64,000 bases of DNA from an uncultured Carboxylicivirga sp. (GTDB taxonomy: Bacteria; Bacteroidota; Bacteroidia; Bacteroidales; Marinilabiliaceae), in the NCBI GenBank assembly GCA_947503525.1, contig CANNEA010000002.1, forward strand, positions 1,178,001 through 1,242,000, read 5' to 3'. The position numbers were made by a program, and so were the translations under genes. Shown here piece after piece: positions 1 to 64,000 of this stretch; position 1 is the stretch's first letter; every line of letters begins with the position of its first letter. The notes beneath the pieces were generated by a model. That model was not told where the DNA came from. It worked only from the letters and a program-made list of their open reading frames with translations, and did not search any database.

Positions 1-9
1 AACTAATAA

Positions 10-765
10 ATGTTAGCCAAACGAATAATACCATGCCTCGATATAAAAAACGGTCAGACCGTTAAAGGGGTGAAGTTTTTGGAGATAAAGGAGGTGGGTG
101 ATCCCGTTGAACTGGGAGCACTTTATGCAGAGCAAGGTGCGGATGAATTAGTCTTTCTGGACATTACGGCCACTCATGAAGGACGTAAAACCTTTGTTGA
201 TTTAGTTAGGCGTATTGCCCGAAATATCAATATCCCATTTACAGTTGGTGGCGGAATAAGTGAATTAAGTGATGCTGATGCTTTGCTAAATGCAGGGGCT
301 GATAAGATCTCAGTGAATTCTTCTGCGGTAAGAAACCCTCAATTAATTAATGATCTGGCTAGGAATTTTGGAAGTCAGTTTGTTGTAGCTGCAATAGATG
401 CAAAACACCAACATGGAGATGATTGGGTAGTTACTGTAAACGGAGGACGAATTCCAACGGATAAGAAACTATTTTCTTGGGCTAAGGAGGCAGAAGACAG
501 AGGTGCAGGTGAGATCCTTTTTACAAGTATGGATCATGATGGGGTGAAGACCGGGTTTGCCAATGAAGCCTTGGCTAAATTAAGTGATGAATTATCAATT
601 CCGCTTATTGCCTCAGGAGGTGCAGGCGCTATGGAACATTTTAAAGATGTGTTTACCAATGGTAAAGCGGATGCGGGATTAGCAGCAAGTATTTTTCATT
701 TTAAGGAAATACCGATACCTCAGCTCAAAAAGTATTTAAGAGAACAAGGAATAGTAGTGAGGTAG
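10..765 (+). CDS. hisF: Imidazole glycerol phosphate synthase cyclase subunit HisF
   Basis: HisF cyclises PRFAR with ammonia from HisH to give imidazole glycerol phosphate and AICAR. At 251 aa it has the usual length and starts with the family signature [20 protein letters not shown], in which the Asp of CLD is a catalytic residue. The second catalytic Asp lies in the TSMDHDG segment near residue 175, and the phosphate-binding glycines are in VGGGI and ASGGAG. The ATG lies nine bases into the window, so an upstream gene (hisA by usual operon order) was probably cut off. It is followed after 83 bases by hisIE. The other his genes in this window lie 19 kb away. Confidence 0.98.
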
Positions 766-848
766 AAACAGCAGATAGTTGAGTAAACAAAAAATATAAT
801 GATTTCAAAGCCGTAAGTAATAAGCTATCGGTACTAAGCTAAAGGGTA

Positions 849-1448
849 ATGAAAATAAATTTCGATAAACTAGGAAATGGCCTTGTGCCAGCAGTAATAC
901 AAGACAATACCACAAATAAGGTTCTGATGTTAGGCTTTATGAATGAAGAAGCTTACAGCAAAACACAGGAAAGTGGTAAGGTAACATTCTATAGTAGAAC
1001 AAAAGAGCGACTTTGGACAAAAGGCGAAGAATCTGGTAATTTTTTAAACGTGATATCCATAGCCTTGGATTGCGATGAAGATTCACTTTTAATTAAAGTC
1101 GATCCTGTTGGACCTGTTTGTCATAAAGGAACAGATACGTGTTGGAAAGAAGAAAATTCGTCGGAAGATGTGCTATTTTTAAAGACACTCCAAGATTTCA
1201 TTGACAAACGTAAAGAAGAAATGCCTGAAGGTTCTTATACAACCAAATTGTTTACGAAGGGAGTTAGAACCATTACCCAGAAGGTAGGTGAAGAGGCTAT
1301 TGAAACCGTAATTGGAGCTATGGCAAACGACGATGAAAACTTTCTTTATGAAGGAGCCGATTTACTATATCATCTCATCGTATTATTAACACACAAAGGC
1401 TATCGTATTGAAGATCTAGCTAGAGAATTAAAAAGCAGGCACAAGTAG
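849..1448 (+). CDS. hisI: Bifunctional phosphoribosyl-AMP cyclohydrolase / phosphoribosyl-ATP pyrophosphatase HisIE
   Basis: This fused enzyme carries out steps 2 and 3 of histidine synthesis in the cytosol. Residues 1 to about 105 are the HisI cyclohydrolase domain, with the zinc/magnesium motif region around LDCDEDSLL and the cysteines of GPVCHKGTDTCW. Residues about 110 to 199 are the helical HisE domain, with KVGEEAIETVIGA and the YEGADLLYHL segment typical of MazG-like pyrophosphatases. The length of 199 aa matches bifunctional HisIE proteins. It is downstream of hisF on the same strand and presumably closes the upstream his transcription unit. Confidence 0.97.
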   Translation: MKINFDKLGNGLVPAVIQDNTTNKVLMLGFMNEEAYSKTQESGKVTFYSRTKERLWTKGEESGNFLNVISIALDCDEDSLLIKVDPVGPVCHKGTDTCWKEENSSEDVLFLKTLQDFIDKRKEEMPEGSYTTKLFTKGVRTITQKVGEEAIETVIGAMANDDENFLYEGADLLYHLIVLLTHKGYRIEDLARELKSRHK

Positions 1449-1510
1449 AACAAAAGCTTGTTTAATAACAATCTTATAGTGCCATGCTTTGGCTAGATTA
1501 ATATAATACA

Positions 1511-2050
1511 ATGGACCCTCAACAAATAATAGATAAATATTACAGGCCTGACAGTCCAGTGTGGACCATTTTAACAGAGCATAGTAGGGCTGTGCGTGAT
1601 ATGGCATTGGAAATCTGTCAGAACCATCCTGAACTTAATGCAGATGAGATTTTTATTTCTGAGGCCAGCATGCTACACGATATTGGTATTTTTTTAACTG
1701 ATGCGCCGGGCATTCAGTGTAAGGGAAATATGCCCTATATCTGCCATGGATACTTGGGGCGTGAGCTATTGGAAAAAGAAGGCTATCAAAAGCATGCCTT
1801 AGTTTGCGAGCGCCATACTGGTACAGGTTTGACCATTGCCAATATCAAAAGCCAAGGCCTGCCTATTCCTCTACGTGAAATGATGCCTTTGTCAATTGAA
1901 GAGCAAATCATCTGTTTTGCCGATAAGTTTTATAGTAAAAGCGGCGAGCTAAGCAAAGCAAAAAGTATTGATAAAATCAGGAAGTCAATTTTGAAACACG
2001 GGAAGGCCCAATTAGCACGTTTTGATAATTGGTGTGAGCTCTTCTTATGA
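1511..2050 (+). CDS. HD (HDIG-type) domain phosphohydrolase-like protein
   Basis: This is a 179 aa cytosolic protein with a single HD domain. The first metal His lies in the EHSRAVRDMA helix near residue 24, and the HD doublet is in MLHDIGIF near residue 55. Further His and Asp residues occur in the ERHTGTG and ICFADKFYSK segments, as in HDIG-type proteins of Bacteroidota. The family hydrolyses phosphate esters or nucleotides, but the substrate of this branch is not known and nothing here identifies it. It sits 62 bases after hisIE and 16 bases before the next gene, so it may be co-transcribed with both. Confidence 0.85.
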   Translation: MDPQQIIDKYYRPDSPVWTILTEHSRAVRDMALEICQNHPELNADEIFISEASMLHDIGIFLTDAPGIQCKGNMPYICHGYLGRELLEKEGYQKHALVCERHTGTGLTIANIKSQGLPIPLREMMPLSIEEQIICFADKFYSKSGELSKAKSIDKIRKSILKHGKAQLARFDNWCELFL

Positions 2051-2066
2051 AGTCACTAAATAGGTT

Positions 2067-2423
2067 ATGAATACAAAAGCATCGTCATTATATCGGAATC
2101 CGAATTATCGTTTAAATTGCGCTCAAGTACTTGTTTATAAATGGTGCGAGTGTAATGGTGTTTCAAACTTGATGGTAGATGATTTAAGAGGCTTGGGTAG
2201 TGGAAGAGCACCTGATGGAATGTGTGGAGCACTTTATGGTGCTATTCGGATTTTTGAAGGAGATGAAATAATTCAAGATCAATTAAGTCAGACTTTTAAG
2301 CTTACAATTGGAGAATGCTCATGCAAAGGAGTGAGCCAGAAGTCAGATTTTAATTGCCACCAATGTATTGATGTTATGGATGAAGCTATTGAAAAACTTG
2401 TTGTTAAGAGTGTTCCTCAATAG
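2067..2423 (+). CDS. C_GCAxxG_C_C family redox-type protein
   Basis: This 118 aa cysteine-rich protein belongs to the C_GCAxxG_C_C family. It has an N-terminal NCAQ cysteine, the central MCGALYGA motif, and C-terminal cysteines in the CSCKG and CHQC segments. The family is thought to bind a metal or redox centre, but its reaction is not established. There is no signal peptide or membrane segment. It follows the HD-domain gene after 16 bases and is probably in the same transcription unit. Its stop faces the end of a minus-strand gene with 21 bases between, so transcription converges here. Confidence 0.8.
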   Translation: MNTKASSLYRNPNYRLNCAQVLVYKWCECNGVSNLMVDDLRGLGSGRAPDGMCGALYGAIRIFEGDEIIQDQLSQTFKLTIGECSCKGVSQKSDFNCHQCIDVMDEAIEKLVVKSVPQ

Positions 2424-2444
2424 CTAATAGTTTTAATAAGGTAG

Positions 2445-2777
2445 TTATTTTACAAAGTCAAAATTCTCTTCAAACCAATCTCCAATAAAAGGTATGCCTT
2501 TGAAATCACCCTGAATAGCATTGATTAAACCAATAAGCCATATTATGGCCCCTAATATCCAAACAATATTACCTATAAAACCAAGGTATAAAAAAGCCAA
2601 TACAAATCGGATTATCGAACTGGCAAATAATATTAAGTGAACCCCTATCGATTGACGCAGGTGGAATCGGCTGAATTCGCTTTTAGGGCTCTCGTTTTGA
2701 CGCAGAATTAGTGCTACAATCCAACCTATAATTGTGATGTAGCTTACAATTGCAACTGTTTTACTTTGATCGTTCAT
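2445..2777 (-). CDS. DUF4870/Tic20-like small membrane protein
   Basis: This 110 aa protein has about three hydrophobic helices: residues 8-25, 45-65 and 68-88. The conserved FHLRQSIGVHL segment between the first two is the hallmark of the DUF4870 (Tic20-like) family of small inner-membrane proteins, whose function is unknown. The C-terminus ends in an amphipathic segment with GIPFIGDWFEENF. It is encoded directly downstream of a DUF3124 lipoprotein gene on the same strand (16 bases apart), so both may be in one envelope-related transcript. Confidence 0.75.
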   Translation of the reverse strand: MNDQSKTVAIVSYITIIGWIVALILRQNESPKSEFSRFHLRQSIGVHLILFASSIIRFVLAFLYLGFIGNIVWILGAIIWLIGLINAIQGDFKGIPFIGDWFEENFDFVK

Positions 2778-2793
2778 TGTTTATTAAAAATAG

Positions 2794-3321
2794 TTAAGGT
2801 TTTGTTTTTTCTATTACAATGCCATTTGTGATAAATGATAGTCCTTGCTGTCCACTGGTATTAATCATTAAAGCCTGAACAATCATATTGCTTTCGCCGG
2901 ATTTCTGTCCATAATTAACGATGTAATTGGCGCCGGTATCTCCTTTGTAAGTCATTTTGTCAATTACCAGATCGTACGATTCAAGTGGTCCTAAAGCCAA
3001 CATTAAATGATCATCTACATGTTGTTTTATTAATTGACCTTTACTATTGTAGTAATCCGCCTTAAAGATGTATACTGAATCACTTAGGCTTGTATTCCTT
3101 AAACTAAGTGTTACGGTTAGCGGGAACAATTTGGACTGATCAATATGATATACATCGGTATAAATTGGAACATAAATCGATTCATTATAATTCATCTGAT
3201 CCGAGGTTCGGGCTTCAAGGCTATCCATTTCGAAATGCAATGCTTTGTTTTGCCTATCCTCCTGAGAGCAACTAAATAGTAAAATGCCGAAAAAAGTGAG
3301 AATCGTTAATTTTTTAAGCAT
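2794..3321 (-). CDS. DUF3124 family lipoprotein
   Basis: This is a predicted lipoprotein of 175 aa. The chosen start is the Met at 3321 because it gives a compact signal peptide, MLKKLTILTFFGILLFSCS, with the lipobox Cys at residue 18. An upstream Met at 3348 would add nine residues that spoil the signal. The mature part matches DUF3124: a YVPIYTDVYH segment, SLRNTSLSDSVYI, and the C-terminal GANYIVNYG and GLSFITNG blocks. The function of the family is unknown. The gene precedes the DUF4870 gene on the minus strand. Confidence 0.8.
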   Translation of the reverse strand: MLKKLTILTFFGILLFSCSQEDRQNKALHFEMDSLEARTSDQMNYNESIYVPIYTDVYHIDQSKLFPLTVTLSLRNTSLSDSVYIFKADYYNSKGQLIKQHVDDHLMLALGPLESYDLVIDKMTYKGDTGANYIVNYGQKSGESNMIVQALMINTSGQQGLSFITNGIVIEKTKP

Positions 3322-3374
3322 GGGCTTTATTTTAGTAGCAAAATACAAAAAGTTTCAGTCTTTTGTCAGTGGCA

Positions 3375-3406
3375 CTTGCATTATTTAATTAAATGGTTAA
3401 TCTTTG
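3375..3406 (+). promoter_or_regulatory. Candidate Bacteroidota-type promoter for the MATE gene
   Basis: CTTG at 3375-3378 followed after 20 bases by AATCTTTG at 3399-3406 resembles the TTTG-N19/20-TAnnTTTG consensus, with one mismatch in the -7 box. Transcription would begin near 3412, just ahead of the stem-loop leader at 3419. This is a sequence match only. Confidence 0.45.
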
Positions 3407-3418
3407 TTATTCATGAAG

Positions 3419-3490
3419 ACAATGAGTTACATATCATTCTATCCGACCGTGTGTGTCAACACCACCTGCTAAGTAGGTCGAACTCATTGT
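3419..3490 (+). promoter_or_regulatory. Structured 5' leader (candidate riboswitch or attenuator) of the MATE gene
   Basis: A perfect 10-base inverted repeat, ACAATGAGTT at 3419-3428 and AACTCATTGT at 3481-3490, encloses a 52-base interior. An inner 5-bp helix, CGACC (3444-3448) with GGTCG (3476-3480), stacks directly on the 3' arm and leaves a 15-base bulge on the 5' side. An alternative hairpin CCTGC-TAA-GTAGG lies at 3465-3477. The ATG at 3422-3424 in the outer stem opens a 16-codon ORF (MSYISFYPTVCVNTTC, stop 3470-3472), so a translated leader peptide is an alternative reading. It does not match any aptamer class I can recall. It lies 50 bases before a second short ORF. Confidence 0.5.
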
Positions 3491-3539
3491 ATCCATCATT
3501 CATTTTTATTTCATTTTTTAATTAAAGGAGGATTTTACC

Positions 3540-3671
3540 ATGAGAACACATGTTGTTTATCTGTTGAATGCACCCTATTGTGTGCAATGTATTGAATCAA
3601 AAAACAATTCAAGTATGACTTTGAAGAAATTAGAATTACGAAAACGGCAAAAAATAAAACAAGATGGCTAA
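3540..3671 (+). CDS. Short upstream ORF (43 aa) overlapping the MATE start
   Basis: This 43-codon ORF has a strong Shine-Dalgarno sequence, AAAGGAGG at 3524-3531, eight bases before its ATG. That is rare for this phylum and for this window. It begins MRTHVVYLLNAPYCVQC and ends with a basic Lys/Arg-rich tail. Its stop codon (3669-3671) overlaps the start of the MATE gene (3664), which has no ribosome-binding site of its own, so translational coupling is likely. I do not recognise the peptide. It could be a regulatory leader peptide or a real small protein. Confidence 0.5.
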   Translation: MRTHVVYLLNAPYCVQCIESKNNSSMTLKKLELRKRQKIKQDG

Positions 3672-5100
3672 GCAAAATATCAGTATATTATCTGAGAATA
3701 AAAAAGAGAGAACTTTGAGCAGTATTTGGAAAGATTTCAAGGAGGCGTTGGGAGGCTCATCGCAAGACTACACAAAAATACCATTAGGAAAGGCCGTTTT
3801 TCTGCTAGCTGTACCAATGGTGTTAGAAATGATAATGGAATCTGTATTTGCTGTTGTAGATATATTTTTCGTTGGCAAATTAGGAGCAGACGCAGTAGCC
3901 ACAGTAGGAATTACTGAGAGTGTATTAACTGTTGTTTACGCTATTGCTTTTGGATTAAGTATGGCTACCACAGCCTTAGTTTCCAGACGCATAGGAGAAA
4001 AGAAAGCAAAAGATGCAGGTAAAGAAGGCATGCAAGCCATATTGGCCGGGGTCTTTGTAGCCTTGTTAATCGCCTTACCAGGTGTGTTTTTTGCCAAGGA
4101 CTTATTGCAATTAATGGGGGCGTCACCTGTCATAACAGAAGAATTTTCATCCTATACTTCCATAATGTTTGGAGGTAACCTGGTGATCATGCTTCTCTTT
4201 ATTAACAATGCCATTTTTCGTGGTGCTGGCGATGCCGCCATTGCAATGCGGGTACTTTGGATTGCTAATGGATTAAACATCGTACTCGATCCATTATTAA
4301 TTTTTGGCATTGGTCCTTTCCCGGAAATGGGAATTGCAGGAGCAGCTGTAGCTACTAATATAGGAAGAGGTGTAGCTGTAATTTACCAGCTGTATATTTT
4401 ATTTAATGGTAAAGGGAGGGTTAACTTAAAAGGACTTCCTATACGCATTGACTGGAAAAGAATAACTCACTTGATGAACATTTCGAAAGGAGGTATTGCC
4501 CAATCATTGATAGCCACATCAAGCTGGATTTTTATGGTGAAGATAATCTCCAATTTTGGGAGTGAAGCTGTTGCTGGTTATACAATTGGTATCCGCATAA
4601 TCATTTTTGCATTGCTTCCATCATGGGGGCTTAGTAATGCTGCAGCAACCTTGGTTGGTCAAAACCTGGGAGCTCGAGAACCTAAAAGGGCAGAAAAAGC
4701 GGTTTGGGGAGTAGCTCGCATTAACATGATCTTCCTAGGCGGTTTAAGTGTTTTATTTATAATTTTTCCAGGATGGTTTGTTGGATTTTTTATTGATGAT
4801 CCAGTAGTATATAAAGCGGGAGTGGATTGCCTCAGAATTGTATCCTACGGTTTTGCTTTTTATGGTATAGGCATGGTAATGATACAAGCCTTCAATGGAG
4901 CTGGCGATACGCGCACTCCTACTCGTATTAATATTTTCACTTTCTGGATGATTGAAATACCTTTAGCTTATGCGCTGGCTATGATTATAGGTATGCAGGA
5001 AACAGGTGTGTTTTATGCCATTATTATAGCTGAAGCATGTATGACTTTATTGGCTGCATATTTATTCAAAAAAGGAAGATGGAAGAAAGAAGCAGTATAA
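3664..5100 (+). CDS. MATE family efflux transporter
   Basis: This 478 aa inner-membrane protein has about twelve hydrophobic helices and two internally similar halves, as expected for the MATE fold that exports cationic drugs or metabolites by Na+ or H+ antiport. Typical MATE segments are LAVPMVLEMIMESV in helix 1, VDIFFVGKLG in helix 2, and the second-half equivalents around ATLVGQNLGA and AFNGAGDTRTPT. An N-terminal cytosolic extension of about 40 residues precedes helix 1. The substrate cannot be told from sequence. The gene starts inside the preceding 43-codon ORF and follows a structured leader, so its expression is probably regulated after transcription begins. Confidence 0.92.
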   Translation: MAKQNISILSENKKERTLSSIWKDFKEALGGSSQDYTKIPLGKAVFLLAVPMVLEMIMESVFAVVDIFFVGKLGADAVATVGITESVLTVVYAIAFGLSMATTALVSRRIGEKKAKDAGKEGMQAILAGVFVALLIALPGVFFAKDLLQLMGASPVITEEFSSYTSIMFGGNLVIMLLFINNAIFRGAGDAAIAMRVLWIANGLNIVLDPLLIFGIGPFPEMGIAGAAVATNIGRGVAVIYQLYILFNGKGRVNLKGLPIRIDWKRITHLMNISKGGIAQSLIATSSWIFMVKIISNFGSEAVAGYTIGIRIIIFALLPSWGLSNAAATLVGQNLGAREPKRAEKAVWGVARINMIFLGGLSVLFIIFPGWFVGFFIDDPVVYKAGVDCLRIVSYGFAFYGIGMVMIQAFNGAGDTRTPTRINIFTFWMIEIPLAYALAMIIGMQETGVFYAIIIAEACMTLLAAYLFKKGRWKKEAV

Positions 5101-5105
5101 ATTAT

Positions 5106-5137
5106 AATCAGGGCTGTCAAAAGTCCTGATTTTTTTG
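5106..5137 (+). terminator. Rho-independent terminator after the MATE gene
   Basis: AATCAGG at 5106-5112 pairs with CCTGATT at 5125-5131, extended by two weaker inner pairs, and is followed by a run of seven T. It lies six bases after the MATE stop codon. Confidence 0.85.
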
Positions 5138-5198
5138 CTTTTAAAACATTAGATTTGGACTTAGATAAACTTTATATACACGTTTAAATCAAGTTTCT

Positions 5199-7247
5199 AT
5201 GAATAAGCTATGGTTTTTGTTTCTAAGCCTTTTTTTATTTGCGGCCTGTGATCAACCAATAAAAAACAATGATCAAATGAAAGAAGTTGCAAACATTAAA
5301 GCAACCACTGTAAAATCCACAATTACAGCAATAATCAGTCAATATGGCAATGCCAATGAAGATGATGTGTCGAGAGGAGTAAAACATGCTGCATCTTTAT
5401 GGCGTAATGTTGATGGTTCTGAAGATGATTTCAAATCATTTTGTGTTAGAAATTTTATTGCTGATTCAAATCAAAAAGCTTTAACATTTGAGAAGATAAG
5501 TCGCAATATGGAGATTTTAAAGGGCCATTTTAATAAAATAAGCCTTGAACTTCAACGGCCTTTGCATGAGCCAATGGGCGAGACTCTTCAGATAGATGAG
5601 GCCTTTGGAGCATATAGCGCAGGAGCGCATATGATTGAAGATATGTATCACAATAAACTAGCCTTTACAATAGCACTGAATTATCCGTACTACAAGCTAA
5701 AGGAAAAAGAAAAGCTTGGAAAAGAATGGACTCGCCAGCAGTGGGCTTATGCCAGACTGGGAGATGTTTTTACAGCAAGAATACCTGCTGAAATATTGCA
5801 GGAAGTATCGGCGGTTAGTTCGGCATCTGAAATGTACATAGCCAACTATAACATTCATATGGGGCACTTAACAGATGGAAGTGGTAATCAATTCTTCCCT
5901 GAAGATATGGTGTTATTGTCACATTGGAATTTACGTGATGAAATAAAATCACATTATAGTAAGGGAGAAAAAGGTGTGGAATCGCAAGCCATGGTATATG
6001 AAGTGATGAAACGAATAGTTGACCAATCCATTCCTAAGAAAGTAATTAATAATCCACAATATGATTGGGATCCGGTGACTAATATTGTTTATCAGGATGG
6101 AAATGCAATTGAGGCAAGTCCCGAAGGTAACGAACGATATCAACAGATCATCAATAATTTCCACGCCATGCGAGCTATGGACGAGTATACCCCACTAAAC
6201 ACGGCTGTAAAACGTGCTTTTGCAGGAGGTATGGAAATTACCCAAAGTGATGCAGAAAAGCTATTTGTAAAGTTTATGTCTTCCAAAGAATTGAAAAAGG
6301 TGGCTGAACTAATCAAGGTGCGTTTAGGTAGAGATTTAAAACCTTGGGATATATGGTACGATGGTTTTAAGGCGCGTAGTTCAATTAATGAAGAAAGCTT
6401 AAATGCCATTACTCAAAAGCGCTATCCTAATGCTTTAGCCTTTGATAATGATCTGGAGAATATGCTTATTACACTAGGTTTTAGTAAGCAAAAGTCTAAG
6501 TTTTTGGCAGAACGTATTGATGTTGATCCGGCAAAAGGATCTGGACATGCCTGGGGAGCTTCAATGAAGGGGGATGTTGCCCATTTAAGAACTCGCATAC
6601 CAGCAACGGGTATGGACTACAAAGGTTATAATATTGCTGTTCATGAATTTGGACACAACGTAGAGCAAACCATTTCGTTGTATGACATGGATTATTACAT
6701 GCTGAATGGTGTGCCTAACACAGCTTTCACCGAAGCTTTGGCCTTTATTTTTCAAAAGCGCGACTTGGAATTATTGGGAATAAACAACGAGAACCCGCAA
6801 AAGGAAGCATTGCAGGTGCTTGATAACTTCTGGTCGACCTATGAAATTATGGGAGTGTCATTGTTAGATCAACGTATGTGGAACTGGTTATATGCCAACC
6901 CAAATGCTACTGCTGATCAATTAGCTGTTGCAGTTCAGGAATTGGCAAAAGAAATCTGGAATGAGTTTTATGCACCTGTTTTTGGCATTAAGGATCAACC
7001 TATATTAGCCATTTATTCACACATGATTAATAGTCCTATTTATTTATCCAACTATGCTTTTGGACATCTTATCCAATTTCAGGTTGAGCAATACCTCCTT
7101 ACTGCTGATTTTGCCAAAGAAGTGGAGCGTTTATATCGAATTGGTTGCATTACACCAAACGCATGGATGCAAGAAGGATTAAAAGAAGATATTTCTATTA
7201 ATTCAATAATAAAACAAGCAGGTATGGCGGTAAAAGAAGTTTCTTAA
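5199..7247 (+). CDS. HExxH zinc metallopeptidase-like lipoprotein
   Basis: This 682 aa protein starts with a lipoprotein signal, MNKLWFLFLSLFLFAAC, with the lipobox Cys at residue 17, so it should be anchored in the periplasm or outer membrane. The zinc motif HEFGH is at residues 482-486, and a candidate third ligand Glu is at 512 in AFTEALAFIF, an arrangement like gluzincins of the M2/M3 type. The size and helix-rich character recall M3, M2 and dipeptidyl-peptidase III (M49). M49 however uses HExxxH, which is not present here, so I do not assign it there. The substrate is unknown. It is a single-gene unit between two terminators. Confidence 0.7.
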   Translation: MNKLWFLFLSLFLFAACDQPIKNNDQMKEVANIKATTVKSTITAIISQYGNANEDDVSRGVKHAASLWRNVDGSEDDFKSFCVRNFIADSNQKALTFEKISRNMEILKGHFNKISLELQRPLHEPMGETLQIDEAFGAYSAGAHMIEDMYHNKLAFTIALNYPYYKLKEKEKLGKEWTRQQWAYARLGDVFTARIPAEILQEVSAVSSASEMYIANYNIHMGHLTDGSGNQFFPEDMVLLSHWNLRDEIKSHYSKGEKGVESQAMVYEVMKRIVDQSIPKKVINNPQYDWDPVTNIVYQDGNAIEASPEGNERYQQIINNFHAMRAMDEYTPLNTAVKRAFAGGMEITQSDAEKLFVKFMSSKELKKVAELIKVRLGRDLKPWDIWYDGFKARSSINEESLNAITQKRYPNALAFDNDLENMLITLGFSKQKSKFLAERIDVDPAKGSGHAWGASMKGDVAHLRTRIPATGMDYKGYNIAVHEFGHNVEQTISLYDMDYYMLNGVPNTAFTEALAFIFQKRDLELLGINNENPQKEALQVLDNFWSTYEIMGVSLLDQRMWNWLYANPNATADQLAVAVQELAKEIWNEFYAPVFGIKDQPILAIYSHMINSPIYLSNYAFGHLIQFQVEQYLLTADFAKEVERLYRIGCITPNAWMQEGLKEDISINSIIKQAGMAVKEVS

Positions 7248-7269
7248 ACTACAGAAATGATTATAATAG

Positions 7270-7298
7270 AAAAGCGGGCTAATAAGCCCGCTTTTTCT
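7270..7298. terminator. Bidirectional terminator between metallopeptidase and sigma factor genes
   Basis: AAAGCGGGCT (7271-7280) and AGCCCGCTTT (7285-7294) form a 10-bp stem with the loop AATA. T-rich sequence follows on the plus strand and A-rich sequence precedes it, so it can stop both converging transcripts. Confidence 0.9.
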
Positions 7299-7326
7299 TT
7301 ACCAATTAAAATTAAGAGAATTCTAA

Positions 7327-7818
7327 CTATTCTATCATTTTTTGCAGTTTCTTGCGTCCAAAGAAGATGCGGCTTTTAACCGTTCCTATTGGCATTTCAA
7401 GTGTTTCTGCTATTTCTTTGTATTTGTATCCTTCCATATGCATTTTTAGAGGCTTTTTAAAATCTCCATCCAGATTATTCATGTGTTTGTGAATTTCTCC
7501 AGTATAGTGCAATACATCAGGTGTATCAGTCGTAAAATATTTATTCGATAAGTAGTTCACTTCATCTACTAACATTGGGGCCTGACGCATTTTATAACGT
7601 CTACGGTAATTGTTGATAAATGAATTGCGCATAATGGTATGCATCCACGCCGAAAAGTTGGTGTTCATAACGAATTTCTCACGAGAAGAAAGGGCACGAA
7701 AATTCGTCTCTTGTAATAGATCGTGAGCATCTTCTTCATTTGTTGTTAATGTTAGGGCGTAGCTAAACATTTTTTGTTGAAGCCCCAACAAGCGATGGTT
7801 GAATTGTTCTGCGGTCAT
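7327..7818 (-). CDS. ECF-type RNA polymerase sigma factor
   Basis: This 163 aa protein has the two domains of an extracytoplasmic-function sigma factor. Region 2 spans residues about 8-75, with DAHDLLQETNFRAL and WMHTIMRNSFINNYRRR. Region 4 spans about 105-160, with the helix-turn-helix YKYKEIAETLEMPIGTVKSR. No anti-sigma factor gene is adjacent, unlike many Bacteroidota ECF loci, so how it is controlled is not visible. It diverges from the cytochrome bd operon across a 460-base gap. That makes regulation of that operon possible but not shown. Confidence 0.92.
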   Translation of the reverse strand: MTAEQFNHRLLGLQQKMFSYALTLTTNEEDAHDLLQETNFRALSSREKFVMNTNFSAWMHTIMRNSFINNYRRRYKMRQAPMLVDEVNYLSNKYFTTDTPDVLHYTGEIHKHMNNLDGDFKKPLKMHMEGYKYKEIAETLEMPIGTVKSRIFFGRKKLQKMIE

Positions 7819-8278
7819 CTTTCTGGGTTTTTTCGTTTAAACTTATTTTTCTTCGACACAACTGCTCGGGTGTTTAACAGTTGTAAATCAATAAAAAACA
7901 TAATTTACTTAAATAATCCAATTTATGCAACTGAAAATCAGTTCTTTTTTCTTATTGCCTTTAATAAGTATTGAAATACTTAAATGCGGAATAAAGGTGA
8001 ACAAAAATAATATAACCTCCAAATTTGTTCAACGAATAATATTCTTGATTGGTCAGTTTTATTTGTAAATTTGGACTCGTAATATGATCTAAGATGTTTA
8101 GAATCAATGAAAACTATCTGACTGAAATAAATTAAATCTTTTTTACATTTTTTTTCAGGAATTAATTCTCTTCAAAGGTTGTATTATATGGGGCTGTTTT
8201 GTTTATCGAAAACAAAAAGCATTAAGGCATTGACTTAAAGTAAATTTGCAAATAATATGAAGTATTTGAACTGAAATA
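7819..8278. promoter_or_regulatory. Divergent intergenic region between the sigma factor and cyd operon
   Basis: These 460 bases hold no gene. On the minus strand, TATTTTTG (plus coordinates 8002-8009) with GTTG 20 bases upstream (8030-8033) is a candidate sigma-factor promoter. On the plus strand, CTTG (8044-8047) with TAAATTTG (8066-8073) after 18 bases, and an isolated TAAATTTG at 8241-8248 close to the first cyd gene, are candidate cyd promoters. An inverted repeat ACAACTG (7858-7864) and CAGTTGT (7878-7884) lies in the sigma-factor leader and may be a hairpin or operator. Confidence 0.45.
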
Positions 8279-8491
8279 ATGGAATGGATTAACAGAGTTT
8301 ATCGATTTTATTTGGATGGATTTAAAGATTTACCATCTTGGGGGAGAACATTGTGGATTATCATTTTACTCAAGCTGTTTATCATGTTTGCTATATTAAA
8401 ATTATTCTTCTTTCGAGATACCTTAAAAAATAAGTATTCTACGGATGAAGAACGAGCAAATCATGTGATCGAAGAATTAATTACTCACTAA
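8279..8491 (+). CDS. DUF4492 small membrane protein of the cytochrome bd operon
   Basis: This 70 aa protein has one membrane helix (about residues 24-45, rich in Ile/Leu/Phe) with a Trp-rich N-terminus and a charged C-terminal tail. It matches DUF4492, a short family typically encoded just before cydA in Bacteroidota. Its role is not established; an assembly or stability role for the oxidase is a reasonable inference from location. It ends 14 bases before cydA. Confidence 0.75.
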   Translation: MEWINRVYRFYLDGFKDLPSWGRTLWIIILLKLFIMFAILKLFFFRDTLKNKYSTDEERANHVIEELITH

Positions 8492-8505
8492 ACCTTTTAG
8501 ATATA

Positions 8506-10101
8506 ATGTTTGAAAACATTGATTTTGCTCTTGTAAATTGGTCAAGGGCTCAATTCGCTTTAACAGCCATGTTTCATTGGTTGTTTGTTCCTCTCACTTT
8601 AGGGCTTGGATTTATCATAGCCTTTATGGAGAGTATATATGTGCGAACTGGCGATCCGGAATGGAAACGAATTACCAAGTTTTGGATGAAGCTGTTTGGA
8701 ATTAATTTCGCCATTGGAGTGGCTACGGGTATTATTCTTGAATTTGAGTTTGGCACTAACTGGTCCAATTACTCATGGTTTGTTGGCGATATCTTTGGTG
8801 CGCCCTTGGCCATCGAGGGAATAATGGCTTTCTTTTTGGAAAGTACATTTATTGCGGTTATGTTTTTTGGATGGGGCAAGGTTAGTAAGAAATTTCATTT
8901 GTTAGCAACCTGGCTTACTGCAATTGGAGCTAATCTATCTGCCTTATGGATACTGGTTGCTAATGCCTGGATGCAAAATCCGGTTGGAATGAAGTTTAAT
9001 CCTGAGAAGGCCCGTAATGAGATGGTCAATTTTTGGGATGTCTTATTATCGGAAACCGCCGTAAATAAATTTTTGCATACCTGCACATCAGGTTATGTTC
9101 TGGCTTCCGTTTTTGTTGTTGGCATCAGTGCATGGTTTCTATTAAAAAAGCGACATCTTTTATTTGCCAAGAGAAGCATTATTATAGCTTCGGTATTTGG
9201 AGTTATTTCTTCTATAATGTTGATTGCTTCCGGAGATGGATCTGCCAGAGAAGTTGCAAAGAACCAACCGATGAAATTTGCCGCCATGGAATCGTTGTAC
9301 GACGGACAGCGACAAGCGCCCTTAATCGCGATAGGTTTATTCGGAAAACCACATGATACACCTATGCATAGCGAGTCGGATCAGGAATTTCTGATGAAGA
9401 TTGAAATACCGAACATGTTATCATATATGGCTTTTTTAAAAGTTGATGCCTTTGTGCCGGGTATAAAAGATTTAGTATTGGGCAACGAGGCAGAAAGTAT
9501 TATGTCGTATAAAGAAAAGATATTGCGTGGATATGAAGCGCAACAAGTTCTTAAGGCTTTTAAGGCAGCTAAGGATAAACATCCTGAAGAATACGATCGT
9601 TTAAAAGCAAAGTTTGATGATAAAGAGTGGGTGGAGAAATACTTCAGATACTTTGGTTATGGTAATTATTACGATCCTGATCCAAATCAGTTGGAATTAA
9701 ATGCCTTTAAAATTGTTCCTCCAATTTCACTGTCGTTTTATGCTTTCCATATTATGGTAGCGCTTGGTGGACACTTCTTATTGTTGTTTATGGTTATGTT
9801 GTGGTTAACTATTCAGGATAAAATAGAAAATAAGAAGATTGTTCTTTACACTGCTCTTTGGACTATCCCTTTAGCCTATGTAGCCAGTCAGGCAGGATGG
9901 GTAGTTGCCGAGGTGGGGCGTCAGCCATGGGTTATTCAGGATCTGATGCCAACCATGACAGCTGTTTCTAAAATTGATACGAGCTCAGTAATGATAACCT
10001 TTGGTTTATTTACGGTCACCTTTGTGGCATTGGCAATAGCTGAAGTTCGAATAATGGTAAAACAAATTAAAAATGGACCTAAAGAAGGAGGGAATGACTA
10101 A
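8506..10101 (+). CDS. cydA: Cytochrome bd ubiquinol oxidase subunit I
   Basis: CydA holds hemes b558, b595 and d and oxidises quinol while reducing oxygen to water with high affinity. The 531 aa product has the family N-terminus (WSRAQFALTAMFHWLFVPLTLG, shown here in part, with the axial His near residue 24), the EFEFGTNW segment, a charged Q-loop around residues 260-380, and the late GRQPWVIQ motif. About nine membrane helices are visible. Its TAA stop overlaps the cydB start (TAATG), so the subunits are translationally coupled. The gene indicates microaerobic respiration. Confidence 0.97.
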   Translation: MFENIDFALVNWSRAQFALTAMFHWLFVPLTLGLGFIIAFMESIYVRTGDPEWKRITKFWMKLFGINFAIGVATGIILEFEFGTNWSNYSWFVGDIFGAPLAIEGIMAFFLESTFIAVMFFGWGKVSKKFHLLATWLTAIGANLSALWILVANAWMQNPVGMKFNPEKARNEMVNFWDVLLSETAVNKFLHTCTSGYVLASVFVVGISAWFLLKKRHLLFAKRSIIIASVFGVISSIMLIASGDGSAREVAKNQPMKFAAMESLYDGQRQAPLIAIGLFGKPHDTPMHSESDQEFLMKIEIPNMLSYMAFLKVDAFVPGIKDLVLGNEAESIMSYKEKILRGYEAQQVLKAFKAAKDKHPEEYDRLKAKFDDKEWVEKYFRYFGYGNYYDPDPNQLELNAFKIVPPISLSFYAFHIMVALGGHFLLLFMVMLWLTIQDKIENKKIVLYTALWTIPLAYVASQAGWVVAEVGRQPWVIQDLMPTMTAVSKIDTSSVMITFGLFTVTFVALAIAEVRIMVKQIKNGPKEGGND

Positions 10102-11237
10102 TGTTTGAAACCTTATCACATTTGGCTCTGCAGCAATATTGGTGGATTATAGTTTCGCTATTGGGTGCTTTATTAGTCTTTCTGATGTTTGTTCAGGGAG
10201 GACAGACTTTAATATATACAATTGGTAAGACTGATATTGAACGTACAATGTTGGTTAATACGCTTGGACGGAAGTGGGAATTTACTTTTACAACGCTTGT
10301 CACTTTCGGAGGTGCATTTTTTGCTTCATTCCCATTGTTTTATAGTACCAGTTTTGGAGGTGCTTATTGGGTTTGGATGGCCATATTATTCGCATTTGTA
10401 TTGCAAGCTGTGGCTTATGAGTTCCGATCGCGACCAAATAATGCTTTCGGGCCGCGAACCTTTGAAACATTTCTATTAATTAATGGATGTTTGGGGACAA
10501 TTCTTATCGGAACAGCGGTAGCCACTTTTTTTACTGGTTCCGCATTTTCGGTTAATGAGTATAATCAATCGCAATGGGAATTAACATCACATGGCTTAGA
10601 GGCAGCTCTTAATTTTCATAACCTTTTACTTGGCCTGGCTGTATTCTTTTTAGCTCGGTCGCTGGCTTTATTGTACTTTATGAATAGCATTATACATGAG
10701 GCGATTTATGGTCGGGCAAAAAAGCACCTACTCTATAATGCCATTCCATTTTTGATTTTCTTTTTAACCTTTGTAATATGGCTAATGCTTCGTGACGGTT
10801 TTGCAGTTAATCCGGATAGTCAAGAGGTATTTATGGAGTCGTATAAGTACTTTAATAATATGATGGCCATGCCATTGGTGCTGATTCTTTTTTTATTAGG
10901 GGTTGTAGGAGTATTGCTTGGGATAGGTGCCAGTCTTTTAGTAAAAGATTGCACTAAAGGAATCTGGGCTGCCGGAGCAGGTACGGTACTAACTGTATTT
11001 AGCTTGTTGCTCATTGCGGGATTTAATAATACTGCCTTTTATCCTTCAACATTTGACCTTCAGAGTTCCTTGACCATTCAGAATTCATCTTCAAGTCAGT
11101 TTACACTTAGTGTAATGAGTTATGTGTCATTAATGGTCCCATTTGTATTTGCTTATATATGGTACGTATGGAAGTCAATTAACAATAAGCCAATTGATGA
11201 GGAAGAAATGGAATCGGAAGATCTCCATATTTACTAA
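10101..11237 (+). CDS. cydB: Cytochrome bd ubiquinol oxidase subunit II
   Basis: CydB (378 aa) is the pseudo-symmetric partner of CydA, with about eight membrane helices and no heme ligands of its own in most families. The N-terminus QQYWWIIVSLLGALLVFLMF and the FVQGGQTL segment match the family. Its ATG overlaps the cydA stop by one base. The C-terminal tail is acidic and cytosolic. A 41-codon ORF for another single-helix peptide follows 30 bases later, then a strong terminator. Confidence 0.96.
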   Translation: MFETLSHLALQQYWWIIVSLLGALLVFLMFVQGGQTLIYTIGKTDIERTMLVNTLGRKWEFTFTTLVTFGGAFFASFPLFYSTSFGGAYWVWMAILFAFVLQAVAYEFRSRPNNAFGPRTFETFLLINGCLGTILIGTAVATFFTGSAFSVNEYNQSQWELTSHGLEAALNFHNLLLGLAVFFLARSLALLYFMNSIIHEAIYGRAKKHLLYNAIPFLIFFLTFVIWLMLRDGFAVNPDSQEVFMESYKYFNNMMAMPLVLILFLLGVVGVLLGIGASLLVKDCTKGIWAAGAGTVLTVFSLLLIAGFNNTAFYPSTFDLQSSLTIQNSSSSQFTLSVMSYVSLMVPFVFAYIWYVWKSINNKPIDEEEMESEDLHIY

Positions 11238-11267
11238 AGTAAATTTGAATAAATAAAATTTGAAAGC

Positions 11268-11393
11268 ATGAAATACTTACACGAAATATTATGGTATCTT
11301 TCCCTGCCGATAACTATTTTTATCGCTTATCAGGCGGTAAGATATGCATTGAAATGGTTTCATAATAGCATCGAGAAATCGAACAATTTATAG
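11268..11393 (+). CDS. 41 aa single-helix membrane peptide after cydB (CydX-like position)
   Basis: This ORF starts MKYLHEILWYLSLPITIFIA and ends in a polar tail with ALKWFHNSIEKSNNL. One membrane helix covers about residues 8-25. Its position between cydB and the operon terminator is that of CydX or CydH-type accessory subunits of bd oxidases. It has no clear sequence match to proteobacterial CydX, so the assignment rests on context, size and hydropathy. Confidence 0.6.
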   Translation: MKYLHEILWYLSLPITIFIAYQAVRYALKWFHNSIEKSNNL

Positions 11394-11403
11394 TATTATC
11401 TCT

Positions 11404-11437
11404 AACTCCTGCAGAACATTCTGCGGGAGTTTTTTTA
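11404..11437 (+). terminator. Terminator of the cytochrome bd operon
   Basis: AACTCCTGCAGA (11404-11415) pairs with TCTGCGGGAGTT (11420-11431) around the loop ACAT with a single G-U pair. A run of T follows. It can also serve the converging minus-strand gene. Confidence 0.9.
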
Positions 11438-11455
11438 AGCAAAAGTTCTTATACC

Positions 11456-13915
11456 TCAGGTCATATTTTTGAAGGTTAGACCTAACTGTGTTTGCAATTC
11501 ACTAATTTCTTTGTGCGACTTTTTAAGAGTGTTTTGTTCTATGTGTGACAAGTGTTTGAAGTCGATGGTGTTTTCAGGAGCTTCATTATTAAGCAAAGCA
11601 TGGGTTTGAAACTTCAACCTATGATGCATTAGGTAATTGTAAATTTGAATCAGCTCATTTTTATGTTCTTGTGAGAAGACTTGTTTTTCAGATAGGATCT
11701 CAATTCGTTCGATAGTGTTGCTCGCTGCTAATTGGTGGTATAAGGTATAAATACGAACATATCCAATAAGAGGTAAGAGTACTTTCTTAAAATTAAAAGC
11801 ATCAGTATCCGCTGATACTTTATATTTAATAATTGAGTTAGAGATATGATAAAAGAATAAGCCATTATCTTTTACCTTCTCGTGAACGTGCTCTTGCAAG
11901 TCATCAACAAGACTATTCTCACCATAAATGCATCTGAAGTCAAAGAAAATACTACTGTCCAATACATTTTGCGGATCTGGTGATTGAGTCCAGGTTGAGA
12001 AGTAGTTTTTCCATACTTTAAGTGTTTGACACCACTTTTCGTTGCGTGCCATTACATCTCCTATACAATAGTTATAGCCAATGGTATGCAGGTCTTTATT
12101 AATGGTGGTTGCCAAAAGACGAAAATATTCCAAATCATCTTCTGAAGCCTCATCTGATAAAACAATTGCATTATCCTGATCTGTTTTGAGCGTTTGTTCC
12201 ATACGTCCTTCACTGCCCAGGGCCATAAAGGCAAAAGAACACGGAGGAGGGCCATGTTGCTCAATGGCTAAATTAATTACACGAACAGATATGGCATCTG
12301 CTACTGAAGTGATTATACGGGTTATGTTTTGAGCATTATCACTATTTACAATTATGGCATTAATTAGCACCGGAACATGATTGTAAATTTGTTTTAATTC
12401 CTCTATGTGCTGGCTTTTTTCTATTTCCTGAATAAGATAACTTAAGGAGTTACGCTGTACTTCCAAAGCTTCCTGGCTGCCAATAACACCAACCACATCA
12501 TTTTGCGTGTTTATCACCAGTAAATGAGAAACTCCTTCCTGTCGGAATAATAGGACGGCTTCATATAAGAGAGCATTTTCTGATATTTGCCTTATTGGAG
12601 CACTCATTATTTCTATTGCCTTGCTTTTTGTATCAAGATCTTTTGCAAGTACTCGTTTTTTTAGATCAGTATCATTAATTACACCAATAATATTTTGCTC
12701 TTGTTTTATAAATATGACTTTTTGATTTTTAAGTGTCATCAATGCAGCAACTTCATGTATAGCTGTGTTTATGTCGCATGTTAGTACAGGCTTTACAAAC
12801 GATTTTATAGGTTGATTCATCAGGAGTAATGAAGTTTGAAGTTCCTGAGAAAGCTGTTGGGCGCTTTTTTCCAATTGTACTTTCCGGCTTACATCCTTGG
12901 CAACAACTATAAATGCCTCTTGATTAGAATAGATAATCCGTGAGACAGAAATAACAATGTTTCTTCCTTTGTTTCCATCGCATATTAATTGGGTTTCAGT
13001 GGATATGCTTTTTTTAGGGTTGGACAATAGGGTCAGTACTTTATCCCATTTTATCGTGAATAATTCATTAAAGCTTGCTCCGTTCAATTCGGTGGACGGA
13101 CAATCTATCATTTTGGCAAACTTCAGATTATTAAATACCACTCGATTATTAACAAACATTAAAGTACCTTCAGTTGAGGCGTCGACCAATGTTTTATATT
13201 TCTGTTTGGATTGGATTAATTTTTGCTCAGCAGCTTTACGTTTATTCTCGATATTAAGGCTTTGCCGTATTATATATATTAATGCAATGATTATAATGCC
13301 TATGATAATAGATGAAATCTTTAATAAACGGCTTTTTAGTGAGGCAATTTCCTGCTCAACATCTTCAAGGTAAATGCCAGTGCCTATTAACCATTCCCAC
13401 TGCTCAAACCCCTTTACAAATGACAGTTTAGGGACTACTCTTGTATTGTCATCTTTCCATTGCCAGTAGTAATCAATAAATCCTTCTTCATCCTCTTTCA
13501 CAAGTTTTACGGCATCCACAAATAATTTTTTTTCATGCGAATCTTTAAAATCTTCCAGATTTGTGTTATTGAGCTCCTGAAGGTAAGGGTGCATGATCAT
13601 TTTGGGAGAATAGTCAATGATCCAGAAATAGTCCTTACGGTCCACACCATAACGCATTTGCTCTATTTGATTGGCTGCAACCTTTTGAGCTTCCTCAAGT
13701 GTTAATTCACCATTCATATATTCCAAGTGGTGTTCCTTCAAAATACTCCAAGCCGTATTGGTCAGCTCGCGAATCATCTCTTTTTTTCGATCCATCATAT
13801 TTTTCTCAAACTGAGGAATGATAATGGCAAAGAAGGATATAATGAAAAGGACTATGGCCAAAATTGATGGAGCCACAATGCTGATGAAGAATTTATTAAG
13901 GTTTTTTTCAGACAT
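11456..13915 (-). CDS. Cache-PAS-CBS-DUF294 nucleotidyltransferase-like sensory protein
   Basis: This 819 aa membrane protein has a helix at about 10-33, a periplasmic single-Cache domain at about 35-190 (DRKDYFWIID and WLIGTGIYLEDVE), a second helix at about 200-220, a PAS domain at about 240-350 and a CBS pair at about 375-500. A GlnD-like nucleotidyltransferase domain follows, with GSEGRMEQTLKTDQDN near residue 565 (GS and DxD), and a DUF294 C-terminal domain at about 690-810. DUF294 proteins accompany acetate-type sodium symporters with DUF4212 subunits. It shares the strand and neighbourhood of such a symporter here, so I infer that it senses a small ligand and controls uptake or metabolism. 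Confidence 0.85.
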   Translation of the reverse strand: MSEKNLNKFFISIVAPSILAIVLFIISFFAIIIPQFEKNMMDRKKEMIRELTNTAWSILKEHHLEYMNGELTLEEAQKVAANQIEQMRYGVDRKDYFWIIDYSPKMIMHPYLQELNNTNLEDFKDSHEKKLFVDAVKLVKEDEEGFIDYYWQWKDDNTRVVPKLSFVKGFEQWEWLIGTGIYLEDVEQEIASLKSRLLKISSIIIGIIIIALIYIIRQSLNIENKRKAAEQKLIQSKQKYKTLVDASTEGTLMFVNNRVVFNNLKFAKMIDCPSTELNGASFNELFTIKWDKVLTLLSNPKKSISTETQLICDGNKGRNIVISVSRIIYSNQEAFIVVAKDVSRKVQLEKSAQQLSQELQTSLLLMNQPIKSFVKPVLTCDINTAIHEVAALMTLKNQKVIFIKQEQNIIGVINDTDLKKRVLAKDLDTKSKAIEIMSAPIRQISENALLYEAVLLFRQEGVSHLLVINTQNDVVGVIGSQEALEVQRNSLSYLIQEIEKSQHIEELKQIYNHVPVLINAIIVNSDNAQNITRIITSVADAISVRVINLAIEQHGPPPCSFAFMALGSEGRMEQTLKTDQDNAIVLSDEASEDDLEYFRLLATTINKDLHTIGYNYCIGDVMARNEKWCQTLKVWKNYFSTWTQSPDPQNVLDSSIFFDFRCIYGENSLVDDLQEHVHEKVKDNGLFFYHISNSIIKYKVSADTDAFNFKKVLLPLIGYVRIYTLYHQLAASNTIERIEILSEKQVFSQEHKNELIQIYNYLMHHRLKFQTHALLNNEAPENTIDFKHLSHIEQNTLKKSHKEISELQTQLGLTFKNMT

Positions 13916-13930
13916 ATGTATAGCTATTGG

Positions 13931-14677
13931 TCAAATGCGCTTGGTTTGAATTAGATTAGATTCACTATCAAAGATGCAAAATCCTTTCCCTATACGATTC
14001 CCGGCAATGGGAGGGACTAATATGCAATCATTTTTTTTGGGCTTATACTTACTGTTAAATCGTTTTTTAACTATTGAGTGGTTCGAAGCAAGGTATAATC
14101 CGGCATAATGACGATGACCGGCAAATGCTATTTCACATTGCTGGTCTGTCATAAATTTTATGTGCTGATCAAACTCAGTGCCATCAGAAATAAATGTATT
14201 CTTTACGCCGCTTAAATTTGGGTAGATGAAGTGTGATAAGAATATATTAAGCTCCTTTGTTTTTATAACATGATATTCGGGCAACGTATTTAAAAAAGTG
14301 ATGTCATCTTTTGTATATAGGGGATTCAATTCATCATGATCGTATAACCATACCTGCCCTTTTGATAGTTGTTCTCTTTCACGATAATCCATCTCGTACC
14401 ACGATTGTGGAAAGGTAAATGAAGTTTTTACTGAAGGTATTTTTTTTGCCGCATGCAGATCATGATTTCCAGCGATGATAACACTACAGTTTTCTTTAAC
14501 TAAACGAAGGCATTCATGCGCATTTCTTGTGTCAAAATATTGATAGTGTGGCACGCTAAAGCCAGAAATATCACCAAGACAGATGATTTCATCGCAATTG
14601 AGCTTATTGATTTTATTGAGTGCTCGCTTTAGATTAACAATATCCTCATGTATATCAGCAATTATTGCGTATCTCAT
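13931..14677 (-). CDS. Calcineurin-like metallophosphoesterase
   Basis: This 248 aa cytosolic protein carries the metallophosphoesterase metal motifs in order: ADIHED (D-x-H, residues 8-10), CLGDISG (GD), IAGNHDLH (GNHD) and the late AGHRHYA (GHxH). YfcE/PP2A-like family members hydrolyse phosphodiesters or phosphoproteins, and the substrate cannot be deduced. Its stop lies 15 bases before the ATG of the DUF294 sensory gene, so the two are almost certainly co-transcribed. That makes a shared signalling role possible. Confidence 0.88.
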   Translation of the reverse strand: MRYAIIADIHEDIVNLKRALNKINKLNCDEIICLGDISGFSVPHYQYFDTRNAHECLRLVKENCSVIIAGNHDLHAAKKIPSVKTSFTFPQSWYEMDYREREQLSKGQVWLYDHDELNPLYTKDDITFLNTLPEYHVIKTKELNIFLSHFIYPNLSGVKNTFISDGTEFDQHIKFMTDQQCEIAFAGHRHYAGLYLASNHSIVKKRFNSKYKPKKNDCILVPPIAGNRIGKGFCIFDSESNLIQTKRI

Positions 14678-14769
14678 TTATATAGATTGTTTACTTCCTG
14701 GGTGCCTTAATCTAAAGATACTGGAATATTTTATTTCCACACCAAATAGGAATGTAAATCAAGCGATTA

Positions 14770-15549
14770 TTACTTGTCTTTTGGAGGAGGTAAAAGCTTT
14801 TCTATAAAATTTCGTTTTTTCATAGGCTGCCCCAGAAGTGCATTCAAACTATTTTCGGCGGCCAGATTTCGATCCCACAAATCCATGGCCTTTTTGTAAT
14901 ATTCCATGGCCAACTCGTATTTCTCTCTGTGACGCATAACAATGCCCAGATTGGTGTAGGCAACAGAAAGGCGACGAAGAGTTTCCAGCTGAGCTTCCTG
15001 AACTTCTTTTATTCGGCTGGATTTAAAGCGCTCCTGATCTTTGGTGGAATATGCGTTAAGTCCGATGAGGAAATCCTTCATTATTAAGTTATGAATAGCA
15101 TCCTCATCTTTATCAGCAAAGGTATCTAACCACTTTGAATAGATATCGATACTTTTTTGAGCAGCACCCTGGCTTAGACTAAATAGGGTATCCTTTGATA
15201 AAATGGTGATGCCATCAAGACTTAGGCTGTTATCTTCATGAAAAATTGCCATTGCAAGGTAGGCCGCTGATCGGTTATTGTATAAGACACCAATTTCGTA
15301 TGAGCTCTTGTAATGTTCAATCGACTGATAAATGTTTTCAACTGAATCTAAAAGTTGAAAGATGGCATTAAAATCATTACTCTCCGCATAGGTATCATAT
15401 TTTCCATATAATTCACGGGCTTCAACTATACGTGGATCGTTGGCACTGTTGATATTATTGTAGTAGAGTTTGGCAATAGCAATACCAACAATAACAATAG
15501 AACCTAAAATAAGAATGAGGGATTTTTTAGAATTATTTATATTCTGCAT
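14770..15549 (-). CDS. TPR-repeat membrane-anchored protein
   Basis: This 259 aa protein has an N-terminal membrane helix (residues about 10-27) and an alpha-helical body. A clear tetratricopeptide unit lies near residues 190-230 (VAYTNLGIVMRHREKYELAMEYYKKAMDLW, quoted in part), with degenerate repeats before it. It is probably anchored in the inner membrane with the TPR domain in the periplasm. It lies between the symporter and phosphoesterase genes on the same strand. No enzymatic motif is visible. Confidence 0.7.
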   Translation of the reverse strand: MQNINNSKKSLILILGSIVIVGIAIAKLYYNNINSANDPRIVEARELYGKYDTYAESNDFNAIFQLLDSVENIYQSIEHYKSSYEIGVLYNNRSAAYLAMAIFHEDNSLSLDGITILSKDTLFSLSQGAAQKSIDIYSKWLDTFADKDEDAIHNLIMKDFLIGLNAYSTKDQERFKSSRIKEVQEAQLETLRRLSVAYTNLGIVMRHREKYELAMEYYKKAMDLWDRNLAAENSLNALLGQPMKKRNFIEKLLPPPKDK

Positions 15550-15668
15550 TTATCGATATTGAGTTAATAGTAAACCTGTATATCAAATGTATCATTTAAT
15601 ATCAGTTTAAGGATGTCTTGCTAAACTGAACTGCTCGTAGTGCAATTCATATTTGGGTATGGTATTGA

Positions 15669-15699
15669 GAAAATAGCCCCAGACTGCTGCCCGGGGCTT
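15669..15699 (-). terminator. Candidate terminator after the symporter genes
   Basis: Read on the minus strand, AGCCCC (plus 15693-15698) pairs with GGGGCT (plus 15675-15680) around a GC-rich loop and is followed by ATTTTCTC. The T-tract is short, so read-through into the TPR gene is possible. Confidence 0.55.
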
Positions 15700-15706
15700 A
15701 AATATA

Positions 15707-17377
15707 TTAACTGTGTACTTTTTCGATTAAGAATTTTCGAATTTCTTCAGGAGTTTCAGGAGTCAATTTTGAGACAATAATGTTTGCTAAAATAGCAAGT
15801 GGAGCTCCTATCCAGGCGAAATACCAAGCTTCTAAATAATAACTGATGAAACCATGGAAAGGTAATGTTACGCCTTGTTTTCCTGCAACGAAATAGGTGA
15901 TGGATACTATGGAAATTATTCCACCAACAATTAATCCGGCTATAGCACCCTGACGGTTTGAACCACTCCACCATATTCCCAGAAGGAAAAGAGGGAAAAT
16001 AGTACAACCGGCCAATGAGAAGGCTACGGCTACTAATTGACCAATTAATCCTAATTCTAACATGGCAATCATAGTTACAATAATAGCCATTGAGATAGTT
16101 CCGATACGAGCCATTAATAGCTGTTTCTTCGGAGAAGAATTAGGGTTAATTACTTTCACATACAAATCATGAGAGAACGCTGAAGCGCCAGCAACTAGTA
16201 ATCCTGACACTGTTGAGAATGCGGCAGAAACACCTCCGGCAGCAAGCAGGCCAACAATCAATGGATGTATGTCGCCTAATTGGGCAGTGTAAACTACAAT
16301 AGCATCTTTTGATAATTTACCGATCTCCGGATTGGCTGAAAGAATTTTACCAAATGCAGAATAAACCGGTGCACTCCAATAAAGAATACAAATAAAGAAT
16401 AAACCCCATACAACTGACCAACGTGCATCACTTGCTTTTGGAACTACATAAAAACGTTGAATAACGTGTGGTAAGCCGGCTGTTCCAATCATAAGAGAGA
16501 AAGCAATGGCCATCCACTGGAAGAATGTTTTACCAGTTGCCGGATCCCAAGGCATCGAAAACTCAGGAGATGCAGCTATGGCATAATCATGACCAACAGC
16601 ATTAACCAATTGAGAAATCTCAGCAGATGGTATTCCATTGGTAATATCCGTGACTACTGATCCATAACCAATTTGCGGAAGAATCCAGAAATAGTCAAAC
16701 TTATACGTCAAAAGAAATAGTGGGATAAGGAATGATATAATGATGATGACGTATTGAATTTGCATATTTTTGGTTACCCCAAGCATACCGGATATCAAGG
16801 TGTAAGTTAAAACCACAGCACCACCAATCATCACGGCCCACATGTAGTCCAGACCCAATATCCATTTAAACATCAAGCCTATACCTGCAAATTGACCTAC
16901 ACAATATGAAATCGATATTAAAATAGCAATAATAGCGCCAGTGGCTCTTAAGCCTTGTGAGTAATAACGATCACCAATAAAATCGGCAGCAGTGTATTTC
17001 CCATATTTTCGGATTTGTCCTGCCATTAGTATTAAAAGCAATACATAGCCACCGGTCCATCCAACAACATAGGCTAAGCCATGATAACCAGATCCGTACA
17101 TTAGCGCTGCCATGCCAAGAAATGAAGCGGCACTCATCCAGTTTGATGCAATGGCCATTCCTGATCCAGTGCGCGAAATACTGCGCCCTGCTGCGTAATA
17201 ATCATTTGTATCCTTAGCTCTGAAAAGAATTCCTACCATTACAAATACGCAAAGAATGCTGATAAGAATAATGGCCGGACCTGTTTTGAATCCCCCTTCC
17301 AGTTCAGTTGCAGCATTGGCTGCATACATTAACGCCGGTAGGGATAAGGTAAAAAGTGATAATATTATTTTTTTCAT
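15707..17377 (-). CDS. Sodium:solute symporter family large subunit (acetate permease-like)
   Basis: This SSS-family inner-membrane transporter has about thirteen helices and 556 aa from the chosen start. The Met at 17377 opens a signal-like helix (MKKIILSLFTLSLPALMYAA), whereas the longer frame from 17404 overlaps the upstream gene. Family segments include YYAAGRSISRTGSGMAIASNW, ADFIGDRYYSQGLRA and AAFSTVSGLLVAGASAFSHD, the last around the Na+ site. Large subunits paired with DUF4212 proteins and DUF294 regulators are linked to acetate or other short-chain carboxylate uptake. An acs gene lies 20 kb away. Confidence 0.9.
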   Translation of the reverse strand: MKKIILSLFTLSLPALMYAANAATELEGGFKTGPAIILISILCVFVMVGILFRAKDTNDYYAAGRSISRTGSGMAIASNWMSAASFLGMAALMYGSGYHGLAYVVGWTGGYVLLLILMAGQIRKYGKYTAADFIGDRYYSQGLRATGAIIAILISISYCVGQFAGIGLMFKWILGLDYMWAVMIGGAVVLTYTLISGMLGVTKNMQIQYVIIIISFLIPLFLLTYKFDYFWILPQIGYGSVVTDITNGIPSAEISQLVNAVGHDYAIAASPEFSMPWDPATGKTFFQWMAIAFSLMIGTAGLPHVIQRFYVVPKASDARWSVVWGLFFICILYWSAPVYSAFGKILSANPEIGKLSKDAIVVYTAQLGDIHPLIVGLLAAGGVSAAFSTVSGLLVAGASAFSHDLYVKVINPNSSPKKQLLMARIGTISMAIIVTMIAMLELGLIGQLVAVAFSLAGCTIFPLFLLGIWWSGSNRQGAIAGLIVGGIISIVSITYFVAGKQGVTLPFHGFISYYLEAWYFAWIGAPLAILANIIVSKLTPETPEEIRKFLIEKVHS

Positions 17378-17393
17378 GATATTCTGCTTGTAG

Positions 17394-18137
17394 TTATTCC
17401 TCAATTCCCAATTTTTTATTGTACTGATCTACATTGTAACAATATGTCCAGCATAATCCGATAAAAAGAATTAATAGAAAAACTGCTGAGTAGAAATAAT
17501 GAAATGGGAATCCTAAAAAAGTGGTGTCCGTTAAAACAGAACGATTATGTATGGTGTAGAAAGGCATACATGTTTCAATTATTTCTTTGTTTTCATTACT
17601 AAGAGCTTCAATGCCCGAAGATTTTAACTCTAAAGGAAGAATTTTAGCTAAAATCTCATCCGGCTGAAGCTTAAGAATTGTTTGAGCTAAACCACCTAAT
17701 TTAAGTTTTGCACTAATGTAGTCGGCATCGGTAACTGCACCGGCCTCTGCTTCTGCTTTTTCAAAGTCGCGCAGAGCAATTAATAGGGCCGCTTGTTGAG
17801 CCGAATCGGCCAATTGAAATGTTGCCCAGGTAATTCCATTGTCAAGTGCAGCGCGGTGCTCAGTTGAAATAAAAACTTTGCCTGCAACATGAAGTGTTGA
17901 ATTGGCAAATTTTAGAAGGGCAGCATCTTCTGCATTACCTTCTTTTACATCATTCCAAACCTCGTTGAAAGTGATAAGTTGTGGTTCCGGTACAGGTTTC
18001 TCAATGACTCTCATTAAGATGTGAAAGCCAAATATGGCAATCGCCCAAATACCAATTAACCATAGCACCATGTTTCGGTTTTTAGTAGCCCGGTCTGTTG
18101 TCGGTCTAAAAAAACTGATGTGATAGTTTTTGTTCAT
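17394..18137 (-). CDS. Sodium/substrate symporter small subunit (DUF4212-type) with an extra periplasmic domain
   Basis: This 247 aa protein has helices at about 23-43 and 213-235. The C-terminal part, GFPFHYFYSAVFLLILFIGL followed by YCYNVDQYNKKLGIEE, matches the end of DUF4212 small subunits. Those are normally only about 80-100 aa. Here about 165 residues, mostly helical and Ala/Leu/Glu-rich, separate the two helices and should lie in the periplasm. The gene is 16 bases upstream of the symporter large subunit and is its natural partner. The extra domain could act in substrate capture or sensing, but it has no recognisable motif. Confidence 0.8.
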   Translation of the reverse strand: MNKNYHISFFRPTTDRATKNRNMVLWLIGIWAIAIFGFHILMRVIEKPVPEPQLITFNEVWNDVKEGNAEDAALLKFANSTLHVAGKVFISTEHRAALDNGITWATFQLADSAQQAALLIALRDFEKAEAEAGAVTDADYISAKLKLGGLAQTILKLQPDEILAKILPLELKSSGIEALSNENKEIIETCMPFYTIHNRSVLTDTTFLGFPFHYFYSAVFLLILFIGLCWTYCYNVDQYNKKLGIEE

Positions 18138-18559
18138 TTTTATAAATTTTGGATTTTGTAACTGATAGTGACTAAAATAGATGATTTGGATTAAAAAAAA
18201 GACAAAATCTTAGTGTATACGATTCCTGACATATCTAGATAAATCGAACAAATGCTATACGTCTGAATTGTAGAGATTGCCGTTTTTTAGTCTAAATTGG
18301 GCGAAGTCAATAAATGTGAATAAAATTCACATCATATTTACATTGATATGATAACTGGGGAAAGAGTGAAGTGCTTCTGATTCAGAATATATGACATAAT
18401 TATTCTAATATCCGACCATCTAACGCTTATATGGCTATGATTTAGGCGGCCATTTTTGACTCATCAAAAATCAAAAAATGATATTTGAATATAACAAAGC
18501 TCGTCAGGGCAGATGAATTGTACTTGTTTAAATCAAGCAAAGAAATAGTTAAGAAAGAC
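18138..18559. promoter_or_regulatory. Intergenic region with a CRP-like palindrome upstream of the symporter operon
   Basis: These 422 bases hold no gene or tRNA. Upstream of the minus-strand symporter genes lies a perfect palindrome, ATGTGAAT-AAA-ATTCACAT, at 18314-18332. It contains TGTGA-N7-TCACA and resembles a CRP/FNR-family operator with one extra spacer base. A second palindrome, TTCTGA-T-TCAGAA, lies at 18375-18387. ATTTTTGA-CTCA-TCAAAAAT at 18452-18471 can form a hairpin downstream of pssA and may help end its transcript. No full TAnnTTTG promoter was found for the symporter. Confidence 0.4.
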
Positions 18560-19288
18560 TTATTTTAATCCAAACATCCACTTCCCAACTGATATTAATA
18601 TGTAGTAAAGTATGATTGCTGCAATACCTCCAACTCCCAGAACAGCAATAAAAGCAATCGCCAAGACTAAAAGAACAAAGCGTTCCTTATTCTCCGACCA
18701 TTTAAGGTTTTTAAATTTAAGAGAAAACATTGGGACTTCGCTAATCAGTAATATGCTGAAGAAAATCAAAATGATTAAAATGATTGCCGGAGATAGCCAA
18801 TTAAACCAATCTGGATTTTTTAGAAATAAATAGGCAAATGAAGCAGTGAATATACCCGTAGCAGTTGTGGTTAGTCCCAGGAAGTTTTCGCTTTGTCGGG
18901 TATCAACATTAAATTTGGCTAAACGTAATGCGGCAAAAGCAACAAGGATAAATGGACTAAGTATCCATATTTGCTGAGATAATTCTAATCCGATAAATGA
19001 AATTGACACATCTCCAAGCAGCTTTATTTTAATGATAGTCGACCATATGGCGGCAGGAGCCATTCCAAAACTTATCAGATCAGCCAAAGAATCAAGCTCT
19101 TTACCCATATCACTATAAGCTTTTAAAGCTCTGGCAGCAAAACCATCGCCAAAATCAAAAAGTGCACCAACAAAGATTAACCAAATAGCTATTTCAATCT
19201 GTCCATTTAAAGCAAAGAATGTAGCAAGAGTCCCACAAAGTACGTTCAGGCTGGTTAAAAAATTCGGAATATGTTTAGTAATGCTCAT
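18560..19288 (-). CDS. pssA: CDP-diacylglycerol--serine O-phosphatidyltransferase
   Basis: This enzyme makes phosphatidylserine, the precursor of phosphatidylethanolamine, in the inner membrane. The 242 aa protein has the complete CDP-alcohol phosphotransferase motif DG-x2-AR-x8-G-x3-D-x3-D, starting at DGFAAR near residue 48 and ending in DSLAD. About seven membrane helices are present. The N-terminal ITKHIPNFLTSLNVLCG segment is typical of the Bacillus-type PssA. No psd gene is next to it in this window. It diverges from the his leader region. Confidence 0.92.
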   Translation of the reverse strand: MSITKHIPNFLTSLNVLCGTLATFFALNGQIEIAIWLIFVGALFDFGDGFAARALKAYSDMGKELDSLADLISFGMAPAAIWSTIIKIKLLGDVSISFIGLELSQQIWILSPFILVAFAALRLAKFNVDTRQSENFLGLTTTATGIFTASFAYLFLKNPDWFNWLSPAIILIILIFFSILLISEVPMFSLKFKNLKWSENKERFVLLVLAIAFIAVLGVGGIAAIILYYILISVGKWMFGLK

Positions 19289-19387
19289 TGTATCAAAGTT
19301 TGCCCGAAATTATCATAAACTATCCGAGATTCAAAATGGTATGAATAAACCGGAATGTATGAATTTAATGTAAAATATTCCAAATAG

Positions 19388-19418
19388 TTTGGATTTGTAA
19401 ATATTACCCATACATTTG
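19388..19418 (+). promoter_or_regulatory. Promoter of the hisGDC-esterase-hisB operon
   Basis: TTTG at 19388-19391, a 19-base spacer and TACATTTG at 19411-19418 match the Bacteroidota housekeeping consensus TTTG-N19-TAnnTTTG exactly. Transcription would start near 19425, about 15 bases before the leader peptide ATG. Confidence 0.75.
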
Positions 19419-19439
19419 TATCAAATTATTAAAAAAGAC

Positions 19440-19490
19440 ATGACAAATTGTATTCATCATCATCATCATTTTATCCTCCGACTCTGGTAG
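19440..19490 (+). CDS. hisL: His operon leader peptide
   Basis: This 16-codon ORF encodes MTNCIHHHHHFILRLW, with five consecutive CAT codons at 19455-19469 and a TAG stop at 19488-19490. It lies between a perfect promoter and an intrinsic terminator that precedes hisG. This is the layout of classical transcription attenuation: shortage of charged histidinyl-tRNA stalls the ribosome on the His codons and prevents termination. Histidine leader peptides are known from enterobacteria and other phyla. Here the evidence is directly in the sequence. Confidence 0.92.
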   Translation: MTNCIHHHHHFILRLW

Positions 19491-19529
19491 GCGTGATTGA
19501 TGTATGTATACTTTAAACAATATTAATCA

Positions 19530-19561
19530 AAAAGGCTTGCCAACATGGCAAGCCTTTTTTT
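19530..19561 (+). terminator. Attenuator terminator of the his operon
   Basis: AAAGGCTTGCCA (19531-19542) pairs perfectly with TGGCAAGCCTTT (19546-19557) around the triloop ACA and runs into seven T (19555-19561), 27 bases before hisG. GGTAGGC at 19486-19492, covering the leader stop codon, can pair with GCTTGCC at 19535-19541 (two G-U pairs) as an antiterminator. A ribosome stalled on the His codons would leave that segment free, while one at the stop codon would mask it. Confidence 0.88.
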
Positions 19562-19587
19562 ATGTCGTAAACTTTAACATAACCATA

Positions 19588-20448
19588 ATGGAAACTAAAA
19601 TTCGAATTGCATTACAGAAAAAGGGGCGTCTTAATGACGACTCAATGAAATTACTTAAGGAAGCAGGAATAAAATTTAATGTGGGTAGTGGCAAGCTTGT
19701 TGCCTCTTCACCGAACTTCCCTATTGAGGTGCTATTCCTGAGAGATGACGATATACCACAAACTGTTGCTGATAATGTTGCAGATATAGGCATTGTAGGT
19801 GAAAATGAAATGTTAGAAAAGGGCTTTAATTTGACTATTGCCAAGCGCCTTGGTTTTAGCAAATGTCGCCTTTCCCTGGCTATTCCAAAAGCCGATGAAT
19901 ATAAGGGGCTTGAATATTTTGATGGTAAAAAAGTGGCAACCTCATATCCGGTAATTTTGGAGAAATACCTGAAGGATAAAAATATAGATGCTGAGATTCA
20001 CGAAATTGCGGGATCAGTAGAAATAGCCCCGGGGATTGGTTTAGCGGATGGTATTTGCGATATTGTAAGTTCGGGAAGTACATTGGTTGCCAATCGTCTT
20101 AAGGAAGTAGATGTGGTAATGCAATCTGAAGCACTTCTTGTTTCAGCTCCAGGTATTAGTACAGAAAAACAGCAGTTACTCGATGAAATTATTTTCCGGA
20201 TTAACTCGGTAATGGCCGCCAATTCGAACAAGTATATTTTAATGAATGTTCCTAATGACAATGTAGATGCCATTGTAGATGTTTTACCGGGGATGAAGAG
20301 TCCAACTGTTTTGCCACTGGCAGATCAGGGATGGAGTTCGGTACATTCAGTTATTCAGGAAAAGAAGTTTTGGGAAATTATTGGACAGCTGAAGAGCCTG
20401 GGAGCAGAGGGAATTTTGGTTATTCCTATTGAAAAAATGATTTTATAA
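19588..20448 (+). CDS. hisG: ATP phosphoribosyltransferase, long form
   Basis: HisG catalyses the committed step of histidine synthesis, joining ATP and PRPP. The start at 19588 gives METKIRIALQKKGRLNDDS, the normal N-terminus, at 286 aa. A start at 19504 would place the attenuator hairpin inside the gene and is rejected. The PRPP-binding segment is SSGSTLVANRLK near residue 155-170. The length and the C-terminal ACT-like domain (about 210-286, ILMNVPNDNVDAIVDVLPG) mark the long, histidine-feedback-inhibited form that needs no HisZ. hisD follows after 17 bases. Confidence 0.97.
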   Translation: METKIRIALQKKGRLNDDSMKLLKEAGIKFNVGSGKLVASSPNFPIEVLFLRDDDIPQTVADNVADIGIVGENEMLEKGFNLTIAKRLGFSKCRLSLAIPKADEYKGLEYFDGKKVATSYPVILEKYLKDKNIDAEIHEIAGSVEIAPGIGLADGICDIVSSGSTLVANRLKEVDVVMQSEALLVSAPGISTEKQQLLDEIIFRINSVMAANSNKYILMNVPNDNVDAIVDVLPGMKSPTVLPLADQGWSSVHSVIQEKKFWEIIGQLKSLGAEGILVIPIEKMIL

Positions 20449-20465
20449 GTAATACCATTGGACAC

Positions 20466-21752
20466 ATGCAGAAACTATTAAATCCTCCTAAAGAATCCTG
20501 GCCTTCTATACTTGAAAGACCTGATAATGGACTTGAAGATTTGTTCGATACGGCTAAAGAAGTTCTTGAAGATGTAAAACGCAATAATGACGCAGCTTTA
20601 AGAAAGTATACGCGTATGTTCGATGGTGTTGACCTCGAAGAATTTGAAGTTTCACAATCTGAAATTGATGAGGCTTGTGTAAGCATCAATAGCGATTTAA
20701 AAGAAGCTATCCTAACTGCCAAGCAAAACATTGAAGTTTTTCATCAAGCGCAACGAATAGAGCCTAAGGTTATTGAAACAATGCCCGGGGTTAAATGCTG
20801 GCAACGCAGTGTGGCTATTGATAAGGTCGGGCTGTATATTCCGGGAGGAACTGCACCCTTGTTTTCTACTGTATTGATGTTGGCCATTCCGGCTAAAATA
20901 GCAGGGTGTAAAGAAGTTGTACTTTGTACCCCTGCCGGAAAAGACGGAAAAATAAATGCTGCCATACTTTATGCTGCAAATTTGGTTGGAGTAAGAAAGA
21001 TTTTCAAGCTGGGAGGTATTCAGGCTATTGGAGCCATGGCCTATGGCACAGAAACAGTGCCTTCAGTTTCAAAAATTTTTGGTCCTGGAAATCGCTTTGT
21101 GACAGCGGCTAAGCAATTGGTAAGTATTAAAGATGTAGCTATTGATATGCCGGCCGGTCCGTCAGAAGTAATGGTAATGGCTGATGAGATTGCCGAGCCA
21201 TCATTTATAGCTGCTGACCTTTTGTCTCAGGCAGAGCATGGATCCGATAGTCAGGTTATTTTACTTACAAATACTGTAGCTTTAATCGAAAAAGTGGAAG
21301 AAGAATTGGCCTTACAACTTGCTCAACTGCCAAGGCAAGAAGTGGCTACAAAAGCACTTGAGAATAGCAAGCTAATTGTTTTGGATTCTCTTGATGCCAT
21401 GTTGGAATTGTGCAATGAATATGCCCCAGAGCATTTGATTATTTCCATGCGCGATGACGAAGAGATTGGGGCGCAAGTCAGTAATGCCGGATCAGTGTTT
21501 CTTGGGAATTATTCCCCTGAAAGTGCAGGCGATTATGCATCAGGAACAAATCATACTTTACCAACACATGGTTATGCCAAGGCTTATAGTGGGGTGAGTA
21601 CGGATAGTTTTATGAAGAAAATTACTTATCAGAAAATCTCTAAAGAAGGAATCATAAAGTTAGGCCCTGCAATAGAGATCATGGCGGAAGCTGAACAATT
21701 GGATGCCCATAAGAATGCTGTTTCAATCCGGCTTAAAACAATTAACAAATAA
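20466..21752 (+). CDS. hisD: Histidinol dehydrogenase
   Basis: HisD oxidises histidinol to histidine with two NAD+ in the last two steps of the pathway. The 428 aa protein is of normal length and has GLYIPGGTAPLFSTVLM for nucleotide binding, FGPGNRFVTAAKQLV, the zinc-site segment SQAEHGSDSQ, and the catalytic Glu-His region YAPEHLII near residue 320. The NHTLPTHGYAKAYSGVS segment near the C-terminus carries another conserved His. It is the second gene of the attenuated operon, 17 bases after hisG. Confidence 0.98.
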   Translation: MQKLLNPPKESWPSILERPDNGLEDLFDTAKEVLEDVKRNNDAALRKYTRMFDGVDLEEFEVSQSEIDEACVSINSDLKEAILTAKQNIEVFHQAQRIEPKVIETMPGVKCWQRSVAIDKVGLYIPGGTAPLFSTVLMLAIPAKIAGCKEVVLCTPAGKDGKINAAILYAANLVGVRKIFKLGGIQAIGAMAYGTETVPSVSKIFGPGNRFVTAAKQLVSIKDVAIDMPAGPSEVMVMADEIAEPSFIAADLLSQAEHGSDSQVILLTNTVALIEKVEEELALQLAQLPRQEVATKALENSKLIVLDSLDAMLELCNEYAPEHLIISMRDDEEIGAQVSNAGSVFLGNYSPESAGDYASGTNHTLPTHGYAKAYSGVSTDSFMKKITYQKISKEGIIKLGPAIEIMAEAEQLDAHKNAVSIRLKTINK

Positions 21753-21824
21753 ATGTAAGCAAGTCTCATAGTATTAGTAGAATGCGATAGCAATAATCTT
21801 GATACTCAAATCTTGACAATTGAT

Positions 21825-22865
21825 ATGAAAACCATTGACCAACTCCTACGACCAAATATTAAAGGTTTGAAACCCTATTCATCGGCGCGTGATGAATTTA
21901 CCGGAGACGCTTCGGTGTTTCTAGATGCCAATGAAAATCCTTTTAATCAACCTTATAATCGCTATCCCGACCCTTATCAACGAAAGGTAAAAAACAAGAT
22001 ATCCGAATTAAAAGGGATTGAAGCGGAGCGAATATTTCTGGGTAATGGAAGTGATGAGCCTATTGATCTATTGTTTAGGGCTTTTTGTGAACCGGGAGTT
22101 GATAATGTGGTGAGTATTGATCCAAGCTATGGAATGTATCAGGTTGCGGCAGATATTAATAATGTTGAAGTCCGTAAAGTATTATTGACAGATAATTTTG
22201 AACTGGATGTTGAGGCATTGTTTGCGACTTCGGATGATAACTCGAAACTGTTATTTATTTGCTCTCCTAATAATCCTACCGGGAATTGTTTTGCAGAGAA
22301 GGATATCGTTAGCCTGATACAAGGATTTGATGGTATAGTGGTTTTGGATGAAGCTTATATTGATTTCGCACCTGAAAAAAGTTTGCTCAAGCGTATTGAT
22401 GAGTTTCCAAATTTGGTTATTCTGCAAACATTCTCCAAGGCATGGGGAATGGCCGGTATTCGCTTAGGAATGGCCTTTGCGTCGGCTGAGATAACAAGTA
22501 TTCTTAGTAATATTAAATACCCTTATAATATTAATATTTTAACCCAGGAAAAGGCTCTTGAACTTTTGGATAATGAGAAAGACAAGTTGTACTGGGTTGA
22601 GCGATTATTAGCAGAACGACAAGTTTTGGCAGATGCTCTTGAAAAGATGTCTTTTGTTCAAAAGGTTTATCCCTCTGATGCCAACTATTTATTGATTAGA
22701 GTGAACGATGCCAAAGCGATTTATCAGTTTTTAGTAGATAAAAAAATAATCGTTCGCGATCGTTCTTCAGTTTCTTTATGCACCGGATGTTTACGAATTA
22801 CAATAGGCCAACCTGCTGAAAACAGTTTGTTATTGGAAGCACTATCTTTATATGCACAAAAATAA
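21825..22865 (+). CDS. hisC: Histidinol-phosphate aminotransferase
   Basis: HisC is a PLP enzyme that converts imidazole acetol phosphate and glutamate to histidinol phosphate. The ATG at 21825 gives MKTIDQLLRPNIKGLKPYSS, and an upstream TTG at 21813 is less likely. Landmarks of fold-type I aminotransferases are LDANENPFN, SPNNPTGN, VLDEAYIDF and the PLP lysine in FSKAWGMAGIRLG near residue 205. It is 346 aa. The stop lies six bases before the ATG of an exported esterase gene that interrupts the usual hisC-hisB order. Confidence 0.97.
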   Translation: MKTIDQLLRPNIKGLKPYSSARDEFTGDASVFLDANENPFNQPYNRYPDPYQRKVKNKISELKGIEAERIFLGNGSDEPIDLLFRAFCEPGVDNVVSIDPSYGMYQVAADINNVEVRKVLLTDNFELDVEALFATSDDNSKLLFICSPNNPTGNCFAEKDIVSLIQGFDGIVVLDEAYIDFAPEKSLLKRIDEFPNLVILQTFSKAWGMAGIRLGMAFASAEITSILSNIKYPYNINILTQEKALELLDNEKDKLYWVERLLAERQVLADALEKMSFVQKVYPSDANYLLIRVNDAKAIYQFLVDKKIIVRDRSSVSLCTGCLRITIGQPAENSLLLEALSLYAQK

Positions 22866-22871
22866 TTGTTT

Positions 22872-23777
22872 ATGAATAAGTGTATAATAATTGTGTTAAT
22901 GACATTGTCTTTTTTATCTATTGCCACAGCTCAAATTAAAATTCCTTTATGGGAAGGCACAGTTCCAGGGAATAAGGATACAAATATCGAGGAGCTGGAT
23001 AAAGTTTCGAATTGGGGTTCGCGTGTTATTAGTAAAATAAGCATTCCTGAGCTAAGTTTCTATAAGAGTAATAAAAAGGGTGATTTACCGGCCATAATTA
23101 TTTGTCCTGGAGGAGGCTATGGGGTAGAAGCCTTTGATCATGAAGGAATACAAGTTGCTCAATGGTTAAATTCAATTGGTGCACATGCTTTTGTTTTAAA
23201 GTATCGTTTGCCTGATGAAGAAATCTGTTTGGATCCAACATTTGCTTCACTTACAGATGCTTTAGAAGCCATAAAAATCGTAAAAGCCAATGCTGAAAAT
23301 TATGATATTTGTGACGATAAAGTTGGAATAATGGGCTTTTCGGCTGGAGGGCATTTGGCTGCGTCAGCATCTACACTTTATCATATTGATAGATTTAAAA
23401 AATCGAATAACAAAGCGGATTTTTCAGTTTTGATTTATCCGGTGATTTCCATGCAGGATTCTATAACGCATAAAGGTTCCAAAAAAAACTTACTGGGATC
23501 AACGCCTGATCCTGAATTGGTTCGTTTGTTTTCGACAGAACTGCAGGTAACAGAACAAACACCTCCAGCATTTATTTTGCATGCAGCAGATGATAAAGCT
23601 GTGCAAAAGAAAAATTCAGAAGTTTATGCTGATGCATTAAGCGAAAATGGTGTTGAGTACGAGCTGACAATATTAGAGAATGGAGGCCATGGTTTTGGAT
23701 TTAATGCAGGTAAAGAAACGAATAGGTGGACTACTCTGCTGGAAGAGTGGCTAATATCAATGAAAATTATTGAATAG
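22872..23777 (+). CDS. Exported alpha/beta hydrolase (acetyl-esterase-like) inside the his operon
   Basis: This 301 aa protein starts with a signal peptide ending at about residue 20 ([20 protein letters not shown]). The PLWEGTVPG segment after it and [14 protein letters not shown] (oxyanion region) are typical of the acetylxylan-esterase-like alpha/beta hydrolases of Bacteroidota. The nucleophile Ser is in [11 protein letters not shown] near residue 155, with the acid in HAADDKAV and the base in NGGHGFGF. It should act on ester groups in the periplasm. It lies 6 bases after hisC and 2 bases before hisB, so it is co-transcribed, yet it has no known role in histidine synthesis. Confidence 0.85.
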
Positions 23778-23779
23778 AA

Positions 23780-24907
23780 ATGAAGAAATTATTATTTATA
23801 GATAGGGATGGAACTTTAATTGTAGAGCCTCCCAACGATTATCAGGTTGATAGCCTGGAGAAATTGGAGTACTATCCCGGTGTTTTTCAAAACCTGTCAA
23901 AGGTAGCTGCCTTATTAGATTATGAGTTGGTTATGGTGACTAATCAAGATGGTCTTGGAACCAATTCATTCCCTGAAGATACTTTTTGGCCTGCCCAGAA
24001 TAAAATGATGTTTGCCTTAGAGAAGGAAGGAATTAAGTTTGATGAGGTGTTGATTGATAAATCAATGCCTGAAGATAATGCATCAACCCGAAAACCACGA
24101 ACAGGAATGTTGGATAATTACCTAACGGGCGATTATGATTTGGCCAATTCCTTCGTGATAGGTGATAGAATAACTGATGTGGAATTAGCCCAAAACCTAG
24201 GAGCAAAAGCCATTTTCTTAAAAGATAGAGAAGAAGCTAAGACCCAGCTGGAGGAGGCAGGTTTGACTAAAACCTCTGCTTTAATCACCACTGAGTGGAG
24301 TGATATTGTGACCTTCCTTTTTAAAACAGATCGCAGTGCAGCTATTGAACGTACAACTGCTGAAACGAGCATTAAAGTGGCCATTGATCTGGATGGTTCC
24401 GGAAAATGTAATATTAAAACAGGCTTGCATTTCTTCGATCATATGTTGGAGCAAATTGGTCGTCATTCAGGATGTGATTTAGACATTGAAGTCAAAGGCG
24501 ATTTACATGTTGATGAACACCATACCATAGAAGATACCGCAATTGTTTTGGGTGAAGCCATCAAAAAAGCATTGGGTGATAAGCGAGGTATAGAGCGTTA
24601 TGGCTTTTGTTTGCCAATGGATGATTGTCTGGCGCAAGTTGCCATTGATTTTGGAGGCCGTGCATGGATTGAATGGGAGGCTGAATTTAAACGTGAGAAA
24701 GTGGGAGATATGCCTACTGAAATGTTTTACCATTTCTTTAAAAGTTTTTCTGATGCAGCGGCTTGTAATCTGAATATAAAAGCTGAAGGCAATAATGAGC
24801 ATCATAAAATTGAAGGTATATTCAAAGCTCTGGCAAGGGCAATAAGGGCTGCAATTCGAAAAGATCCATATAATAATCAATTGCCTAGTACGAAGGAAAT
24901 GTTGTAG
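23780..24907 (+). CDS. hisB: Bifunctional histidinol-phosphatase / imidazoleglycerol-phosphate dehydratase
   Basis: The N-terminal HAD phosphatase domain (residues 1 to about 165) starts with [13 protein letters not shown], with the nucleophile Asp8 and Asp10 of DxD, and ends with the [10 protein letters not shown] acid motif. The C-terminal dehydratase domain (about 190-375) has the manganese-binding motifs [25 protein letters not shown] and [13 protein letters not shown]. The enzyme catalyses steps 6 and 8 of the pathway. It is the last gene of the attenuated operon and is followed by a strong terminator. hisH and hisA are not in this window. Confidence 0.97.
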
Positions 24908-24933
24908 AAATTTCTGATAACCCTAAGATATTT

Positions 24934-24969
24934 AAGAAGGAAACTAATAATGGTTTCCTTCTTTTTTTT
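24934..24969 (+). terminator. Terminator of the hisGDC-esterase-hisB operon
   Basis: AAGAAGGAAAC (24934-24944) pairs with GTTTCCTTCTT (24953-24963) across an 8-base loop and is followed by a run of eight T, 26 bases after the hisB stop. Confidence 0.92.
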
Positions 24970-25006
24970 GCTGTTTTCCATGATACACGAATACCTAGCA
25001 TTAGGT

Positions 25007-25038
25007 ATTGAGAACTCTGATTTGCCTTTATAAATTTG
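25007..25038 (+). promoter_or_regulatory. Promoter of the first FISUMP gene
   Basis: ATTG at 25007-25010, a 20-base spacer and TAAATTTG at 25031-25038 fit the Bacteroidota promoter consensus. Transcription would start about 20 bases before the ATG at 25064. Confidence 0.6.
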
Positions 25039-25063
25039 TTTATAATCCTATAAAACAGATATT

Positions 25064-26338
25064 ATGAAACAGTTATTACTCGTATTAATAGTGGTTTTTA
25101 GTTGCACTTTATTGTGCTCTCAAACCTATGAAATAACATTTTCAGCTCAGGGCGATGCCACTACTGTAGATGAAGTAATTGCCACTAATCTAAGTACTGA
25201 CGAATCTGTAACTATACCTGGAGATGGAACACTCACGCTTCAGGCAACAGCAACGTCTATTGATAGAGTGGAGAGTATGGAAAACTTTGAGTTGTTTACA
25301 AATTTGAGCGAAGGTTATTCTGAAATTCATTTGTTTAGTACAACTGATCAGGAGGTAAGTATTCAAATTATCGGACTTGATGGAAGAATATTAACATCGC
25401 ATAAACAAAGGATTCCATATGGGAGTCATAGTTTCAGATTGACTGGTGAATCCAAAGGAATATATCTGGCAAGAGTATTAATGAAAGATGGTGCGAGAGG
25501 TTTAAAATTTATACAGAGTAAGATAGGTGATAACAGAATTAGTTATGCTGGTAATGTTGAGAATCATGAAATGCTAAAAGCATCACATGCCGCTTATACT
25601 CTAAGTTATTCTCCTGATGATCATATTTCATATGCCATTTCAAGTGGCGATTTTGTTACAATGATTGTGGAATGTCCTGCTGGTGATAAAACTATAATAG
25701 CAGACATGCATGAATGCATTGATGGGGATGGTAATCACTATCCGGTAGTAAAGATTGGTACTCAAACATGGATGGCCAAGAATATTAATACGTCTAAATA
25801 CATGGATGGAACAGAAATACCTTACATAGCGACAACAGCAGAGTGGGGTGCTCTTCCTGATCATAATTCAGGAAAAGGTTATGGTTATTTTCTGGTGGAA
25901 GAAGGGGACCTATATGGTGCTATATATACTTATGGGGCAGCAGTTAATGGAATACCATTATCCGGAACACCTATACAAGGTGTATGCCCCAATGGTTGGC
26001 ACATACCTAGCGATGCCGAGTGGAAAACATTATCGAATCATTTAGGAGGTACCGCTTATGCTTCAAATAAATTAAAATCAACTAGATCAGACTTATGGAA
26101 ATATTCACCCAATGGGATAAGTAATAATTCAAGTGGTTTCAATGCACTTCCTAGTGGCTATCGTACCGCATATAATGGGGCTGCTAACCTCGGGGGCTAT
26201 TATGCTAGATGGTGGAGTAGTAATCAATACAGTAGCTCTTGGGCCTATTATTGCGAGCTGACTTATGCCAACTCTGGTGTATATCTTAGCTACTGGGAAA
26301 AGAGTGTGGGTATTTGTGTACGTTGTTTAAAAGATTAA
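25064..26338 (+). CDS. Exported FISUMP-domain protein, copy 1
   Basis: This 424 aa protein has a signal peptide (MKQLLLVLIVVFSCTLLCSQ). It then has a region at about 80-155 that resembles a T9SS sorting-type beta-sandwich (VSIQIIGLDGRIL and GIYLARVLMKDG), and finally a Fibrobacter succinogenes major paralogous (FISUMP) domain at about 220-424. The FISUMP hallmarks are YPVVKIGTQTWMAKNINT, GVCPNGWHIPSDAEW, GFNALPSGYR and the closing GICVRCLKD. FISUMP proteins are surface or secreted proteins of unknown function. A sorting-like module in the middle rather than at the C-terminus is unusual. The next gene is a close paralogue. Confidence 0.82.
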   Translation: MKQLLLVLIVVFSCTLLCSQTYEITFSAQGDATTVDEVIATNLSTDESVTIPGDGTLTLQATATSIDRVESMENFELFTNLSEGYSEIHLFSTTDQEVSIQIIGLDGRILTSHKQRIPYGSHSFRLTGESKGIYLARVLMKDGARGLKFIQSKIGDNRISYAGNVENHEMLKASHAAYTLSYSPDDHISYAISSGDFVTMIVECPAGDKTIIADMHECIDGDGNHYPVVKIGTQTWMAKNINTSKYMDGTEIPYIATTAEWGALPDHNSGKGYGYFLVEEGDLYGAIYTYGAAVNGIPLSGTPIQGVCPNGWHIPSDAEWKTLSNHLGGTAYASNKLKSTRSDLWKYSPNGISNNSSGFNALPSGYRTAYNGAANLGGYYARWWSSNQYSSSWAYYCELTYANSGVYLSYWEKSVGICVRCLKD

Positions 26339-26870
26339 TTCTTGAGTCTATAAAGAGTGTCTAAATAGTTGTATCAATATAAAACTGATATTATGAAACA
26401 GTTATTACTCACATTAATAGTGGTTTGTAGTTGTACTTTATTGTGCTCGCAAACCTATGAAATAACATTTGCAGCTCAGGGCGATGCCACCTCTGTAGAT
26501 GAAGTAATTGCCACTAATCTAAGCACAGATGAATCAGTTACTTTGCCAGGAGATGAAACACTCACGCTTCAGTCAACAGCAACGTTTATAGATGGATTGG
26601 AAAATATGGAAAATTTTGAATTGTTTACAAATTTGAACGAGGGTTATTCCGAAGTTCATTTGTTTAGTACAACTGATCAGGAGGTAAGCATTCAAATTAT
26701 CGGACTTGATGGAAGAATATTGTCATCGCATAAACAAAGGATTCCATATGGAATTCATAGTTTCAGGTTAACAGGGGAATCCAATGGGGTATACCTGGCA
26801 AGAGTATTAATGAAAGATGGTGCCAGGGGCTTAAAATTTATACAGAGTAGGAGAGGTGATAACAGTGTTA
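25064..26870 (+). repeat. Tandem duplication covering the 5' halves of the two FISUMP genes
   Basis: The first about 470 bases of the gene at 25064 reappear at an offset of 1329 bases in the gene at 26393, in register without indels at the points checked. Only scattered substitutions are seen over long stretches, and similarity also reaches about 10 bases upstream of the ATG. Beyond about 25530 and 26860 the copies diverge. This suggests a fairly recent duplication followed by change, or exchange, of the C-terminal domain. Confidence 0.8.
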
Positions 26871-27676
26871 CCTATGTAGGTATTATTGATAAGCATGAAA
26901 TCCTAAAGACATCACGTGCTGTTTATACTCTAAATTATACTCCTGATGATATAATATCCTATACTTTGCATAGTGGCACTGCAACTACAATAATAAACGA
27001 AGTGCCCGGGCAGACAAAAACCATTACAGCAACCATGGTGTTCTGTACTGATTATAATGGCAATAATTACAAAGTGGTTAAAATTGGTAATCAAACCTGG
27101 ATGGCAGAGAATTTAAAATCAACTCATTATTCCGATGGTGATGCTATTCCTTTGGTTACTAGTGGTACAGAGTGGAATGGTTTGAGTGATGACTACCATG
27201 ATACAGATAGGGCTTATTGTTTTTACGATAATAATTCGGGTAGCATTTATGGTGGATTGTATACTTGGGCGGCTGCAATGGACGGTGCTAATTACAGTAG
27301 CACCAACCCTAGTGGTGTACAAGGGGCATGTCCAACCGGATGGCATTTACCAAGTTATTATGAATGGGAAGAAATGCTGGATTTTCTTGGTGGTGATGAA
27401 CTAGCCGGGCCAAAACTTAAAGCTACCGGTATGGAATACTGGAACAGCCCCAATGATGTGGTTACAAACGAGTCGGGATTTTCCGCATTGCCTGCAGGAT
27501 ATCGAGATGAATATGGTGATTTTAAAAGCTTAAACAGTGCAGGCGCATGGTGGGATACTGACCGGGCAAGTACAATTTTGGGCTATTCACATTGGCTACA
27601 TTCAGGCTATGATAAAGTATATCAAGGCAATGTGCGACAGTCACGAGGTTTATCCGTTAGATGCGTAAAAGATTAG
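26393..27676 (+). CDS. Exported FISUMP-domain protein, copy 2
   Basis: This is a 427 aa paralogue of the preceding gene, starting at the ATG at 26393 (MKQLLLTLIVVCSCTLLCSQ). A TTG eight codons upstream is not needed. The signal peptide, N-terminal region and internal sorting-like module are nearly identical to copy 1. The FISUMP domain (about 215-427) is clearly different, although it keeps YKVVKIGNQTWMAENLKS, GACPTGWHLPS, GFSALPAGYR and LSVRCVKD. The pattern of a conserved front and a variable display domain suggests diversification of an exposed surface. No function is known. Confidence 0.82.
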   Translation: MKQLLLTLIVVCSCTLLCSQTYEITFAAQGDATSVDEVIATNLSTDESVTLPGDETLTLQSTATFIDGLENMENFELFTNLNEGYSEVHLFSTTDQEVSIQIIGLDGRILSSHKQRIPYGIHSFRLTGESNGVYLARVLMKDGARGLKFIQSRRGDNSVTYVGIIDKHEILKTSRAVYTLNYTPDDIISYTLHSGTATTIINEVPGQTKTITATMVFCTDYNGNNYKVVKIGNQTWMAENLKSTHYSDGDAIPLVTSGTEWNGLSDDYHDTDRAYCFYDNNSGSIYGGLYTWAAAMDGANYSSTNPSGVQGACPTGWHLPSYYEWEEMLDFLGGDELAGPKLKATGMEYWNSPNDVVTNESGFSALPAGYRDEYGDFKSLNSAGAWWDTDRASTILGYSHWLHSGYDKVYQGNVRQSRGLSVRCVKD

Positions 27677-27735
27677 TATTTGCGCATTGTAACTTAATAA
27701 TCATTGCTTTGTGAGATTTTTGTATCTAAAATCGA

Positions 27736-27743
27736 TATATTTG
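27736..27743 (+). promoter_or_regulatory. Candidate -7 box for the sensor kinase gene
   Basis: TATATTTG matches TAnnTTTG. A TTTG at 27708-27711 lies 24 bases upstream, which is longer than ideal. The start codon of the kinase is 85 bases downstream. Confidence 0.35.
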
Positions 27744-27828
27744 ATAGAAGAGCAATTTTTTCAGAATATAAAGCTATAATCGGGAGGGTTTTAGGTAGTT
27801 TATAATCTGATCTTTAATAAGTCAATAT

Positions 27829-29790
27829 ATGCATTTAAACAACAGGTTTATTTATGCTATAGCTTTATTACTAATGTGTTCGGGATCTATGCTCGGGCAA
27901 ACAGCTGATATTGACAGTTTAAAAGAGAGATTGGATTTGTGCACTGACAGCTTTGAATTGGCACAAGTCAATTTAAAGTTGGCTCAGTGTTACGAAAGGG
28001 TTGATTTAAAATTGGCCATTGAGCATGCAAATAAAGCTATCGAATATAAAGAAAGTGATTCGCTTTTGGCAGAAGGATATAATCAATTAGGTCGTAGCTA
28101 CTTTTTTATGCGTCAGCTTGATGTTGCTGCCGACAAATTTAAAAAAGCAAAAGAAAAACTCCTTGAAATACATGATGTAAAAAGGGCTGCAATTATTGAT
28201 ATTGGAATTGGAGCAATTCAGCTACGGCAAGGTGATTATGTTGGAACCATAAAGACAATGACGCAGTGTGCAGGTTTTTTTGAGCGAGAGAACGACTTGT
28301 TAAATGCAGCTAAATGTTACAATAATATAGCGACAGCCATGGCCGAGCTGGAAAAATACGATAAGGCGATTGAGTTTAGTGAAAAAGCCTTATGGATATT
28401 TGAAGATAAAGACCTTTTACAATATAAACTGATTACTCTACCAAATCTAGCTGCGCAATATTCGAAAATTGGGGATACCATTAAAGCCATTCGTTATAAT
28501 CGAGATGCCGAAAGGCTGGCTATTGAAATGAATAATAAGCGGTCGCTTTCCATCATATATAATAATTTGGGTAGCATTTATCTGGATAAAGACCGGGAAT
28601 TAGCACAGAAGTATCTTGAAGAAACGCTAAAGATCAAAAATGAATTGAATCTGAAATCCGGAATCGATGTGACTCTAGGTAATTTGGGTTACATACACTT
28701 ACAGAATAAAGAGTATGAATTGGCCATCGACCATTACAAAGAAGTAGAAAATATAGTAAATGGTAAGCAGAAGGTTTTTGCCTACGATCAAATAGCAAAA
28801 GCTTATAGAGGTTCAGGAAACTATTTAGAGGCCCTAAATTATTCTGAACTGGCCAGGTCTTTAAATGATAGTATTCAAAATACTGAGAACCGAAAGGAGT
28901 TTAATGAGATTCAAACAAAATATGAAACAGAAAAAGCTTATCGTGAAAACTCTGAGTTGAAGGTGAACAACCTTGAGATAGACAGAAAAAGGAAGCGTAA
29001 TCAGAATCTCTTAATTACAGCTTCTACTCTACTCTTAATGTCTTTGGCATTTGGCTATGTTATGCATGCCGGAGCTTTACGTAAAAAAGAATTGGCCCAG
29101 AAGAATCTTAAAATACAGCAGCACGAATTTGAAAAGATGCTGAAAATAAAAGAGCTGGACGGTATTGATGCGATCATTGATGCACAAGAGCATGAGAGGA
29201 GCACAATGGCAGATGATCTGCATGATAATTTGGGTAGTAAAATTGCTACATTAAGATTATACATCGATGAGATTCGTAGTAATTCGGATTCAGAGATTTC
29301 TGAAAAAGAACAATTACTTGAGAAATTAAAATACCTTGCTGACGAAGCATATAAAGCTGTCAGAACAATAGCTCATAATAAAAACTCGAACGCGTTTATT
29401 AGTCAAGGATTAATCCTGGCAACACAGTTGATAGCTGATCAGATTTCGTCATCGAACCAACTCTCTATTAATGTAATAAATGTAGATGTCAATCAATTTA
29501 TAAGTAATACTCTTGAGATTCAGGTATTTCGTTCAATTCAGGAATTACTTACCAATATTATCAAACATGCAAATGCTTCAGAGGTAAATATACAATTCTC
29601 AGAAGATGATGGTTTACTGTTTGTAATGGTGGAAGATAATGGAAATGGTTTTGATCTTAATTCCAATACTAAAGGCTATGGTTTGTTGAATATCGAGAAG
29701 CGTATGGATAAACTATCAGGAAGTATTAATATTGATACATCGCCAGGCAATGGGACAACAGTTATTTTAACAATACCGATCTCAGGTTAG
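27829..29790 (+). CDS. TPR-containing sensor histidine kinase (NarX/HisKA_3 type)
   Basis: This 653 aa protein has a signal peptide, about seven tetratricopeptide repeats at residues 35-345 in the periplasm, a coiled coil, and one membrane helix near 388-405. The HisKA_3 dimerisation domain follows, with the phospho-acceptor His in MADDLHDNLGSKIATL near 465. The HATPase domain at about 560-653 has the N-box ELLTNIIKHANAS and the G-box EDNGNGFD. The cognate response regulator is encoded 49 bases downstream. Kinases of this build are common in Bacteroidota, and the TPR region probably binds a peptide or protein signal. Confidence 0.92.
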   Translation: MHLNNRFIYAIALLLMCSGSMLGQTADIDSLKERLDLCTDSFELAQVNLKLAQCYERVDLKLAIEHANKAIEYKESDSLLAEGYNQLGRSYFFMRQLDVAADKFKKAKEKLLEIHDVKRAAIIDIGIGAIQLRQGDYVGTIKTMTQCAGFFERENDLLNAAKCYNNIATAMAELEKYDKAIEFSEKALWIFEDKDLLQYKLITLPNLAAQYSKIGDTIKAIRYNRDAERLAIEMNNKRSLSIIYNNLGSIYLDKDRELAQKYLEETLKIKNELNLKSGIDVTLGNLGYIHLQNKEYELAIDHYKEVENIVNGKQKVFAYDQIAKAYRGSGNYLEALNYSELARSLNDSIQNTENRKEFNEIQTKYETEKAYRENSELKVNNLEIDRKRKRNQNLLITASTLLLMSLAFGYVMHAGALRKKELAQKNLKIQQHEFEKMLKIKELDGIDAIIDAQEHERSTMADDLHDNLGSKIATLRLYIDEIRSNSDSEISEKEQLLEKLKYLADEAYKAVRTIAHNKNSNAFISQGLILATQLIADQISSSNQLSINVINVDVNQFISNTLEIQVFRSIQELLTNIIKHANASEVNIQFSEDDGLLFVMVEDNGNGFDLNSNTKGYGLLNIEKRMDKLSGSINIDTSPGNGTTVILTIPISG

Positions 29791-29839
29791 GGTAAAAAGA
29801 ATCCCTATTATGTTCTAAAAGTGATTAAAGAGCGAAAAA

Positions 29840-30478
29840 ATGGATATTGAAATAGTAATAGCTGATGATCATCAACTCTTTATCGATGGAATTACATCGA
29901 TTCTTTCGAAAGAGAAAGGGATATCCATTATAGGAGAAGCTACTAATGGTTTAGAGCTTATCAACCTGTTGAAAAATAGGCCTCTTCCCGATATTATAAT
30001 TACTGATATAAGAATGCCTGTAATTGATGGACTGACTGCAACACGCGAAATTTCAAAAGAATACCCAGATATTCCAATTCTTGCTTTGTCGATGTATGAT
30101 CAAAATGCCGATGTAATTGAAATGCTTGAGGCAGGTGCCAAAGGATATGTATGCAAGGATGTGGAAAAAGCTGAACTGTTAATAGCAATAAGACAATTGG
30201 TGGAAGGTAAGTATTACTTTAGTAAGAACTTACCAGGCGAAATAAAAGATTGGTTTCTAAAAGGAAGAAATAAAGAAACCCAAACTCTTACGAAAAGAGA
30301 AAGCGAAATATTACAATTGGTGGCTAAAGGGAGAAGCTCTTTAGAAATAGCCAATACTTTAAAGATTAGTAAATTTACTATTGATACACACCGAAAGAAC
30401 ATACATAAAAAACTAGGGATTAAAAGCAATACTGGTCTGGTAAATTATGCCCTAAAGAATATTGATTCTAATAGTTAA
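29840..30478 (+). CDS. NarL/LuxR-family response regulator
   Basis: This 212 aa regulator has a receiver domain (residues about 4-120) with the acidic pocket DDHQ and the phospho-acceptor Asp in IITDIRMP near 56, plus the conserved Ser/Thr and Lys positions (ALSMYD and GYVCKD). A LuxR-type helix-turn-helix at about 150-208 has LTKRESEILQLVAKGRSSLE and FTIDTHRKNIHKKLG. It is paired with the preceding kinase. Targets are not visible, but the FISUMP genes immediately upstream are candidates. Confidence 0.94.
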   Translation: MDIEIVIADDHQLFIDGITSILSKEKGISIIGEATNGLELINLLKNRPLPDIIITDIRMPVIDGLTATREISKEYPDIPILALSMYDQNADVIEMLEAGAKGYVCKDVEKAELLIAIRQLVEGKYYFSKNLPGEIKDWFLKGRNKETQTLTKRESEILQLVAKGRSSLEIANTLKISKFTIDTHRKNIHKKLGIKSNTGLVNYALKNIDSNS

Positions 30479-30578
30479 AGTATGAATTTCAGAAGCAGTA
30501 TGCCTTTATTATCCCACAGTCCTTGCCACAATATTGAAATTGACTATAGTGGCCATTAGGAGGTTATGACCTTAATAT

Positions 30579-30779
30579 TTATGGTATTATTTCCAATTCA
30601 CTTTCATGTTTATCATCATTATCAACTTCGTCTAGCTGCTCTGTTTTTACTTCTATAAATTCATCCTTTTTATTGGACCCGAATAATGGAATGGCTCCGC
30701 TTATTCCGATTCCAATAGCGGCCAATAGAATCAGAAATGTTAATACAACAATTCGTAATACTTTTCTTAAGTACATCAT
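30579..30779 (-). CDS. Small membrane protein with acidic tail, function unknown
   Basis: This 66 aa protein has one membrane helix (about residues 9-32, IVVLTFLILLAAIGIGISGA) and a strongly acidic C-terminal tail rich in Asp and Glu. I do not recognise a named family, but similar short proteins of this build occur in Bacteroidota genomes. It converges on the response regulator gene and precedes nothing obviously related. Confidence 0.5.
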   Translation of the reverse strand: MMYLRKVLRIVVLTFLILLAAIGIGISGAIPLFGSNKKDEFIEVKTEQLDEVDNDDKHESELEIIP

Positions 30780-30856
30780 CTTTATTTTTAATATGACAAA
30801 AAGAATTAGTCACACCATTTGTATTGGGCGTGCATAGTGTTGAGTCATGAGAATGT

Positions 30857-31243
30857 CTATCCCAGACTAATAAAAGATGATTCTTGTACAGGAGATAAGG
30901 CGCATTGTCCTATAAAGAGAATAGCGCGACTAGAAGAGGAATTTATATTTAAATCGATATGTCGATTAAGTTGAAACTGAGTTGTAAAACTCTCTTCTAA
31001 ACAAGTAGTTAAGTGTTGAACGTGAAGATTATCATAAATAGAATTGTTTCTATCAATTGCAATCTTACGATAAGAAACAGGCTTATGGTTTTTCTTCAGT
31101 TTGCCAACAAGCTCTGTTTTTGCTGGATCTGATTTGAAGGATACGTTACGGTAAGCTAAACCTGAGCTTGAAAATAATCCGATAAAAAGGATTAGTCCAA
31201 TCAGCCATTTGATAAAAGTAGATTTTAGGTTTTGCATTATCAT
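30857..31243 (-). CDS. Hypothetical exported protein
   Basis: This 128 aa protein has an N-terminal hydrophobic segment (residues about 12-31, ending SSSGLAY) that could be a signal peptide or anchor. The polar body has no recognised domain. A second Met two codons after the first (31237) is an equally good start. It is on the minus strand, diverging from the collar-domain gene. The codon use looks ordinary, but homology could not be judged. Confidence 0.45.
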   Translation of the reverse strand: MIMQNLKSTFIKWLIGLILFIGLFSSSGLAYRNVSFKSDPAKTELVGKLKKNHKPVSYRKIAIDRNNSIYDNLHVQHLTTCLEESFTTQFQLNRHIDLNINSSSSRAILFIGQCALSPVQESSFISLG

Positions 31244-31397
31244 AACGATTCAAAATTAGCCAATATCGTTATCATTCACAACTTACGATTTTAATAGAGT
31301 TGCCTATTCAGATTTATTGACGGAACTTAAGGTCTGGTGCGAACTTTTTACTTGTCAAAAAGTTCACTTAATGTAATAACCACTTAAATATTCAACT

Positions 31398-31982
31398 ATG
31401 AAAAGGAATTTGTTATCAATAGTGTTGTTTGTTAGTGTAATAACAATTACAGCACAAGAAGGCTTTATAGGTGAAGTCAGGATGTTTGCAGGTAATTTTG
31501 CACCTCGGAATTGGGCTTTTTGTGAAGGGCAGTTATTAGCTATTTCTCAAAATCAGGCTTTGTTTTCAATATTAGGAACAACCTACGGTGGAGATGGTCG
31601 TACTACTTTTGCTTTGCCCGATTTACGGGGTAGAGTAGCTATTCATCCAGGCACTGGGCCTGGCTTGTCAAATTACAGACAAGGACAGACTGGTGGTGTG
31701 GAAACTGTAACACTTGGTGTTATTAATCTTCCTCCACATTCTCATGCTGTATCAGTTAACAATCCGGTGAACGATGATGAGGCGACCTCTGATGATCCAA
31801 CAGCTAAGTACCCTGCGGTATCAGGAGAGAACATGTATAGTGAAACAACAAATGCTCAAGGAGCCGGACCAAATGTAGAAGTTGCTAATACAGGATCAGG
31901 AGTAGCTGTTGAAAACAGACAACCATATGCTACGGTGAATTATATTATTTGTTTACAAGGAGTTTTCCCATCACGTAATTAG
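31398..31982 (+). CDS. Exported phage tail collar domain protein (microcystin-dependent protein family)
   Basis: This 194 aa protein has a signal peptide (about residues 1-19, ending ITITAQ) and then the collar-family pattern GEVRMFAGNFAPRNWAFCEG, LFSILGTTYGGDGRTTFALPDLRGR and NLPPHSHAV. Related proteins are called microcystin-dependent protein (MdpB) or tail collar domain proteins. Some form fibres or participate in extracellular assemblies, but their general function is unclear. It stands alone without phage genes and is followed after 6 bases by a T9SS-type secreted protein, which suggests a joint surface role. Confidence 0.85.
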   Translation: MKRNLLSIVLFVSVITITAQEGFIGEVRMFAGNFAPRNWAFCEGQLLAISQNQALFSILGTTYGGDGRTTFALPDLRGRVAIHPGTGPGLSNYRQGQTGGVETVTLGVINLPPHSHAVSVNNPVNDDEATSDDPTAKYPAVSGENMYSETTNAQGAGPNVEVANTGSGVAVENRQPYATVNYIICLQGVFPSRN

Positions 31983-31988
31983 AATGCT

Positions 31989-32948
31989 ATGCATCGATAT
32001 ATATTATTATTGACATGGTGTTTAATGGCAGTTAATGCAAAAAGTCAGAGCGCTTTAGTGGCAGGAGATATTGCATTTATTGGCATTAATAGTGATGGCT
32101 CTGAAGATCACTTTTCGTTTGTGCTGTTAAGGGATTTCGAAAGTGGAACGGAAATCAAGTTTACGGATAATGGTTGGACTTCAGCCGGTAGTTTTAACTC
32201 CGAATATCCTGAAAGTCATATTACCTGGACAGCCAATTCAGATTTAATGGCAGGAAGTATTGAATATGTCACGACTTACAATGGTAACCAGTTGGCAACA
32301 TCTACATTGGGAACAATCACAGGTGAAAAAATGACGATATCTGTAGCTGGAGATCAGGTCTTGGCTTATCAAGGCAATAAATCAGATCCAGTTTTTATAG
32401 CGGCGTTAAGCTTTAATTATAATAATGCAACAATGGGCGAGGAGTTTGATGGTGAGTCAACTTCTAATTCTACAACGGCTTTGCCTGATGGCTTAACTCT
32501 TGGCAGCAATGCAATTCATACGTTTCATCAGGATCAATTAATAGAAATGGATAATGGAATGTATAATTGTGTGCAGACTGATGGTGATAAGGAAAGTTTA
32601 TTAGCAGCAATTTGTGATGTTAATAACTGGCAAGTAGATAATGATGAAGCTTTTGATCTTGTTAATTGCACATTCAACGTTAGTGTGCCAACGGGGATAG
32701 AGTTTAAAGATGGTAAGGCAAGGAATGAGAAAATTACGCTAGGATCTAATGTCATTACCATCAGGTTTTCTTCGGATGAAAAATGTCAGGTGGAATTATA
32801 CAATGCTCGAGGCGTACTTGTTAGAAATTACAGTAAAATTGATGGAGAATTTCAAGCTGAAATTTCAACAGCACAGTTAAGCAAAGGACTGTATCTACTC
32901 TATTTTGTTTATAATGATGAAAGAGTCGTCAAGAAGATTATTCTATAA
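31989..32948 (+). CDS. T9SS-sorted exported protein, lamin-tail-like
   Basis: This 319 aa protein has a signal peptide (about residues 1-19) and a region at about 22-150 with the ALVAGDIAFIGINSDGSEDH and FTDNGW motifs seen in lamin-tail-like secreted proteins. The C-terminal domain of about 75 residues (VELYNARGVLVRNY, LSKGLYLLYFVYNDERVVKKIIL in part) is a type IX secretion sorting domain, predicting transport across the outer membrane and surface attachment. No catalytic motif was seen. It forms a two-gene unit with the collar protein. Confidence 0.8.
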   Translation: MHRYILLLTWCLMAVNAKSQSALVAGDIAFIGINSDGSEDHFSFVLLRDFESGTEIKFTDNGWTSAGSFNSEYPESHITWTANSDLMAGSIEYVTTYNGNQLATSTLGTITGEKMTISVAGDQVLAYQGNKSDPVFIAALSFNYNNATMGEEFDGESTSNSTTALPDGLTLGSNAIHTFHQDQLIEMDNGMYNCVQTDGDKESLLAAICDVNNWQVDNDEAFDLVNCTFNVSVPTGIEFKDGKARNEKITLGSNVITIRFSSDEKCQVELYNARGVLVRNYSKIDGEFQAEISTAQLSKGLYLLYFVYNDERVVKKIIL

Positions 32949-32964
32949 TTATTAGCCTTATAGT

Positions 32965-33003
32965 AAAAGGTGGTTGCTGGTTTGTAAGTAACCACCTTTT
33001 TTG
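32965..33003 (+). terminator. Terminator after the T9SS-sorted protein gene
   Basis: AAAAGGTGGTT (32965-32975) pairs with AACCACCTTTT (32990-33000) around a 14-base loop, followed by TTTG. Confidence 0.88.
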
Positions 33004-33106
33004 TAAAATAGCTTTAGTCCTTTTAAATATCATTTCCTTCATCAATTAATTTCCGTTTATTTGTTTTAATACAATCGATTCAATTACTCAATAAATATTA
33101 TCACCC

Positions 33107-36082
33107 ATGGAGGGAACGCAACATATCGAGTTATCGCAAATATATAATCGCAAACGATCTGACCGGGATATTATTCAGGAGTTAATGTCGTTTAAAGTAC
33201 GCGAAGTTTTGCTGATTGCTAACCATTACGATGCATATAGCATAGTTCGTGAGGGGCGTTTTTTCGATAAAATATTTGGAGAGTACTTGCAGTTGAATTT
33301 GTTTACAGCTCCACGAATCAGTACAGCTACTTCAGCCGAAGAAGCTTTGGAATTAATGGCTGATCGCGATTTTGAGATGGTAATTATGATGGCAGGCTTA
33401 GATAAGCAATTGCCTTTAATTATGAGTTCCAGTATAAAAGAGGTTTATCCCAATGTGCCTATTCTATTGATGGTTAATAACAACGCTGATTTAAAATTCT
33501 TTGACGAAGCCAGTGGGAATATTGAAAACATTGAACGTGTATTTGTTTGGAATGGCGATTCACGCGTTTTTCTGGCAATGATAAAATACGTTGAGGATAA
33601 GATGAATGTGGAGAGTGATGTTAAGGTAGGAGACGTACGCGTAATTCTGTTAGTTGAAGATTCGCAGAAGTATTATACCCGTTATCTGCCCTTACTGTAT
33701 TCGATTATCATGAGGCAAACTCAAGCTATTCTGGCTGAAGAAAGTTCGGATGATTTGCACAAGATTCTTAAGATGCGTGTTCGGCCAAAAATATTGTTGG
33801 TAAGTAACTATGAAGATGCAGTTGAGATAGTAGATAAATATCTGGATAATATTATTTGTGTAATATCCGATGTACGTTATAATCGTAACGGTAAGGCTGA
33901 TGAAAATGCTGGTGTTGAGTTGATAAAGTATGTGAAGTCAAAATTAATAGTACCTACACTTCTGCAATCGTCTGAACCCAAAAATGCAGAAAGAGCAAAG
34001 GAAATTGAATCTGATTTCATTGATAAAAACTCCGATAGTTTATCACTCGATATATATAATTTTATCCATCAGAAATTAGGTTTTGGGAATTTTGTCTTCA
34101 AGAATAGTAGAGGGGCAAAGGTGGCAGAAGCTCATAATCTAAAGGAGTTTGTAGAGTGTATTGAAGATATATCACCGGAATCTTTGTTGTATCATGCCAG
34201 GCGTAATGGTATTTCTACCTGGTTAATGGCTCGTGGAGAGATAACTATTGCGAAGCGTTTAAGGCCATACCGCATTGAAGATTTCGAAAGTTTCACCAAA
34301 CTTCAGCAGGCAGTATTAGATGTGTTTGAAGAAGCCCGTTTACAACGCTTAAGGGGAAGGGTGGTTAAGTTCGATAAGAACCTTATTAATAGCAGTCGTT
34401 ATATAGTTAGAGTTGGCGAGGGTTCTTTTGGGGGGAAAGGAAGAGGAATGGCTTTTCTTAGCAACTTTATCGAGAACATCAATTTTGATGATATAATCAA
34501 AGATATTAATATTCGCATTCCAGCTACTACCATAATTGGGGCAGGTGAATTTATCCAGTTTATTGAGAAGAATAATCTTTATACCCTGGCTTTTGTAAAG
34601 AAGAAGTATGAAGAAATAAAGCGACTATTTCTAAGCTCTGAATTGAGTGATGAGGTCAATGAGCAACTCATGCGTTATGTCGAGAAAATGAATTGTCCTC
34701 TTGCTGTGCGTTCCTCTGGCCTTTTCGAAGATAGCCTATTACAGCCTTTTGCTGGAGTGTATTCCACTTATATGATTCCTAATAATAATCCGGATATCAA
34801 TGTGCGTTTTAAGCAATTAACAACTGCTGTCAAATTGGTTTATGCTTCCATGTTTAGCGATCCTGCAAAGGCCTATTTTGATGCCGTCAATTATAAAATT
34901 GAGCAGGAGAAAATGGCGGTTATTATACAGGAAATTGTCGGCGGTAGGGTTGGTGATCGCTTTTATCCTCATATTAGTGGGGTTGCTCAATCCTATAATT
35001 ACTATCCTTTTTCATATATGAAACCTGAAGATGGTTTTGCAGTACTGGGAGTTGGATTGGGTAAGTATGTTGTTGGTGGTGAAAAGGCTTATCGTTTTTG
35101 TCCCAAGCATCCAAAATTAGAGTTGAATTCTATCCAGGATCAAATCAAAGATTCGCAATCTCATTTCTATGCCTTAAATCTGGATGACGAAGATTTGGAT
35201 TTGGAAAAAAATGGAGAAGATGCATCCATTTTAAAATTGAGCATTAAGGAAGCAGAAGAAGATGGTAATTTAAAACATTGTGCTTCGGTGTATGATTTCA
35301 ACTACGATCGTATCGTCAGTGATTTTTCGAAACGAGGACCTCGAATCGTTAATTTTTCTAATATCCTTAAGTACGATTACATTCCTTTAGCCAATACTTT
35401 GGAAATGCTGCTTCGCTTTTTTAAGGAAGCCATGGGAGCTCCGGTTGAAATAGAGTTTGCAGTAGATTTGGAGCTTGGGAGACGGAATTTACCTACTCTT
35501 TATTTACTACAGATAAAACCATTGATTAGGGTAGAGAATAACGTCAATATCAACTTTGATGAGGTGGATGCCAACAAACTGGTTCTTCAATCCATTAAGG
35601 GGATGGGCAACGGTAAGCTCGATCATATAAAGGATGTGGTTTATATGAATATTGATGTTTTTGACCGTACCAAAACCGAAGAGATGGGTAAGGAGATGGC
35701 TGAGATCAATAAGTACTTTGAAAAGCAAGGCAAAGAATACGTATTGATTGGCCCGGGCCGTTGGGGTACACGAGATCGATTTACAGGTATTCCTGTGTAT
35801 TGGTCGCAGATATCGCATGCTAGAGTAATTGTAGAGATGGGCTTGCCTAATTTCCCATTGGATGCCTCTTTGGGCTCACATTTCTTCCATAACGTTACTT
35901 CCATGAATGTGGGTTACTTTAGTGTTCATCGCAATAGTGAAGAGGAGTTTGTAAATTTGGATGTGCTAAAACAACAAAAACTTGTAAGTGAAACAAGTTA
36001 TTTTAAACATGTGGAATTTGAGAAGCCGCTCAACATTCTAATGGACGGAAAGCAACAAAAGGCAGCCATTATTTGGGAGTAA
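33107..36082 (+). CDS. Receiver-like / PEP-synthase N-domain hybrid protein
   Basis: This 991 aa cytosolic protein has two response-regulator-like regions followed by a pyruvate-phosphate-dikinase N-terminal ATP-binding domain. The first receiver (about 30-140) lacks an acceptor Asp. The second (about 180-320) has LLVED and an Asp in VISDVRYN. The dikinase part runs from about 440 to 805, with FGGKGRGMAF, the RSSGLFEDSLLQPFAGVY block near 535 and LLQIKPL near 801. The phosphohistidine swivelling domain and the PEP-utilising C-terminal barrel are absent. In their place is an unassigned domain with IGPGRWGTRDRF. It is often annotated as PEP synthase, but it cannot catalyse that full reaction. 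acs follows. Confidence 0.82.
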   Translation: MEGTQHIELSQIYNRKRSDRDIIQELMSFKVREVLLIANHYDAYSIVREGRFFDKIFGEYLQLNLFTAPRISTATSAEEALELMADRDFEMVIMMAGLDKQLPLIMSSSIKEVYPNVPILLMVNNNADLKFFDEASGNIENIERVFVWNGDSRVFLAMIKYVEDKMNVESDVKVGDVRVILLVEDSQKYYTRYLPLLYSIIMRQTQAILAEESSDDLHKILKMRVRPKILLVSNYEDAVEIVDKYLDNIICVISDVRYNRNGKADENAGVELIKYVKSKLIVPTLLQSSEPKNAERAKEIESDFIDKNSDSLSLDIYNFIHQKLGFGNFVFKNSRGAKVAEAHNLKEFVECIEDISPESLLYHARRNGISTWLMARGEITIAKRLRPYRIEDFESFTKLQQAVLDVFEEARLQRLRGRVVKFDKNLINSSRYIVRVGEGSFGGKGRGMAFLSNFIENINFDDIIKDINIRIPATTIIGAGEFIQFIEKNNLYTLAFVKKKYEEIKRLFLSSELSDEVNEQLMRYVEKMNCPLAVRSSGLFEDSLLQPFAGVYSTYMIPNNNPDINVRFKQLTTAVKLVYASMFSDPAKAYFDAVNYKIEQEKMAVIIQEIVGGRVGDRFYPHISGVAQSYNYYPFSYMKPEDGFAVLGVGLGKYVVGGEKAYRFCPKHPKLELNSIQDQIKDSQSHFYALNLDDEDLDLEKNGEDASILKLSIKEAEEDGNLKHCASVYDFNYDRIVSDFSKRGPRIVNFSNILKYDYIPLANTLEMLLRFFKEAMGAPVEIEFAVDLELGRRNLPTLYLLQIKPLIRVENNVNINFDEVDANKLVLQSIKGMGNGKLDHIKDVVYMNIDVFDRTKTEEMGKEMAEINKYFEKQGKEYVLIGPGRWGTRDRFTGIPVYWSQISHARVIVEMGLPNFPLDASLGSHFFHNVTSMNVGYFSVHRNSEEEFVNLDVLKQQKLVSETSYFKHVEFEKPLNILMDGKQQKAAIIWE

Positions 36083-36230
36083 CTTGTTCTAATGTTGCAA
36101 TAATGGATTAACTATTGTCCCATCGTTTCAATAAAAGATAAAAAACTCCTAAAACCTTGATAAAGTCATTTGCTCTTGCTATTTTGTTTTCAATCAAAAC
36201 ATTAATAGAGATAATTAACCTTTAAAGAGC

Positions 36231-38120
36231 ATGATGAATCCAAAAGAGTTTTATTACCCGTCGCAAGAAGTGGTGGACAATGCCACTGTAAAATCATATG
36301 ATGAGCTATATGATGAATCCATTAAAGACAGAGAAGGATTTTGGGCTAAGGAAGCCGAACAACTGGAGTGGTATAAACCTTGGGATAAAGTTATGGATGG
36401 TTCCAATCATCCCTATTATAAGTGGTTTGTCGGTGCAAAAACCAACATTGTTCACAATGCTATTGACCGCCATCTAAAAACAGCCAATCGCAATAAATTA
36501 GCTTTTATATGGGAAGGAGAGCCCGGTGATTTAAAAACCTATTCCTACCATGCGCTCAATCGTGAAGTCAGTGAATTTGCCAATATACTAAAAGCCATGG
36601 GGGTGCATAAAGGGGATATTGTGACGATTTACATGCCACAGATTCCGGAACAAATTTTTGCAATGTTGGCTTGTGCTAAAATAGGGGCAGCTCACAGTGT
36701 GGTTTATGGAGGTTTTAGTCATGAGGCCCTGGCCGAGCGAATAAATGATGCCAAGAGCCGTGTCGTTATTACGGCTGATGGAGGTTTTAGACGCGGCAAG
36801 GCCACCAAGCTAAAGGCCATTGTAAACCAAGCCATGGAATTATCACCAACCATGGAGGTTTGTATTACGGTTAAACGAACGGGAGAAGAAGTTTACATGG
36901 AGAACGATCGTGATTATTGGTATCATGATTTAAAAGCACTTCCAATTGCCAGCCACAAATGTGCGACTGAAGAAATGGACGCTGAGGATATGTTATTTTT
37001 ATTATATACTTCAGGATCCACAGGAAAACCAAAGGGACTTGTGCATACACATGGTGGCTATAGTGTATATACTTCAGCTACGCATCGCATGGTATTTGAT
37101 ATTAAACCGGAAGATAGATGGTGGTGTGCTGCTGATCCAGGTTGGATTACAGGCCATAGTTATATGGTGTACGGCCCCTTGATTAATGGTTCAACAATTT
37201 TTATGTATGAAGGAGCTCCAAATCATCCATATCCGGATCGTTGGTGGCGCATGATTGATAAATATGGCATTACGATTTTATATACCTCACCAACGGCTAT
37301 TCGTGGTTTAATGCGTTATGGTGAATCATGGGTTAAGCGGCATGATATTAGTTCGCTCCGATTATTAGGTTCGGTTGGAGAACCAATAAATCCTGAGGCC
37401 TGGCGATGGTATCACGATACGGTTGGTAATGGTAAATGCCCAATTATGGATACCTGGTGGCAAACCGAAACAGGAGGATTTGTAATCACACCTTTGCCGG
37501 TTACTCCGCTAAAACCAGGATCGGCAACCAAACCATTTTTTGGACATGAAGTGGGAATCGTTAATGAAAAGGGAGAGGATGTGGCAGCGAATGATGTTGG
37601 AGCATTGGTTATAAAGAATCCTTGGCCGGGTATGGCTCGAACCATCATGAATGATGATGAGCGCTATAATGAAACCTATTGGAAGAAATTTGAAAAGCAG
37701 AAATATTACCATGCTGGTGATTCCGCTAAAAAAGATGAAGATGGCTATTACTGGATTATTGGCCGTAGCGATGATGTTATAAAAGTAAGTGGATATCGTT
37801 TGGGAACCGCTGAAATTGAAAGTGCAATGGTAAGTCATCCGGCAATTGCTGAATCGGCAGCCATAGCTTTACCACATGAATTGAAAGGTAGCGGCATTCA
37901 TGTGTATGCTATACTGCGTGAAGGTAGGGAGGCAAGTAAAGAACTAGAGAAAGAGCTACTTGATCATGTGGCTCAAGCAATGGGACCAATAGCAAAACCT
38001 GAAGAAGTCATATTCGCCGATTCATTGCCAAAAACCAGAAGTGGTAAAATTATGCGTAGGGTATTAAAAGCCCGTGCATTAGGAGAAGATGAAGGTGACT
38101 TAAGCACTTTAGATGATTAA
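36231..38120 (+). CDS. acs: Acetyl-CoA synthetase (AMP-forming)
   Basis: This 629 aa enzyme activates acetate to acetyl-CoA through acetyl-AMP. It has the adenylate-forming motifs YTSGSTGKPKGLVHTHGG (P-loop like), WWQTETGG (acyl-pocket Trp), the hinge region GRSDDVIKVSGYRLG, and the C-terminal catalytic Lys in KTRSGKIMRR that is the usual acetylation site. The ending GDLSTLDD is also typical of Acs. Propionyl-CoA synthetase is the nearest alternative, but the conserved pocket favours acetate. It could work with the acetate-permease-like symporter at 15.7-18.1 kb. A strong terminator follows. Confidence 0.93.
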   Translation: MMNPKEFYYPSQEVVDNATVKSYDELYDESIKDREGFWAKEAEQLEWYKPWDKVMDGSNHPYYKWFVGAKTNIVHNAIDRHLKTANRNKLAFIWEGEPGDLKTYSYHALNREVSEFANILKAMGVHKGDIVTIYMPQIPEQIFAMLACAKIGAAHSVVYGGFSHEALAERINDAKSRVVITADGGFRRGKATKLKAIVNQAMELSPTMEVCITVKRTGEEVYMENDRDYWYHDLKALPIASHKCATEEMDAEDMLFLLYTSGSTGKPKGLVHTHGGYSVYTSATHRMVFDIKPEDRWWCAADPGWITGHSYMVYGPLINGSTIFMYEGAPNHPYPDRWWRMIDKYGITILYTSPTAIRGLMRYGESWVKRHDISSLRLLGSVGEPINPEAWRWYHDTVGNGKCPIMDTWWQTETGGFVITPLPVTPLKPGSATKPFFGHEVGIVNEKGEDVAANDVGALVIKNPWPGMARTIMNDDERYNETYWKKFEKQKYYHAGDSAKKDEDGYYWIIGRSDDVIKVSGYRLGTAEIESAMVSHPAIAESAAIALPHELKGSGIHVYAILREGREASKELEKELLDHVAQAMGPIAKPEEVIFADSLPKTRSGKIMRRVLKARALGEDEGDLSTLDD

Positions 38121-38140
38121 ACATTATGACTGTTAGAATA

Positions 38141-38170
38141 AACGCAGGATCATTTTTGATCCTGCGTTTT
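38141..38170 (+). terminator. Terminator of acs
   Basis: AACGCAGGATCA (38141-38152) pairs perfectly with TGATCCTGCGTT (38157-38168) around a TTTT loop and runs into T. Confidence 0.92.
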
Positions 38171-38263
38171 GCTTTATTCTGATAATTAAGTATTCATTCA
38201 TTTGGATTAAACATTGTAGAATAAATCAGAATGGCTATTTTCGAACTCAGGAATTAGCTAGCC

Positions 38264-40774
38264 ATGAATTACAAAAGAATATCCTTTTGCATATCCTTCA
38301 CAATGTTTTTTGCTTTTGTGTCATTTGCACAGCATAAGCAATCGTATACTCCTTTCAGCGAAGAGTTATTTGTGGTTTCCAATTATTCGAATCAGAATAA
38401 TAAATTGGAAAAGGAATGGCGAAGTATTGATGATTTACTAAAAAGAGGTGTAAGAGGCTTTATCTTTGAGCTTGAATTGGATTCGGGATTTATTTATGCC
38501 AGAACTCCAAAGGATTCTTTGGTTTCAGCATTCGATTTAATTCAACCTATAGCAACCTACTTGAATGCAATGCCGGATGAAGTAATTGTATTGTTTTTAG
38601 ATTATAAGTTTTCGTCCGACAGGCTAATTACACTTTTGCAGCAATTAGGACTTTATCAAAAGCTGTGGATAGAAGAAAGGAAAGGGCAATGGCCTAGTCA
38701 TAAATTGATGGCTAAGGCAGAAAAGCAGCTTGTGCTTTTTACTATGAATGACCTTCCGGTTTTAGCACCGGGAATTCATTATGTATGGAATCATGCAATT
38801 GAACCCTTTCAATCATTTGACATCAATCCACAGGTCAATGGAAAGTATAAAAATGGACAGGCTAAAAATGAATTTATATTCTTTACAGGCTATAATTTGC
38901 CAAGTGATACAACTGGTTTAACTATCCCATTTGCTAATTTCAAGGTGAATGAAAATCCTTTTATTGTAGCACACCTGATAAATTTATGGAAGAATACTGG
39001 TAAGAAACCAACTTTTCTGGTTGTCAATAAATTTCGAAATGACATTATCGCAGCTGCAAATAATATTCTGGTTCATCGATCAGTAAGAGGTGTGGTCACG
39101 CATAATGGTCAGTTACTTGAACATGTTCTTTGGGAAGGTGGAGTAAGTGCTAATTCAAGTGGAGCATTTTCTTTTCCATATATACGTGGTGAAGATGTTT
39201 ATTTAATTGCCAACAAACCTGGTTTTCACCTTACACCTAATAATATTAAAAATGAAGGACTGGAAAGGAATCTTATTCAGAATATTATAGCTACGCCGAT
39301 TCAGATTAATAATGGTCTGCAAGCTTTTTATCCTTTCGATGGTAATGCTAAAGATGCAGGAGTCGAAAAGATACATGGGACTATCGAAGGTGCTAATTTT
39401 GTAGATGATACTGAGAGAGGTCCTGTAGTTCACCTTAAAGAGCCTCAATTAATAAGGCTATCCAACGGAGAGGATTTAGGAATATACAATCAAGATTTTA
39501 CGATTAGTACCTGGGTAAAAGTAGATTCGTTTTCTTCTACGGATCTTAGTATTCTGGGCACAGCTGAAAGTTATTACAGAAAAGGTCTGCATCTTCAATT
39601 GAGAAATCGAAAACCTTACTTTGGATTTTTCTCGAACGATTTGATGGGCAAGAGTATTCTTCAGAAAGAGCGCTGGTACCATTTGGCATGGAGATATAGT
39701 AAACGTTCAGGAGAACAAGCCATATTTATTAATGGCACATTAGATGCGAGTTCAGTTGGTCATCCATCCTTTATGGGGCGAACACCATTGATGGTTGGAA
39801 AGTCTATTGCCATGCATAATTTTTTTAATGGCTCGATTGATGATTTGGCCATCTGGAACCGTCCTCTTGGTGATGAAGAGATATGGAATTTATATCAGGA
39901 TGTGTATGATTTAAGTAAAGTTTCATTTGTGGATCGAATGCAATCTCATTGGAGATGGTATGCGGTGATAATTACCTTATTATTCATATTAGTGGCTTCC
40001 CGGATTTATAAGGTGGTGAACAATAAATCAAGACAATTGAATATCGTTGTTGATGAGCTAAGTTTACCGCGGAAGAATGCTATACGCTTATTTGGTGGAT
40101 TTCAGGTTTTTGATAATGAATCAAATGATATTACTTACCTGTTTACACCAAAGGTTAAACTTCTTTTTATTGCGATTTTACTGCGGAGTTTGAAGTTGAA
40201 AAATGGAATATCTTCCGAAACATTGGATAAAAGAATATGGTCGGGTCTTAGTAAAAAGAATGCGGCTAATAATAGAGGAGTTACAATGAGCAAGCTAAGG
40301 CAGGTTCTACAACTGGTGGATGGTGTTGCAGTGGTTAATGATCTCGATTATTGGCGTGTTGAATTATCTGAAGATGTATTTTGTGACTATGCTGAAAGTG
40401 TGAGCCTTATAAAATCCGGTCAATTGGGTGGAGATGAGACTGTCTTTAAAAGGTTCTATAGTTTAGTGCATAAAGGGAGCCTTCTGCCTGATATTGAATT
40501 AGAATGGTTAGATAGCTACAAAGGAGCTATTGCAAGTGAAATAATTGACGTCTTTTTTAGTTTTATGAAAGAAGCAGGAAAAGAATGCCCTTCTGAATTA
40601 ATAGTCAAATTATGCGATAGGATATTTGAGGCTGATCCGATTAATGAAGAAGCCTTAAAGTATAAAACAAAAGCCTTAAATCAACTTGGCTTATATAACA
40701 AAGCGAAGTATACTCGTCAGGATTTTGCTCAGCGATATAAAGAAAGTATCGGAGAAGTGTTTCATGAAAAATGA
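38264..40774 (+). CDS. Transmembrane regulator: PI-PLC-like and LamG outside, SARP-like DNA-binding domain inside
   Basis: This 836 aa protein has a signal peptide (1-22) and a PI-PLC X-like domain at about 25-180 whose catalytic His and metal residues appear replaced. A LamG/concanavalin-type domain lies at about 350-548 (FTISTWVKVDSF, KERWYHLAWRYSK, GSIDDLAIWNRPL), and one membrane helix at about 565-583. The cytosolic part has a winged-helix region (about 605-700, IRLFGGFQVFDNES, KLLFIAILLRS) and a bacterial transcriptional activator (BTAD/TPR) domain at about 705-836 with EADPINEEALKYKTKALNQLG. This is the build of a one-step membrane-bound SARP-like regulator. It directly precedes the oxidoreductase cluster and probably controls it. 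Confidence 0.75.
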   Translation: MNYKRISFCISFTMFFAFVSFAQHKQSYTPFSEELFVVSNYSNQNNKLEKEWRSIDDLLKRGVRGFIFELELDSGFIYARTPKDSLVSAFDLIQPIATYLNAMPDEVIVLFLDYKFSSDRLITLLQQLGLYQKLWIEERKGQWPSHKLMAKAEKQLVLFTMNDLPVLAPGIHYVWNHAIEPFQSFDINPQVNGKYKNGQAKNEFIFFTGYNLPSDTTGLTIPFANFKVNENPFIVAHLINLWKNTGKKPTFLVVNKFRNDIIAAANNILVHRSVRGVVTHNGQLLEHVLWEGGVSANSSGAFSFPYIRGEDVYLIANKPGFHLTPNNIKNEGLERNLIQNIIATPIQINNGLQAFYPFDGNAKDAGVEKIHGTIEGANFVDDTERGPVVHLKEPQLIRLSNGEDLGIYNQDFTISTWVKVDSFSSTDLSILGTAESYYRKGLHLQLRNRKPYFGFFSNDLMGKSILQKERWYHLAWRYSKRSGEQAIFINGTLDASSVGHPSFMGRTPLMVGKSIAMHNFFNGSIDDLAIWNRPLGDEEIWNLYQDVYDLSKVSFVDRMQSHWRWYAVIITLLFILVASRIYKVVNNKSRQLNIVVDELSLPRKNAIRLFGGFQVFDNESNDITYLFTPKVKLLFIAILLRSLKLKNGISSETLDKRIWSGLSKKNAANNRGVTMSKLRQVLQLVDGVAVVNDLDYWRVELSEDVFCDYAESVSLIKSGQLGGDETVFKRFYSLVHKGSLLPDIELEWLDSYKGAIASEIIDVFFSFMKEAGKECPSELIVKLCDRIFEADPINEEALKYKTKALNQLGLYNKAKYTRQDFAQRYKESIGEVFHEK

Positions 40775-40997
40775 TTAAAGTAATCAAGTTTATTTCTTCA
40801 ATTCAATATTAATTCATCATTAATTTTATCGCTTTACAAATTTATTTTTAACTTTTATTTGCTTTTTTAAAACTCATGTTATTAGGATGTAAGGAGTAAT
40901 ATTAATGTCAAATTAATGCGGCTTTAATTTCTTTTTTGAGTTATTTTAAGCTTCCGCTAACGCACCCGCCCTACATTTCGTTTCAGATTCACATCTA

Positions 40998-42527
40998 ATG
41001 TTTATGAAGCGATTGATTTTGTTATTTAAGCGTAAGAAAACGCTTTTTATCTTCCTTGCAGGATTCGCCTGCACACTTATTTTAATTTATCCTTTTAACA
41101 AGGCAGTATCTTATACAAGTACTGATAACTATTGTAATTCTTGTCATGTTCATGATCATGCTGAAGATAGCTGGCGCTTATCAGCCCACGTCAATAATAA
41201 AAGTGGTGTTGTTGTTCATTGTGTTGATTGCCATTTGCCACCAAAAGAAGAAGGTTATCTAAAGGCCAAAGCATATCATGGAGCAAAAGATCTTTATGGA
41301 TTTTATTTTAAAGATTCAGCCGATTATAAATGGGAATCGAAACGAACTGCTGAATTGGCCAATACTTTCACGTATGAATCATCATGTAAAAAATGTCATT
41401 CTAATTTGTACCCGGCAACCATAAGTACTAAAGGTGCTGATTCGCATATGCACTATGAGAATCATAATGAAACCATGACTTGTTTAAATTGCCACATGCA
41501 CACCGGACATTACAACCCAAATTATCAGCATGCGCAGAACCAATCATTTGGAGATGAAGAAGGACCAAAGGAGTTATTTACGGAAGCTACAACAATAAGC
41601 TCGTTTGAAAATTATGTTGAAAATATACCGGGTTCATCTGTAAGTTTTTCTATGGTCGCTATTGACGGTGGGGAGTTCTTGCTAGGCAGTCCTGAAGATG
41701 AGAGCTATAGAAGAAAAGATGAAGGACCGCAGCGAAAAGTAAAAGTGAGTCCGTTTTTTATGGCAGAAGTCGAAGTAAGCTGGGATGAATTTTTAGCTTG
41801 GTTTGGACAAACGGCCAGTGAAGGACGAAAGGAGGCTGAAACCAACTTGGAAGAAGTGGATGCCATTAGTGGTGCAACTCCTCCATGGGGTGCCCCAGAT
41901 CAGGGATGGGGTAAAGGTCAGCGCCCTGCAATTACAATGTCGCACCATGCAGCTGTTCAATATTGCCGTTGGCTGTCGCATGTTACAGGTAAAACATATC
42001 GATTACCAACAGAGGCTGAGTGGGAGTATGCAGCTCGTGGAGGAAAGCAAACAGCTTATCCATTTGAAGGATCACCAAAAGATTATTCAGAATTATCATT
42101 CTGGAATAAATGGTTAGGTGTAGACACTGCAGTTATTGGTCGATATGTAAGCTACAAAGCCAATTCGAATGGGAAGTCACAATTGGCGGATATGGTTAAA
42201 GCCAATCCATATGGTTTGAAAAATATGAATGGGAATGTTGCTGAGTTTTGTTCTGACTGGTATTCGGCAGATACTTACAAAAATTATAAAGAAGAAGAAC
42301 TTATTGATCCTAAGGGGCCATCACGAGGGCGTGAGCATGTTGTGCGTGGAGGATCGTTCCGTAGTGATGCCAGCGAGTTGCGTTCAGCTGCTCGTTCATA
42401 TACCGAAACTAAAAACTGGCTAAAAACAGATCCGCAAATGCCAAAGAGTATCTGGTGGTATTCCGATGCTAATCATGTTGGTTTTAGGGTGGTTTGTGAA
42501 GTGCCTGAAAATATTGAAATAAAATAA
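40998..42527 (+). CDS. Tetraheme NapC/NrfH-type cytochrome fused to an FGE-sulfatase-like domain
   Basis: This 509 aa protein has an N-terminal membrane anchor (about residues 14-31) and four CxxCH heme sites at 46-50, 75-79, 130-134 and 162-166, as in NapC/NirT/NrfH quinol dehydrogenases. A formylglycine-generating-enzyme-like domain follows from about 218 to 500, with IDGGEFLLGSPEDE, YRLPTEAEWEYAARGG, NMNGNVAEFCSDWY, VVRGGSFRSD and NHVGFRVVCE. The two catalytic cysteines of true FGE are replaced (Ser and Glu after GGSFR), so it is unlikely to modify sulfatases. It probably passes electrons between quinone and periplasmic partners, with the second domain as a docking or binding module. It opens the oxidoreductase cluster. 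Confidence 0.82.
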   Translation: MFMKRLILLFKRKKTLFIFLAGFACTLILIYPFNKAVSYTSTDNYCNSCHVHDHAEDSWRLSAHVNNKSGVVVHCVDCHLPPKEEGYLKAKAYHGAKDLYGFYFKDSADYKWESKRTAELANTFTYESSCKKCHSNLYPATISTKGADSHMHYENHNETMTCLNCHMHTGHYNPNYQHAQNQSFGDEEGPKELFTEATTISSFENYVENIPGSSVSFSMVAIDGGEFLLGSPEDESYRRKDEGPQRKVKVSPFFMAEVEVSWDEFLAWFGQTASEGRKEAETNLEEVDAISGATPPWGAPDQGWGKGQRPAITMSHHAAVQYCRWLSHVTGKTYRLPTEAEWEYAARGGKQTAYPFEGSPKDYSELSFWNKWLGVDTAVIGRYVSYKANSNGKSQLADMVKANPYGLKNMNGNVAEFCSDWYSADTYKNYKEEELIDPKGPSRGREHVVRGGSFRSDASELRSAARSYTETKNWLKTDPQMPKSIWWYSDANHVGFRVVCEVPENIEIK

Positions 42528-42563
42528 GCTAGATCCCAATAATAAGAGTTGCTTAAATACAAA

Positions 42564-43925
42564 ATGAATAAAATGAAGAAGAATATAGACCGAAGGAAGT
42601 TCATACAAAATGCCTCAATGGCAAGTGCTGTTGGAGCTCTGGCTTTAGGAGCATTAGGTTCATGTAAATCAGCAAAAACACCAGAGGAATTGGGTCTGCC
42701 TCCGTTAAGAAAAGCAGCTCCTAAGGGTAAAAAGTTAAAGGCCGGGCTAATCGGTTGTGGGCACAGGGGCACTGGAGCATTATTAAATTTTTTAAGCGCA
42801 GGACCGGATTTAGAAGTGGGTGCTCTGGGTGATGTTTTTCCAGAGAAAGTAGCATCAGTACGTGATCGATTGAGTAAATATAAGTTAAGTGTGCCGGATG
42901 ATAAGTGTTTTACAGGATTAGATGCTTTTCAGAAAGTAATTGATTCGGATGTTGATGTAGTTCTTTTGGCTACTCCTCCATATTTTCGTCCAGATCACTT
43001 TAAAGCAGCAGTTCAAGCCAAAAAACATGTGTTTATGGAAAAGCCTGTAGCAGTTGATTCGGTTGGTATTCGGTCGGTCATTGCTTCTGCCAGAGCTGCC
43101 AAACAAATGGGATTAAATGTGGTAACGGGAACACAGCGTCGTCATCAACGTGATTATCTTGCTTGCTATGAGCAAGTGGCTAATGGAGCTATAGGCCAGC
43201 CATTATCGGCAAAAGCCTTCTGGAATCAGGAACACGTATGGTTTCGTCGTCGTCAGGCAGGCTGGACTGATATGGAATATATGCTTCGCAACTGGAATAA
43301 CTTTTATTGGTTAAGTGGAGATCATATCCTGGATACACATATTCATAATATTGATGTGGTGAATTGGTTTATGGGTAAAACCCCATTGTCAGCCACAGGA
43401 TATGGAGGGCGTCATCGTCGTGAGACCGGAAATCAATTCGACTTTTTCAGTATTGATTTTAATTATGGAAATGGTTCTTTCTCCCATAGTATGTGCCGAC
43501 AGATAGATAATTGTTCAAATGGTGTGGGAGAAATGGTTATGGGAACAAAAGGTTATACCAATTGTCGCGATAAGATATTTGACCTTAATGGGAACATTAT
43601 TTGGCAATATCAATATCCTTTGGACAAAGAGGGGAATCCAACTACAAAAGTTAAAGTGAGTCCATATATACAAGAACATATCCACCTGGTAACAGCTATA
43701 CGCAGCAATATATATGTGAATGAAGGCGAACGAACAGCGCTTTCTAACTTAACCGCCATAATGGGACGAGAAGCTGCTTACACCGGGAAACAAATTACCT
43801 GGGATCAAATAATGAGTTCCAAATCGAAACTTGGACCGGATAAACTGGACATGAATACCGTATATGACGCGCCTGAAACACCAATACCGGGAACAGCGAT
43901 TAAGAACACTTCAAATTCGCATTAA
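42564..43925 (+). CDS. Tat-exported lipoprotein-type Gfo/Idh/MocA oxidoreductase
   Basis: This 453 aa protein has a twin-arginine signal (NIDRRKFIQNASMASAVGA) ending in a lipobox-like GALGSC. It then has a Rossmann fold starting GLIGCGHRGTGALL at about residue 62 and the family signature MEKPVA near residue 163, where Lys is the usual catalytic or cofactor-contact residue. His residues in DTHIHNIDVVNWF match the active-site helix. It should be folded with its NAD(P) in the cytosol and exported to the periplasm. The true start is the ATG at 42564 or 42573; a TTG at 42549 is rejected. It follows the cytochrome fusion by 36 bases. Confidence 0.88.
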   Translation: MNKMKKNIDRRKFIQNASMASAVGALALGALGSCKSAKTPEELGLPPLRKAAPKGKKLKAGLIGCGHRGTGALLNFLSAGPDLEVGALGDVFPEKVASVRDRLSKYKLSVPDDKCFTGLDAFQKVIDSDVDVVLLATPPYFRPDHFKAAVQAKKHVFMEKPVAVDSVGIRSVIASARAAKQMGLNVVTGTQRRHQRDYLACYEQVANGAIGQPLSAKAFWNQEHVWFRRRQAGWTDMEYMLRNWNNFYWLSGDHILDTHIHNIDVVNWFMGKTPLSATGYGGRHRRETGNQFDFFSIDFNYGNGSFSHSMCRQIDNCSNGVGEMVMGTKGYTNCRDKIFDLNGNIIWQYQYPLDKEGNPTTKVKVSPYIQEHIHLVTAIRSNIYVNEGERTALSNLTAIMGREAAYTGKQITWDQIMSSKSKLGPDKLDMNTVYDAPETPIPGTAIKNTSNSH

Positions 43926-44018
43926 TAAAGTTTAATGCTGATACATATTAAAAAATAAAAGCAGTTGTTGATCATTTTACATGCTAAAAGAGATAAATCA
44001 TAACTAACATATCATCCA

Positions 44019-45374
44019 ATGGATAATAAATCTTTAAATCGAAGAAGCTTTCTGAAAAGGGGACTGGTTGCTACGGCTGGAGCAGCTCTTTTTCCAAGTG
44101 TAATACCAGCATCCGCCATGGGGCGTAATGGTTTTGTGCCTCCAAGTGATCGAATTGTGATGGGGGCCATTGGAGTAGGTGGTATGGGACGTCATAATAT
44201 GAATCAGTTTTTAAAAAACAAAGCGGTTCAGTTAGTGGCGGTTTGTGATGTGGATGAAAGGCACAACAAAATTGCCAAAGACCTGATCAATAAGCAATAT
44301 GGTAATAAAGATGCCAGATCTTATAAGCTTTTTACCGAGATTCTGGAAAAAGAAAAAATGGATGCTGTTACCATGGCCTTGCCAGATCATTGGCATGGGA
44401 TCATTGGTGTGGCAACTGCTAAAAAAGGATTAGATATCTATGGTGAAAAACCATTGGCACGTACTATTCTTGAGTCGAGAGCCATTGTAGATGCGGCCAA
44501 CAAAAACAACATTGTATGGCAGACCGGAAGCTGGCAGCGATCAAGACCTAATTTTTACAAAGCAGCATTATTGGTAAGAAACGGAGTGCTAGGTAAAATA
44601 TCAAAGGTTGAAGTTGGCTTGCCTGATGGAAGAGCATCTGTTGGAATTAAAGGAATTCAAGCACCTCCGCCGGAAGTGGATTACGATTTATGGGTAGGTC
44701 CTGCACCTAAGGTCCCTTATCGTGGGATATTGCATTTTGATTGGCGATGGATGATGGATTATTCAGGCGGACAGTTAACTGACTGGGCTGGCCATCATGT
44801 TGATATTGCACATTGGGGATTAGATTACGATAAGATTGGTCCAAGCGAGGTGAAAGCTTCAGGTGTATTTCCGGTTGATGGTATTTATGATGTTCCTGTG
44901 GAATATTTGATTGAAGCGAAATATGAGACTGGTGTGGAAATGACCATCGCTAATGCCAATTATTTTATTGAGCGCAGAACTTCTAAAGAATGGAAGCGTG
45001 AAAAACAATGGACTACTGGAATGGGTACGACATGGTATGGTGAGCACGGTTGGATTCACGTAAGTCGTCATGGGATATGGGCGAGTAAGCCTGAGCTTTT
45101 GAAGATCGATGAAAAAGATCTGTCTTTGAAAATTTATAAGAGCGCAGATCATCATAAAAACTTTATAGAATGCGTTAAATCGCGACAAGAAACCATAACA
45201 CCTGCAGAAACAGCACATCGCTCAATAAGTGTGGCTTTGGTAGGCGAAATCGCAATGCAAACAGGAGAGAACTTAAAGTGGGATTATAGAAATGAACGTT
45301 TCACAAACAGTGAGTATGCAAATAAAATGTTACAACGTCCGTTCCGTTCACCTTGGAAATTACCTGAGTTTTAA
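44019..45374 (+). CDS. Tat-exported Gfo/Idh/MocA oxidoreductase
   Basis: This 451 aa protein has a twin-arginine signal (LNRRSFLKRGLVATAGAAL) with a probable cleavage site after PASA. The dinucleotide motif is GAIGVGGMGRHN, the family signature GEKPLA lies near residue 145, and the active-site region is DWAGHHVDIAHWGLD. The PDHWHG segment and the C-terminal RPFRSPWKLPEF are shared with Planctomycetes- and Bacteroidota-type exported Gfo/Idh/MocA proteins, some of which act on sugar C3 hydroxyls. The exact substrate is unknown. A 93-base gap precedes it; ThuA follows after 17 bases. Confidence 0.88.
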   Translation: MDNKSLNRRSFLKRGLVATAGAALFPSVIPASAMGRNGFVPPSDRIVMGAIGVGGMGRHNMNQFLKNKAVQLVAVCDVDERHNKIAKDLINKQYGNKDARSYKLFTEILEKEKMDAVTMALPDHWHGIIGVATAKKGLDIYGEKPLARTILESRAIVDAANKNNIVWQTGSWQRSRPNFYKAALLVRNGVLGKISKVEVGLPDGRASVGIKGIQAPPPEVDYDLWVGPAPKVPYRGILHFDWRWMMDYSGGQLTDWAGHHVDIAHWGLDYDKIGPSEVKASGVFPVDGIYDVPVEYLIEAKYETGVEMTIANANYFIERRTSKEWKREKQWTTGMGTTWYGEHGWIHVSRHGIWASKPELLKIDEKDLSLKIYKSADHHKNFIECVKSRQETITPAETAHRSISVALVGEIAMQTGENLKWDYRNERFTNSEYANKMLQRPFRSPWKLPEF

Positions 45375-45391
45375 CCTCTAATTTAAAAGCA

Positions 45392-46600
45392 ATGAAAAAT
45401 TATATATCCAAAATATTTAGTTTAGCCCTATTGGGGATAGTGTTCCTTAGTTCTTGTCAGGAAAAGAAACTGAAAGCTCTAATCGTGACCGGGCAGAATA
45501 ATCATAATTGGGAAGTTTCACATGATCTTCTTTCTAAAATATTGGTAAACAGTGAAACCTTCACTTGCGAAATTGCGACAAGTCCGGCAAAAGGCGAAGA
45601 CATGTCAGGCTTCAATCCAACATTTGATGATTTTGATGTTGTGGTATTAGATTACAATGGAGATGATTGGTCGGCTCAGACTCAAAAAGACTTCGAGAGC
45701 TTTGTGAAAAATGGTGGAGGTGTAGTTGTATATCATGCTTCCAGTAATAGTTTTCCAAATTGGGAAGCATTTAACCAAATGGCTGGCCTTGGTGGTTGGA
45801 ATGGTAGAAATGAGAAGTCAGGCCCATATGTATACTGGAAAAATGATGAAGCCTTTAGAGATGATTCTCCGGGTAAAGGTGGTACGCATGGACCTCAGCA
45901 TGAATTTATGGTTATTCATCGTCAACCTGAGCATCCTATTCTGAAAGGAATGCCAGAAAAGTGGATGCACAGTAAAGATGAATTATACTCTAAACTAAGG
46001 GGACCAGCTGAAAATATGACGGTATTGGCAACTGCTTATGCTGATCCTAAGAAAAAGGGAACCGGAAGACACGAGCCAATGTTAATGACCATTAAGTATG
46101 GTAAGGGAAGAATTTTTCATACGGCTATGGGGCATGTTGGTAAAGAACGACCAATAGCAGCTCAAAGTGCGGGTTTTATCTTAACTCTTCAAAGAGGTGC
46201 TGAATGGGCTGCAACCGGATTAGTAACTCAGGAGTTGCCTGAAGATTTACCTAATAAAGCGGTGCCCTTAATCCTGCATAATTATAAGTCGTATAGTTTA
46301 GATGAATTATTTCAGCGTGCTAAGAAATTTGAATACGGTAAGTCGCATAAGTATGTGAATCTGATTTCAAATCGTATTCGCATGGCAAGTGGAGATGCTG
46401 AAAAACTTAGTTTGTACGAAACAAAGATTATTGAAACTTTGGCATCAGATGCTTCGGTTGATGCAAAAAACTATTTATGTAGAGATTTAAGTTGGATAGG
46501 AAGTGCAAACGCTCTGCCTGTGTTGGAGGAATTGAAAGCAAATGAGGCCACAAAAGAAATGGCCAGTTTCGCAATCGAAAGAATCAATCAATCCAAATAA
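45392..46600 (+). CDS. ThuA-like lipoprotein with C-terminal HEAT-like helices
   Basis: This 402 aa protein has a lipoprotein signal (MKNYISKIFSLALLGIVFLSSC, shown in part, with Cys at 22). A ThuA domain at about 30-270 follows, with ALIVTGQNNHNWEVS, VVYHASSNSFPNW and GRIFHTAMGH, a class-I glutaminase-like fold linked to trehalose utilisation and often to 3-keto-sugar pathways. Residues about 280-402 form HEAT-like helices (ASVDAKNYLCRDLSWIGS, ALPVLEELK). Such ThuA proteins commonly neighbour exported Gfo/Idh/MocA and DUF1080 genes. The reaction is unproven. It sits 6 bases before the next oxidoreductase. Confidence 0.82.
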   Translation: MKNYISKIFSLALLGIVFLSSCQEKKLKALIVTGQNNHNWEVSHDLLSKILVNSETFTCEIATSPAKGEDMSGFNPTFDDFDVVVLDYNGDDWSAQTQKDFESFVKNGGGVVVYHASSNSFPNWEAFNQMAGLGGWNGRNEKSGPYVYWKNDEAFRDDSPGKGGTHGPQHEFMVIHRQPEHPILKGMPEKWMHSKDELYSKLRGPAENMTVLATAYADPKKKGTGRHEPMLMTIKYGKGRIFHTAMGHVGKERPIAAQSAGFILTLQRGAEWAATGLVTQELPEDLPNKAVPLILHNYKSYSLDELFQRAKKFEYGKSHKYVNLISNRIRMASGDAEKLSLYETKIIETLASDASVDAKNYLCRDLSWIGSANALPVLEELKANEATKEMASFAIERINQSK

Positions 46601-46606
46601 GCTATT

Positions 46607-47950
46607 ATGAATGAGTCACGAAGAAGTTTTTGCAAAAAGTCAGCATCCATAATAGCTGGTGTTGGCATGGCAGCAAGCATTCCGGTATTTGCCGGCTGTA
46701 GTAGAAACGATACCATTCGATTGGGATTTATTGGAGTGAAAGGGATGGGATTTTATAATCTACGTCAGTTTATCCAACAACCTGATGTAGAAATTGTAGC
46801 GCTTTGTGATGTTGATCAAAAGGTTTTGGATAAGCGTATTGATGAAACAAAAAAGCTTCACAAAAAGATTTATGACAATGGTTCTAAGCCATATACAGAA
46901 CCCAAAATAGAAGCCTACAAGGATTTCAGACAACTGCTCGACAATAAAGATGTGGATGCAGTTGTAATAGCCACGCCAGATCATTGGCATTTATTGATTA
47001 CAGCATATGCTTGTCAGGCAGGCAAGGATGTGTATGTGGAAAAGCCAATCGTGAATTCAATTGGTGAATGCATGGTTATGGAAAAAGTGGCCAAACGCTA
47101 TGGACGGGTTATTCAAGTTGGCCAATGGCAAAGAAGTGATTCGCACTGGCAGGATGCTATCCGTTATGTGCATAGCGGTCAGTTGGGTAAAGTCCGAAAG
47201 GTGAAAGCCTGGGCCTATATGGATTGGATTAACCCTGTTGCTAAATCTAATGCTGAAGTACCTATTGGTGTGGATTACAATATGTGGCTCGGACCAGCCC
47301 GTACCCGTGATTTTAATCCTTCACGTTTTCATTTTAATTTTCGATGGTGGTGGGATTATGCCGGTGGTTTAATGACCGATTGGGGTGTTCATCTCTTGGA
47401 TTATGCTTTATACGGGATGAAAGCTGAAACACCAAATTCGGTAATGACGATGGGTGGACGATATGCCACCGAAGAAGGAGCAATGGAAACTCCTGATACG
47501 CAAACCACCATTTATGAGTATGACAATTTTCTTATGCAATGGGAACATGCCATTGGTATTGGAAAAGGTCCATACAAACGAGAACATGGTGTTGCCTTTG
47601 TGGGTGATATGGGAACGTTGATTGTTGATCGTGGAGGTTGGGAAATTGTGCAGGAAAAAGCAGGAAAAGCAGCTGAGATACCTGCAGTGCCATTTACCAA
47701 AGGAGATGGAAAGGGACTTGCTAAGCATGTACGTAATTTTCTCGACTGTATTAAATCAGGAGATACACCAAATGCGTCTGCAGCAATTGGGACAAATATT
47801 GCGCGTGTATCTCATATGGGCAATGTAGCTTATCGTACGCAATCCAAGTTATTTTGGGATAAAGAGAATAATAAGTTTAAAGATAATGCAGCAGCTAATC
47901 AGTTGATCATGCCTCAATACAGAGCACCATGGACAATGCCTAATTTATAA
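46607..47950 (+). CDS. Tat-exported lipoprotein-type Gfo/Idh/MocA oxidoreductase
   Basis: This 447 aa protein has a twin-arginine signal (NESRRSFCKKSASIIAG) ending in the lipobox VFAGC. The Rossmann motif is GFIGVKGMGFYN, and YVEKPIV near residue 147 carries the family Lys. PDHWHLL and DWGVHLLDYALYG match the active site of the exported subgroup, and the end RAPWTMPNL parallels the gene at 44019. The two are probably distant paralogues acting on different positions or substrates. It is close to its neighbours on both sides (6 and 19 bases), so it belongs to the operon. Confidence 0.88.
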   Translation: MNESRRSFCKKSASIIAGVGMAASIPVFAGCSRNDTIRLGFIGVKGMGFYNLRQFIQQPDVEIVALCDVDQKVLDKRIDETKKLHKKIYDNGSKPYTEPKIEAYKDFRQLLDNKDVDAVVIATPDHWHLLITAYACQAGKDVYVEKPIVNSIGECMVMEKVAKRYGRVIQVGQWQRSDSHWQDAIRYVHSGQLGKVRKVKAWAYMDWINPVAKSNAEVPIGVDYNMWLGPARTRDFNPSRFHFNFRWWWDYAGGLMTDWGVHLLDYALYGMKAETPNSVMTMGGRYATEEGAMETPDTQTTIYEYDNFLMQWEHAIGIGKGPYKREHGVAFVGDMGTLIVDRGGWEIVQEKAGKAAEIPAVPFTKGDGKGLAKHVRNFLDCIKSGDTPNASAAIGTNIARVSHMGNVAYRTQSKLFWDKENNKFKDNAAANQLIMPQYRAPWTMPNL

Positions 47951-47969
47951 TCTAAAATTATTTGAAGTA

Positions 47970-48707
47970 ATGATGAATCATATTAAAATATTTTTCACTC
48001 TCCTTATAGGAGTTGTTTTTAGCGTTAACGTTTATGCCCAGAAGCCTGAAGATACTGAAGATTGGTCGCGTAAACCTGAAGTAGTTACGCCATCAAAGTA
48101 TGCAAAGACACCTTCTGATGCCATTGTATTATACGGCGGTAAAACGGATGCTGATAAGTGGGAACATGAAAATGGAGATGCTTTAAAATGGAAAACGGCT
48201 AAAGCAATGACTGTAGTTGCTAAGACCGGCGGCATTTATTCTAAGCAAGCTTTTGGTGATGTGCAGTTGCATATTGAATGGCGTACGCCTAAAAAGGTCG
48301 AAGGCAAAGGTCAAGGTAGAGGTAATAGTGGAGTGTTTTTAATGGGTAAGTATGAAGTGCAAATATTGGATTCATACAATAATGAAACTTATTACAATGG
48401 TCAGGCAGCAAGTATTTACAAACAGCACATCCCATTGGTTAACGCTTGTAAAGCACCTGGTAAATGGCAGACTTACGATATCTTTTTTACAGCACCAAAG
48501 TTCAATGCCGATCAATCCTTAAAAACTCCGGCTTATATTACTGTAATCCAGAATGGTATTTTAGTTCAAAATCATGTTGAATTAAAAGGCCCGACCGAAT
48601 ACGTTGGACAGCCTCAATACAAGTATCATGCTGATAAATTACCAATTCATTTACAAGATCATAATAATCCCACATCATTCCGAAATATTTGGATAAGAGA
48701 ATTATAA
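47970..48707 (+). CDS. Exported DUF1080 (3-keto-disaccharide hydrolase-like) protein
   Basis: This 245 aa protein has a signal peptide (about residues 1-23, ending NVYAQ) and one DUF1080 domain of concanavalin-like fold. Landmarks are GDVQLHIEWRTP, GNSGVFLMGKYEVQILDSY and the C-terminal PTSFRNIWIREL. Members of this family have been described as 3-keto-glycoside hydrolases or lyases that cut the glycosidic bond after oxidation at C3. Its position between exported oxidoreductases and an isomerase is what such a pathway predicts. It should act in the periplasm. Confidence 0.87.
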   Translation: MMNHIKIFFTLLIGVVFSVNVYAQKPEDTEDWSRKPEVVTPSKYAKTPSDAIVLYGGKTDADKWEHENGDALKWKTAKAMTVVAKTGGIYSKQAFGDVQLHIEWRTPKKVEGKGQGRGNSGVFLMGKYEVQILDSYNNETYYNGQAASIYKQHIPLVNACKAPGKWQTYDIFFTAPKFNADQSLKTPAYITVIQNGILVQNHVELKGPTEYVGQPQYKYHADKLPIHLQDHNNPTSFRNIWIREL

Positions 48708-48726
48708 CAAGCTAAAAGAATACGTT

Positions 48727-49569
48727 ATGAAAAAAATACTTATTGCTTTTACGATATTTATGGGGCTTTTGTCCTTTGAGGCAAGTGCTAAAAAGAAAGA
48801 TTCAATGGAAAAACATGGATGGAAACTAGCGGTTCAGGCATGGTCCTTTAATCGATTTACTTTTGCTGAAACTTTGGAATACTGTAATGAATTAGGATTA
48901 AAATACATTGAAATGTTCCCGGGTCAGGAGATTGGTGACGGAATTGAAGGTAAGACTCATTTTTCGATGTCTACTGAAACCAGAGAAGCAGTAAAAGCGC
49001 TTTTAGCGAAACACGATGTTGAACTTATTAATTACGGGGTTGTAAACTGTGATACTGAAAAAGAGTGGAAAAAGCTGTTTGAGTTTGCGGATGCCATGGG
49101 CATTCAGACAATAAATACGGAACCTGAATTTGATGACCTGTTATTGGTTGATGGATTGGCTAAGCAATATAAAGTGAATGTTGCTCTTCATAACCATGCT
49201 AATCCAACTCGTTATTGGAAGCCCGAAACGGTATTAAAATCAATTGAAGGCAAAAGCAAATACATGGGTGGAGGTTGCGATAATGGTCACTGGATGCGTT
49301 CTGGGATTCAGCCCTCATATGGTTATAATCTTCTGCAAGGTAATATCAAAACACTTCATTTTAAGGACATGAATGCTTTTGATGATCTGGATGCACATAC
49401 GGTACCTTTCGGTACAGGTGAGCACGATATAAAAAAATCACTTGTTCTACTAAAGCAGTTAAAGTTTAAAGGCGTTATTACAATTGAATATGAATACAAT
49501 TGGGAAAATCCTTTAGAAGATATTAAGCAGTCGGTTAATTACATTCGAAAGGTTGCTGAAGAAATTTAA
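48727..49569 (+). CDS. Exported sugar isomerase/epimerase-like TIM barrel (AP endonuclease 2 family)
   Basis: This 280 aa protein has a signal peptide (about residues 1-21, ending EASA) followed by a xylose-isomerase-like TIM barrel. Candidate metal ligands are the Glu of YIEMFPGQE, His in VALHNHANP, Asp/His in GGCDNGHWM and HFKDM, and Glu in ITIEYEYNWENP at the C-terminus. Being exported is unusual for sugar isomerases but common in 3-keto-sugar clusters. The reaction may be isomerisation, epimerisation or elimination/hydration of a keto-sugar. It follows DUF1080 by 19 bases. Confidence 0.83.
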   Translation: MKKILIAFTIFMGLLSFEASAKKKDSMEKHGWKLAVQAWSFNRFTFAETLEYCNELGLKYIEMFPGQEIGDGIEGKTHFSMSTETREAVKALLAKHDVELINYGVVNCDTEKEWKKLFEFADAMGIQTINTEPEFDDLLLVDGLAKQYKVNVALHNHANPTRYWKPETVLKSIEGKSKYMGGGCDNGHWMRSGIQPSYGYNLLQGNIKTLHFKDMNAFDDLDAHTVPFGTGEHDIKKSLVLLKQLKFKGVITIEYEYNWENPLEDIKQSVNYIRKVAEEI

Positions 49570-49622
49570 ACAAAAATTAGTGCCATCAGTGGTGAATGAT
49601 TAAAGTCCAAAATAATACAAGA

Positions 49623-51029
49623 ATGAAAAATATATCACGTAGAAATTTCCTGAAAACCTCCGGTGCTGTGGCTGCGGGAGCTATGATATTGCCTAATTTG
49701 ATAAGTTGTTCAAAAAATGGCATCGTCAACCTGGCCATTGTTGGTGTAGGGGGTAGAGGATATTCCAACTGGAACGGTCTTATCTCTGAATCTATCAATA
49801 AAGAAACGAAGGAAAGAGTTTTAAATCCTAATGTACGAATTGTTGCGCTTTGTGATGTAAGTGAGGAGATGCTCGCTAAGTCGAGCAAGCAACTTCCGGG
49901 TGTGCCTACCTTTAAGGATTTTAGAGTGATGCTTGATGAAATGCATCGTGATATTGATGCAGTTATTGTATCAACACCCGATCATACTCATTTTGCTGTG
50001 ACCATGGCAGCCATGGAATTAGGAAAACACGTTTATGTAGAGAAGCCTCTTGCTCATAATGTCTGGCAATTACGAACGTTAACAAAGGCAGCAGAATATT
50101 ATAATGTAATTAATCATCTTGGTAATCAGGGACATGCTTCTGATGGTATTCGTAATGTTAAAGAATGGTATGATTCAGGTTTACTTGGTGAGGTAAAAGA
50201 AGTTCATGCCTGGTTCGATGGACCAAATTTTAATGGGCCATATTTTGGAAAACCCGATGCTTACCCACCTCAAGCTCAGCCGGTGCCGGAAGGTCTGGAT
50301 TGGGATTTATGGTTAGGGCCGGCAAAGAAAAGGCCTTTCAATAAATGTTATGTGCCACGCAGATGGAGAAGTTGGTACGAATTGGGAAATGCTGAGTTGG
50401 GCGACTGGGCTTGCCATACTTTAGATGCACCATATTGGGCATTGGATTTGGGTTCACCAAATGTAGTTCAACCCCTTCATTCGAAACGTAACGAAGGCAT
50501 GCCAAGTGATATTATTACGGATGAATCCGTTCTCCGTTTCGAATTTGGTCAACGTGGAAACAAGGCTCCTGCAACATTAACCTGGTATGAAGGTGGTAAA
50601 AAGCCCGAAAACAGACCTGAGTGGTTAACACCAAAATTAGCTGGTAACGGAATGGTTATGGTTGGCGAAAAAATGTCGGTAATGACGGGCGGAAGACCAA
50701 ACGATGCAAGGTTAATTATGCCAGCTAAAGAGTGGGAAGCCTTTAAGAAAAAAGGATGGGAACAAACTATTCCGCGAATACCTGGGCAAAATCAATACAA
50801 GGAATTTATTAATGCAATACGTGGAGAAGGCCCAATGCCTGGTTCAACCTTTAAATATGGAGCAGGTTTAACAGAAATGGCACTTGTTGGTGTAATGGCT
50901 CAGCGCTTTGATAAGCGAATTGAATTTGATGCTGCCAACATGAAAGTAACGAATCACCCTGAATTAAATAGATACATTAAGGAAGAGGTGAGACCGGGCT
51001 GGCAATATGGTGAGAAACTATGGACATAG
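49623..51029 (+). CDS. Tat-exported lipoprotein-type Gfo/Idh/MocA oxidoreductase
   Basis: This 468 aa protein starts best at 49623 (MKNISRRNFLKTSGAVAAGA), which gives a Tat signal with the lipobox NLISC; an ATG at 49596 adds nine residues. The Rossmann motif is AIVGVGGRGYSN and the family signature is YVEKPLA near residue 145. PDHTHFA and GDWACHTLDAPYWAL form the active site. The LWLGPAKKRPFNKCYVPRRWR segment is typical of large exported members. It is probably the last of four exported oxidoreductases in the run, with 126 bases before the next gene. Confidence 0.88.
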   Translation: MKNISRRNFLKTSGAVAAGAMILPNLISCSKNGIVNLAIVGVGGRGYSNWNGLISESINKETKERVLNPNVRIVALCDVSEEMLAKSSKQLPGVPTFKDFRVMLDEMHRDIDAVIVSTPDHTHFAVTMAAMELGKHVYVEKPLAHNVWQLRTLTKAAEYYNVINHLGNQGHASDGIRNVKEWYDSGLLGEVKEVHAWFDGPNFNGPYFGKPDAYPPQAQPVPEGLDWDLWLGPAKKRPFNKCYVPRRWRSWYELGNAELGDWACHTLDAPYWALDLGSPNVVQPLHSKRNEGMPSDIITDESVLRFEFGQRGNKAPATLTWYEGGKKPENRPEWLTPKLAGNGMVMVGEKMSVMTGGRPNDARLIMPAKEWEAFKKKGWEQTIPRIPGQNQYKEFINAIRGEGPMPGSTFKYGAGLTEMALVGVMAQRFDKRIEFDAANMKVTNHPELNRYIKEEVRPGWQYGEKLWT

Positions 51030-51155
51030 TCTGGTTTTATCTGTAGTGTCAAAAATAATGGATAGATGATAAATCAGTATAATAAGATTACGTTTTCTCT
51101 TGAAGTATAAAATGTTTAGTAAGTAATCTTTAGTTAATGTCTTAAAAACAAAACA

Positions 51156-52157
51156 ATGAGTAGAAAAGTCACACTATTTACCGGTCAATGGGCCGATTTG
51201 GATTTTGAAGTAATGTGTCAAAAGGCAAAAAGCTTTGGTTATGATGGCTTAGAACTGGCTTGCTGGGGAAACCATTTTGAAGTGGATAAAGCTGATCAAG
51301 CCTATTGTGATGCGAAGTTAGCGATCCTTAAAAAATATGATTTGGAAGTATATGCCATTTCTACTCATTTGGTTGGACAAGCTGTTTGTGATCGGATTGA
51401 TGAGCGCCATCAAGCTATTTTACCCGATTATATTTGGGGTGATGGTGAGCCTGAAGGGGTAAGGCAAAGAGCCGCTGCAGAAGTTATTAAGACCGCAGAA
51501 GCCGGAAAAAGATTGGGTGTTAAAATTGTAAATGGTTTTACCGGAAGCTCAATATGGCATATGTTATACTCCTTTCCTCCTGCATCTCAAGAAATGATTG
51601 ATAACGGCTTTAAGGATTTTGCTGATCGTTGGACACCTATTATGGATGCATTCCAGAAACTGGATGTGAAATTTGGTTTGGAAGTACATCCTACAGAAAT
51701 CGCTTTCGATATTGCTTCAGCCGAAAGAGCGCTTGAAGCCATCAACTATCACCCATCATTTGGTTTTAATTACGATCCAAGTCACTTGGGTTATCAAGGC
51801 GTAGACTATGTGAAATTCATCGATAAGTTTGCTGAGCAAATTGTTCATGTACACATGAAGGATGCCGGTTGGAGTGATGTACCTGTTGAAGCTGGTGTTT
51901 TTGGAGGACATACCGATTTTGGTGATGCACGTCGTTTCTGGGATTTCAGAAGTATGGGCAGGGGAAATATCAATTTCGAAAAAATCATCCGTTCCCTTAA
52001 CAGGATGGCCTATACCGGACCACTTTCTGTAGAGTGGGAAGATGGAGCTATGGATCGCGAGCAGGGAGCCATTGAATCATGTGCTTTTGTAAAGCAGGTG
52101 GATTTTACGCCATCTAATCTGGCTTTTGATGCAGCCTTTGATAAAGAAAATCAGTAA
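51156..52157 (+). CDS. Cytosolic sugar phosphate isomerase/epimerase-like TIM barrel
   Basis: This 333 aa protein has no signal peptide and carries a full AP endonuclease 2 family barrel. The metal ligands are Glu in FGLEVHPTE near residue 173, Asp/His in [10 protein letters not shown], His in [10 protein letters not shown] and Glu in [11 protein letters not shown] near residue 293. Relatives include inosose dehydratase, keto-sugar and inositol pathway enzymes. It is the first cytosolic enzyme of the cluster and precedes the importer gene, so it may process the imported product. Confidence 0.87.
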
Positions 52158-52232
52158 ATCAAATTATAGTTAAGGAACAAAACAATAGTCTTTTGTTCTT
52201 TAACTCATATCTACTAATCTAAATCATCTTAC

Positions 52233-53567
52233 ATGGAAAAATCCATTAACAAATCCAGATTGTTCTTAGGAAGTTGCCTGGCCCTTCTTGTGACTTCACT
52301 AACCTTTGCAATGCGTGCTAAAATCGAAGAAGTTTTTGGGCCTGTCAGCGAAGGAGGAATATTTGGCTTGAGCAAAGAATCTATCGGCTGGGCATTTGGT
52401 CCTGCATTTTGGGGTTTCACAGTAGCAATGGTAGCCGGAGGTTTTCTTATTGACATAGTCAAAACCAAAACGGTAGTGTGGTCTGCTTTTATCTTGCATT
52501 TAATTGGAGCGGTGGCATTTATTTTGGCCAAGGACAAACAAACATTGTTCATCGCCAATATTTTTATTGGTTTAGGTAATGGCTGTGTTGAAGCAGCATT
52601 TAATCCTTTAATTGCTACGATTTATCCTAAAAATAAAACCACCATGTTGAATCGTTTTCATGTTTGGTTTCCCGGAGGTATAGTAATTGGTAGTTTGTTA
52701 GCTTATTTCATGATGGATACAATGGGTATCAACTGGCAGATATATATTGGAGTATTATTTGTACCTCTGGCCATTTATGGATTCTTGTTTTTCAGACAAA
52801 CAATACCTGAAACAGAACGTGTATCAAGTGGGATTACCTATAAAGGTATGCTGGATGCCATTGGGGCTCCGGTTACTTTAATTGCTTCCATGACTTTAAT
52901 GTTATTGCTTGCGATTAATATTGTAAAGTTACCTGAGGGGTGGATGTATCTTGCTGTTATTGGAGCCATCGTAGCGGTTTCTGCATTAGAGGCTTTGGTT
53001 ATTCGAAAGACGAGCATGATCTTTCCAATCATGTTTACTTTTATGTTGTTGACTGCTTCCACTGAATTAGTAACAACACAATGGGTTAATGCCTTGCTTT
53101 CGGGCGCTGGAGTTAGTCAGATGTTAATGCTTGCATTAATTACCGGCATTATGGCAGTAGGAAGATTTTTTGCAGGAGGTTTGGTCCATCGCTTAAATCC
53201 TGTTGGGGTATTATTGATGTCTTCTGTTTTTTCTGCTTTGGGTATATATGCATTAAGTATTGTTGAAGCGCCAGCCATGGTTATATTATCATCGGTAATA
53301 TTTGCTATTGGTGTAACTTACTTTTGGCCTACAATGTTGGGTTTTGTGGCAGAGTACATTCCTAAAAGCGGAGCATTAGGTTTATCTTTACTTGGCGGAG
53401 CCGGCATGGTTTCCGTCGCCATGTTCTTACCTGTAATGGGAAGAATCATGGAAGAGAATAATGAGAAAGTAGCTTTGCAAAGTATTGGTGCATTGCCGGT
53501 CATATTGATTATTGGTTTTCTTATTTTATACTCTGTGTATAAAAACAGAAAGCCGGAAAGTATATAA
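52233..53567 (+). CDS. MFS transporter (sugar-type)
   Basis: This 444 aa inner-membrane protein has about twelve helices. Features of the major facilitator fold include the loop 2-3 region GGFLIDIVKTK, GNGCVEAAFNPLIATIYP in helix 4, and the central cytosolic loop at about 190-215. It resembles sugar/cation symporters of Bacteroidota that are linked to Gfo/Idh/MocA clusters. It probably imports the periplasmic product, perhaps a keto-sugar or a simple sugar. The gap of 75 bases on each side is compatible with co-transcription. Confidence 0.85.
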   Translation: MEKSINKSRLFLGSCLALLVTSLTFAMRAKIEEVFGPVSEGGIFGLSKESIGWAFGPAFWGFTVAMVAGGFLIDIVKTKTVVWSAFILHLIGAVAFILAKDKQTLFIANIFIGLGNGCVEAAFNPLIATIYPKNKTTMLNRFHVWFPGGIVIGSLLAYFMMDTMGINWQIYIGVLFVPLAIYGFLFFRQTIPETERVSSGITYKGMLDAIGAPVTLIASMTLMLLLAINIVKLPEGWMYLAVIGAIVAVSALEALVIRKTSMIFPIMFTFMLLTASTELVTTQWVNALLSGAGVSQMLMLALITGIMAVGRFFAGGLVHRLNPVGVLLMSSVFSALGIYALSIVEAPAMVILSSVIFAIGVTYFWPTMLGFVAEYIPKSGALGLSLLGGAGMVSVAMFLPVMGRIMEENNEKVALQSIGALPVILIIGFLILYSVYKNRKPESI

Positions 53568-53641
53568 AGAACCATTAGGTATTGGTGCATGATAAGGAAT
53601 TGTTATGCACCTTATATCTTTTACAATAAAATATAAATATC

Positions 53642-54775
53642 ATGCAAAAGATAAAACTCGGAATGATAGGTGGTGGACTTGGAGCTTTTATTGGAGATGC
53701 TCATCGTCGTGCCTCACGTATTTGCAACGATTACCAACTGATTGGTGGTGTTTTTGATGTTGATTTCGAAAAAGGACAAGAATTTGCAAAACAGCAAGAT
53801 CTGGATTTAAATCGATGCTACGCAACAGTTGATTCTTTTATTGAAAGTGAGTTAGCATTATCAGATGTTGATAGAATTCAAGCTGTTTCTATTGTAACAC
53901 CTAATATGTTGCATTACGAATTTGCGAGTAAACTGCTTAAGGCTGGATTTCATGTCATTTGTGAAAAACCAATGACCTTTACTGTTGAAGAAGCCTTGGA
54001 CCTGAAAAACATCGTAGATAGCAGTAATCAAACTTTTGCTCTAACACACACCTACACCGGATATCCAATGGTTAGGCAAATGAAGGAAATTGTAAAATCC
54101 GGAGCTCTTGGTAAAATTCATCGAGTAGATGCACAGTACTATCAAGGCTGGGTGAATTCAATTATAGAAGGCACCGGATCAGGAATTACGGGAGTGTGGC
54201 GTTTAGATCCTAAGTACGCCGGAATGAGTAGCTGTATGGGCGATATTGGTGTACATGCCTTTAACTTGATAGAGTATACAACTGGTTTGGAAATTTCTAG
54301 TGTTCTTTCTGATTTAAATCCTGTTAAAGAGAATGTACAACTCGATTTAGACGGTACCGTTCTTTTACGGATGAATGATAATATAAAAGGAGTAATTCGT
54401 TCGAGTCAGGTTGCTGCTGGTGAAGAAAATAACCTGACGATTGGTATTTACGGTTCAGAGGCCAGTTTAAAATGGAGTCAGGAAGATCCTAATTTTCTTT
54501 ATATGTTGAGTGATACTGAGCCAACAAAAGTGTATAAACCTGCCCATGGATATAATACCGAATTTGCTGAAGCCAGTCATGTAATGCCATCAGGACATCC
54601 CGAAGGAATTTACGAGGCGTTAGGTAATATTTATAAAGGAGTTGCCAAATCCATTAGAGGAGAAGAATCTTTTGACGGGGAATTTCCTACAGTTGAAGAT
54701 GGTGTAAGAGGAATGAAGTTTATTAAATCTGTTGTTGAGTCAAATAGTAATAATAATAGTTGGATTGATTTATAA
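53642..54775 (+). CDS. Cytosolic Gfo/Idh/MocA oxidoreductase
   Basis: This 377 aa protein without signal peptide has the Rossmann motif KLGMIGGGLGAFIGDAHR, the family signature CEKPMTF near residue 105, and GDIGVHAFNLIEY as the active-site helix. It is of the size of inositol- and glucose-type dehydrogenases. As the last gene of the run, next to the importer, it could reduce an imported keto-sugar back to the sugar with NAD(P)H. A strong terminator follows. Confidence 0.88.
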   Translation: MQKIKLGMIGGGLGAFIGDAHRRASRICNDYQLIGGVFDVDFEKGQEFAKQQDLDLNRCYATVDSFIESELALSDVDRIQAVSIVTPNMLHYEFASKLLKAGFHVICEKPMTFTVEEALDLKNIVDSSNQTFALTHTYTGYPMVRQMKEIVKSGALGKIHRVDAQYYQGWVNSIIEGTGSGITGVWRLDPKYAGMSSCMGDIGVHAFNLIEYTTGLEISSVLSDLNPVKENVQLDLDGTVLLRMNDNIKGVIRSSQVAAGEENNLTIGIYGSEASLKWSQEDPNFLYMLSDTEPTKVYKPAHGYNTEFAEASHVMPSGHPEGIYEALGNIYKGVAKSIRGEESFDGEFPTVEDGVRGMKFIKSVVESNSNNNSWIDL

Positions 54776-54783
54776 ATGTGTGT

Positions 54784-54830
54784 AACAAGACTGATGTTTG
54801 AGCTATTTGCTCAACATTGGTCTTGTTTGT
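54784..54830 (+). terminator. Terminator closing the oxidoreductase cluster
   Basis: AACAAGAC (54784-54791) with GTCTTGTT (54819-54826) flanks an inner stem TGTTTGAG/CTCAACA around a short loop. T-rich sequence follows. Confidence 0.85.
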
Positions 54831-54864
54831 TTATATTAGATTGTTAATCATTTAAGTTTAAAGT

Positions 54865-55779
54865 ATGATATCCATAGTAATTCCGGTATTTAATGAAGCG
54901 GATATAATTGATGAGGTTATCGATCGATTAGTAAAGGCCGTTTCTGGTTTGGATGAATCATACGAATTGGTATTTGTGGATGATGGAAGTGCAGATGACT
55001 CTGTGGCCAATATTTTAAAGCAAAAAGACAAAAATCCACATCTAAAACTTATATCCTTATCTCGTAATTTTGGACATCAGGCAGCTATTACGGCAGGAAT
55101 GGAGCATGCTAAAGGTGAGTTTATAGGCCTAATAGATTGTGATTTGCAAGATCCACCGGAGTTGATTGAGCGAATGTATACCACCTTAAAGTCGGATCAA
55201 TTTGATGTTGTTACCGGGTTTAGAAAGGGGAGAAATGAGAGAGAAGGCAAGAGATTATTAATAAAGTTCTTTCACCGTTTATTTAGGCATACCAGCGGGT
55301 TAAGTAATATTGAGCAAACCGGTCATTTTTCAATGATGAATCGTAAGGCTATGGTAGCCTTACTGGCAATGAAGGAAAAGAACAGGTACCTTCCGGGTTT
55401 AAGAAGTTTTATGGGTTTTCGACAAACTCAGATTGAGTATGTCAGGCAGGAGCGCATAGCAGGTGAATCGAAAATGTCGATAATGCAATTGTTTAAATTG
55501 GCCGGGGATGCTTTGTTTTCATTCTCAAAATTTCCTTTGCGTTTTTGTCTTTACCTGGGACTAATCGGAATTTTGGTCTCTTTTATAGCCGGTTTACATG
55601 CATTGGTTTCTAAAGTGCTTGGTTGGGCACCCTTGGGATGGTCATCAACAACTTTAAGTATTTATTTCCTGGGATCGATTCAACTCACTTTTATGGGAGT
55701 TCTTGGAGAATACATATTCCGTATATATAAGGAATCACAGAACAGGCCATTATATTTTATTAAAGATATTTACGATTGA
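54865..55779 (+). CDS. Family 2 glycosyltransferase (DPM1/GtrB-like)
   Basis: This 304 aa protein has the GT-A nucleotide-binding start SIVIPVFNEADIIDEV, VDDGSADDS and the metal motif LIDCDLQDPPEL. Two C-terminal membrane helices lie at about 225-250 and 265-290. This build is that of enzymes that make polyprenyl-phosphate glucose or mannose as donor for GT-C enzymes. The next gene, four bases downstream, is a GT-C type protein, which supports that reading. The acceptor glycan or protein is unknown. Confidence 0.9.
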   Translation: MISIVIPVFNEADIIDEVIDRLVKAVSGLDESYELVFVDDGSADDSVANILKQKDKNPHLKLISLSRNFGHQAAITAGMEHAKGEFIGLIDCDLQDPPELIERMYTTLKSDQFDVVTGFRKGRNEREGKRLLIKFFHRLFRHTSGLSNIEQTGHFSMMNRKAMVALLAMKEKNRYLPGLRSFMGFRQTQIEYVRQERIAGESKMSIMQLFKLAGDALFSFSKFPLRFCLYLGLIGILVSFIAGLHALVSKVLGWAPLGWSSTTLSIYFLGSIQLTFMGVLGEYIFRIYKESQNRPLYFIKDIYD

Positions 55780-55783
55780 TTGG

Positions 55784-57799
55784 ATGCAGGGGGAAAGACG
55801 TTATAATATCATATTATTACTATCAAGTTTCGTGCTTTTGGGCTTTTGGCTTTTTTCATCCTTAAGTGCCGGAATATCCGGTGATGAATATGTGCACCAA
55901 AAGCATGCCGAAGATGTTGTTGAGTATTATGCCACCTGGGGAAAAAATACTTCAGCACTTGAAACACCTGTAACTAACCTTAAATATTACGGACAATCCT
56001 ATGATAATGCAGCAACGCTAATTGCAAGGCTATTTAATATCGAGGATATATTTACTCTCAGGCACATTATGAGTGTAATCGCGGCCTGGCTAATTATATT
56101 TCTTTCCTACAAACTCGGACACCACCTGGGAGGAAAGTGGGCTGGACTATTGACTGCGCTATTTCTACTATTCTCTCCACGTTTTATTGGACACTCGTTC
56201 AATAATCTTAAAGATATTCCATTTGCACTGTCTTATCTTATGTCGGTGTATTCTATGATTAGATGGATTCCTCAAGTGCCGAATCCAAAATTAAAAGAAA
56301 GTTTAATGCTTATTTTAAGTATTGCTTTTGCTATTAGTATTCGACCTGCCGGGATTTTAATGATTTGTTATCTTGTATTATTTTCAGGCCTCTGGTACGT
56401 GGTTTATGGGCGACTAAATTCCGTATCTCCTTTTTCGGTATTGAAATCCTTGTCCTTTATTATAGTCTGTGCATACTTGTTAGGATTATTGTTTTGGCCA
56501 TATGCATTGGAAAATCCATTTTGGCACCCTTTAGAATCCCATTTTATCATGTCGAATTACCCTGTAACAATGCGTCAGTTGTTTGAAGGTAAATTGTATT
56601 GGTCAGATCAATTACCGTGGTATTACATATTTAAATACATCGCCATTACTGCTCCAATATCAGTAGTATACTTGTTTTTATTTAGCCCTTTGCTTTTTAA
56701 TAAAGGTATCGGAAAGGCAATATCCACAGACAGTATTTTAGTATTGTTTTTTGTTTGTTTGTTTCCATTGATGTTTATTGTCTTTAAAGCATCCAACTTG
56801 TACGGTGGGGCTCGTCATCTCTTATTTATTATTCCGATAATATGTGTGTTGGCTGCTTTGTTTTTTGTCGGTTTATTGCGGGCAGGAGGAAAAGTATTTC
56901 CCGGGATTATCTTTAGTGTCTTGGTATTGATAGGATTTATTCAGCCTATTAAGTATATCATTAAAGACCACCCATATCAGTATACCTTTTTTAATTTAAC
57001 CGTTGGTGGATTAGAAAAGGCATATGGGGCTTACGAAACAGATTACTATTATACGTCCTTAAGACAAGGAGCAGACGAATTATGGAAACACATTCGGCAG
57101 AGTAAGGAGGATACAATAGTTGTGGCAAGTAACTTTCGAATAGAGCCTTTTGTATCAATTTACGATAAGGCAGTAAAAACAATATACACTCCCTATTATC
57201 AAAGAGGAAATGTAGATTGGGATTATGGTTTGTTTGTCCCAGCGCATCTCTATCCTCATAATTCGGCTAGCTTACATTGGCCGCCACGTGATGGAATAAT
57301 GCAAATTAGTATTGATGAAAAAGCATTGTGCGTTGGCGTAAAAAGGAATAGTAAATTGGACCATCTGGCATTTGAAGCGCTTGGTAAAAAGCAATATCAA
57401 GATGCTATTCAATTGTCAAATCAATTTACTACGGATAAACCATTTAGTTTATCGGCTAATATGAGTATGGGTGAGGCCTATTTTAATATGGGTCAATTTG
57501 ATCAAGCGCAAAAAGTTTTCAATACATGTTTATATATTTTGCCTAATTACGAGCCGGCTCAATTGCATCTGGCATTAATCGCAAAAAGTAATAACCAGAT
57601 TGAAAAAGCTATTGACCTGCTAAAGGAAATAATAAGTTTTAATCCAAAATATACGAAAGCGCATTCAGAATTAGTTTATATATATAGAGAGCTGAATAAA
57701 TTAAATTTGGCAAAAGAAGTGATTAAAGAAGGTCTTAAGAACAAACCATTTGATAAGACTTTACTTAGTCTATTAGAAGCGATAAAAAACGATAAATAG
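55784..57799 (+). CDS. GT-C (PMT/ArnT-like) membrane glycosyltransferase with C-terminal TPR
   Basis: This 671 aa protein starts at the ATG at 55784, four bases after the GT2 gene; the longer frame inside that gene is rejected. About ten membrane helices fill residues 10-410. The first periplasmic loop contains the acidic pair SGDEYVHQK expected for GT-C catalysis. Residues about 520-671 contain TPR repeats (ANMSMGEAYFNMGQFDQAQKVF in part, AIDLLKEIISFNPKYTKAHSEL). It should use a lipid-linked sugar to glycosylate a lipid or protein on the periplasmic side. Confidence 0.82.
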   Translation: MQGERRYNIILLLSSFVLLGFWLFSSLSAGISGDEYVHQKHAEDVVEYYATWGKNTSALETPVTNLKYYGQSYDNAATLIARLFNIEDIFTLRHIMSVIAAWLIIFLSYKLGHHLGGKWAGLLTALFLLFSPRFIGHSFNNLKDIPFALSYLMSVYSMIRWIPQVPNPKLKESLMLILSIAFAISIRPAGILMICYLVLFSGLWYVVYGRLNSVSPFSVLKSLSFIIVCAYLLGLLFWPYALENPFWHPLESHFIMSNYPVTMRQLFEGKLYWSDQLPWYYIFKYIAITAPISVVYLFLFSPLLFNKGIGKAISTDSILVLFFVCLFPLMFIVFKASNLYGGARHLLFIIPIICVLAALFFVGLLRAGGKVFPGIIFSVLVLIGFIQPIKYIIKDHPYQYTFFNLTVGGLEKAYGAYETDYYYTSLRQGADELWKHIRQSKEDTIVVASNFRIEPFVSIYDKAVKTIYTPYYQRGNVDWDYGLFVPAHLYPHNSASLHWPPRDGIMQISIDEKALCVGVKRNSKLDHLAFEALGKKQYQDAIQLSNQFTTDKPFSLSANMSMGEAYFNMGQFDQAQKVFNTCLYILPNYEPAQLHLALIAKSNNQIEKAIDLLKEIISFNPKYTKAHSELVYIYRELNKLNLAKEVIKEGLKNKPFDKTLLSLLEAIKNDK

Positions 57800-57815
57800 T
57801 TTAAATATTAATTAG

Positions 57816-57875
57816 GATGAAACAAGGCATATACATCTCCTCTCATTGAGAAATTTGAAAATGGCGAGTTTCATC
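57816..57875 (+). other. Possible structured leader of the small membrane protein gene
   Basis: GATGAAAC at 57816-57823 and GTTTCATC at 57868-57875 form a perfect 8-bp long-range stem around a small hairpin TCTC-ATT-GAGA at 57841-57851. It lies 32 bases before the next start codon. The repeat could be chance in AT-rich DNA. Confidence 0.3.
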
Positions 57876-57907
57876 GTATTCCATTGGAAATTAAAAAATA
57901 AAATGTG

Positions 57908-58159
57908 ATGAAAAGAGTATTAGTTTGTTTAGTTGTAAGTTTGATGTTGGCCACGGCCGGTTCTTTTGTTAATTTTATGGTTGCTCAGGATGGAGGGGTG
58001 GCTGATACTTTATCTATTGATGATATGCCACCGGTATTGTATCAGGAAGAAGAGGAAGAAGAGCCTGCTAAGTCGAGTACAGGAGTATATGTGGCTATTG
58101 CAGCCGGGGTATTGGTTGCTATAGTTGTTGGTGCAAGAATGGCTAAAAAGAAGAAGTAA
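57908..58159 (+). CDS. Small two-helix membrane protein with acidic linker
   Basis: This 83 aa protein starts at the ATG at 57908; a GTG one codon earlier is less likely. An N-terminal hydrophobic segment (about 3-26) may be a signal peptide or helix. It is followed by a polar region with six consecutive Glu near residue 50, a second helix (about 60-77) and a KKKK end. I do not recognise a family. A single-gene unit between the GT-C gene and a terminator. Confidence 0.6.
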   Translation: MKRVLVCLVVSLMLATAGSFVNFMVAQDGGVADTLSIDDMPPVLYQEEEEEEPAKSSTGVYVAIAAGVLVAIVVGARMAKKKK

Positions 58160-58180
58160 TATTAGTCAAATGGAATAAAT

Positions 58181-58210
58181 AAAGGCAAGCCAATTTGGCT
58201 TGCCTTTGTA
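58181..58210. terminator. Bidirectional terminator before fabD
   Basis: AAAGGCAAGCCA (58181-58192) and TGGCTTGCCTTT (58196-58207) form a perfect 12-bp stem with the loop ATT. It lies between two converging genes. The core is the same GGCAAGCC/GGCTTGCC pair as in the his attenuator, with the arms exchanged. Confidence 0.88.
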
Positions 58211-58261
58211 TTATGTATTCCATAGATTTTAGCAATAACTAGTAATCTATTGATCTTAGTA

Positions 58262-59152
58262 TTATCCTTGAAAAGTACTGAACCCTGTAGTTTCCATTTT
58301 ACGATCTACTTTCTTCACCAAACCTTGAAGAACTTTTCCAGGTCCAACTTCTGTATATGAAGAAACACCATCTGTAATCATATTCTGAATGGTTTGAGTC
58401 CAACGAACAGGTGCTGTCAATTGTGCTACCAGATTCTTTTTGATTTCAGCAGGATCTGATACAGCTTGAGCATTTACATTTTGGTAAACCGGGCAAATTG
58501 GAGCCTCTATTTTAGTCGCTTCGATCGCTGCAGCTAACTCGGTACGCGCAGGCTCCATTAATGGAGAATGAAATGCACCGCCTACAGGAAGCTTAATTGC
58601 ACGTTTTGCACCTTTTTCTGTTAATAACTCACATGCTTTATCAACACCAGCAATTGAACCAGAGATAACTAATTGTCCAGGGCAATTATAATTTGCTGCT
58701 ACAACAACTTCATCAATGCTTTCGCATACCTCTTCAACAACTGCATCTTCTAAACCTACGATTGCCGCCATAGTTGATGGTTCTGCTTCACAAGCTTTTT
58801 GCATGGCTAATGCACGCTGCGATACTAACTTTAAACCATCTTCAAAATTCATTGCTCCAGCAGAAACCAAAGCAGAAAATTCACCAAGAGAGTGACCAGC
58901 TGTCATTTCAGGTTTAAAAGCCTCGCCTAAAGTTTTGGCCAATATAACAGAATGCAGAAAAATTGCAGGTTGTGTTACCTTTGTTTGTTTAAGGTCCTCA
59001 TCAGTTCCTTCAAACATAAGGTCGGTAATGCGAAATCCTAAAATTTCATTCGCTTTCTCAAATAATTCTTTGGCCACAGGAGAGTTGTCATACATATCCT
59101 TACCCATACCAACATACTGAGCACCTTGCCCAGGAAATACAAATGCCTTCAT
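58262..59152 (-). CDS. fabD: Malonyl-CoA:ACP transacylase
   Basis: FabD loads malonyl groups on acyl carrier protein for fatty acid synthesis. The 296 aa protein starts MKAFVFPGQGAQYVGMGKDM, has the nucleophile Ser in AGHSLGEFSAL near residue 92, the GQLVISG segment and the catalytic His in GGAFHSPLM near 200. Length and motifs are standard. It is a single-gene unit on the minus strand with a candidate promoter about 100 bases upstream. Confidence 0.96.
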   Translation of the reverse strand: MKAFVFPGQGAQYVGMGKDMYDNSPVAKELFEKANEILGFRITDLMFEGTDEDLKQTKVTQPAIFLHSVILAKTLGEAFKPEMTAGHSLGEFSALVSAGAMNFEDGLKLVSQRALAMQKACEAEPSTMAAIVGLEDAVVEEVCESIDEVVVAANYNCPGQLVISGSIAGVDKACELLTEKGAKRAIKLPVGGAFHSPLMEPARTELAAAIEATKIEAPICPVYQNVNAQAVSDPAEIKKNLVAQLTAPVRWTQTIQNMITDGVSSYTEVGPGKVLQGLVKKVDRKMETTGFSTFQG

Positions 59153-59254
59153 GTGTATTGTTTTTGATTTTTACTTTTCCAAGTATTTAATACCCTTGCC
59201 AGCTTATGTCAAAGGTTCTTGGTTATTAGTATTTTCACTCATTTTATCAGGCTG

Positions 59255-59262
59255 CAAAGGTA
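59255..59262 (-). promoter_or_regulatory. Candidate -7 box for fabD
   Basis: Read on the minus strand this is TACCTTTG followed by CAGCC, identical in form to the rpsL -7 boxes. A clear -33 TTTG at the right distance was not found. Confidence 0.4.
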
Positions 59263-59316
59263 AAGCAAATAATTTCAATTGATAAAATTTAATTTCAATA
59301 TCCGTTTTTTAGCGAT

Positions 59317-60849
59317 CTATTCATTTGCTAAGTCCCACAGCATTATAAAGCTAGTTTTAACAATAGCTTCAAATTTGTTCCAATCGATTTTTTCAACAGT
59401 ATCATCCGGCATATGATACTGTGGGTGGCCTTCTGTATGAAACCAAATGATGGGAATATCTTTTCGTGCAAAAGGGGCGTTGTCACTTCCACTTGTGGGT
59501 TTATCCCAAGGTTTTGGACTGATCCTAAGCCCCAAGTTATATTCTTCAACTATGCTTTTGGCTTTGATTATTGACCTATCCCAACTTGCAGTATATATGA
59601 AACTAACAATTGAGTCTGGCTTCGAAGGATCGGCACTTCGGCCAACCATGTCGTAATTGTGGTAATATTTAATGTTTTCAATTCCATCGAAAGTATTTGC
59701 GAAATAGCTGGAACCGTGTAATCCTCTTTCTTCAGCAGTCCAGTTGGCAAAAATAATCGTTCGTTTTGGTTGAATGCCGGTTGCCATAAAGGCTTTAGCT
59801 ATTGTAGCTGTTCCAATTGCACCTGAGGCATTATCATCTGCGCCATTCCAAATATGACCATCATAATTACCCAGATGATCGTAATGTCCTCCAACAACGA
59901 TTATTTCATTGGGATAGGTTGATCCCTCAATTTTTGCTACAATATTATTACAAGAACATTCCTGGTTGTTGGCGTTGACATCAAGTTGAATATCACTTGA
60001 TATTACAATGGGTTTAACTTTTCCCTTTTGTAAGCTGTTAAGGTAGTTTTTGAGTTGCTCATCAAATTCTGGAATTAATTGATCGATGATATCTTTTGAG
60101 ATTAAATAATAATACGGTTCTGTCCTACTATAAGGATTAGGGTAATAACTTTTTTTATAAATGCCCGATGAGCGTTTGTGGGGTTTTTCACTATCCTTAT
60201 TCTGATTTTTATATTTATTTAGATGAGGGTCATTAAGATCAAATTCAAAAACAGCAAAGGCATTTGATTCTTTTAATGTTTGAGCTTTTATCTTATTCCA
60301 TTCTCTTTCGTCATGTTCTTTATACCATTTGTTAAGTCTTGAATTGTATTTAGTTTCGGGCAATCCTTTAAGGCGAATAACGATTTTGTTTTCATACGAT
60401 GTCAGATCCATTTCGGAAATACTCCCATCGTTTAATCCATATCCTGCCCATATTACTTCACAATTGCGATTAAACGATTTTACAACACGTTCCGATCTAA
60501 AATCTTCAGGAAAATTAAAAAGAACCTTTTCGTCATTATTCTTAATGCTTATTGTTGCGGAATGTGGTTTATGAGCAATGTTTAAAGGCACAGGTTGATA
60601 AAAGGTTTTATTTGCACCTGCCGGAGATAATCCATATTGTTGGTAAAGGGAGGCAAGATATTCACCTGCAATTTTAGCCCCTTCACTACATGCTTCTCTT
60701 CCGGCTAATACATCAGACGATAAAAAGGTTAATTGACTTTCTAAAGTTTTTCGCTTGATAACGGCGAGTCCATTTTGAACCGGATTTTGAGCCAGGGTTG
60801 CTGCCACAATAAGAAGTGAAAAAATAGAAGAGAATAATCTTTTCATCAT
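59317..60849 (-). CDS. Exported M28-family zinc peptidase
   Basis: This 510 aa protein has a signal peptide (about residues 1-20, ending ATLAQ), then an M28 aminopeptidase-type catalytic domain. Metal ligands in order are His and Asp in VGGHYDHLG and GADDNASGA (bridging Asp), the Glu pair in TAEERGLHG with the general base, Asp in DMVGRSADPS, and His in PQYHMPDDT near residue 480. An inserted PA-like region lies at about 110-285. It degrades peptides in the periplasm or outside the cell. It diverges from rpsL. Confidence 0.9.
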   Translation of the reverse strand: MMKRLFSSIFSLLIVAATLAQNPVQNGLAVIKRKTLESQLTFLSSDVLAGREACSEGAKIAGEYLASLYQQYGLSPAGANKTFYQPVPLNIAHKPHSATISIKNNDEKVLFNFPEDFRSERVVKSFNRNCEVIWAGYGLNDGSISEMDLTSYENKIVIRLKGLPETKYNSRLNKWYKEHDEREWNKIKAQTLKESNAFAVFEFDLNDPHLNKYKNQNKDSEKPHKRSSGIYKKSYYPNPYSRTEPYYYLISKDIIDQLIPEFDEQLKNYLNSLQKGKVKPIVISSDIQLDVNANNQECSCNNIVAKIEGSTYPNEIIVVGGHYDHLGNYDGHIWNGADDNASGAIGTATIAKAFMATGIQPKRTIIFANWTAEERGLHGSSYFANTFDGIENIKYYHNYDMVGRSADPSKPDSIVSFIYTASWDRSIIKAKSIVEEYNLGLRISPKPWDKPTSGSDNAPFARKDIPIIWFHTEGHPQYHMPDDTVEKIDWNKFEAIVKTSFIMLWDLANE

Positions 60850-61226
60850 AAGTGTGTTTTATTCAAAGTTATGAGATGTTTTGAATAGAAGTAGCCTTTT
60901 TTCGATAAAAAAGGATTGATAAGATTAGGCCCGAGAAACTAGTAGATTTTTATTTTTTATTTTTTTGACAATATGGATTGCAGATTGAAATGAATGTTAA
61001 TGATTACTAACAAATTGTTTTTTAGGAAGAAAATGAGGCTTTAAGTGAAAAAAAACAATGTAAGTTTTGCTCTTTTTTAATTGAAAATTAGTACTTTTGC
61101 AGCGCTTTTTTGTCTAAAAATGCCAAAGGAGTTGAAAATCAGTGGGGTTTTTAAAGGTAATAGTGTACCTTTGCAGGCCGTTTTAGATTGAAAAAAAGAT
61201 TGTTTAATACAATATATTTAAATTTT
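60850..61226. promoter_or_regulatory. Divergent region upstream of rpsL with tandem promoters
   Basis: These 377 bases hold no gene. On the plus strand two -7 boxes, TACTTTTGCAGCGC at 61092-61105 and TACCTTTGCAGGCC at 61166-61179, share TAnnTTTGCAG. They lie 135 and 61 bases before the rpsL start. A TTTG at 61066-61069 lies 22 bases upstream of the first box; the second has no good -33 box. On the minus strand TAACTTTG (plus 60864-60871) is a candidate -7 box for the M28 peptidase, giving a very short leader. Confidence 0.55.
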
Positions 61227-61610
61227 ATGCCAACAATTCATCAGTTAGTTAGAAAAGGACGAAACAAGCAGGTGGACAAAAGTAAGTCACGTGCTTTGGA
61301 TGCATGTCCTCAAAGACGAGGCGTGTGTGTGAGGGTATATACCACCACACCTAAGAAGCCTAACTCAGCAATGAGAAAGGTAGCCAGGGTACGTTTAACC
61401 AATGGTAAAGAGGTTAATGCTTACATTCCAGGAGAAGGACACAACTTGCAGGAACACAGTATTGTACTTGTTCGCGGGGGTAGGGTAAAAGATTTACCGG
61501 GTGTTCGTTATCACTTGATTCGTGGTGCTTTAGATGCATCAGGAGTAGACGGTCGTACGCAGCGCCGTTCAAAATACGGAACTAAAAAGCCGAAAGCTGC
61601 TAAGAAGTAA
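61227..61610 (+). CDS. rpsL: 30S ribosomal protein S12
   Basis: S12 lines the decoding centre of the small ribosomal subunit. The ATG at 61227 gives [15 protein letters not shown] and 127 aa; a TTG 13 codons earlier is rejected. The conserved [20 protein letters not shown] and [17 protein letters not shown] blocks are intact. Lys at the streptomycin-resistance position (in TPKKPNS) and the PGVRYH Lys/Arg region look wild type. It opens the rpsL-rpsG-fusA block. Confidence 0.98.
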
Positions 61611-61719
61611 TAATTGTGTAGTGCGTTGTTTACTTGGATAGTACTGGATGAGTAAATGCGAAAGCGTTGAAGACTAGGAACGACAGCCAAGGATAATAGC
61701 AAAGTAAACAAAAAGAAAG

Positions 61720-62196
61720 ATGAGAAAAAGTAAACCAAAAAAGAGGATCATTCTACCAGATCCACGTTTTAACGACACTCAGGTAACGCAGTTCGTGAAT
61801 AACCTGATGTTGGATGGAAAGAAATCCATCGCTTTCAAAATTTTCTACGATGCCATGGATCGTATGGCTGACAAAGCAGAAAAAGAAGGTAAGCCAGTAT
61901 TGGAAATGTTCAAGAAAGCACTTGAAAACATTACTCCTGCGGTGGAGGTTAAAAGCCGTCGTGTTGGTGGGGCTACATTTCAGGTTCCAACGGAGATTCG
62001 TCCAGCCCGTAAGATGTCCATCAGCATGAAGAACTTGATTTTATTCGCTCGTAAACGTAGTGGAAAATCAATGGCAGAGAAGTTGTCTGCTGAAATTGTT
62101 GCTGCATATAATTTAGAAGGCGCTGCCTTTAAAAAGAAAGAAGACATGCATAAGATGGCGGAAGCTAACCGTGCATTTGCTCACTTCAGATTTTAA
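61720..62196 (+). CDS. rpsG: 30S ribosomal protein S7
   Basis: S7 nucleates the 3' domain of 16S rRNA and contacts the exit-site tRNA. The 158 aa protein begins [19 protein letters not shown] and includes [39 protein letters not shown] and [15 protein letters not shown], all typical. A 109-base gap separates it from rpsL, and fusA follows after 29 bases. Confidence 0.98.
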
Positions 62197-62225
62197 TCAA
62201 CTATAACTTTAAGGATTTTATTGTC

Positions 62226-64000
62226 ATGGGAAAGGCAGATCTTAAAAAGACCAGAAACATTGGGATTATGGCCCATATCGATGCTGGTAAAACAACGACT
62301 ACAGAGCGTATCTTGTTTTATACCGGTATTACTCACAAAATTGGTGAGGTACACGATGGTGCCGCTACAATGGACTGGATGGAACAGGAGCAAGAGCGTG
62401 GTATTACCATTACCTCTGCAGCTGTAACAACAAACTGGATTTATGAAGGTGTTGAGAATAAAATCAACATTATTGATACACCAGGACACGTTGACTTTAC
62501 TGTTGAGGTAGAGCGTTCGTTACGTGTGTTAGATGGAGCGGTTGCTTTATTTTGTGCTGTAGGTGGTGTAGAGCCACAATCTGAAACTGTTTGGCGTCAA
62601 GCTAATAAATACAATGTTCCACGTATCGGATTCGTTAATAAAATGGACCGTTCGGGAGCTAACTTTTTCGAAGTAGTTCGTCAGGTGCGCGAGATGTTGG
62701 GTGCAAATCCAATTCCGTTGCAGATTCCTATCGGAGCTGAAGAAAACTTTGAAGGTGTTATCGATTTGATCGAGAACAAAGCGGTGGTTTGGTTCGACGA
62801 TGAGCAAATGGGTTCTCGTTACGAACTACAGGAGATTCCTGAAAACTTGAAAGCAGAAGCAGAAGAGTGGAGAGGAAAATTAGTTGAAGCCGTTGCTGAG
62901 CACGATGATGAATTGATGGAGCGTTATTTCGAAGATCCTGATTCAATTACACGTGATCAAATGATAGAAGTAATTCGTAAAGCAACAATTGCTCAAACAA
63001 TTACTCCTATGATGTGTGGTTCAGCCTTTAAAAACAAGGGTGTTCAACGTCTGTTAGATGCCGTTATTCAGTATTTACCTAGTCCTGCGGACATTGGTAA
63101 AATTGAGGGTTTGAATCCAAAAACTGAAGAAGAGGTTGCTTATGAAATGGATGAAGATGAGCCATTGTCAGCATTAGCATTTAAAATTGCTACCGACCCA
63201 TTTGTTGGTCGTTTGGCATTTATGCGTGTTTACTCTGGTAAAATCGATGCCGGTTCATATGTGTTAAATACACGTACTAATAAAAAAGAGCGTATTTCAC
63301 GTTTATATCAAATGAAATCTAACAAGCAGTTACCTCGCGAGGTAATTGGAGCTGGTGATATTTGTGCTGGTGTTGGTTTCAAAGATATCCGTACTGGTGA
63401 TACGCTTTGTAATGAAAAACACCCTATCATTCTTGAATCAATGGATTTCCCAGAGCCAGTAATTGGTGTTGCGGTTGAGCCATTGTCTCAAAAAGATATG
63501 GATAAGATGGGTGTTGCTCTTGGTAAATTATCTGAAGAGGATCCAACATTCCGCGTTCAAACTAATGATGAAACAGGACAAACTGTAATTAGTGGTATGG
63601 GTGAGCTTCACCTTGAAGTACTAATCGACCGTTTAAAGCGTGAATTCAAAGTTGAATGTAACCAGGGAATGCCTCAGGTAACTTACAAAGAAACCATTAC
63701 TCAGGAAGTAGAGCTTCGCGAAGTATTCAAGAAGCAGTCTGGTGGTCGTGGTAAATTTGCCGATATTCAATTCCGTATGGGACCTGCTGATGAAGGAAAA
63801 TCTGGTCTTCAGTTTGAAAGCATCATTAAAGGTGGTAACATACCGAAAGAATATATTCCTTCAATTGAAAAAGGATTTAAGGAAGCCATGTTAAATGGTG
63901 TACTTGCTGGTAATGAAGTTGAAAACTTGAAAGTAACAGTTTTTGATGGTTCTTTCCACGCAGTCGATTCTGATCAATTGTCATTTGAGATTTGTGCTCG
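62226..64000 (+). CDS. fusA: Elongation factor G (3' end beyond window)
   Basis: EF-G drives GTP-dependent translocation. The frame is open from [20 protein letters not shown] at 62226 to the window end, about 591 of roughly 700 residues. The GTPase motifs AHIDAGKTT (G1), ERGITI (G2), DTPGHVDF (G3) and NKMDRSGA (G4) are intact, and domains II and III and part of IV are present. It belongs to the rpsL-rpsG-fusA operon, as in the str operon of other bacteria. The canonical motifs and location argue for the housekeeping copy. Confidence 0.97.

Follow-up and report, generated by a model that had tools for sequence, protein, structure and literature searches.

How is the cofactor of an exported NAD-dependent oxidoreductase renewed in the periplasm, and can a respiratory cytochrome take part? 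To our knowledge, no means of renewal is accepted except exchange between substrates, and we know of no NAD-dependent enzyme beyond the inner membrane that is served by a respiratory route. The question is raised by a locus of an uncultured Carboxylicivirga sp., within a 64,000-nucleotide stretch of DNA that was analysed whole (the window). A tetraheme cytochrome gene is followed there by genes for several Gfo/Idh/MocA oxidoreductases (GFO1 to GFO5):

38264..40774, + strand: LamG-containing protein that has a membrane segment and, by eye, a cytosolic-looking C-terminus
40998..42527, + strand: fusion of a NapC/NirT-type tetraheme cytochrome with an FGE-fold domain that lacks the copper-cysteine pair
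42549..43925, + strand: GFO1, Tat-type, lipobox-bearing Gfo/Idh/MocA oxidoreductase, adjoining the cytochrome-FGE gene on its 3' side
44019..45374, + strand: GFO2, Tat-type soluble Gfo/Idh/MocA protein, BT_2158-like at 152.7 bits (below the cut-off of 750)
45392..46600, + strand: ThuA-domain lipoprotein (Pfam)
46607..47950, + strand: GFO3, Tat-type, lipobox-bearing Gfo/Idh/MocA protein, BT_2158-like at 169 bits (below 750)
47970..48707, + strand: exported PF06439 (DUF1080) protein, 132.4 bits against a gathering threshold of 26.8
48727..49569, + strand: exported xylose-isomerase-like TIM barrel (AP_endonuc_2), relative of 3p6l (225 bits)
49596..51029, + strand: GFO4, Tat-type, lipobox-bearing Gfo/Idh/MocA protein, 309.8 bits with the BT_2158 family (below 750)
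51156..52157, + strand: TIM barrel (AP_endonuc_2) without an export signal
52233..53567, + strand: MFS transporter (Pfam)
53642..54775, + strand: GFO5, Gfo/Idh/MocA protein without an export signal (Pfam)
54865..55779, + strand: GT2 glycosyltransferase, recurring with the PMT-type gene near the cytochrome-GFO1 pair
55703..57799, + strand: PMT-type membrane glycosyltransferase with TPR repeats, recurring with the GT2 gene

The eleven ORFs from 40998 to 54775 are co-directional on the + strand, as the initial annotation had described, with gaps of 21, 93, 17, 6, 19, 19, 26, 126, 75 and 74 bases; the true end of the run lies further on, with the GT2 and PMT-type genes next (54865-57799). Pfam backs the family assignments throughout, except in the supposed ThuA-HEAT lipoprotein (45392), where the ThuA domain was recovered and no HEAT repeat was found at E 1e-3. 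A terminator-like 14-pair hairpin was called on both strands at about 58180 and a 12-pair hairpin lies within the cluster at 53584, in a scan that returned 19 sites versus 12.4 expected. The Bacteroidota-type promoter pattern has four matches in the window (5.03 expected), and no match falls within 40998-57799. The translations were inspected by eye for export signals: 42549, 46607 and 49596 carry RR and a lipobox cysteine, 44019 has RR and no lipobox, 45392 has a lipobox, and the N-termini of 47970 and 48727 are Sec-like. Relatives of the LamG protein occur near 3 of 50 fusions, and this protein is possibly a regulator.

The cytochrome-FGE protein joins a Cytochrom_NNT domain (PF03264, residues 12-175, 100 bits) to an FGE-sulfatase domain (PF03781, residues 218-470, 145 bits). 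It has the N-terminal membrane anchor (a helix is predicted at residues 2-40) and the four CxxCH motifs of NapC/NirT/NrfH proteins, at residues 46, 75, 130 and 162 and invariant across 37 aligned fusion rows. The Met that follows heme 1 in NrfH is absent: the heme-1 motif is CxxCHxH in 37/37 fusions and CxxCHxM in 20/20 NrfH controls. The heme region of the fusion model is poor (block pLDDT 38-87), and heme-to-partner distances cannot be judged from it. Copper-dependent FGEs bind copper through a cysteine pair near the C-terminus, with the motif C-x4-C. The fusion's domain has the FGE fold and lacks this pair: in the RGG..AAR stretch of the FGE-domain alignment, none of the 88 rows has C-x4-C (62 rows have no cysteine there, 25 have one and one has two), and the window's domain has no cysteine in that stretch. 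Structure comparison of the model gives PvdO as the closest solved fold (TMt 0.77), although sequence comparison ranks copper FGEs (115.6 bits) above PvdO (92.2 bits).

GFO1 is assigned to Gfo/Idh/MocA by Pfam and has the Rossmann fold, the EKP motif and the C-terminal-domain His; this motif and a conserved C-terminal-domain His are functional residues of Gfo/Idh/MocA enzymes. Among its relatives, E164 and K165 are kept in 81/81, H266 in 81/81 and the RR in 80/81. The ORF opens at TTG, and the true start may be an internal ATG. When the GFO1 model was compared with solved structures, the first match by E-value was RgNanOx, and the model is similar to aldose-aldose oxidoreductase (TMt 0.80, rank 10) and to glucose-fructose oxidoreductase. 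In neither GFO1 nor the fusion did the Pfam scan call a domain that binds flavin or otherwise converts hydride to single electrons, so that hydride transfer from NADH to heme would lack an obvious chemistry.

GFO1 is the constant partner of the fusion, and the pathway genes are optional neighbours. Among 295 genomes of the window's order, 38 genomes from 19 families have both cytochrome-FGE and GFO1, one has the cytochrome alone, one GFO1 alone and 255 neither; GFO1 is thus present in 38/39 genomes with the NapC-FGE-type cytochrome. It lies directly downstream of the fusion in 35/40 places, and in 10/10 in another collection, and occurs within the fetched neighbourhood of 38/40 fusions versus 0/20 NrfH controls. 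Pathway genes are near 13/40 fusions and 0/20 NrfH controls, and none was found in the fetched stretches of the remaining 27/40 fusions, which makes three of the four exported Gfo/Idh/MocA proteins optional neighbours. The linkage of cytochrome and oxidoreductases that had been proposed therefore holds, but for one oxidoreductase (42549), and the view that the cytochrome belongs to the whole pathway set is not supported, given those 27 stretches.

The same FGE clade occurs without NapC, and precedes GFO1 in 62/95 further places (18/20 in other Bacteroidota, 33/47 in a second collection and 11/16 in the Planctomycetota sample). In the Verrucomicrobiota sample, GFO1 adjoins 0/12 FGE places and a heme motif is in frame in 4/12. 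An in-frame heme motif 5' of the FGE domain was found in 11/95 non-NapC places, 8 of which are not adjoined by GFO1. Four of the 11 were scanned and all four carry PSCyt1; two cytochrome families have thus joined the same FGE domain. By a quick tree method, the NapC-fused rows form one clade (SH-aLRT 100) and the PSCyt1-fused rows need six label changes, at least four by starred branches. No in-frame heme motif is present in 59/62 FGE-GFO1 places without NapC, so the pair can do without a fused cytochrome.

The cluster genes other than GFO1 suggest, from their families, a 3-keto-glycoside pathway. Measured against the BT_2158 glycoside 3-dehydrogenase model (NF058561, curated cut-off 750 bits), GFO4 is the nearest of the cluster's Gfo/Idh/MocA set. 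PF06439 is now named '3-keto-disaccharide hydrolase', and 47970 is by family probably a 3-keto-glycoside cleaving enzyme. The 51156 protein matches the solved 2-hydroxy-3-keto-glucal hydratase 8ro4 (154 bits, E 4.5e-44, residues 8-325 of 333) and 2zds (400 bits), which suggests kinship with this hydratase and a putative hydratase role; the initial annotation had missed this kinship. By analogy with the Agrobacterium operon, GFO5 is probably a 3-keto-sugar reductase. The glycoside 3-keto pathway proposed earlier thus gains support from BT_2158 relatives (all below cut-off), the DUF1080 protein and the hydratase relative.

Our preferred reading, to which we give a probability of roughly 0.45 and which is therefore tentative, is that cytochrome-FGE and GFO1 together form a single two-subunit periplasmic redox module that passes electrons to menaquinone. 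GFO1 would bind NAD(H) and, beyond the inner membrane, turn a sugar-type alcohol into a ketone. The FGE-like domain would be the docking site for GFO1 or for the substrate of GFO1, and electrons would reach the menaquinone pool through the tetraheme NapC-type portion. Here the module would have been placed beside a 3-keto-glycoside pathway, in which exported BT_2158-like dehydrogenases may oxidise C3, the DUF1080 enzyme (47970) may cleave the oxidised glycoside, the MFS protein (52233) may import the product, the hydratase-like TIM barrel 51156 may make the 3-keto-sugar and GFO5 may reduce it. We infer the complex, the electron transfer and its direction, the substrate and the order in which the pathway genes act. 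Speaking for this reading are the co-occurrence and adjacency of the two genes, the two cytochrome families joined to the same domain, the catalytic residues kept in GFO1, the PvdO-like fold, the heme-1 motif unlike that of NrfH and the pathway genes near 13/40 fusions. Counting against it are the absence of any called hydride-to-one-electron domain, the heme-free pairs without NapC (59/62), the Verrucomicrobiota (0/12), the heme-bearing places without GFO1 (8/11), the higher copper-FGE score, the poor heme-region model and the fusions without any pathway gene (27/40).

NapC-family proteins normally oxidise quinol, a further count against the preferred reading that favours electron flow in the other direction. 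Menaquinol would then reduce the tetraheme domain, and FGE-GFO1 would be a periplasmic reductase for which a keto-sugar, or a compound like it, is the electron sink. Named records with fusions include Tannerella, Parabacteroides, Sunxiuqinia and Maribellus, and the first two, known as anaerobes, fit such a sink. However, the window's module adjoins genes consistent with 3-keto catabolism, its heme-1 motif is unlike that of NrfH, and the nearest solved fold, PvdO, belongs to a protein that an oxidation requires; we regard reverse flow as unlikely. Quite unlikely, too, is a redox-neutral GFO1 that exchanges hydride between substrates through a tightly bound cofactor, with the FGE domain anchoring or presenting and the cytochrome serving localisation or an unrelated reaction: the likeness of the model to aldose-aldose and glucose-fructose oxidoreductases and the many heme-free pairs speak for it, but fusion of the same domain to two Pfam cytochrome families is hard to explain without electron carrying. 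It is very improbable that the module modifies a surface glycan, with the GT2-PMT pair adding a sugar in the periplasm for GFO1 and the cytochrome to oxidise and the catabolic genes being later neighbours, since that pair, although it accompanies 7/50 fusion stretches versus 0/20 NrfH controls and the DUF1080 protein and hydratase relative are both absent from fetched stretches L055, L060 and L074, is missing from 43/50 stretches and the window holds all inferred catabolic genes.

Comparison with known systems places the cytochrome-GFO1 module among several partial likenesses. The 3-keto-glycan pathway of Bacteroides thetaiotaomicron (BT2156-2160) shares exported BT_2158-related Gfo/Idh/MocA proteins and a DUF1080 protein; its region also has a TIM barrel and a transporter, and is not known to include a cytochrome. 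BT2157 is mentioned in an excerpt of PMC9007349. The window differs in that its BT_2158-like proteins score far below 750 and GFO1 reaches only 25.3 bits. LacABC has flavoprotein and cytochrome subunits, and its catalytic subunit is a GMC flavoprotein. Pfam called no GMC domain among the eleven cluster genes, which encode Gfo/Idh/MocA as the oxidoreductase and, as the cytochrome, a tetraheme NapC-type protein fused to FGE. The likeness lies in the context, since the LacABC-type glucoside 3-dehydrogenase of Caulobacter and Pedobacter is described, in the same excerpt, as oxidising glycosides at C3 in the periplasm near a DUF1080 protein, a transporter, epimerases and a reductase (PMC9007349). 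The Agrobacterium tumefaciens operon for glycoside C3 oxidation and beta-elimination (AtOGE and AtHYD, the latter with the hydratase role), as excerpted from PMC10628242, shares a TIM-barrel hydratase relative and a Gfo/Idh/MocA reductase; its first oxidation is by a flavoenzyme and its eliminase is a TIM barrel, whereas the window would use exported Gfo/Idh/MocA and DUF1080 proteins. With NrfH/NapC quinol dehydrogenases the fusion shares a single NapC/NirT domain that has four CxxCH motifs and an N-terminal helix, and differs from NrfH by CxxCHxH in place of CxxCHxM and by its FGE domain; an NrfA-like CxxCK protein is present in 1/50 fusion stretches (L039, beside a separate NrfH-size four-heme ORF) versus 20/20 NrfH controls.

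The pairing suggests an unrecognised link between extracytoplasmic sugar chemistry and respiration, and it opens periplasmic cofactor renewal to a direct test that needs just two purified proteins. A function is also suggested for widespread copper-cysteine-free FGE-like proteins, which can easily be mistaken for sulfatase maturation factors. A broader proposal, which we consider doubtful, is that this PvdO-like fold is a general hand-over module between exported NAD-binding Gfo/Idh/MocA enzymes and c-type cytochromes, having recruited NapC in the window's order and PSCyt1 in Verrucomicrobiota and Planctomycetota. PvdO itself, an FGE-fold periplasmic oxidase of pyoverdine biosynthesis for which the excerpted PMC6206403 calls the route of the electrons unresolved, shares the fold and the location; it has no fused cytochrome (5hha, 286 residues) and another gene context, and the fusion's FGE domain scores higher with copper FGEs. 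If the hand-over does occur, it would give an extracytoplasmic NAD-dependent enzyme a respiratory route and provide a hint at the destination of PvdO's electrons, on whose route the module may thus bear.

The cluster at 40998–54775 of the window holds the eleven co-directional genes described in the initial annotation, all with open reading frames found in place on the + strand. Its first gene (40998–42527) encodes, by Pfam, a NapC/NirT domain (residues 12–175) followed by an FGE domain (residues 218–470), and the second (42549–43925) encodes GFO1, an exported Gfo/Idh/MocA lipoprotein. A NapC/NirT family search over 295 genomes of the order gives 44 high-scoring matches (>80 bits), of which 42 lie in frames of at least 480 residues and are cytochrome-FGE fusions, while two are cut by a contig end. 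Weaker matches lie nearly all in shorter, NrfH-size frames, with a few weak partial ones in frames near 500 residues. Neighbourhoods were taken for 40 of the 42 fusion places, the other two being a place on a contig of 3410 bases and an oversized one. GFO1 occurs inside 38 of the 40 fetched stretches and directly downstream of the fusion in 35; of the remaining five fusions, GFO1 is close by but differently arranged at three and ~9 kb downstream within the contig at one, and the genome of the fifth carries copies on other contigs. By genome, 38 carry both cytochrome and GFO1, one the cytochrome only (G154, where the match is cut by a contig end and the fusion is therefore not visible), one GFO1 only (G160), and 255 neither; this count takes one genome per species, and at most five GFO1 candidates were scored per genome, so that a GFO1 could be missed. 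Related species are not independent of one another, so the p value of the co-occurrence is not to be read literally. The 38 genomes with both genes cover 19 families. Two genomes (G270 and G038) have at least five GFO1 relatives each, and the GFO1 family is therefore expanded in places.

Stretches around 20 ordinary NrfH-type NapC loci, 13 of them from genomes that carry the fusion too, served as controls; they total 355,185 bases, compared with 684,331 bases in the 40 fusion stretches, and mean length is similar. GFO1 or any 3-keto pathway gene occurs in 0/20 control stretches, whereas 20/20 contain a four-heme protein bearing the CxxCK of NrfA. The proposed linkage between cytochrome and oxidoreductases is thus conserved far above the NrfH control, although with one oxidoreductase, GFO1, and not with the whole set. 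The first heme motif is CxxCHxH in 37/37 fusions versus CxxCHxM in 20/20 controls, a difference that sets the cytochrome part of the fusion apart as its own branch within the NapC family. This motif, together with the rarity of an NrfA-like CxxCK neighbour (1/50 fusion stretches, L039, where it stands alongside a separate NrfH-size four-heme ORF), rules out the fusion as an NrfH. A second NapC-family gene in the genome of the window (L207, G000:C3:917500-936500) is of ordinary NrfH type and stands beside an NrfA-like CxxCK protein. Alignment A1 holds 37/41 cluster members and alignment A2 33/40; a structure model of the heme region is too uncertain for judging distances. We favour a reading of the conserved pair as quinone-linked oxidation by GFO1, in which electrons would pass from GFO1 through the FGE-cytochrome protein to quinone.

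After GFO1, Pfam calls, in order, Gfo/Idh/MocA (GFO2, from 44019), ThuA (45392), Gfo/Idh/MocA (GFO3, 46607), PF06439 (DUF1080, 47970), a TIM barrel (48727), Gfo/Idh/MocA (GFO4, 49596), a second TIM barrel (51156), MFS (52233) and, as the eleventh and last gene, Gfo/Idh/MocA (GFO5, 53642). The HEAT part ascribed to the ThuA protein is not borne out, as Pfam calls no HEAT repeat in it. Any of GFO2–4, ThuA, DUF1080, the two TIM barrels of the window, MFS or GFO5 is found near 13/40 fusions versus 0/20 controls, and cluster genes beyond the cytochrome-GFO1 pair are optional. Another TIM-barrel type, comprising two families, occurs in 18/40 fusion stretches versus 0/20 controls, with Tat-like N-termini by eye in those inspected. 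The TIM barrel at 51156–52157 matches the solved 2-hydroxy-3-keto-glucal hydratase 8ro4 (154 bits) and, at 400 bits, the structure 2zds, whose name as a putative DNA-binding protein is probably mistaken. Such a hydratase is placed in Agrobacterium, by preliminary evidence (PMC10628242), between a beta-eliminase and a glucose-making Gfo reductase. GFO2–4 are related to the glycoside 3-dehydrogenase BT_2158, with scores far below the family cut-off. The hydratase relative, GFO2–4, DUF1080, MFS and GFO5 would form a coherent route of oxidation, cleavage, import, hydration and reduction, in a step order that we infer. The co-directional run extends past the cluster, and two features flank the eleven genes:

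38264–40774, upstream of the cluster: LamG-domain protein of 836 residues that also has a membrane segment and a C-terminus that looks cytosolic.
54865–57799, + strand: GT2 glycosyltransferase and PMT-type glycosyltransferase with TPR repeats, which recur near the cytochrome-GFO1 pair.

Relatives of the LamG protein lie upstream of the fusion in three further loci (L060, L068 and, on the opposite strand, L074), and it may be a membrane-bound regulator. The GT2-PMT pair, omitted from the gene set of the initial annotation, is found in 7/50 fusion stretches versus 0/20 controls, and a role of GFO1 and the cytochrome in glycan modification is a possible alternative to quinone-linked oxidation. 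The co-directional run continues up to a terminator-like hairpin of 14 pairs near 58180; a promoter-pattern search gave matches at chance level, and inverted repeats sought at three gaps were absent.

The pairing of the FGE domain with GFO1 extends beyond the order that carries the cytochrome. When the fusion alignment was used to scan a second genome collection, at least 559 relatives emerged; the best 80 of these include 10 further fusions, all from Bacteroidota records, as well as many FGE proteins that lack NapC. The motif DPQxPKSxWW characterises one FGE clade, which in Bacteroidota is set apart by score, with at least 281 bits versus at most 248 bits for other FGE proteins. Also fetched were 20/39 other-Bacteroidota places above 280 bits, 12/18 places in a sample of the phylum of L099 (one of the 18 being L099's own genome) and 16/35 places in a sample of the phylum of L101; the names Verrucomicrobiota and Planctomycetota for the latter two samples come from the titles of the L099 and L101 records. 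The clade lies upstream of a GFO1 relative in 18/20 places in other Bacteroidota, in 33/47 places in the second collection, including one Acidobacteria and three Verrucomicrobiota records (L087, L099, L123), in 11/16 places in the Planctomycetota sample and in 0/12 places in the Verrucomicrobiota sample. Over all places examined, GFO1 is directly downstream in 107/145, and in 62/95 of those without NapC. The 827-residue frame at L084 is rejected as a natural FGE-GFO1 fusion: the FGE motif does not occur in it, and FGE is matched separately, immediately upstream of GFO1, so the long frame is an incorrect one in G+C-rich sequence. Flavobacteriaceae-like genomes hold an FGE subgroup without adjoining GFO1 (L082, L117, L159, L160); at the one locus scanned (L160:8698-15213) the FGE neighbours are YceI, ApbE, a PSCyt1/PSD1 protein and DUF1501, a gene setting that suggests electron transfer. 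A heme motif stands in frame before the FGE domain at 11/95 non-NapC places, all from Verrucomicrobiota records or the two samples, and the heme domain is PSCyt1 in the 4/4 such proteins scanned. GFO1 is next to the heme-bearing gene in 3/11 of these places and not in the following eight:

L089, L091, L098, L109, L172, L173, L174, L175 (from Verrucomicrobiota records and the L099-phylum sample): heme motif in frame with FGE, no GFO1 directly downstream; PSCyt1 in L091 and L174, the two scanned.

In an FGE-domain tree made with a quick method, the rows fused to NapC group as a single clade (SH-aLRT 100). For the rows fused to PSCyt1, 6 label changes are required (at least 4 when starred branches are counted), one of which may be false because L123, labelled heme-less, is cut at a contig start. 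The tree holds every fourth NapC row plus the window (13), 83/84 rows without heme and 11/11 with PSCyt1-type heme, after rows whose match was short or that contained internal stops had been removed. The two kinds of fusion in this tree indicate that two different cytochrome families became joined to the FGE domain. Among FGE-GFO1 pairs without NapC, 59/62 have no in-frame heme motif, which counts against quinone-linked oxidation by GFO1; together with the 8/11 heme-FGE places without GFO1, these pairs are the second weakness of that reading.

The chief weakness of the reading lies in its chemistry: between NADH and heme, Pfam calls neither a flavin domain nor anything similar. GFO1 itself retains the features of an active enzyme, since RR is conserved in 80/81 sequences and an EK pair and a His of the C-terminal domain in 81/81 each, all of which we take to have functional roles. 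Its structure model (mean pLDDT 86) has RgNanOx as first fold match by E-value and also matches inositol dehydrogenases, glucose-fructose oxidoreductase and the Caulobacter aldose-aldose oxidoreductase (TMt 0.80); by sequence, inositol dehydrogenases come closest to it among solved proteins (66.8 bits). Aldose-aldose and glucose-fructose oxidoreductases are exported and hold their cofactor tightly, and a redox-neutral GFO1 is possible. The closest solved fold to the FGE domain is PvdO (TMt 0.77), although by sequence profile copper FGEs score higher (115.6 bits) than PvdO (92.2 bits). According to PMC6206403, PvdO is periplasmic and required for the last pyoverdine oxidation; the purified protein was inactive with no detectable cofactor, and an electron transport partner was deemed possible. 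It is also possible that electrons run in the opposite direction through cytochrome, FGE domain and GFO1. A sulfatase maturation role is rejected, as the copper-cysteine pair is absent from the FGE domain in 88/88 aligned rows and no sulfatase is called among the eleven genes.

A full-text search of open-licence literature returned no description of the pairing of a cytochrome-FGE protein with GFO1. Among known systems, LacABC has a cytochrome part. Respiratory-chain-linked periplasmic sugar oxidation is already known, with LacABC and DUF1080 described in PMC9007349. The system here differs from LacABC in that a Gfo/Idh/MocA enzyme stands with an FGE-fused NapC cytochrome, and this combination appears to be a new form of periplasmic sugar oxidation.
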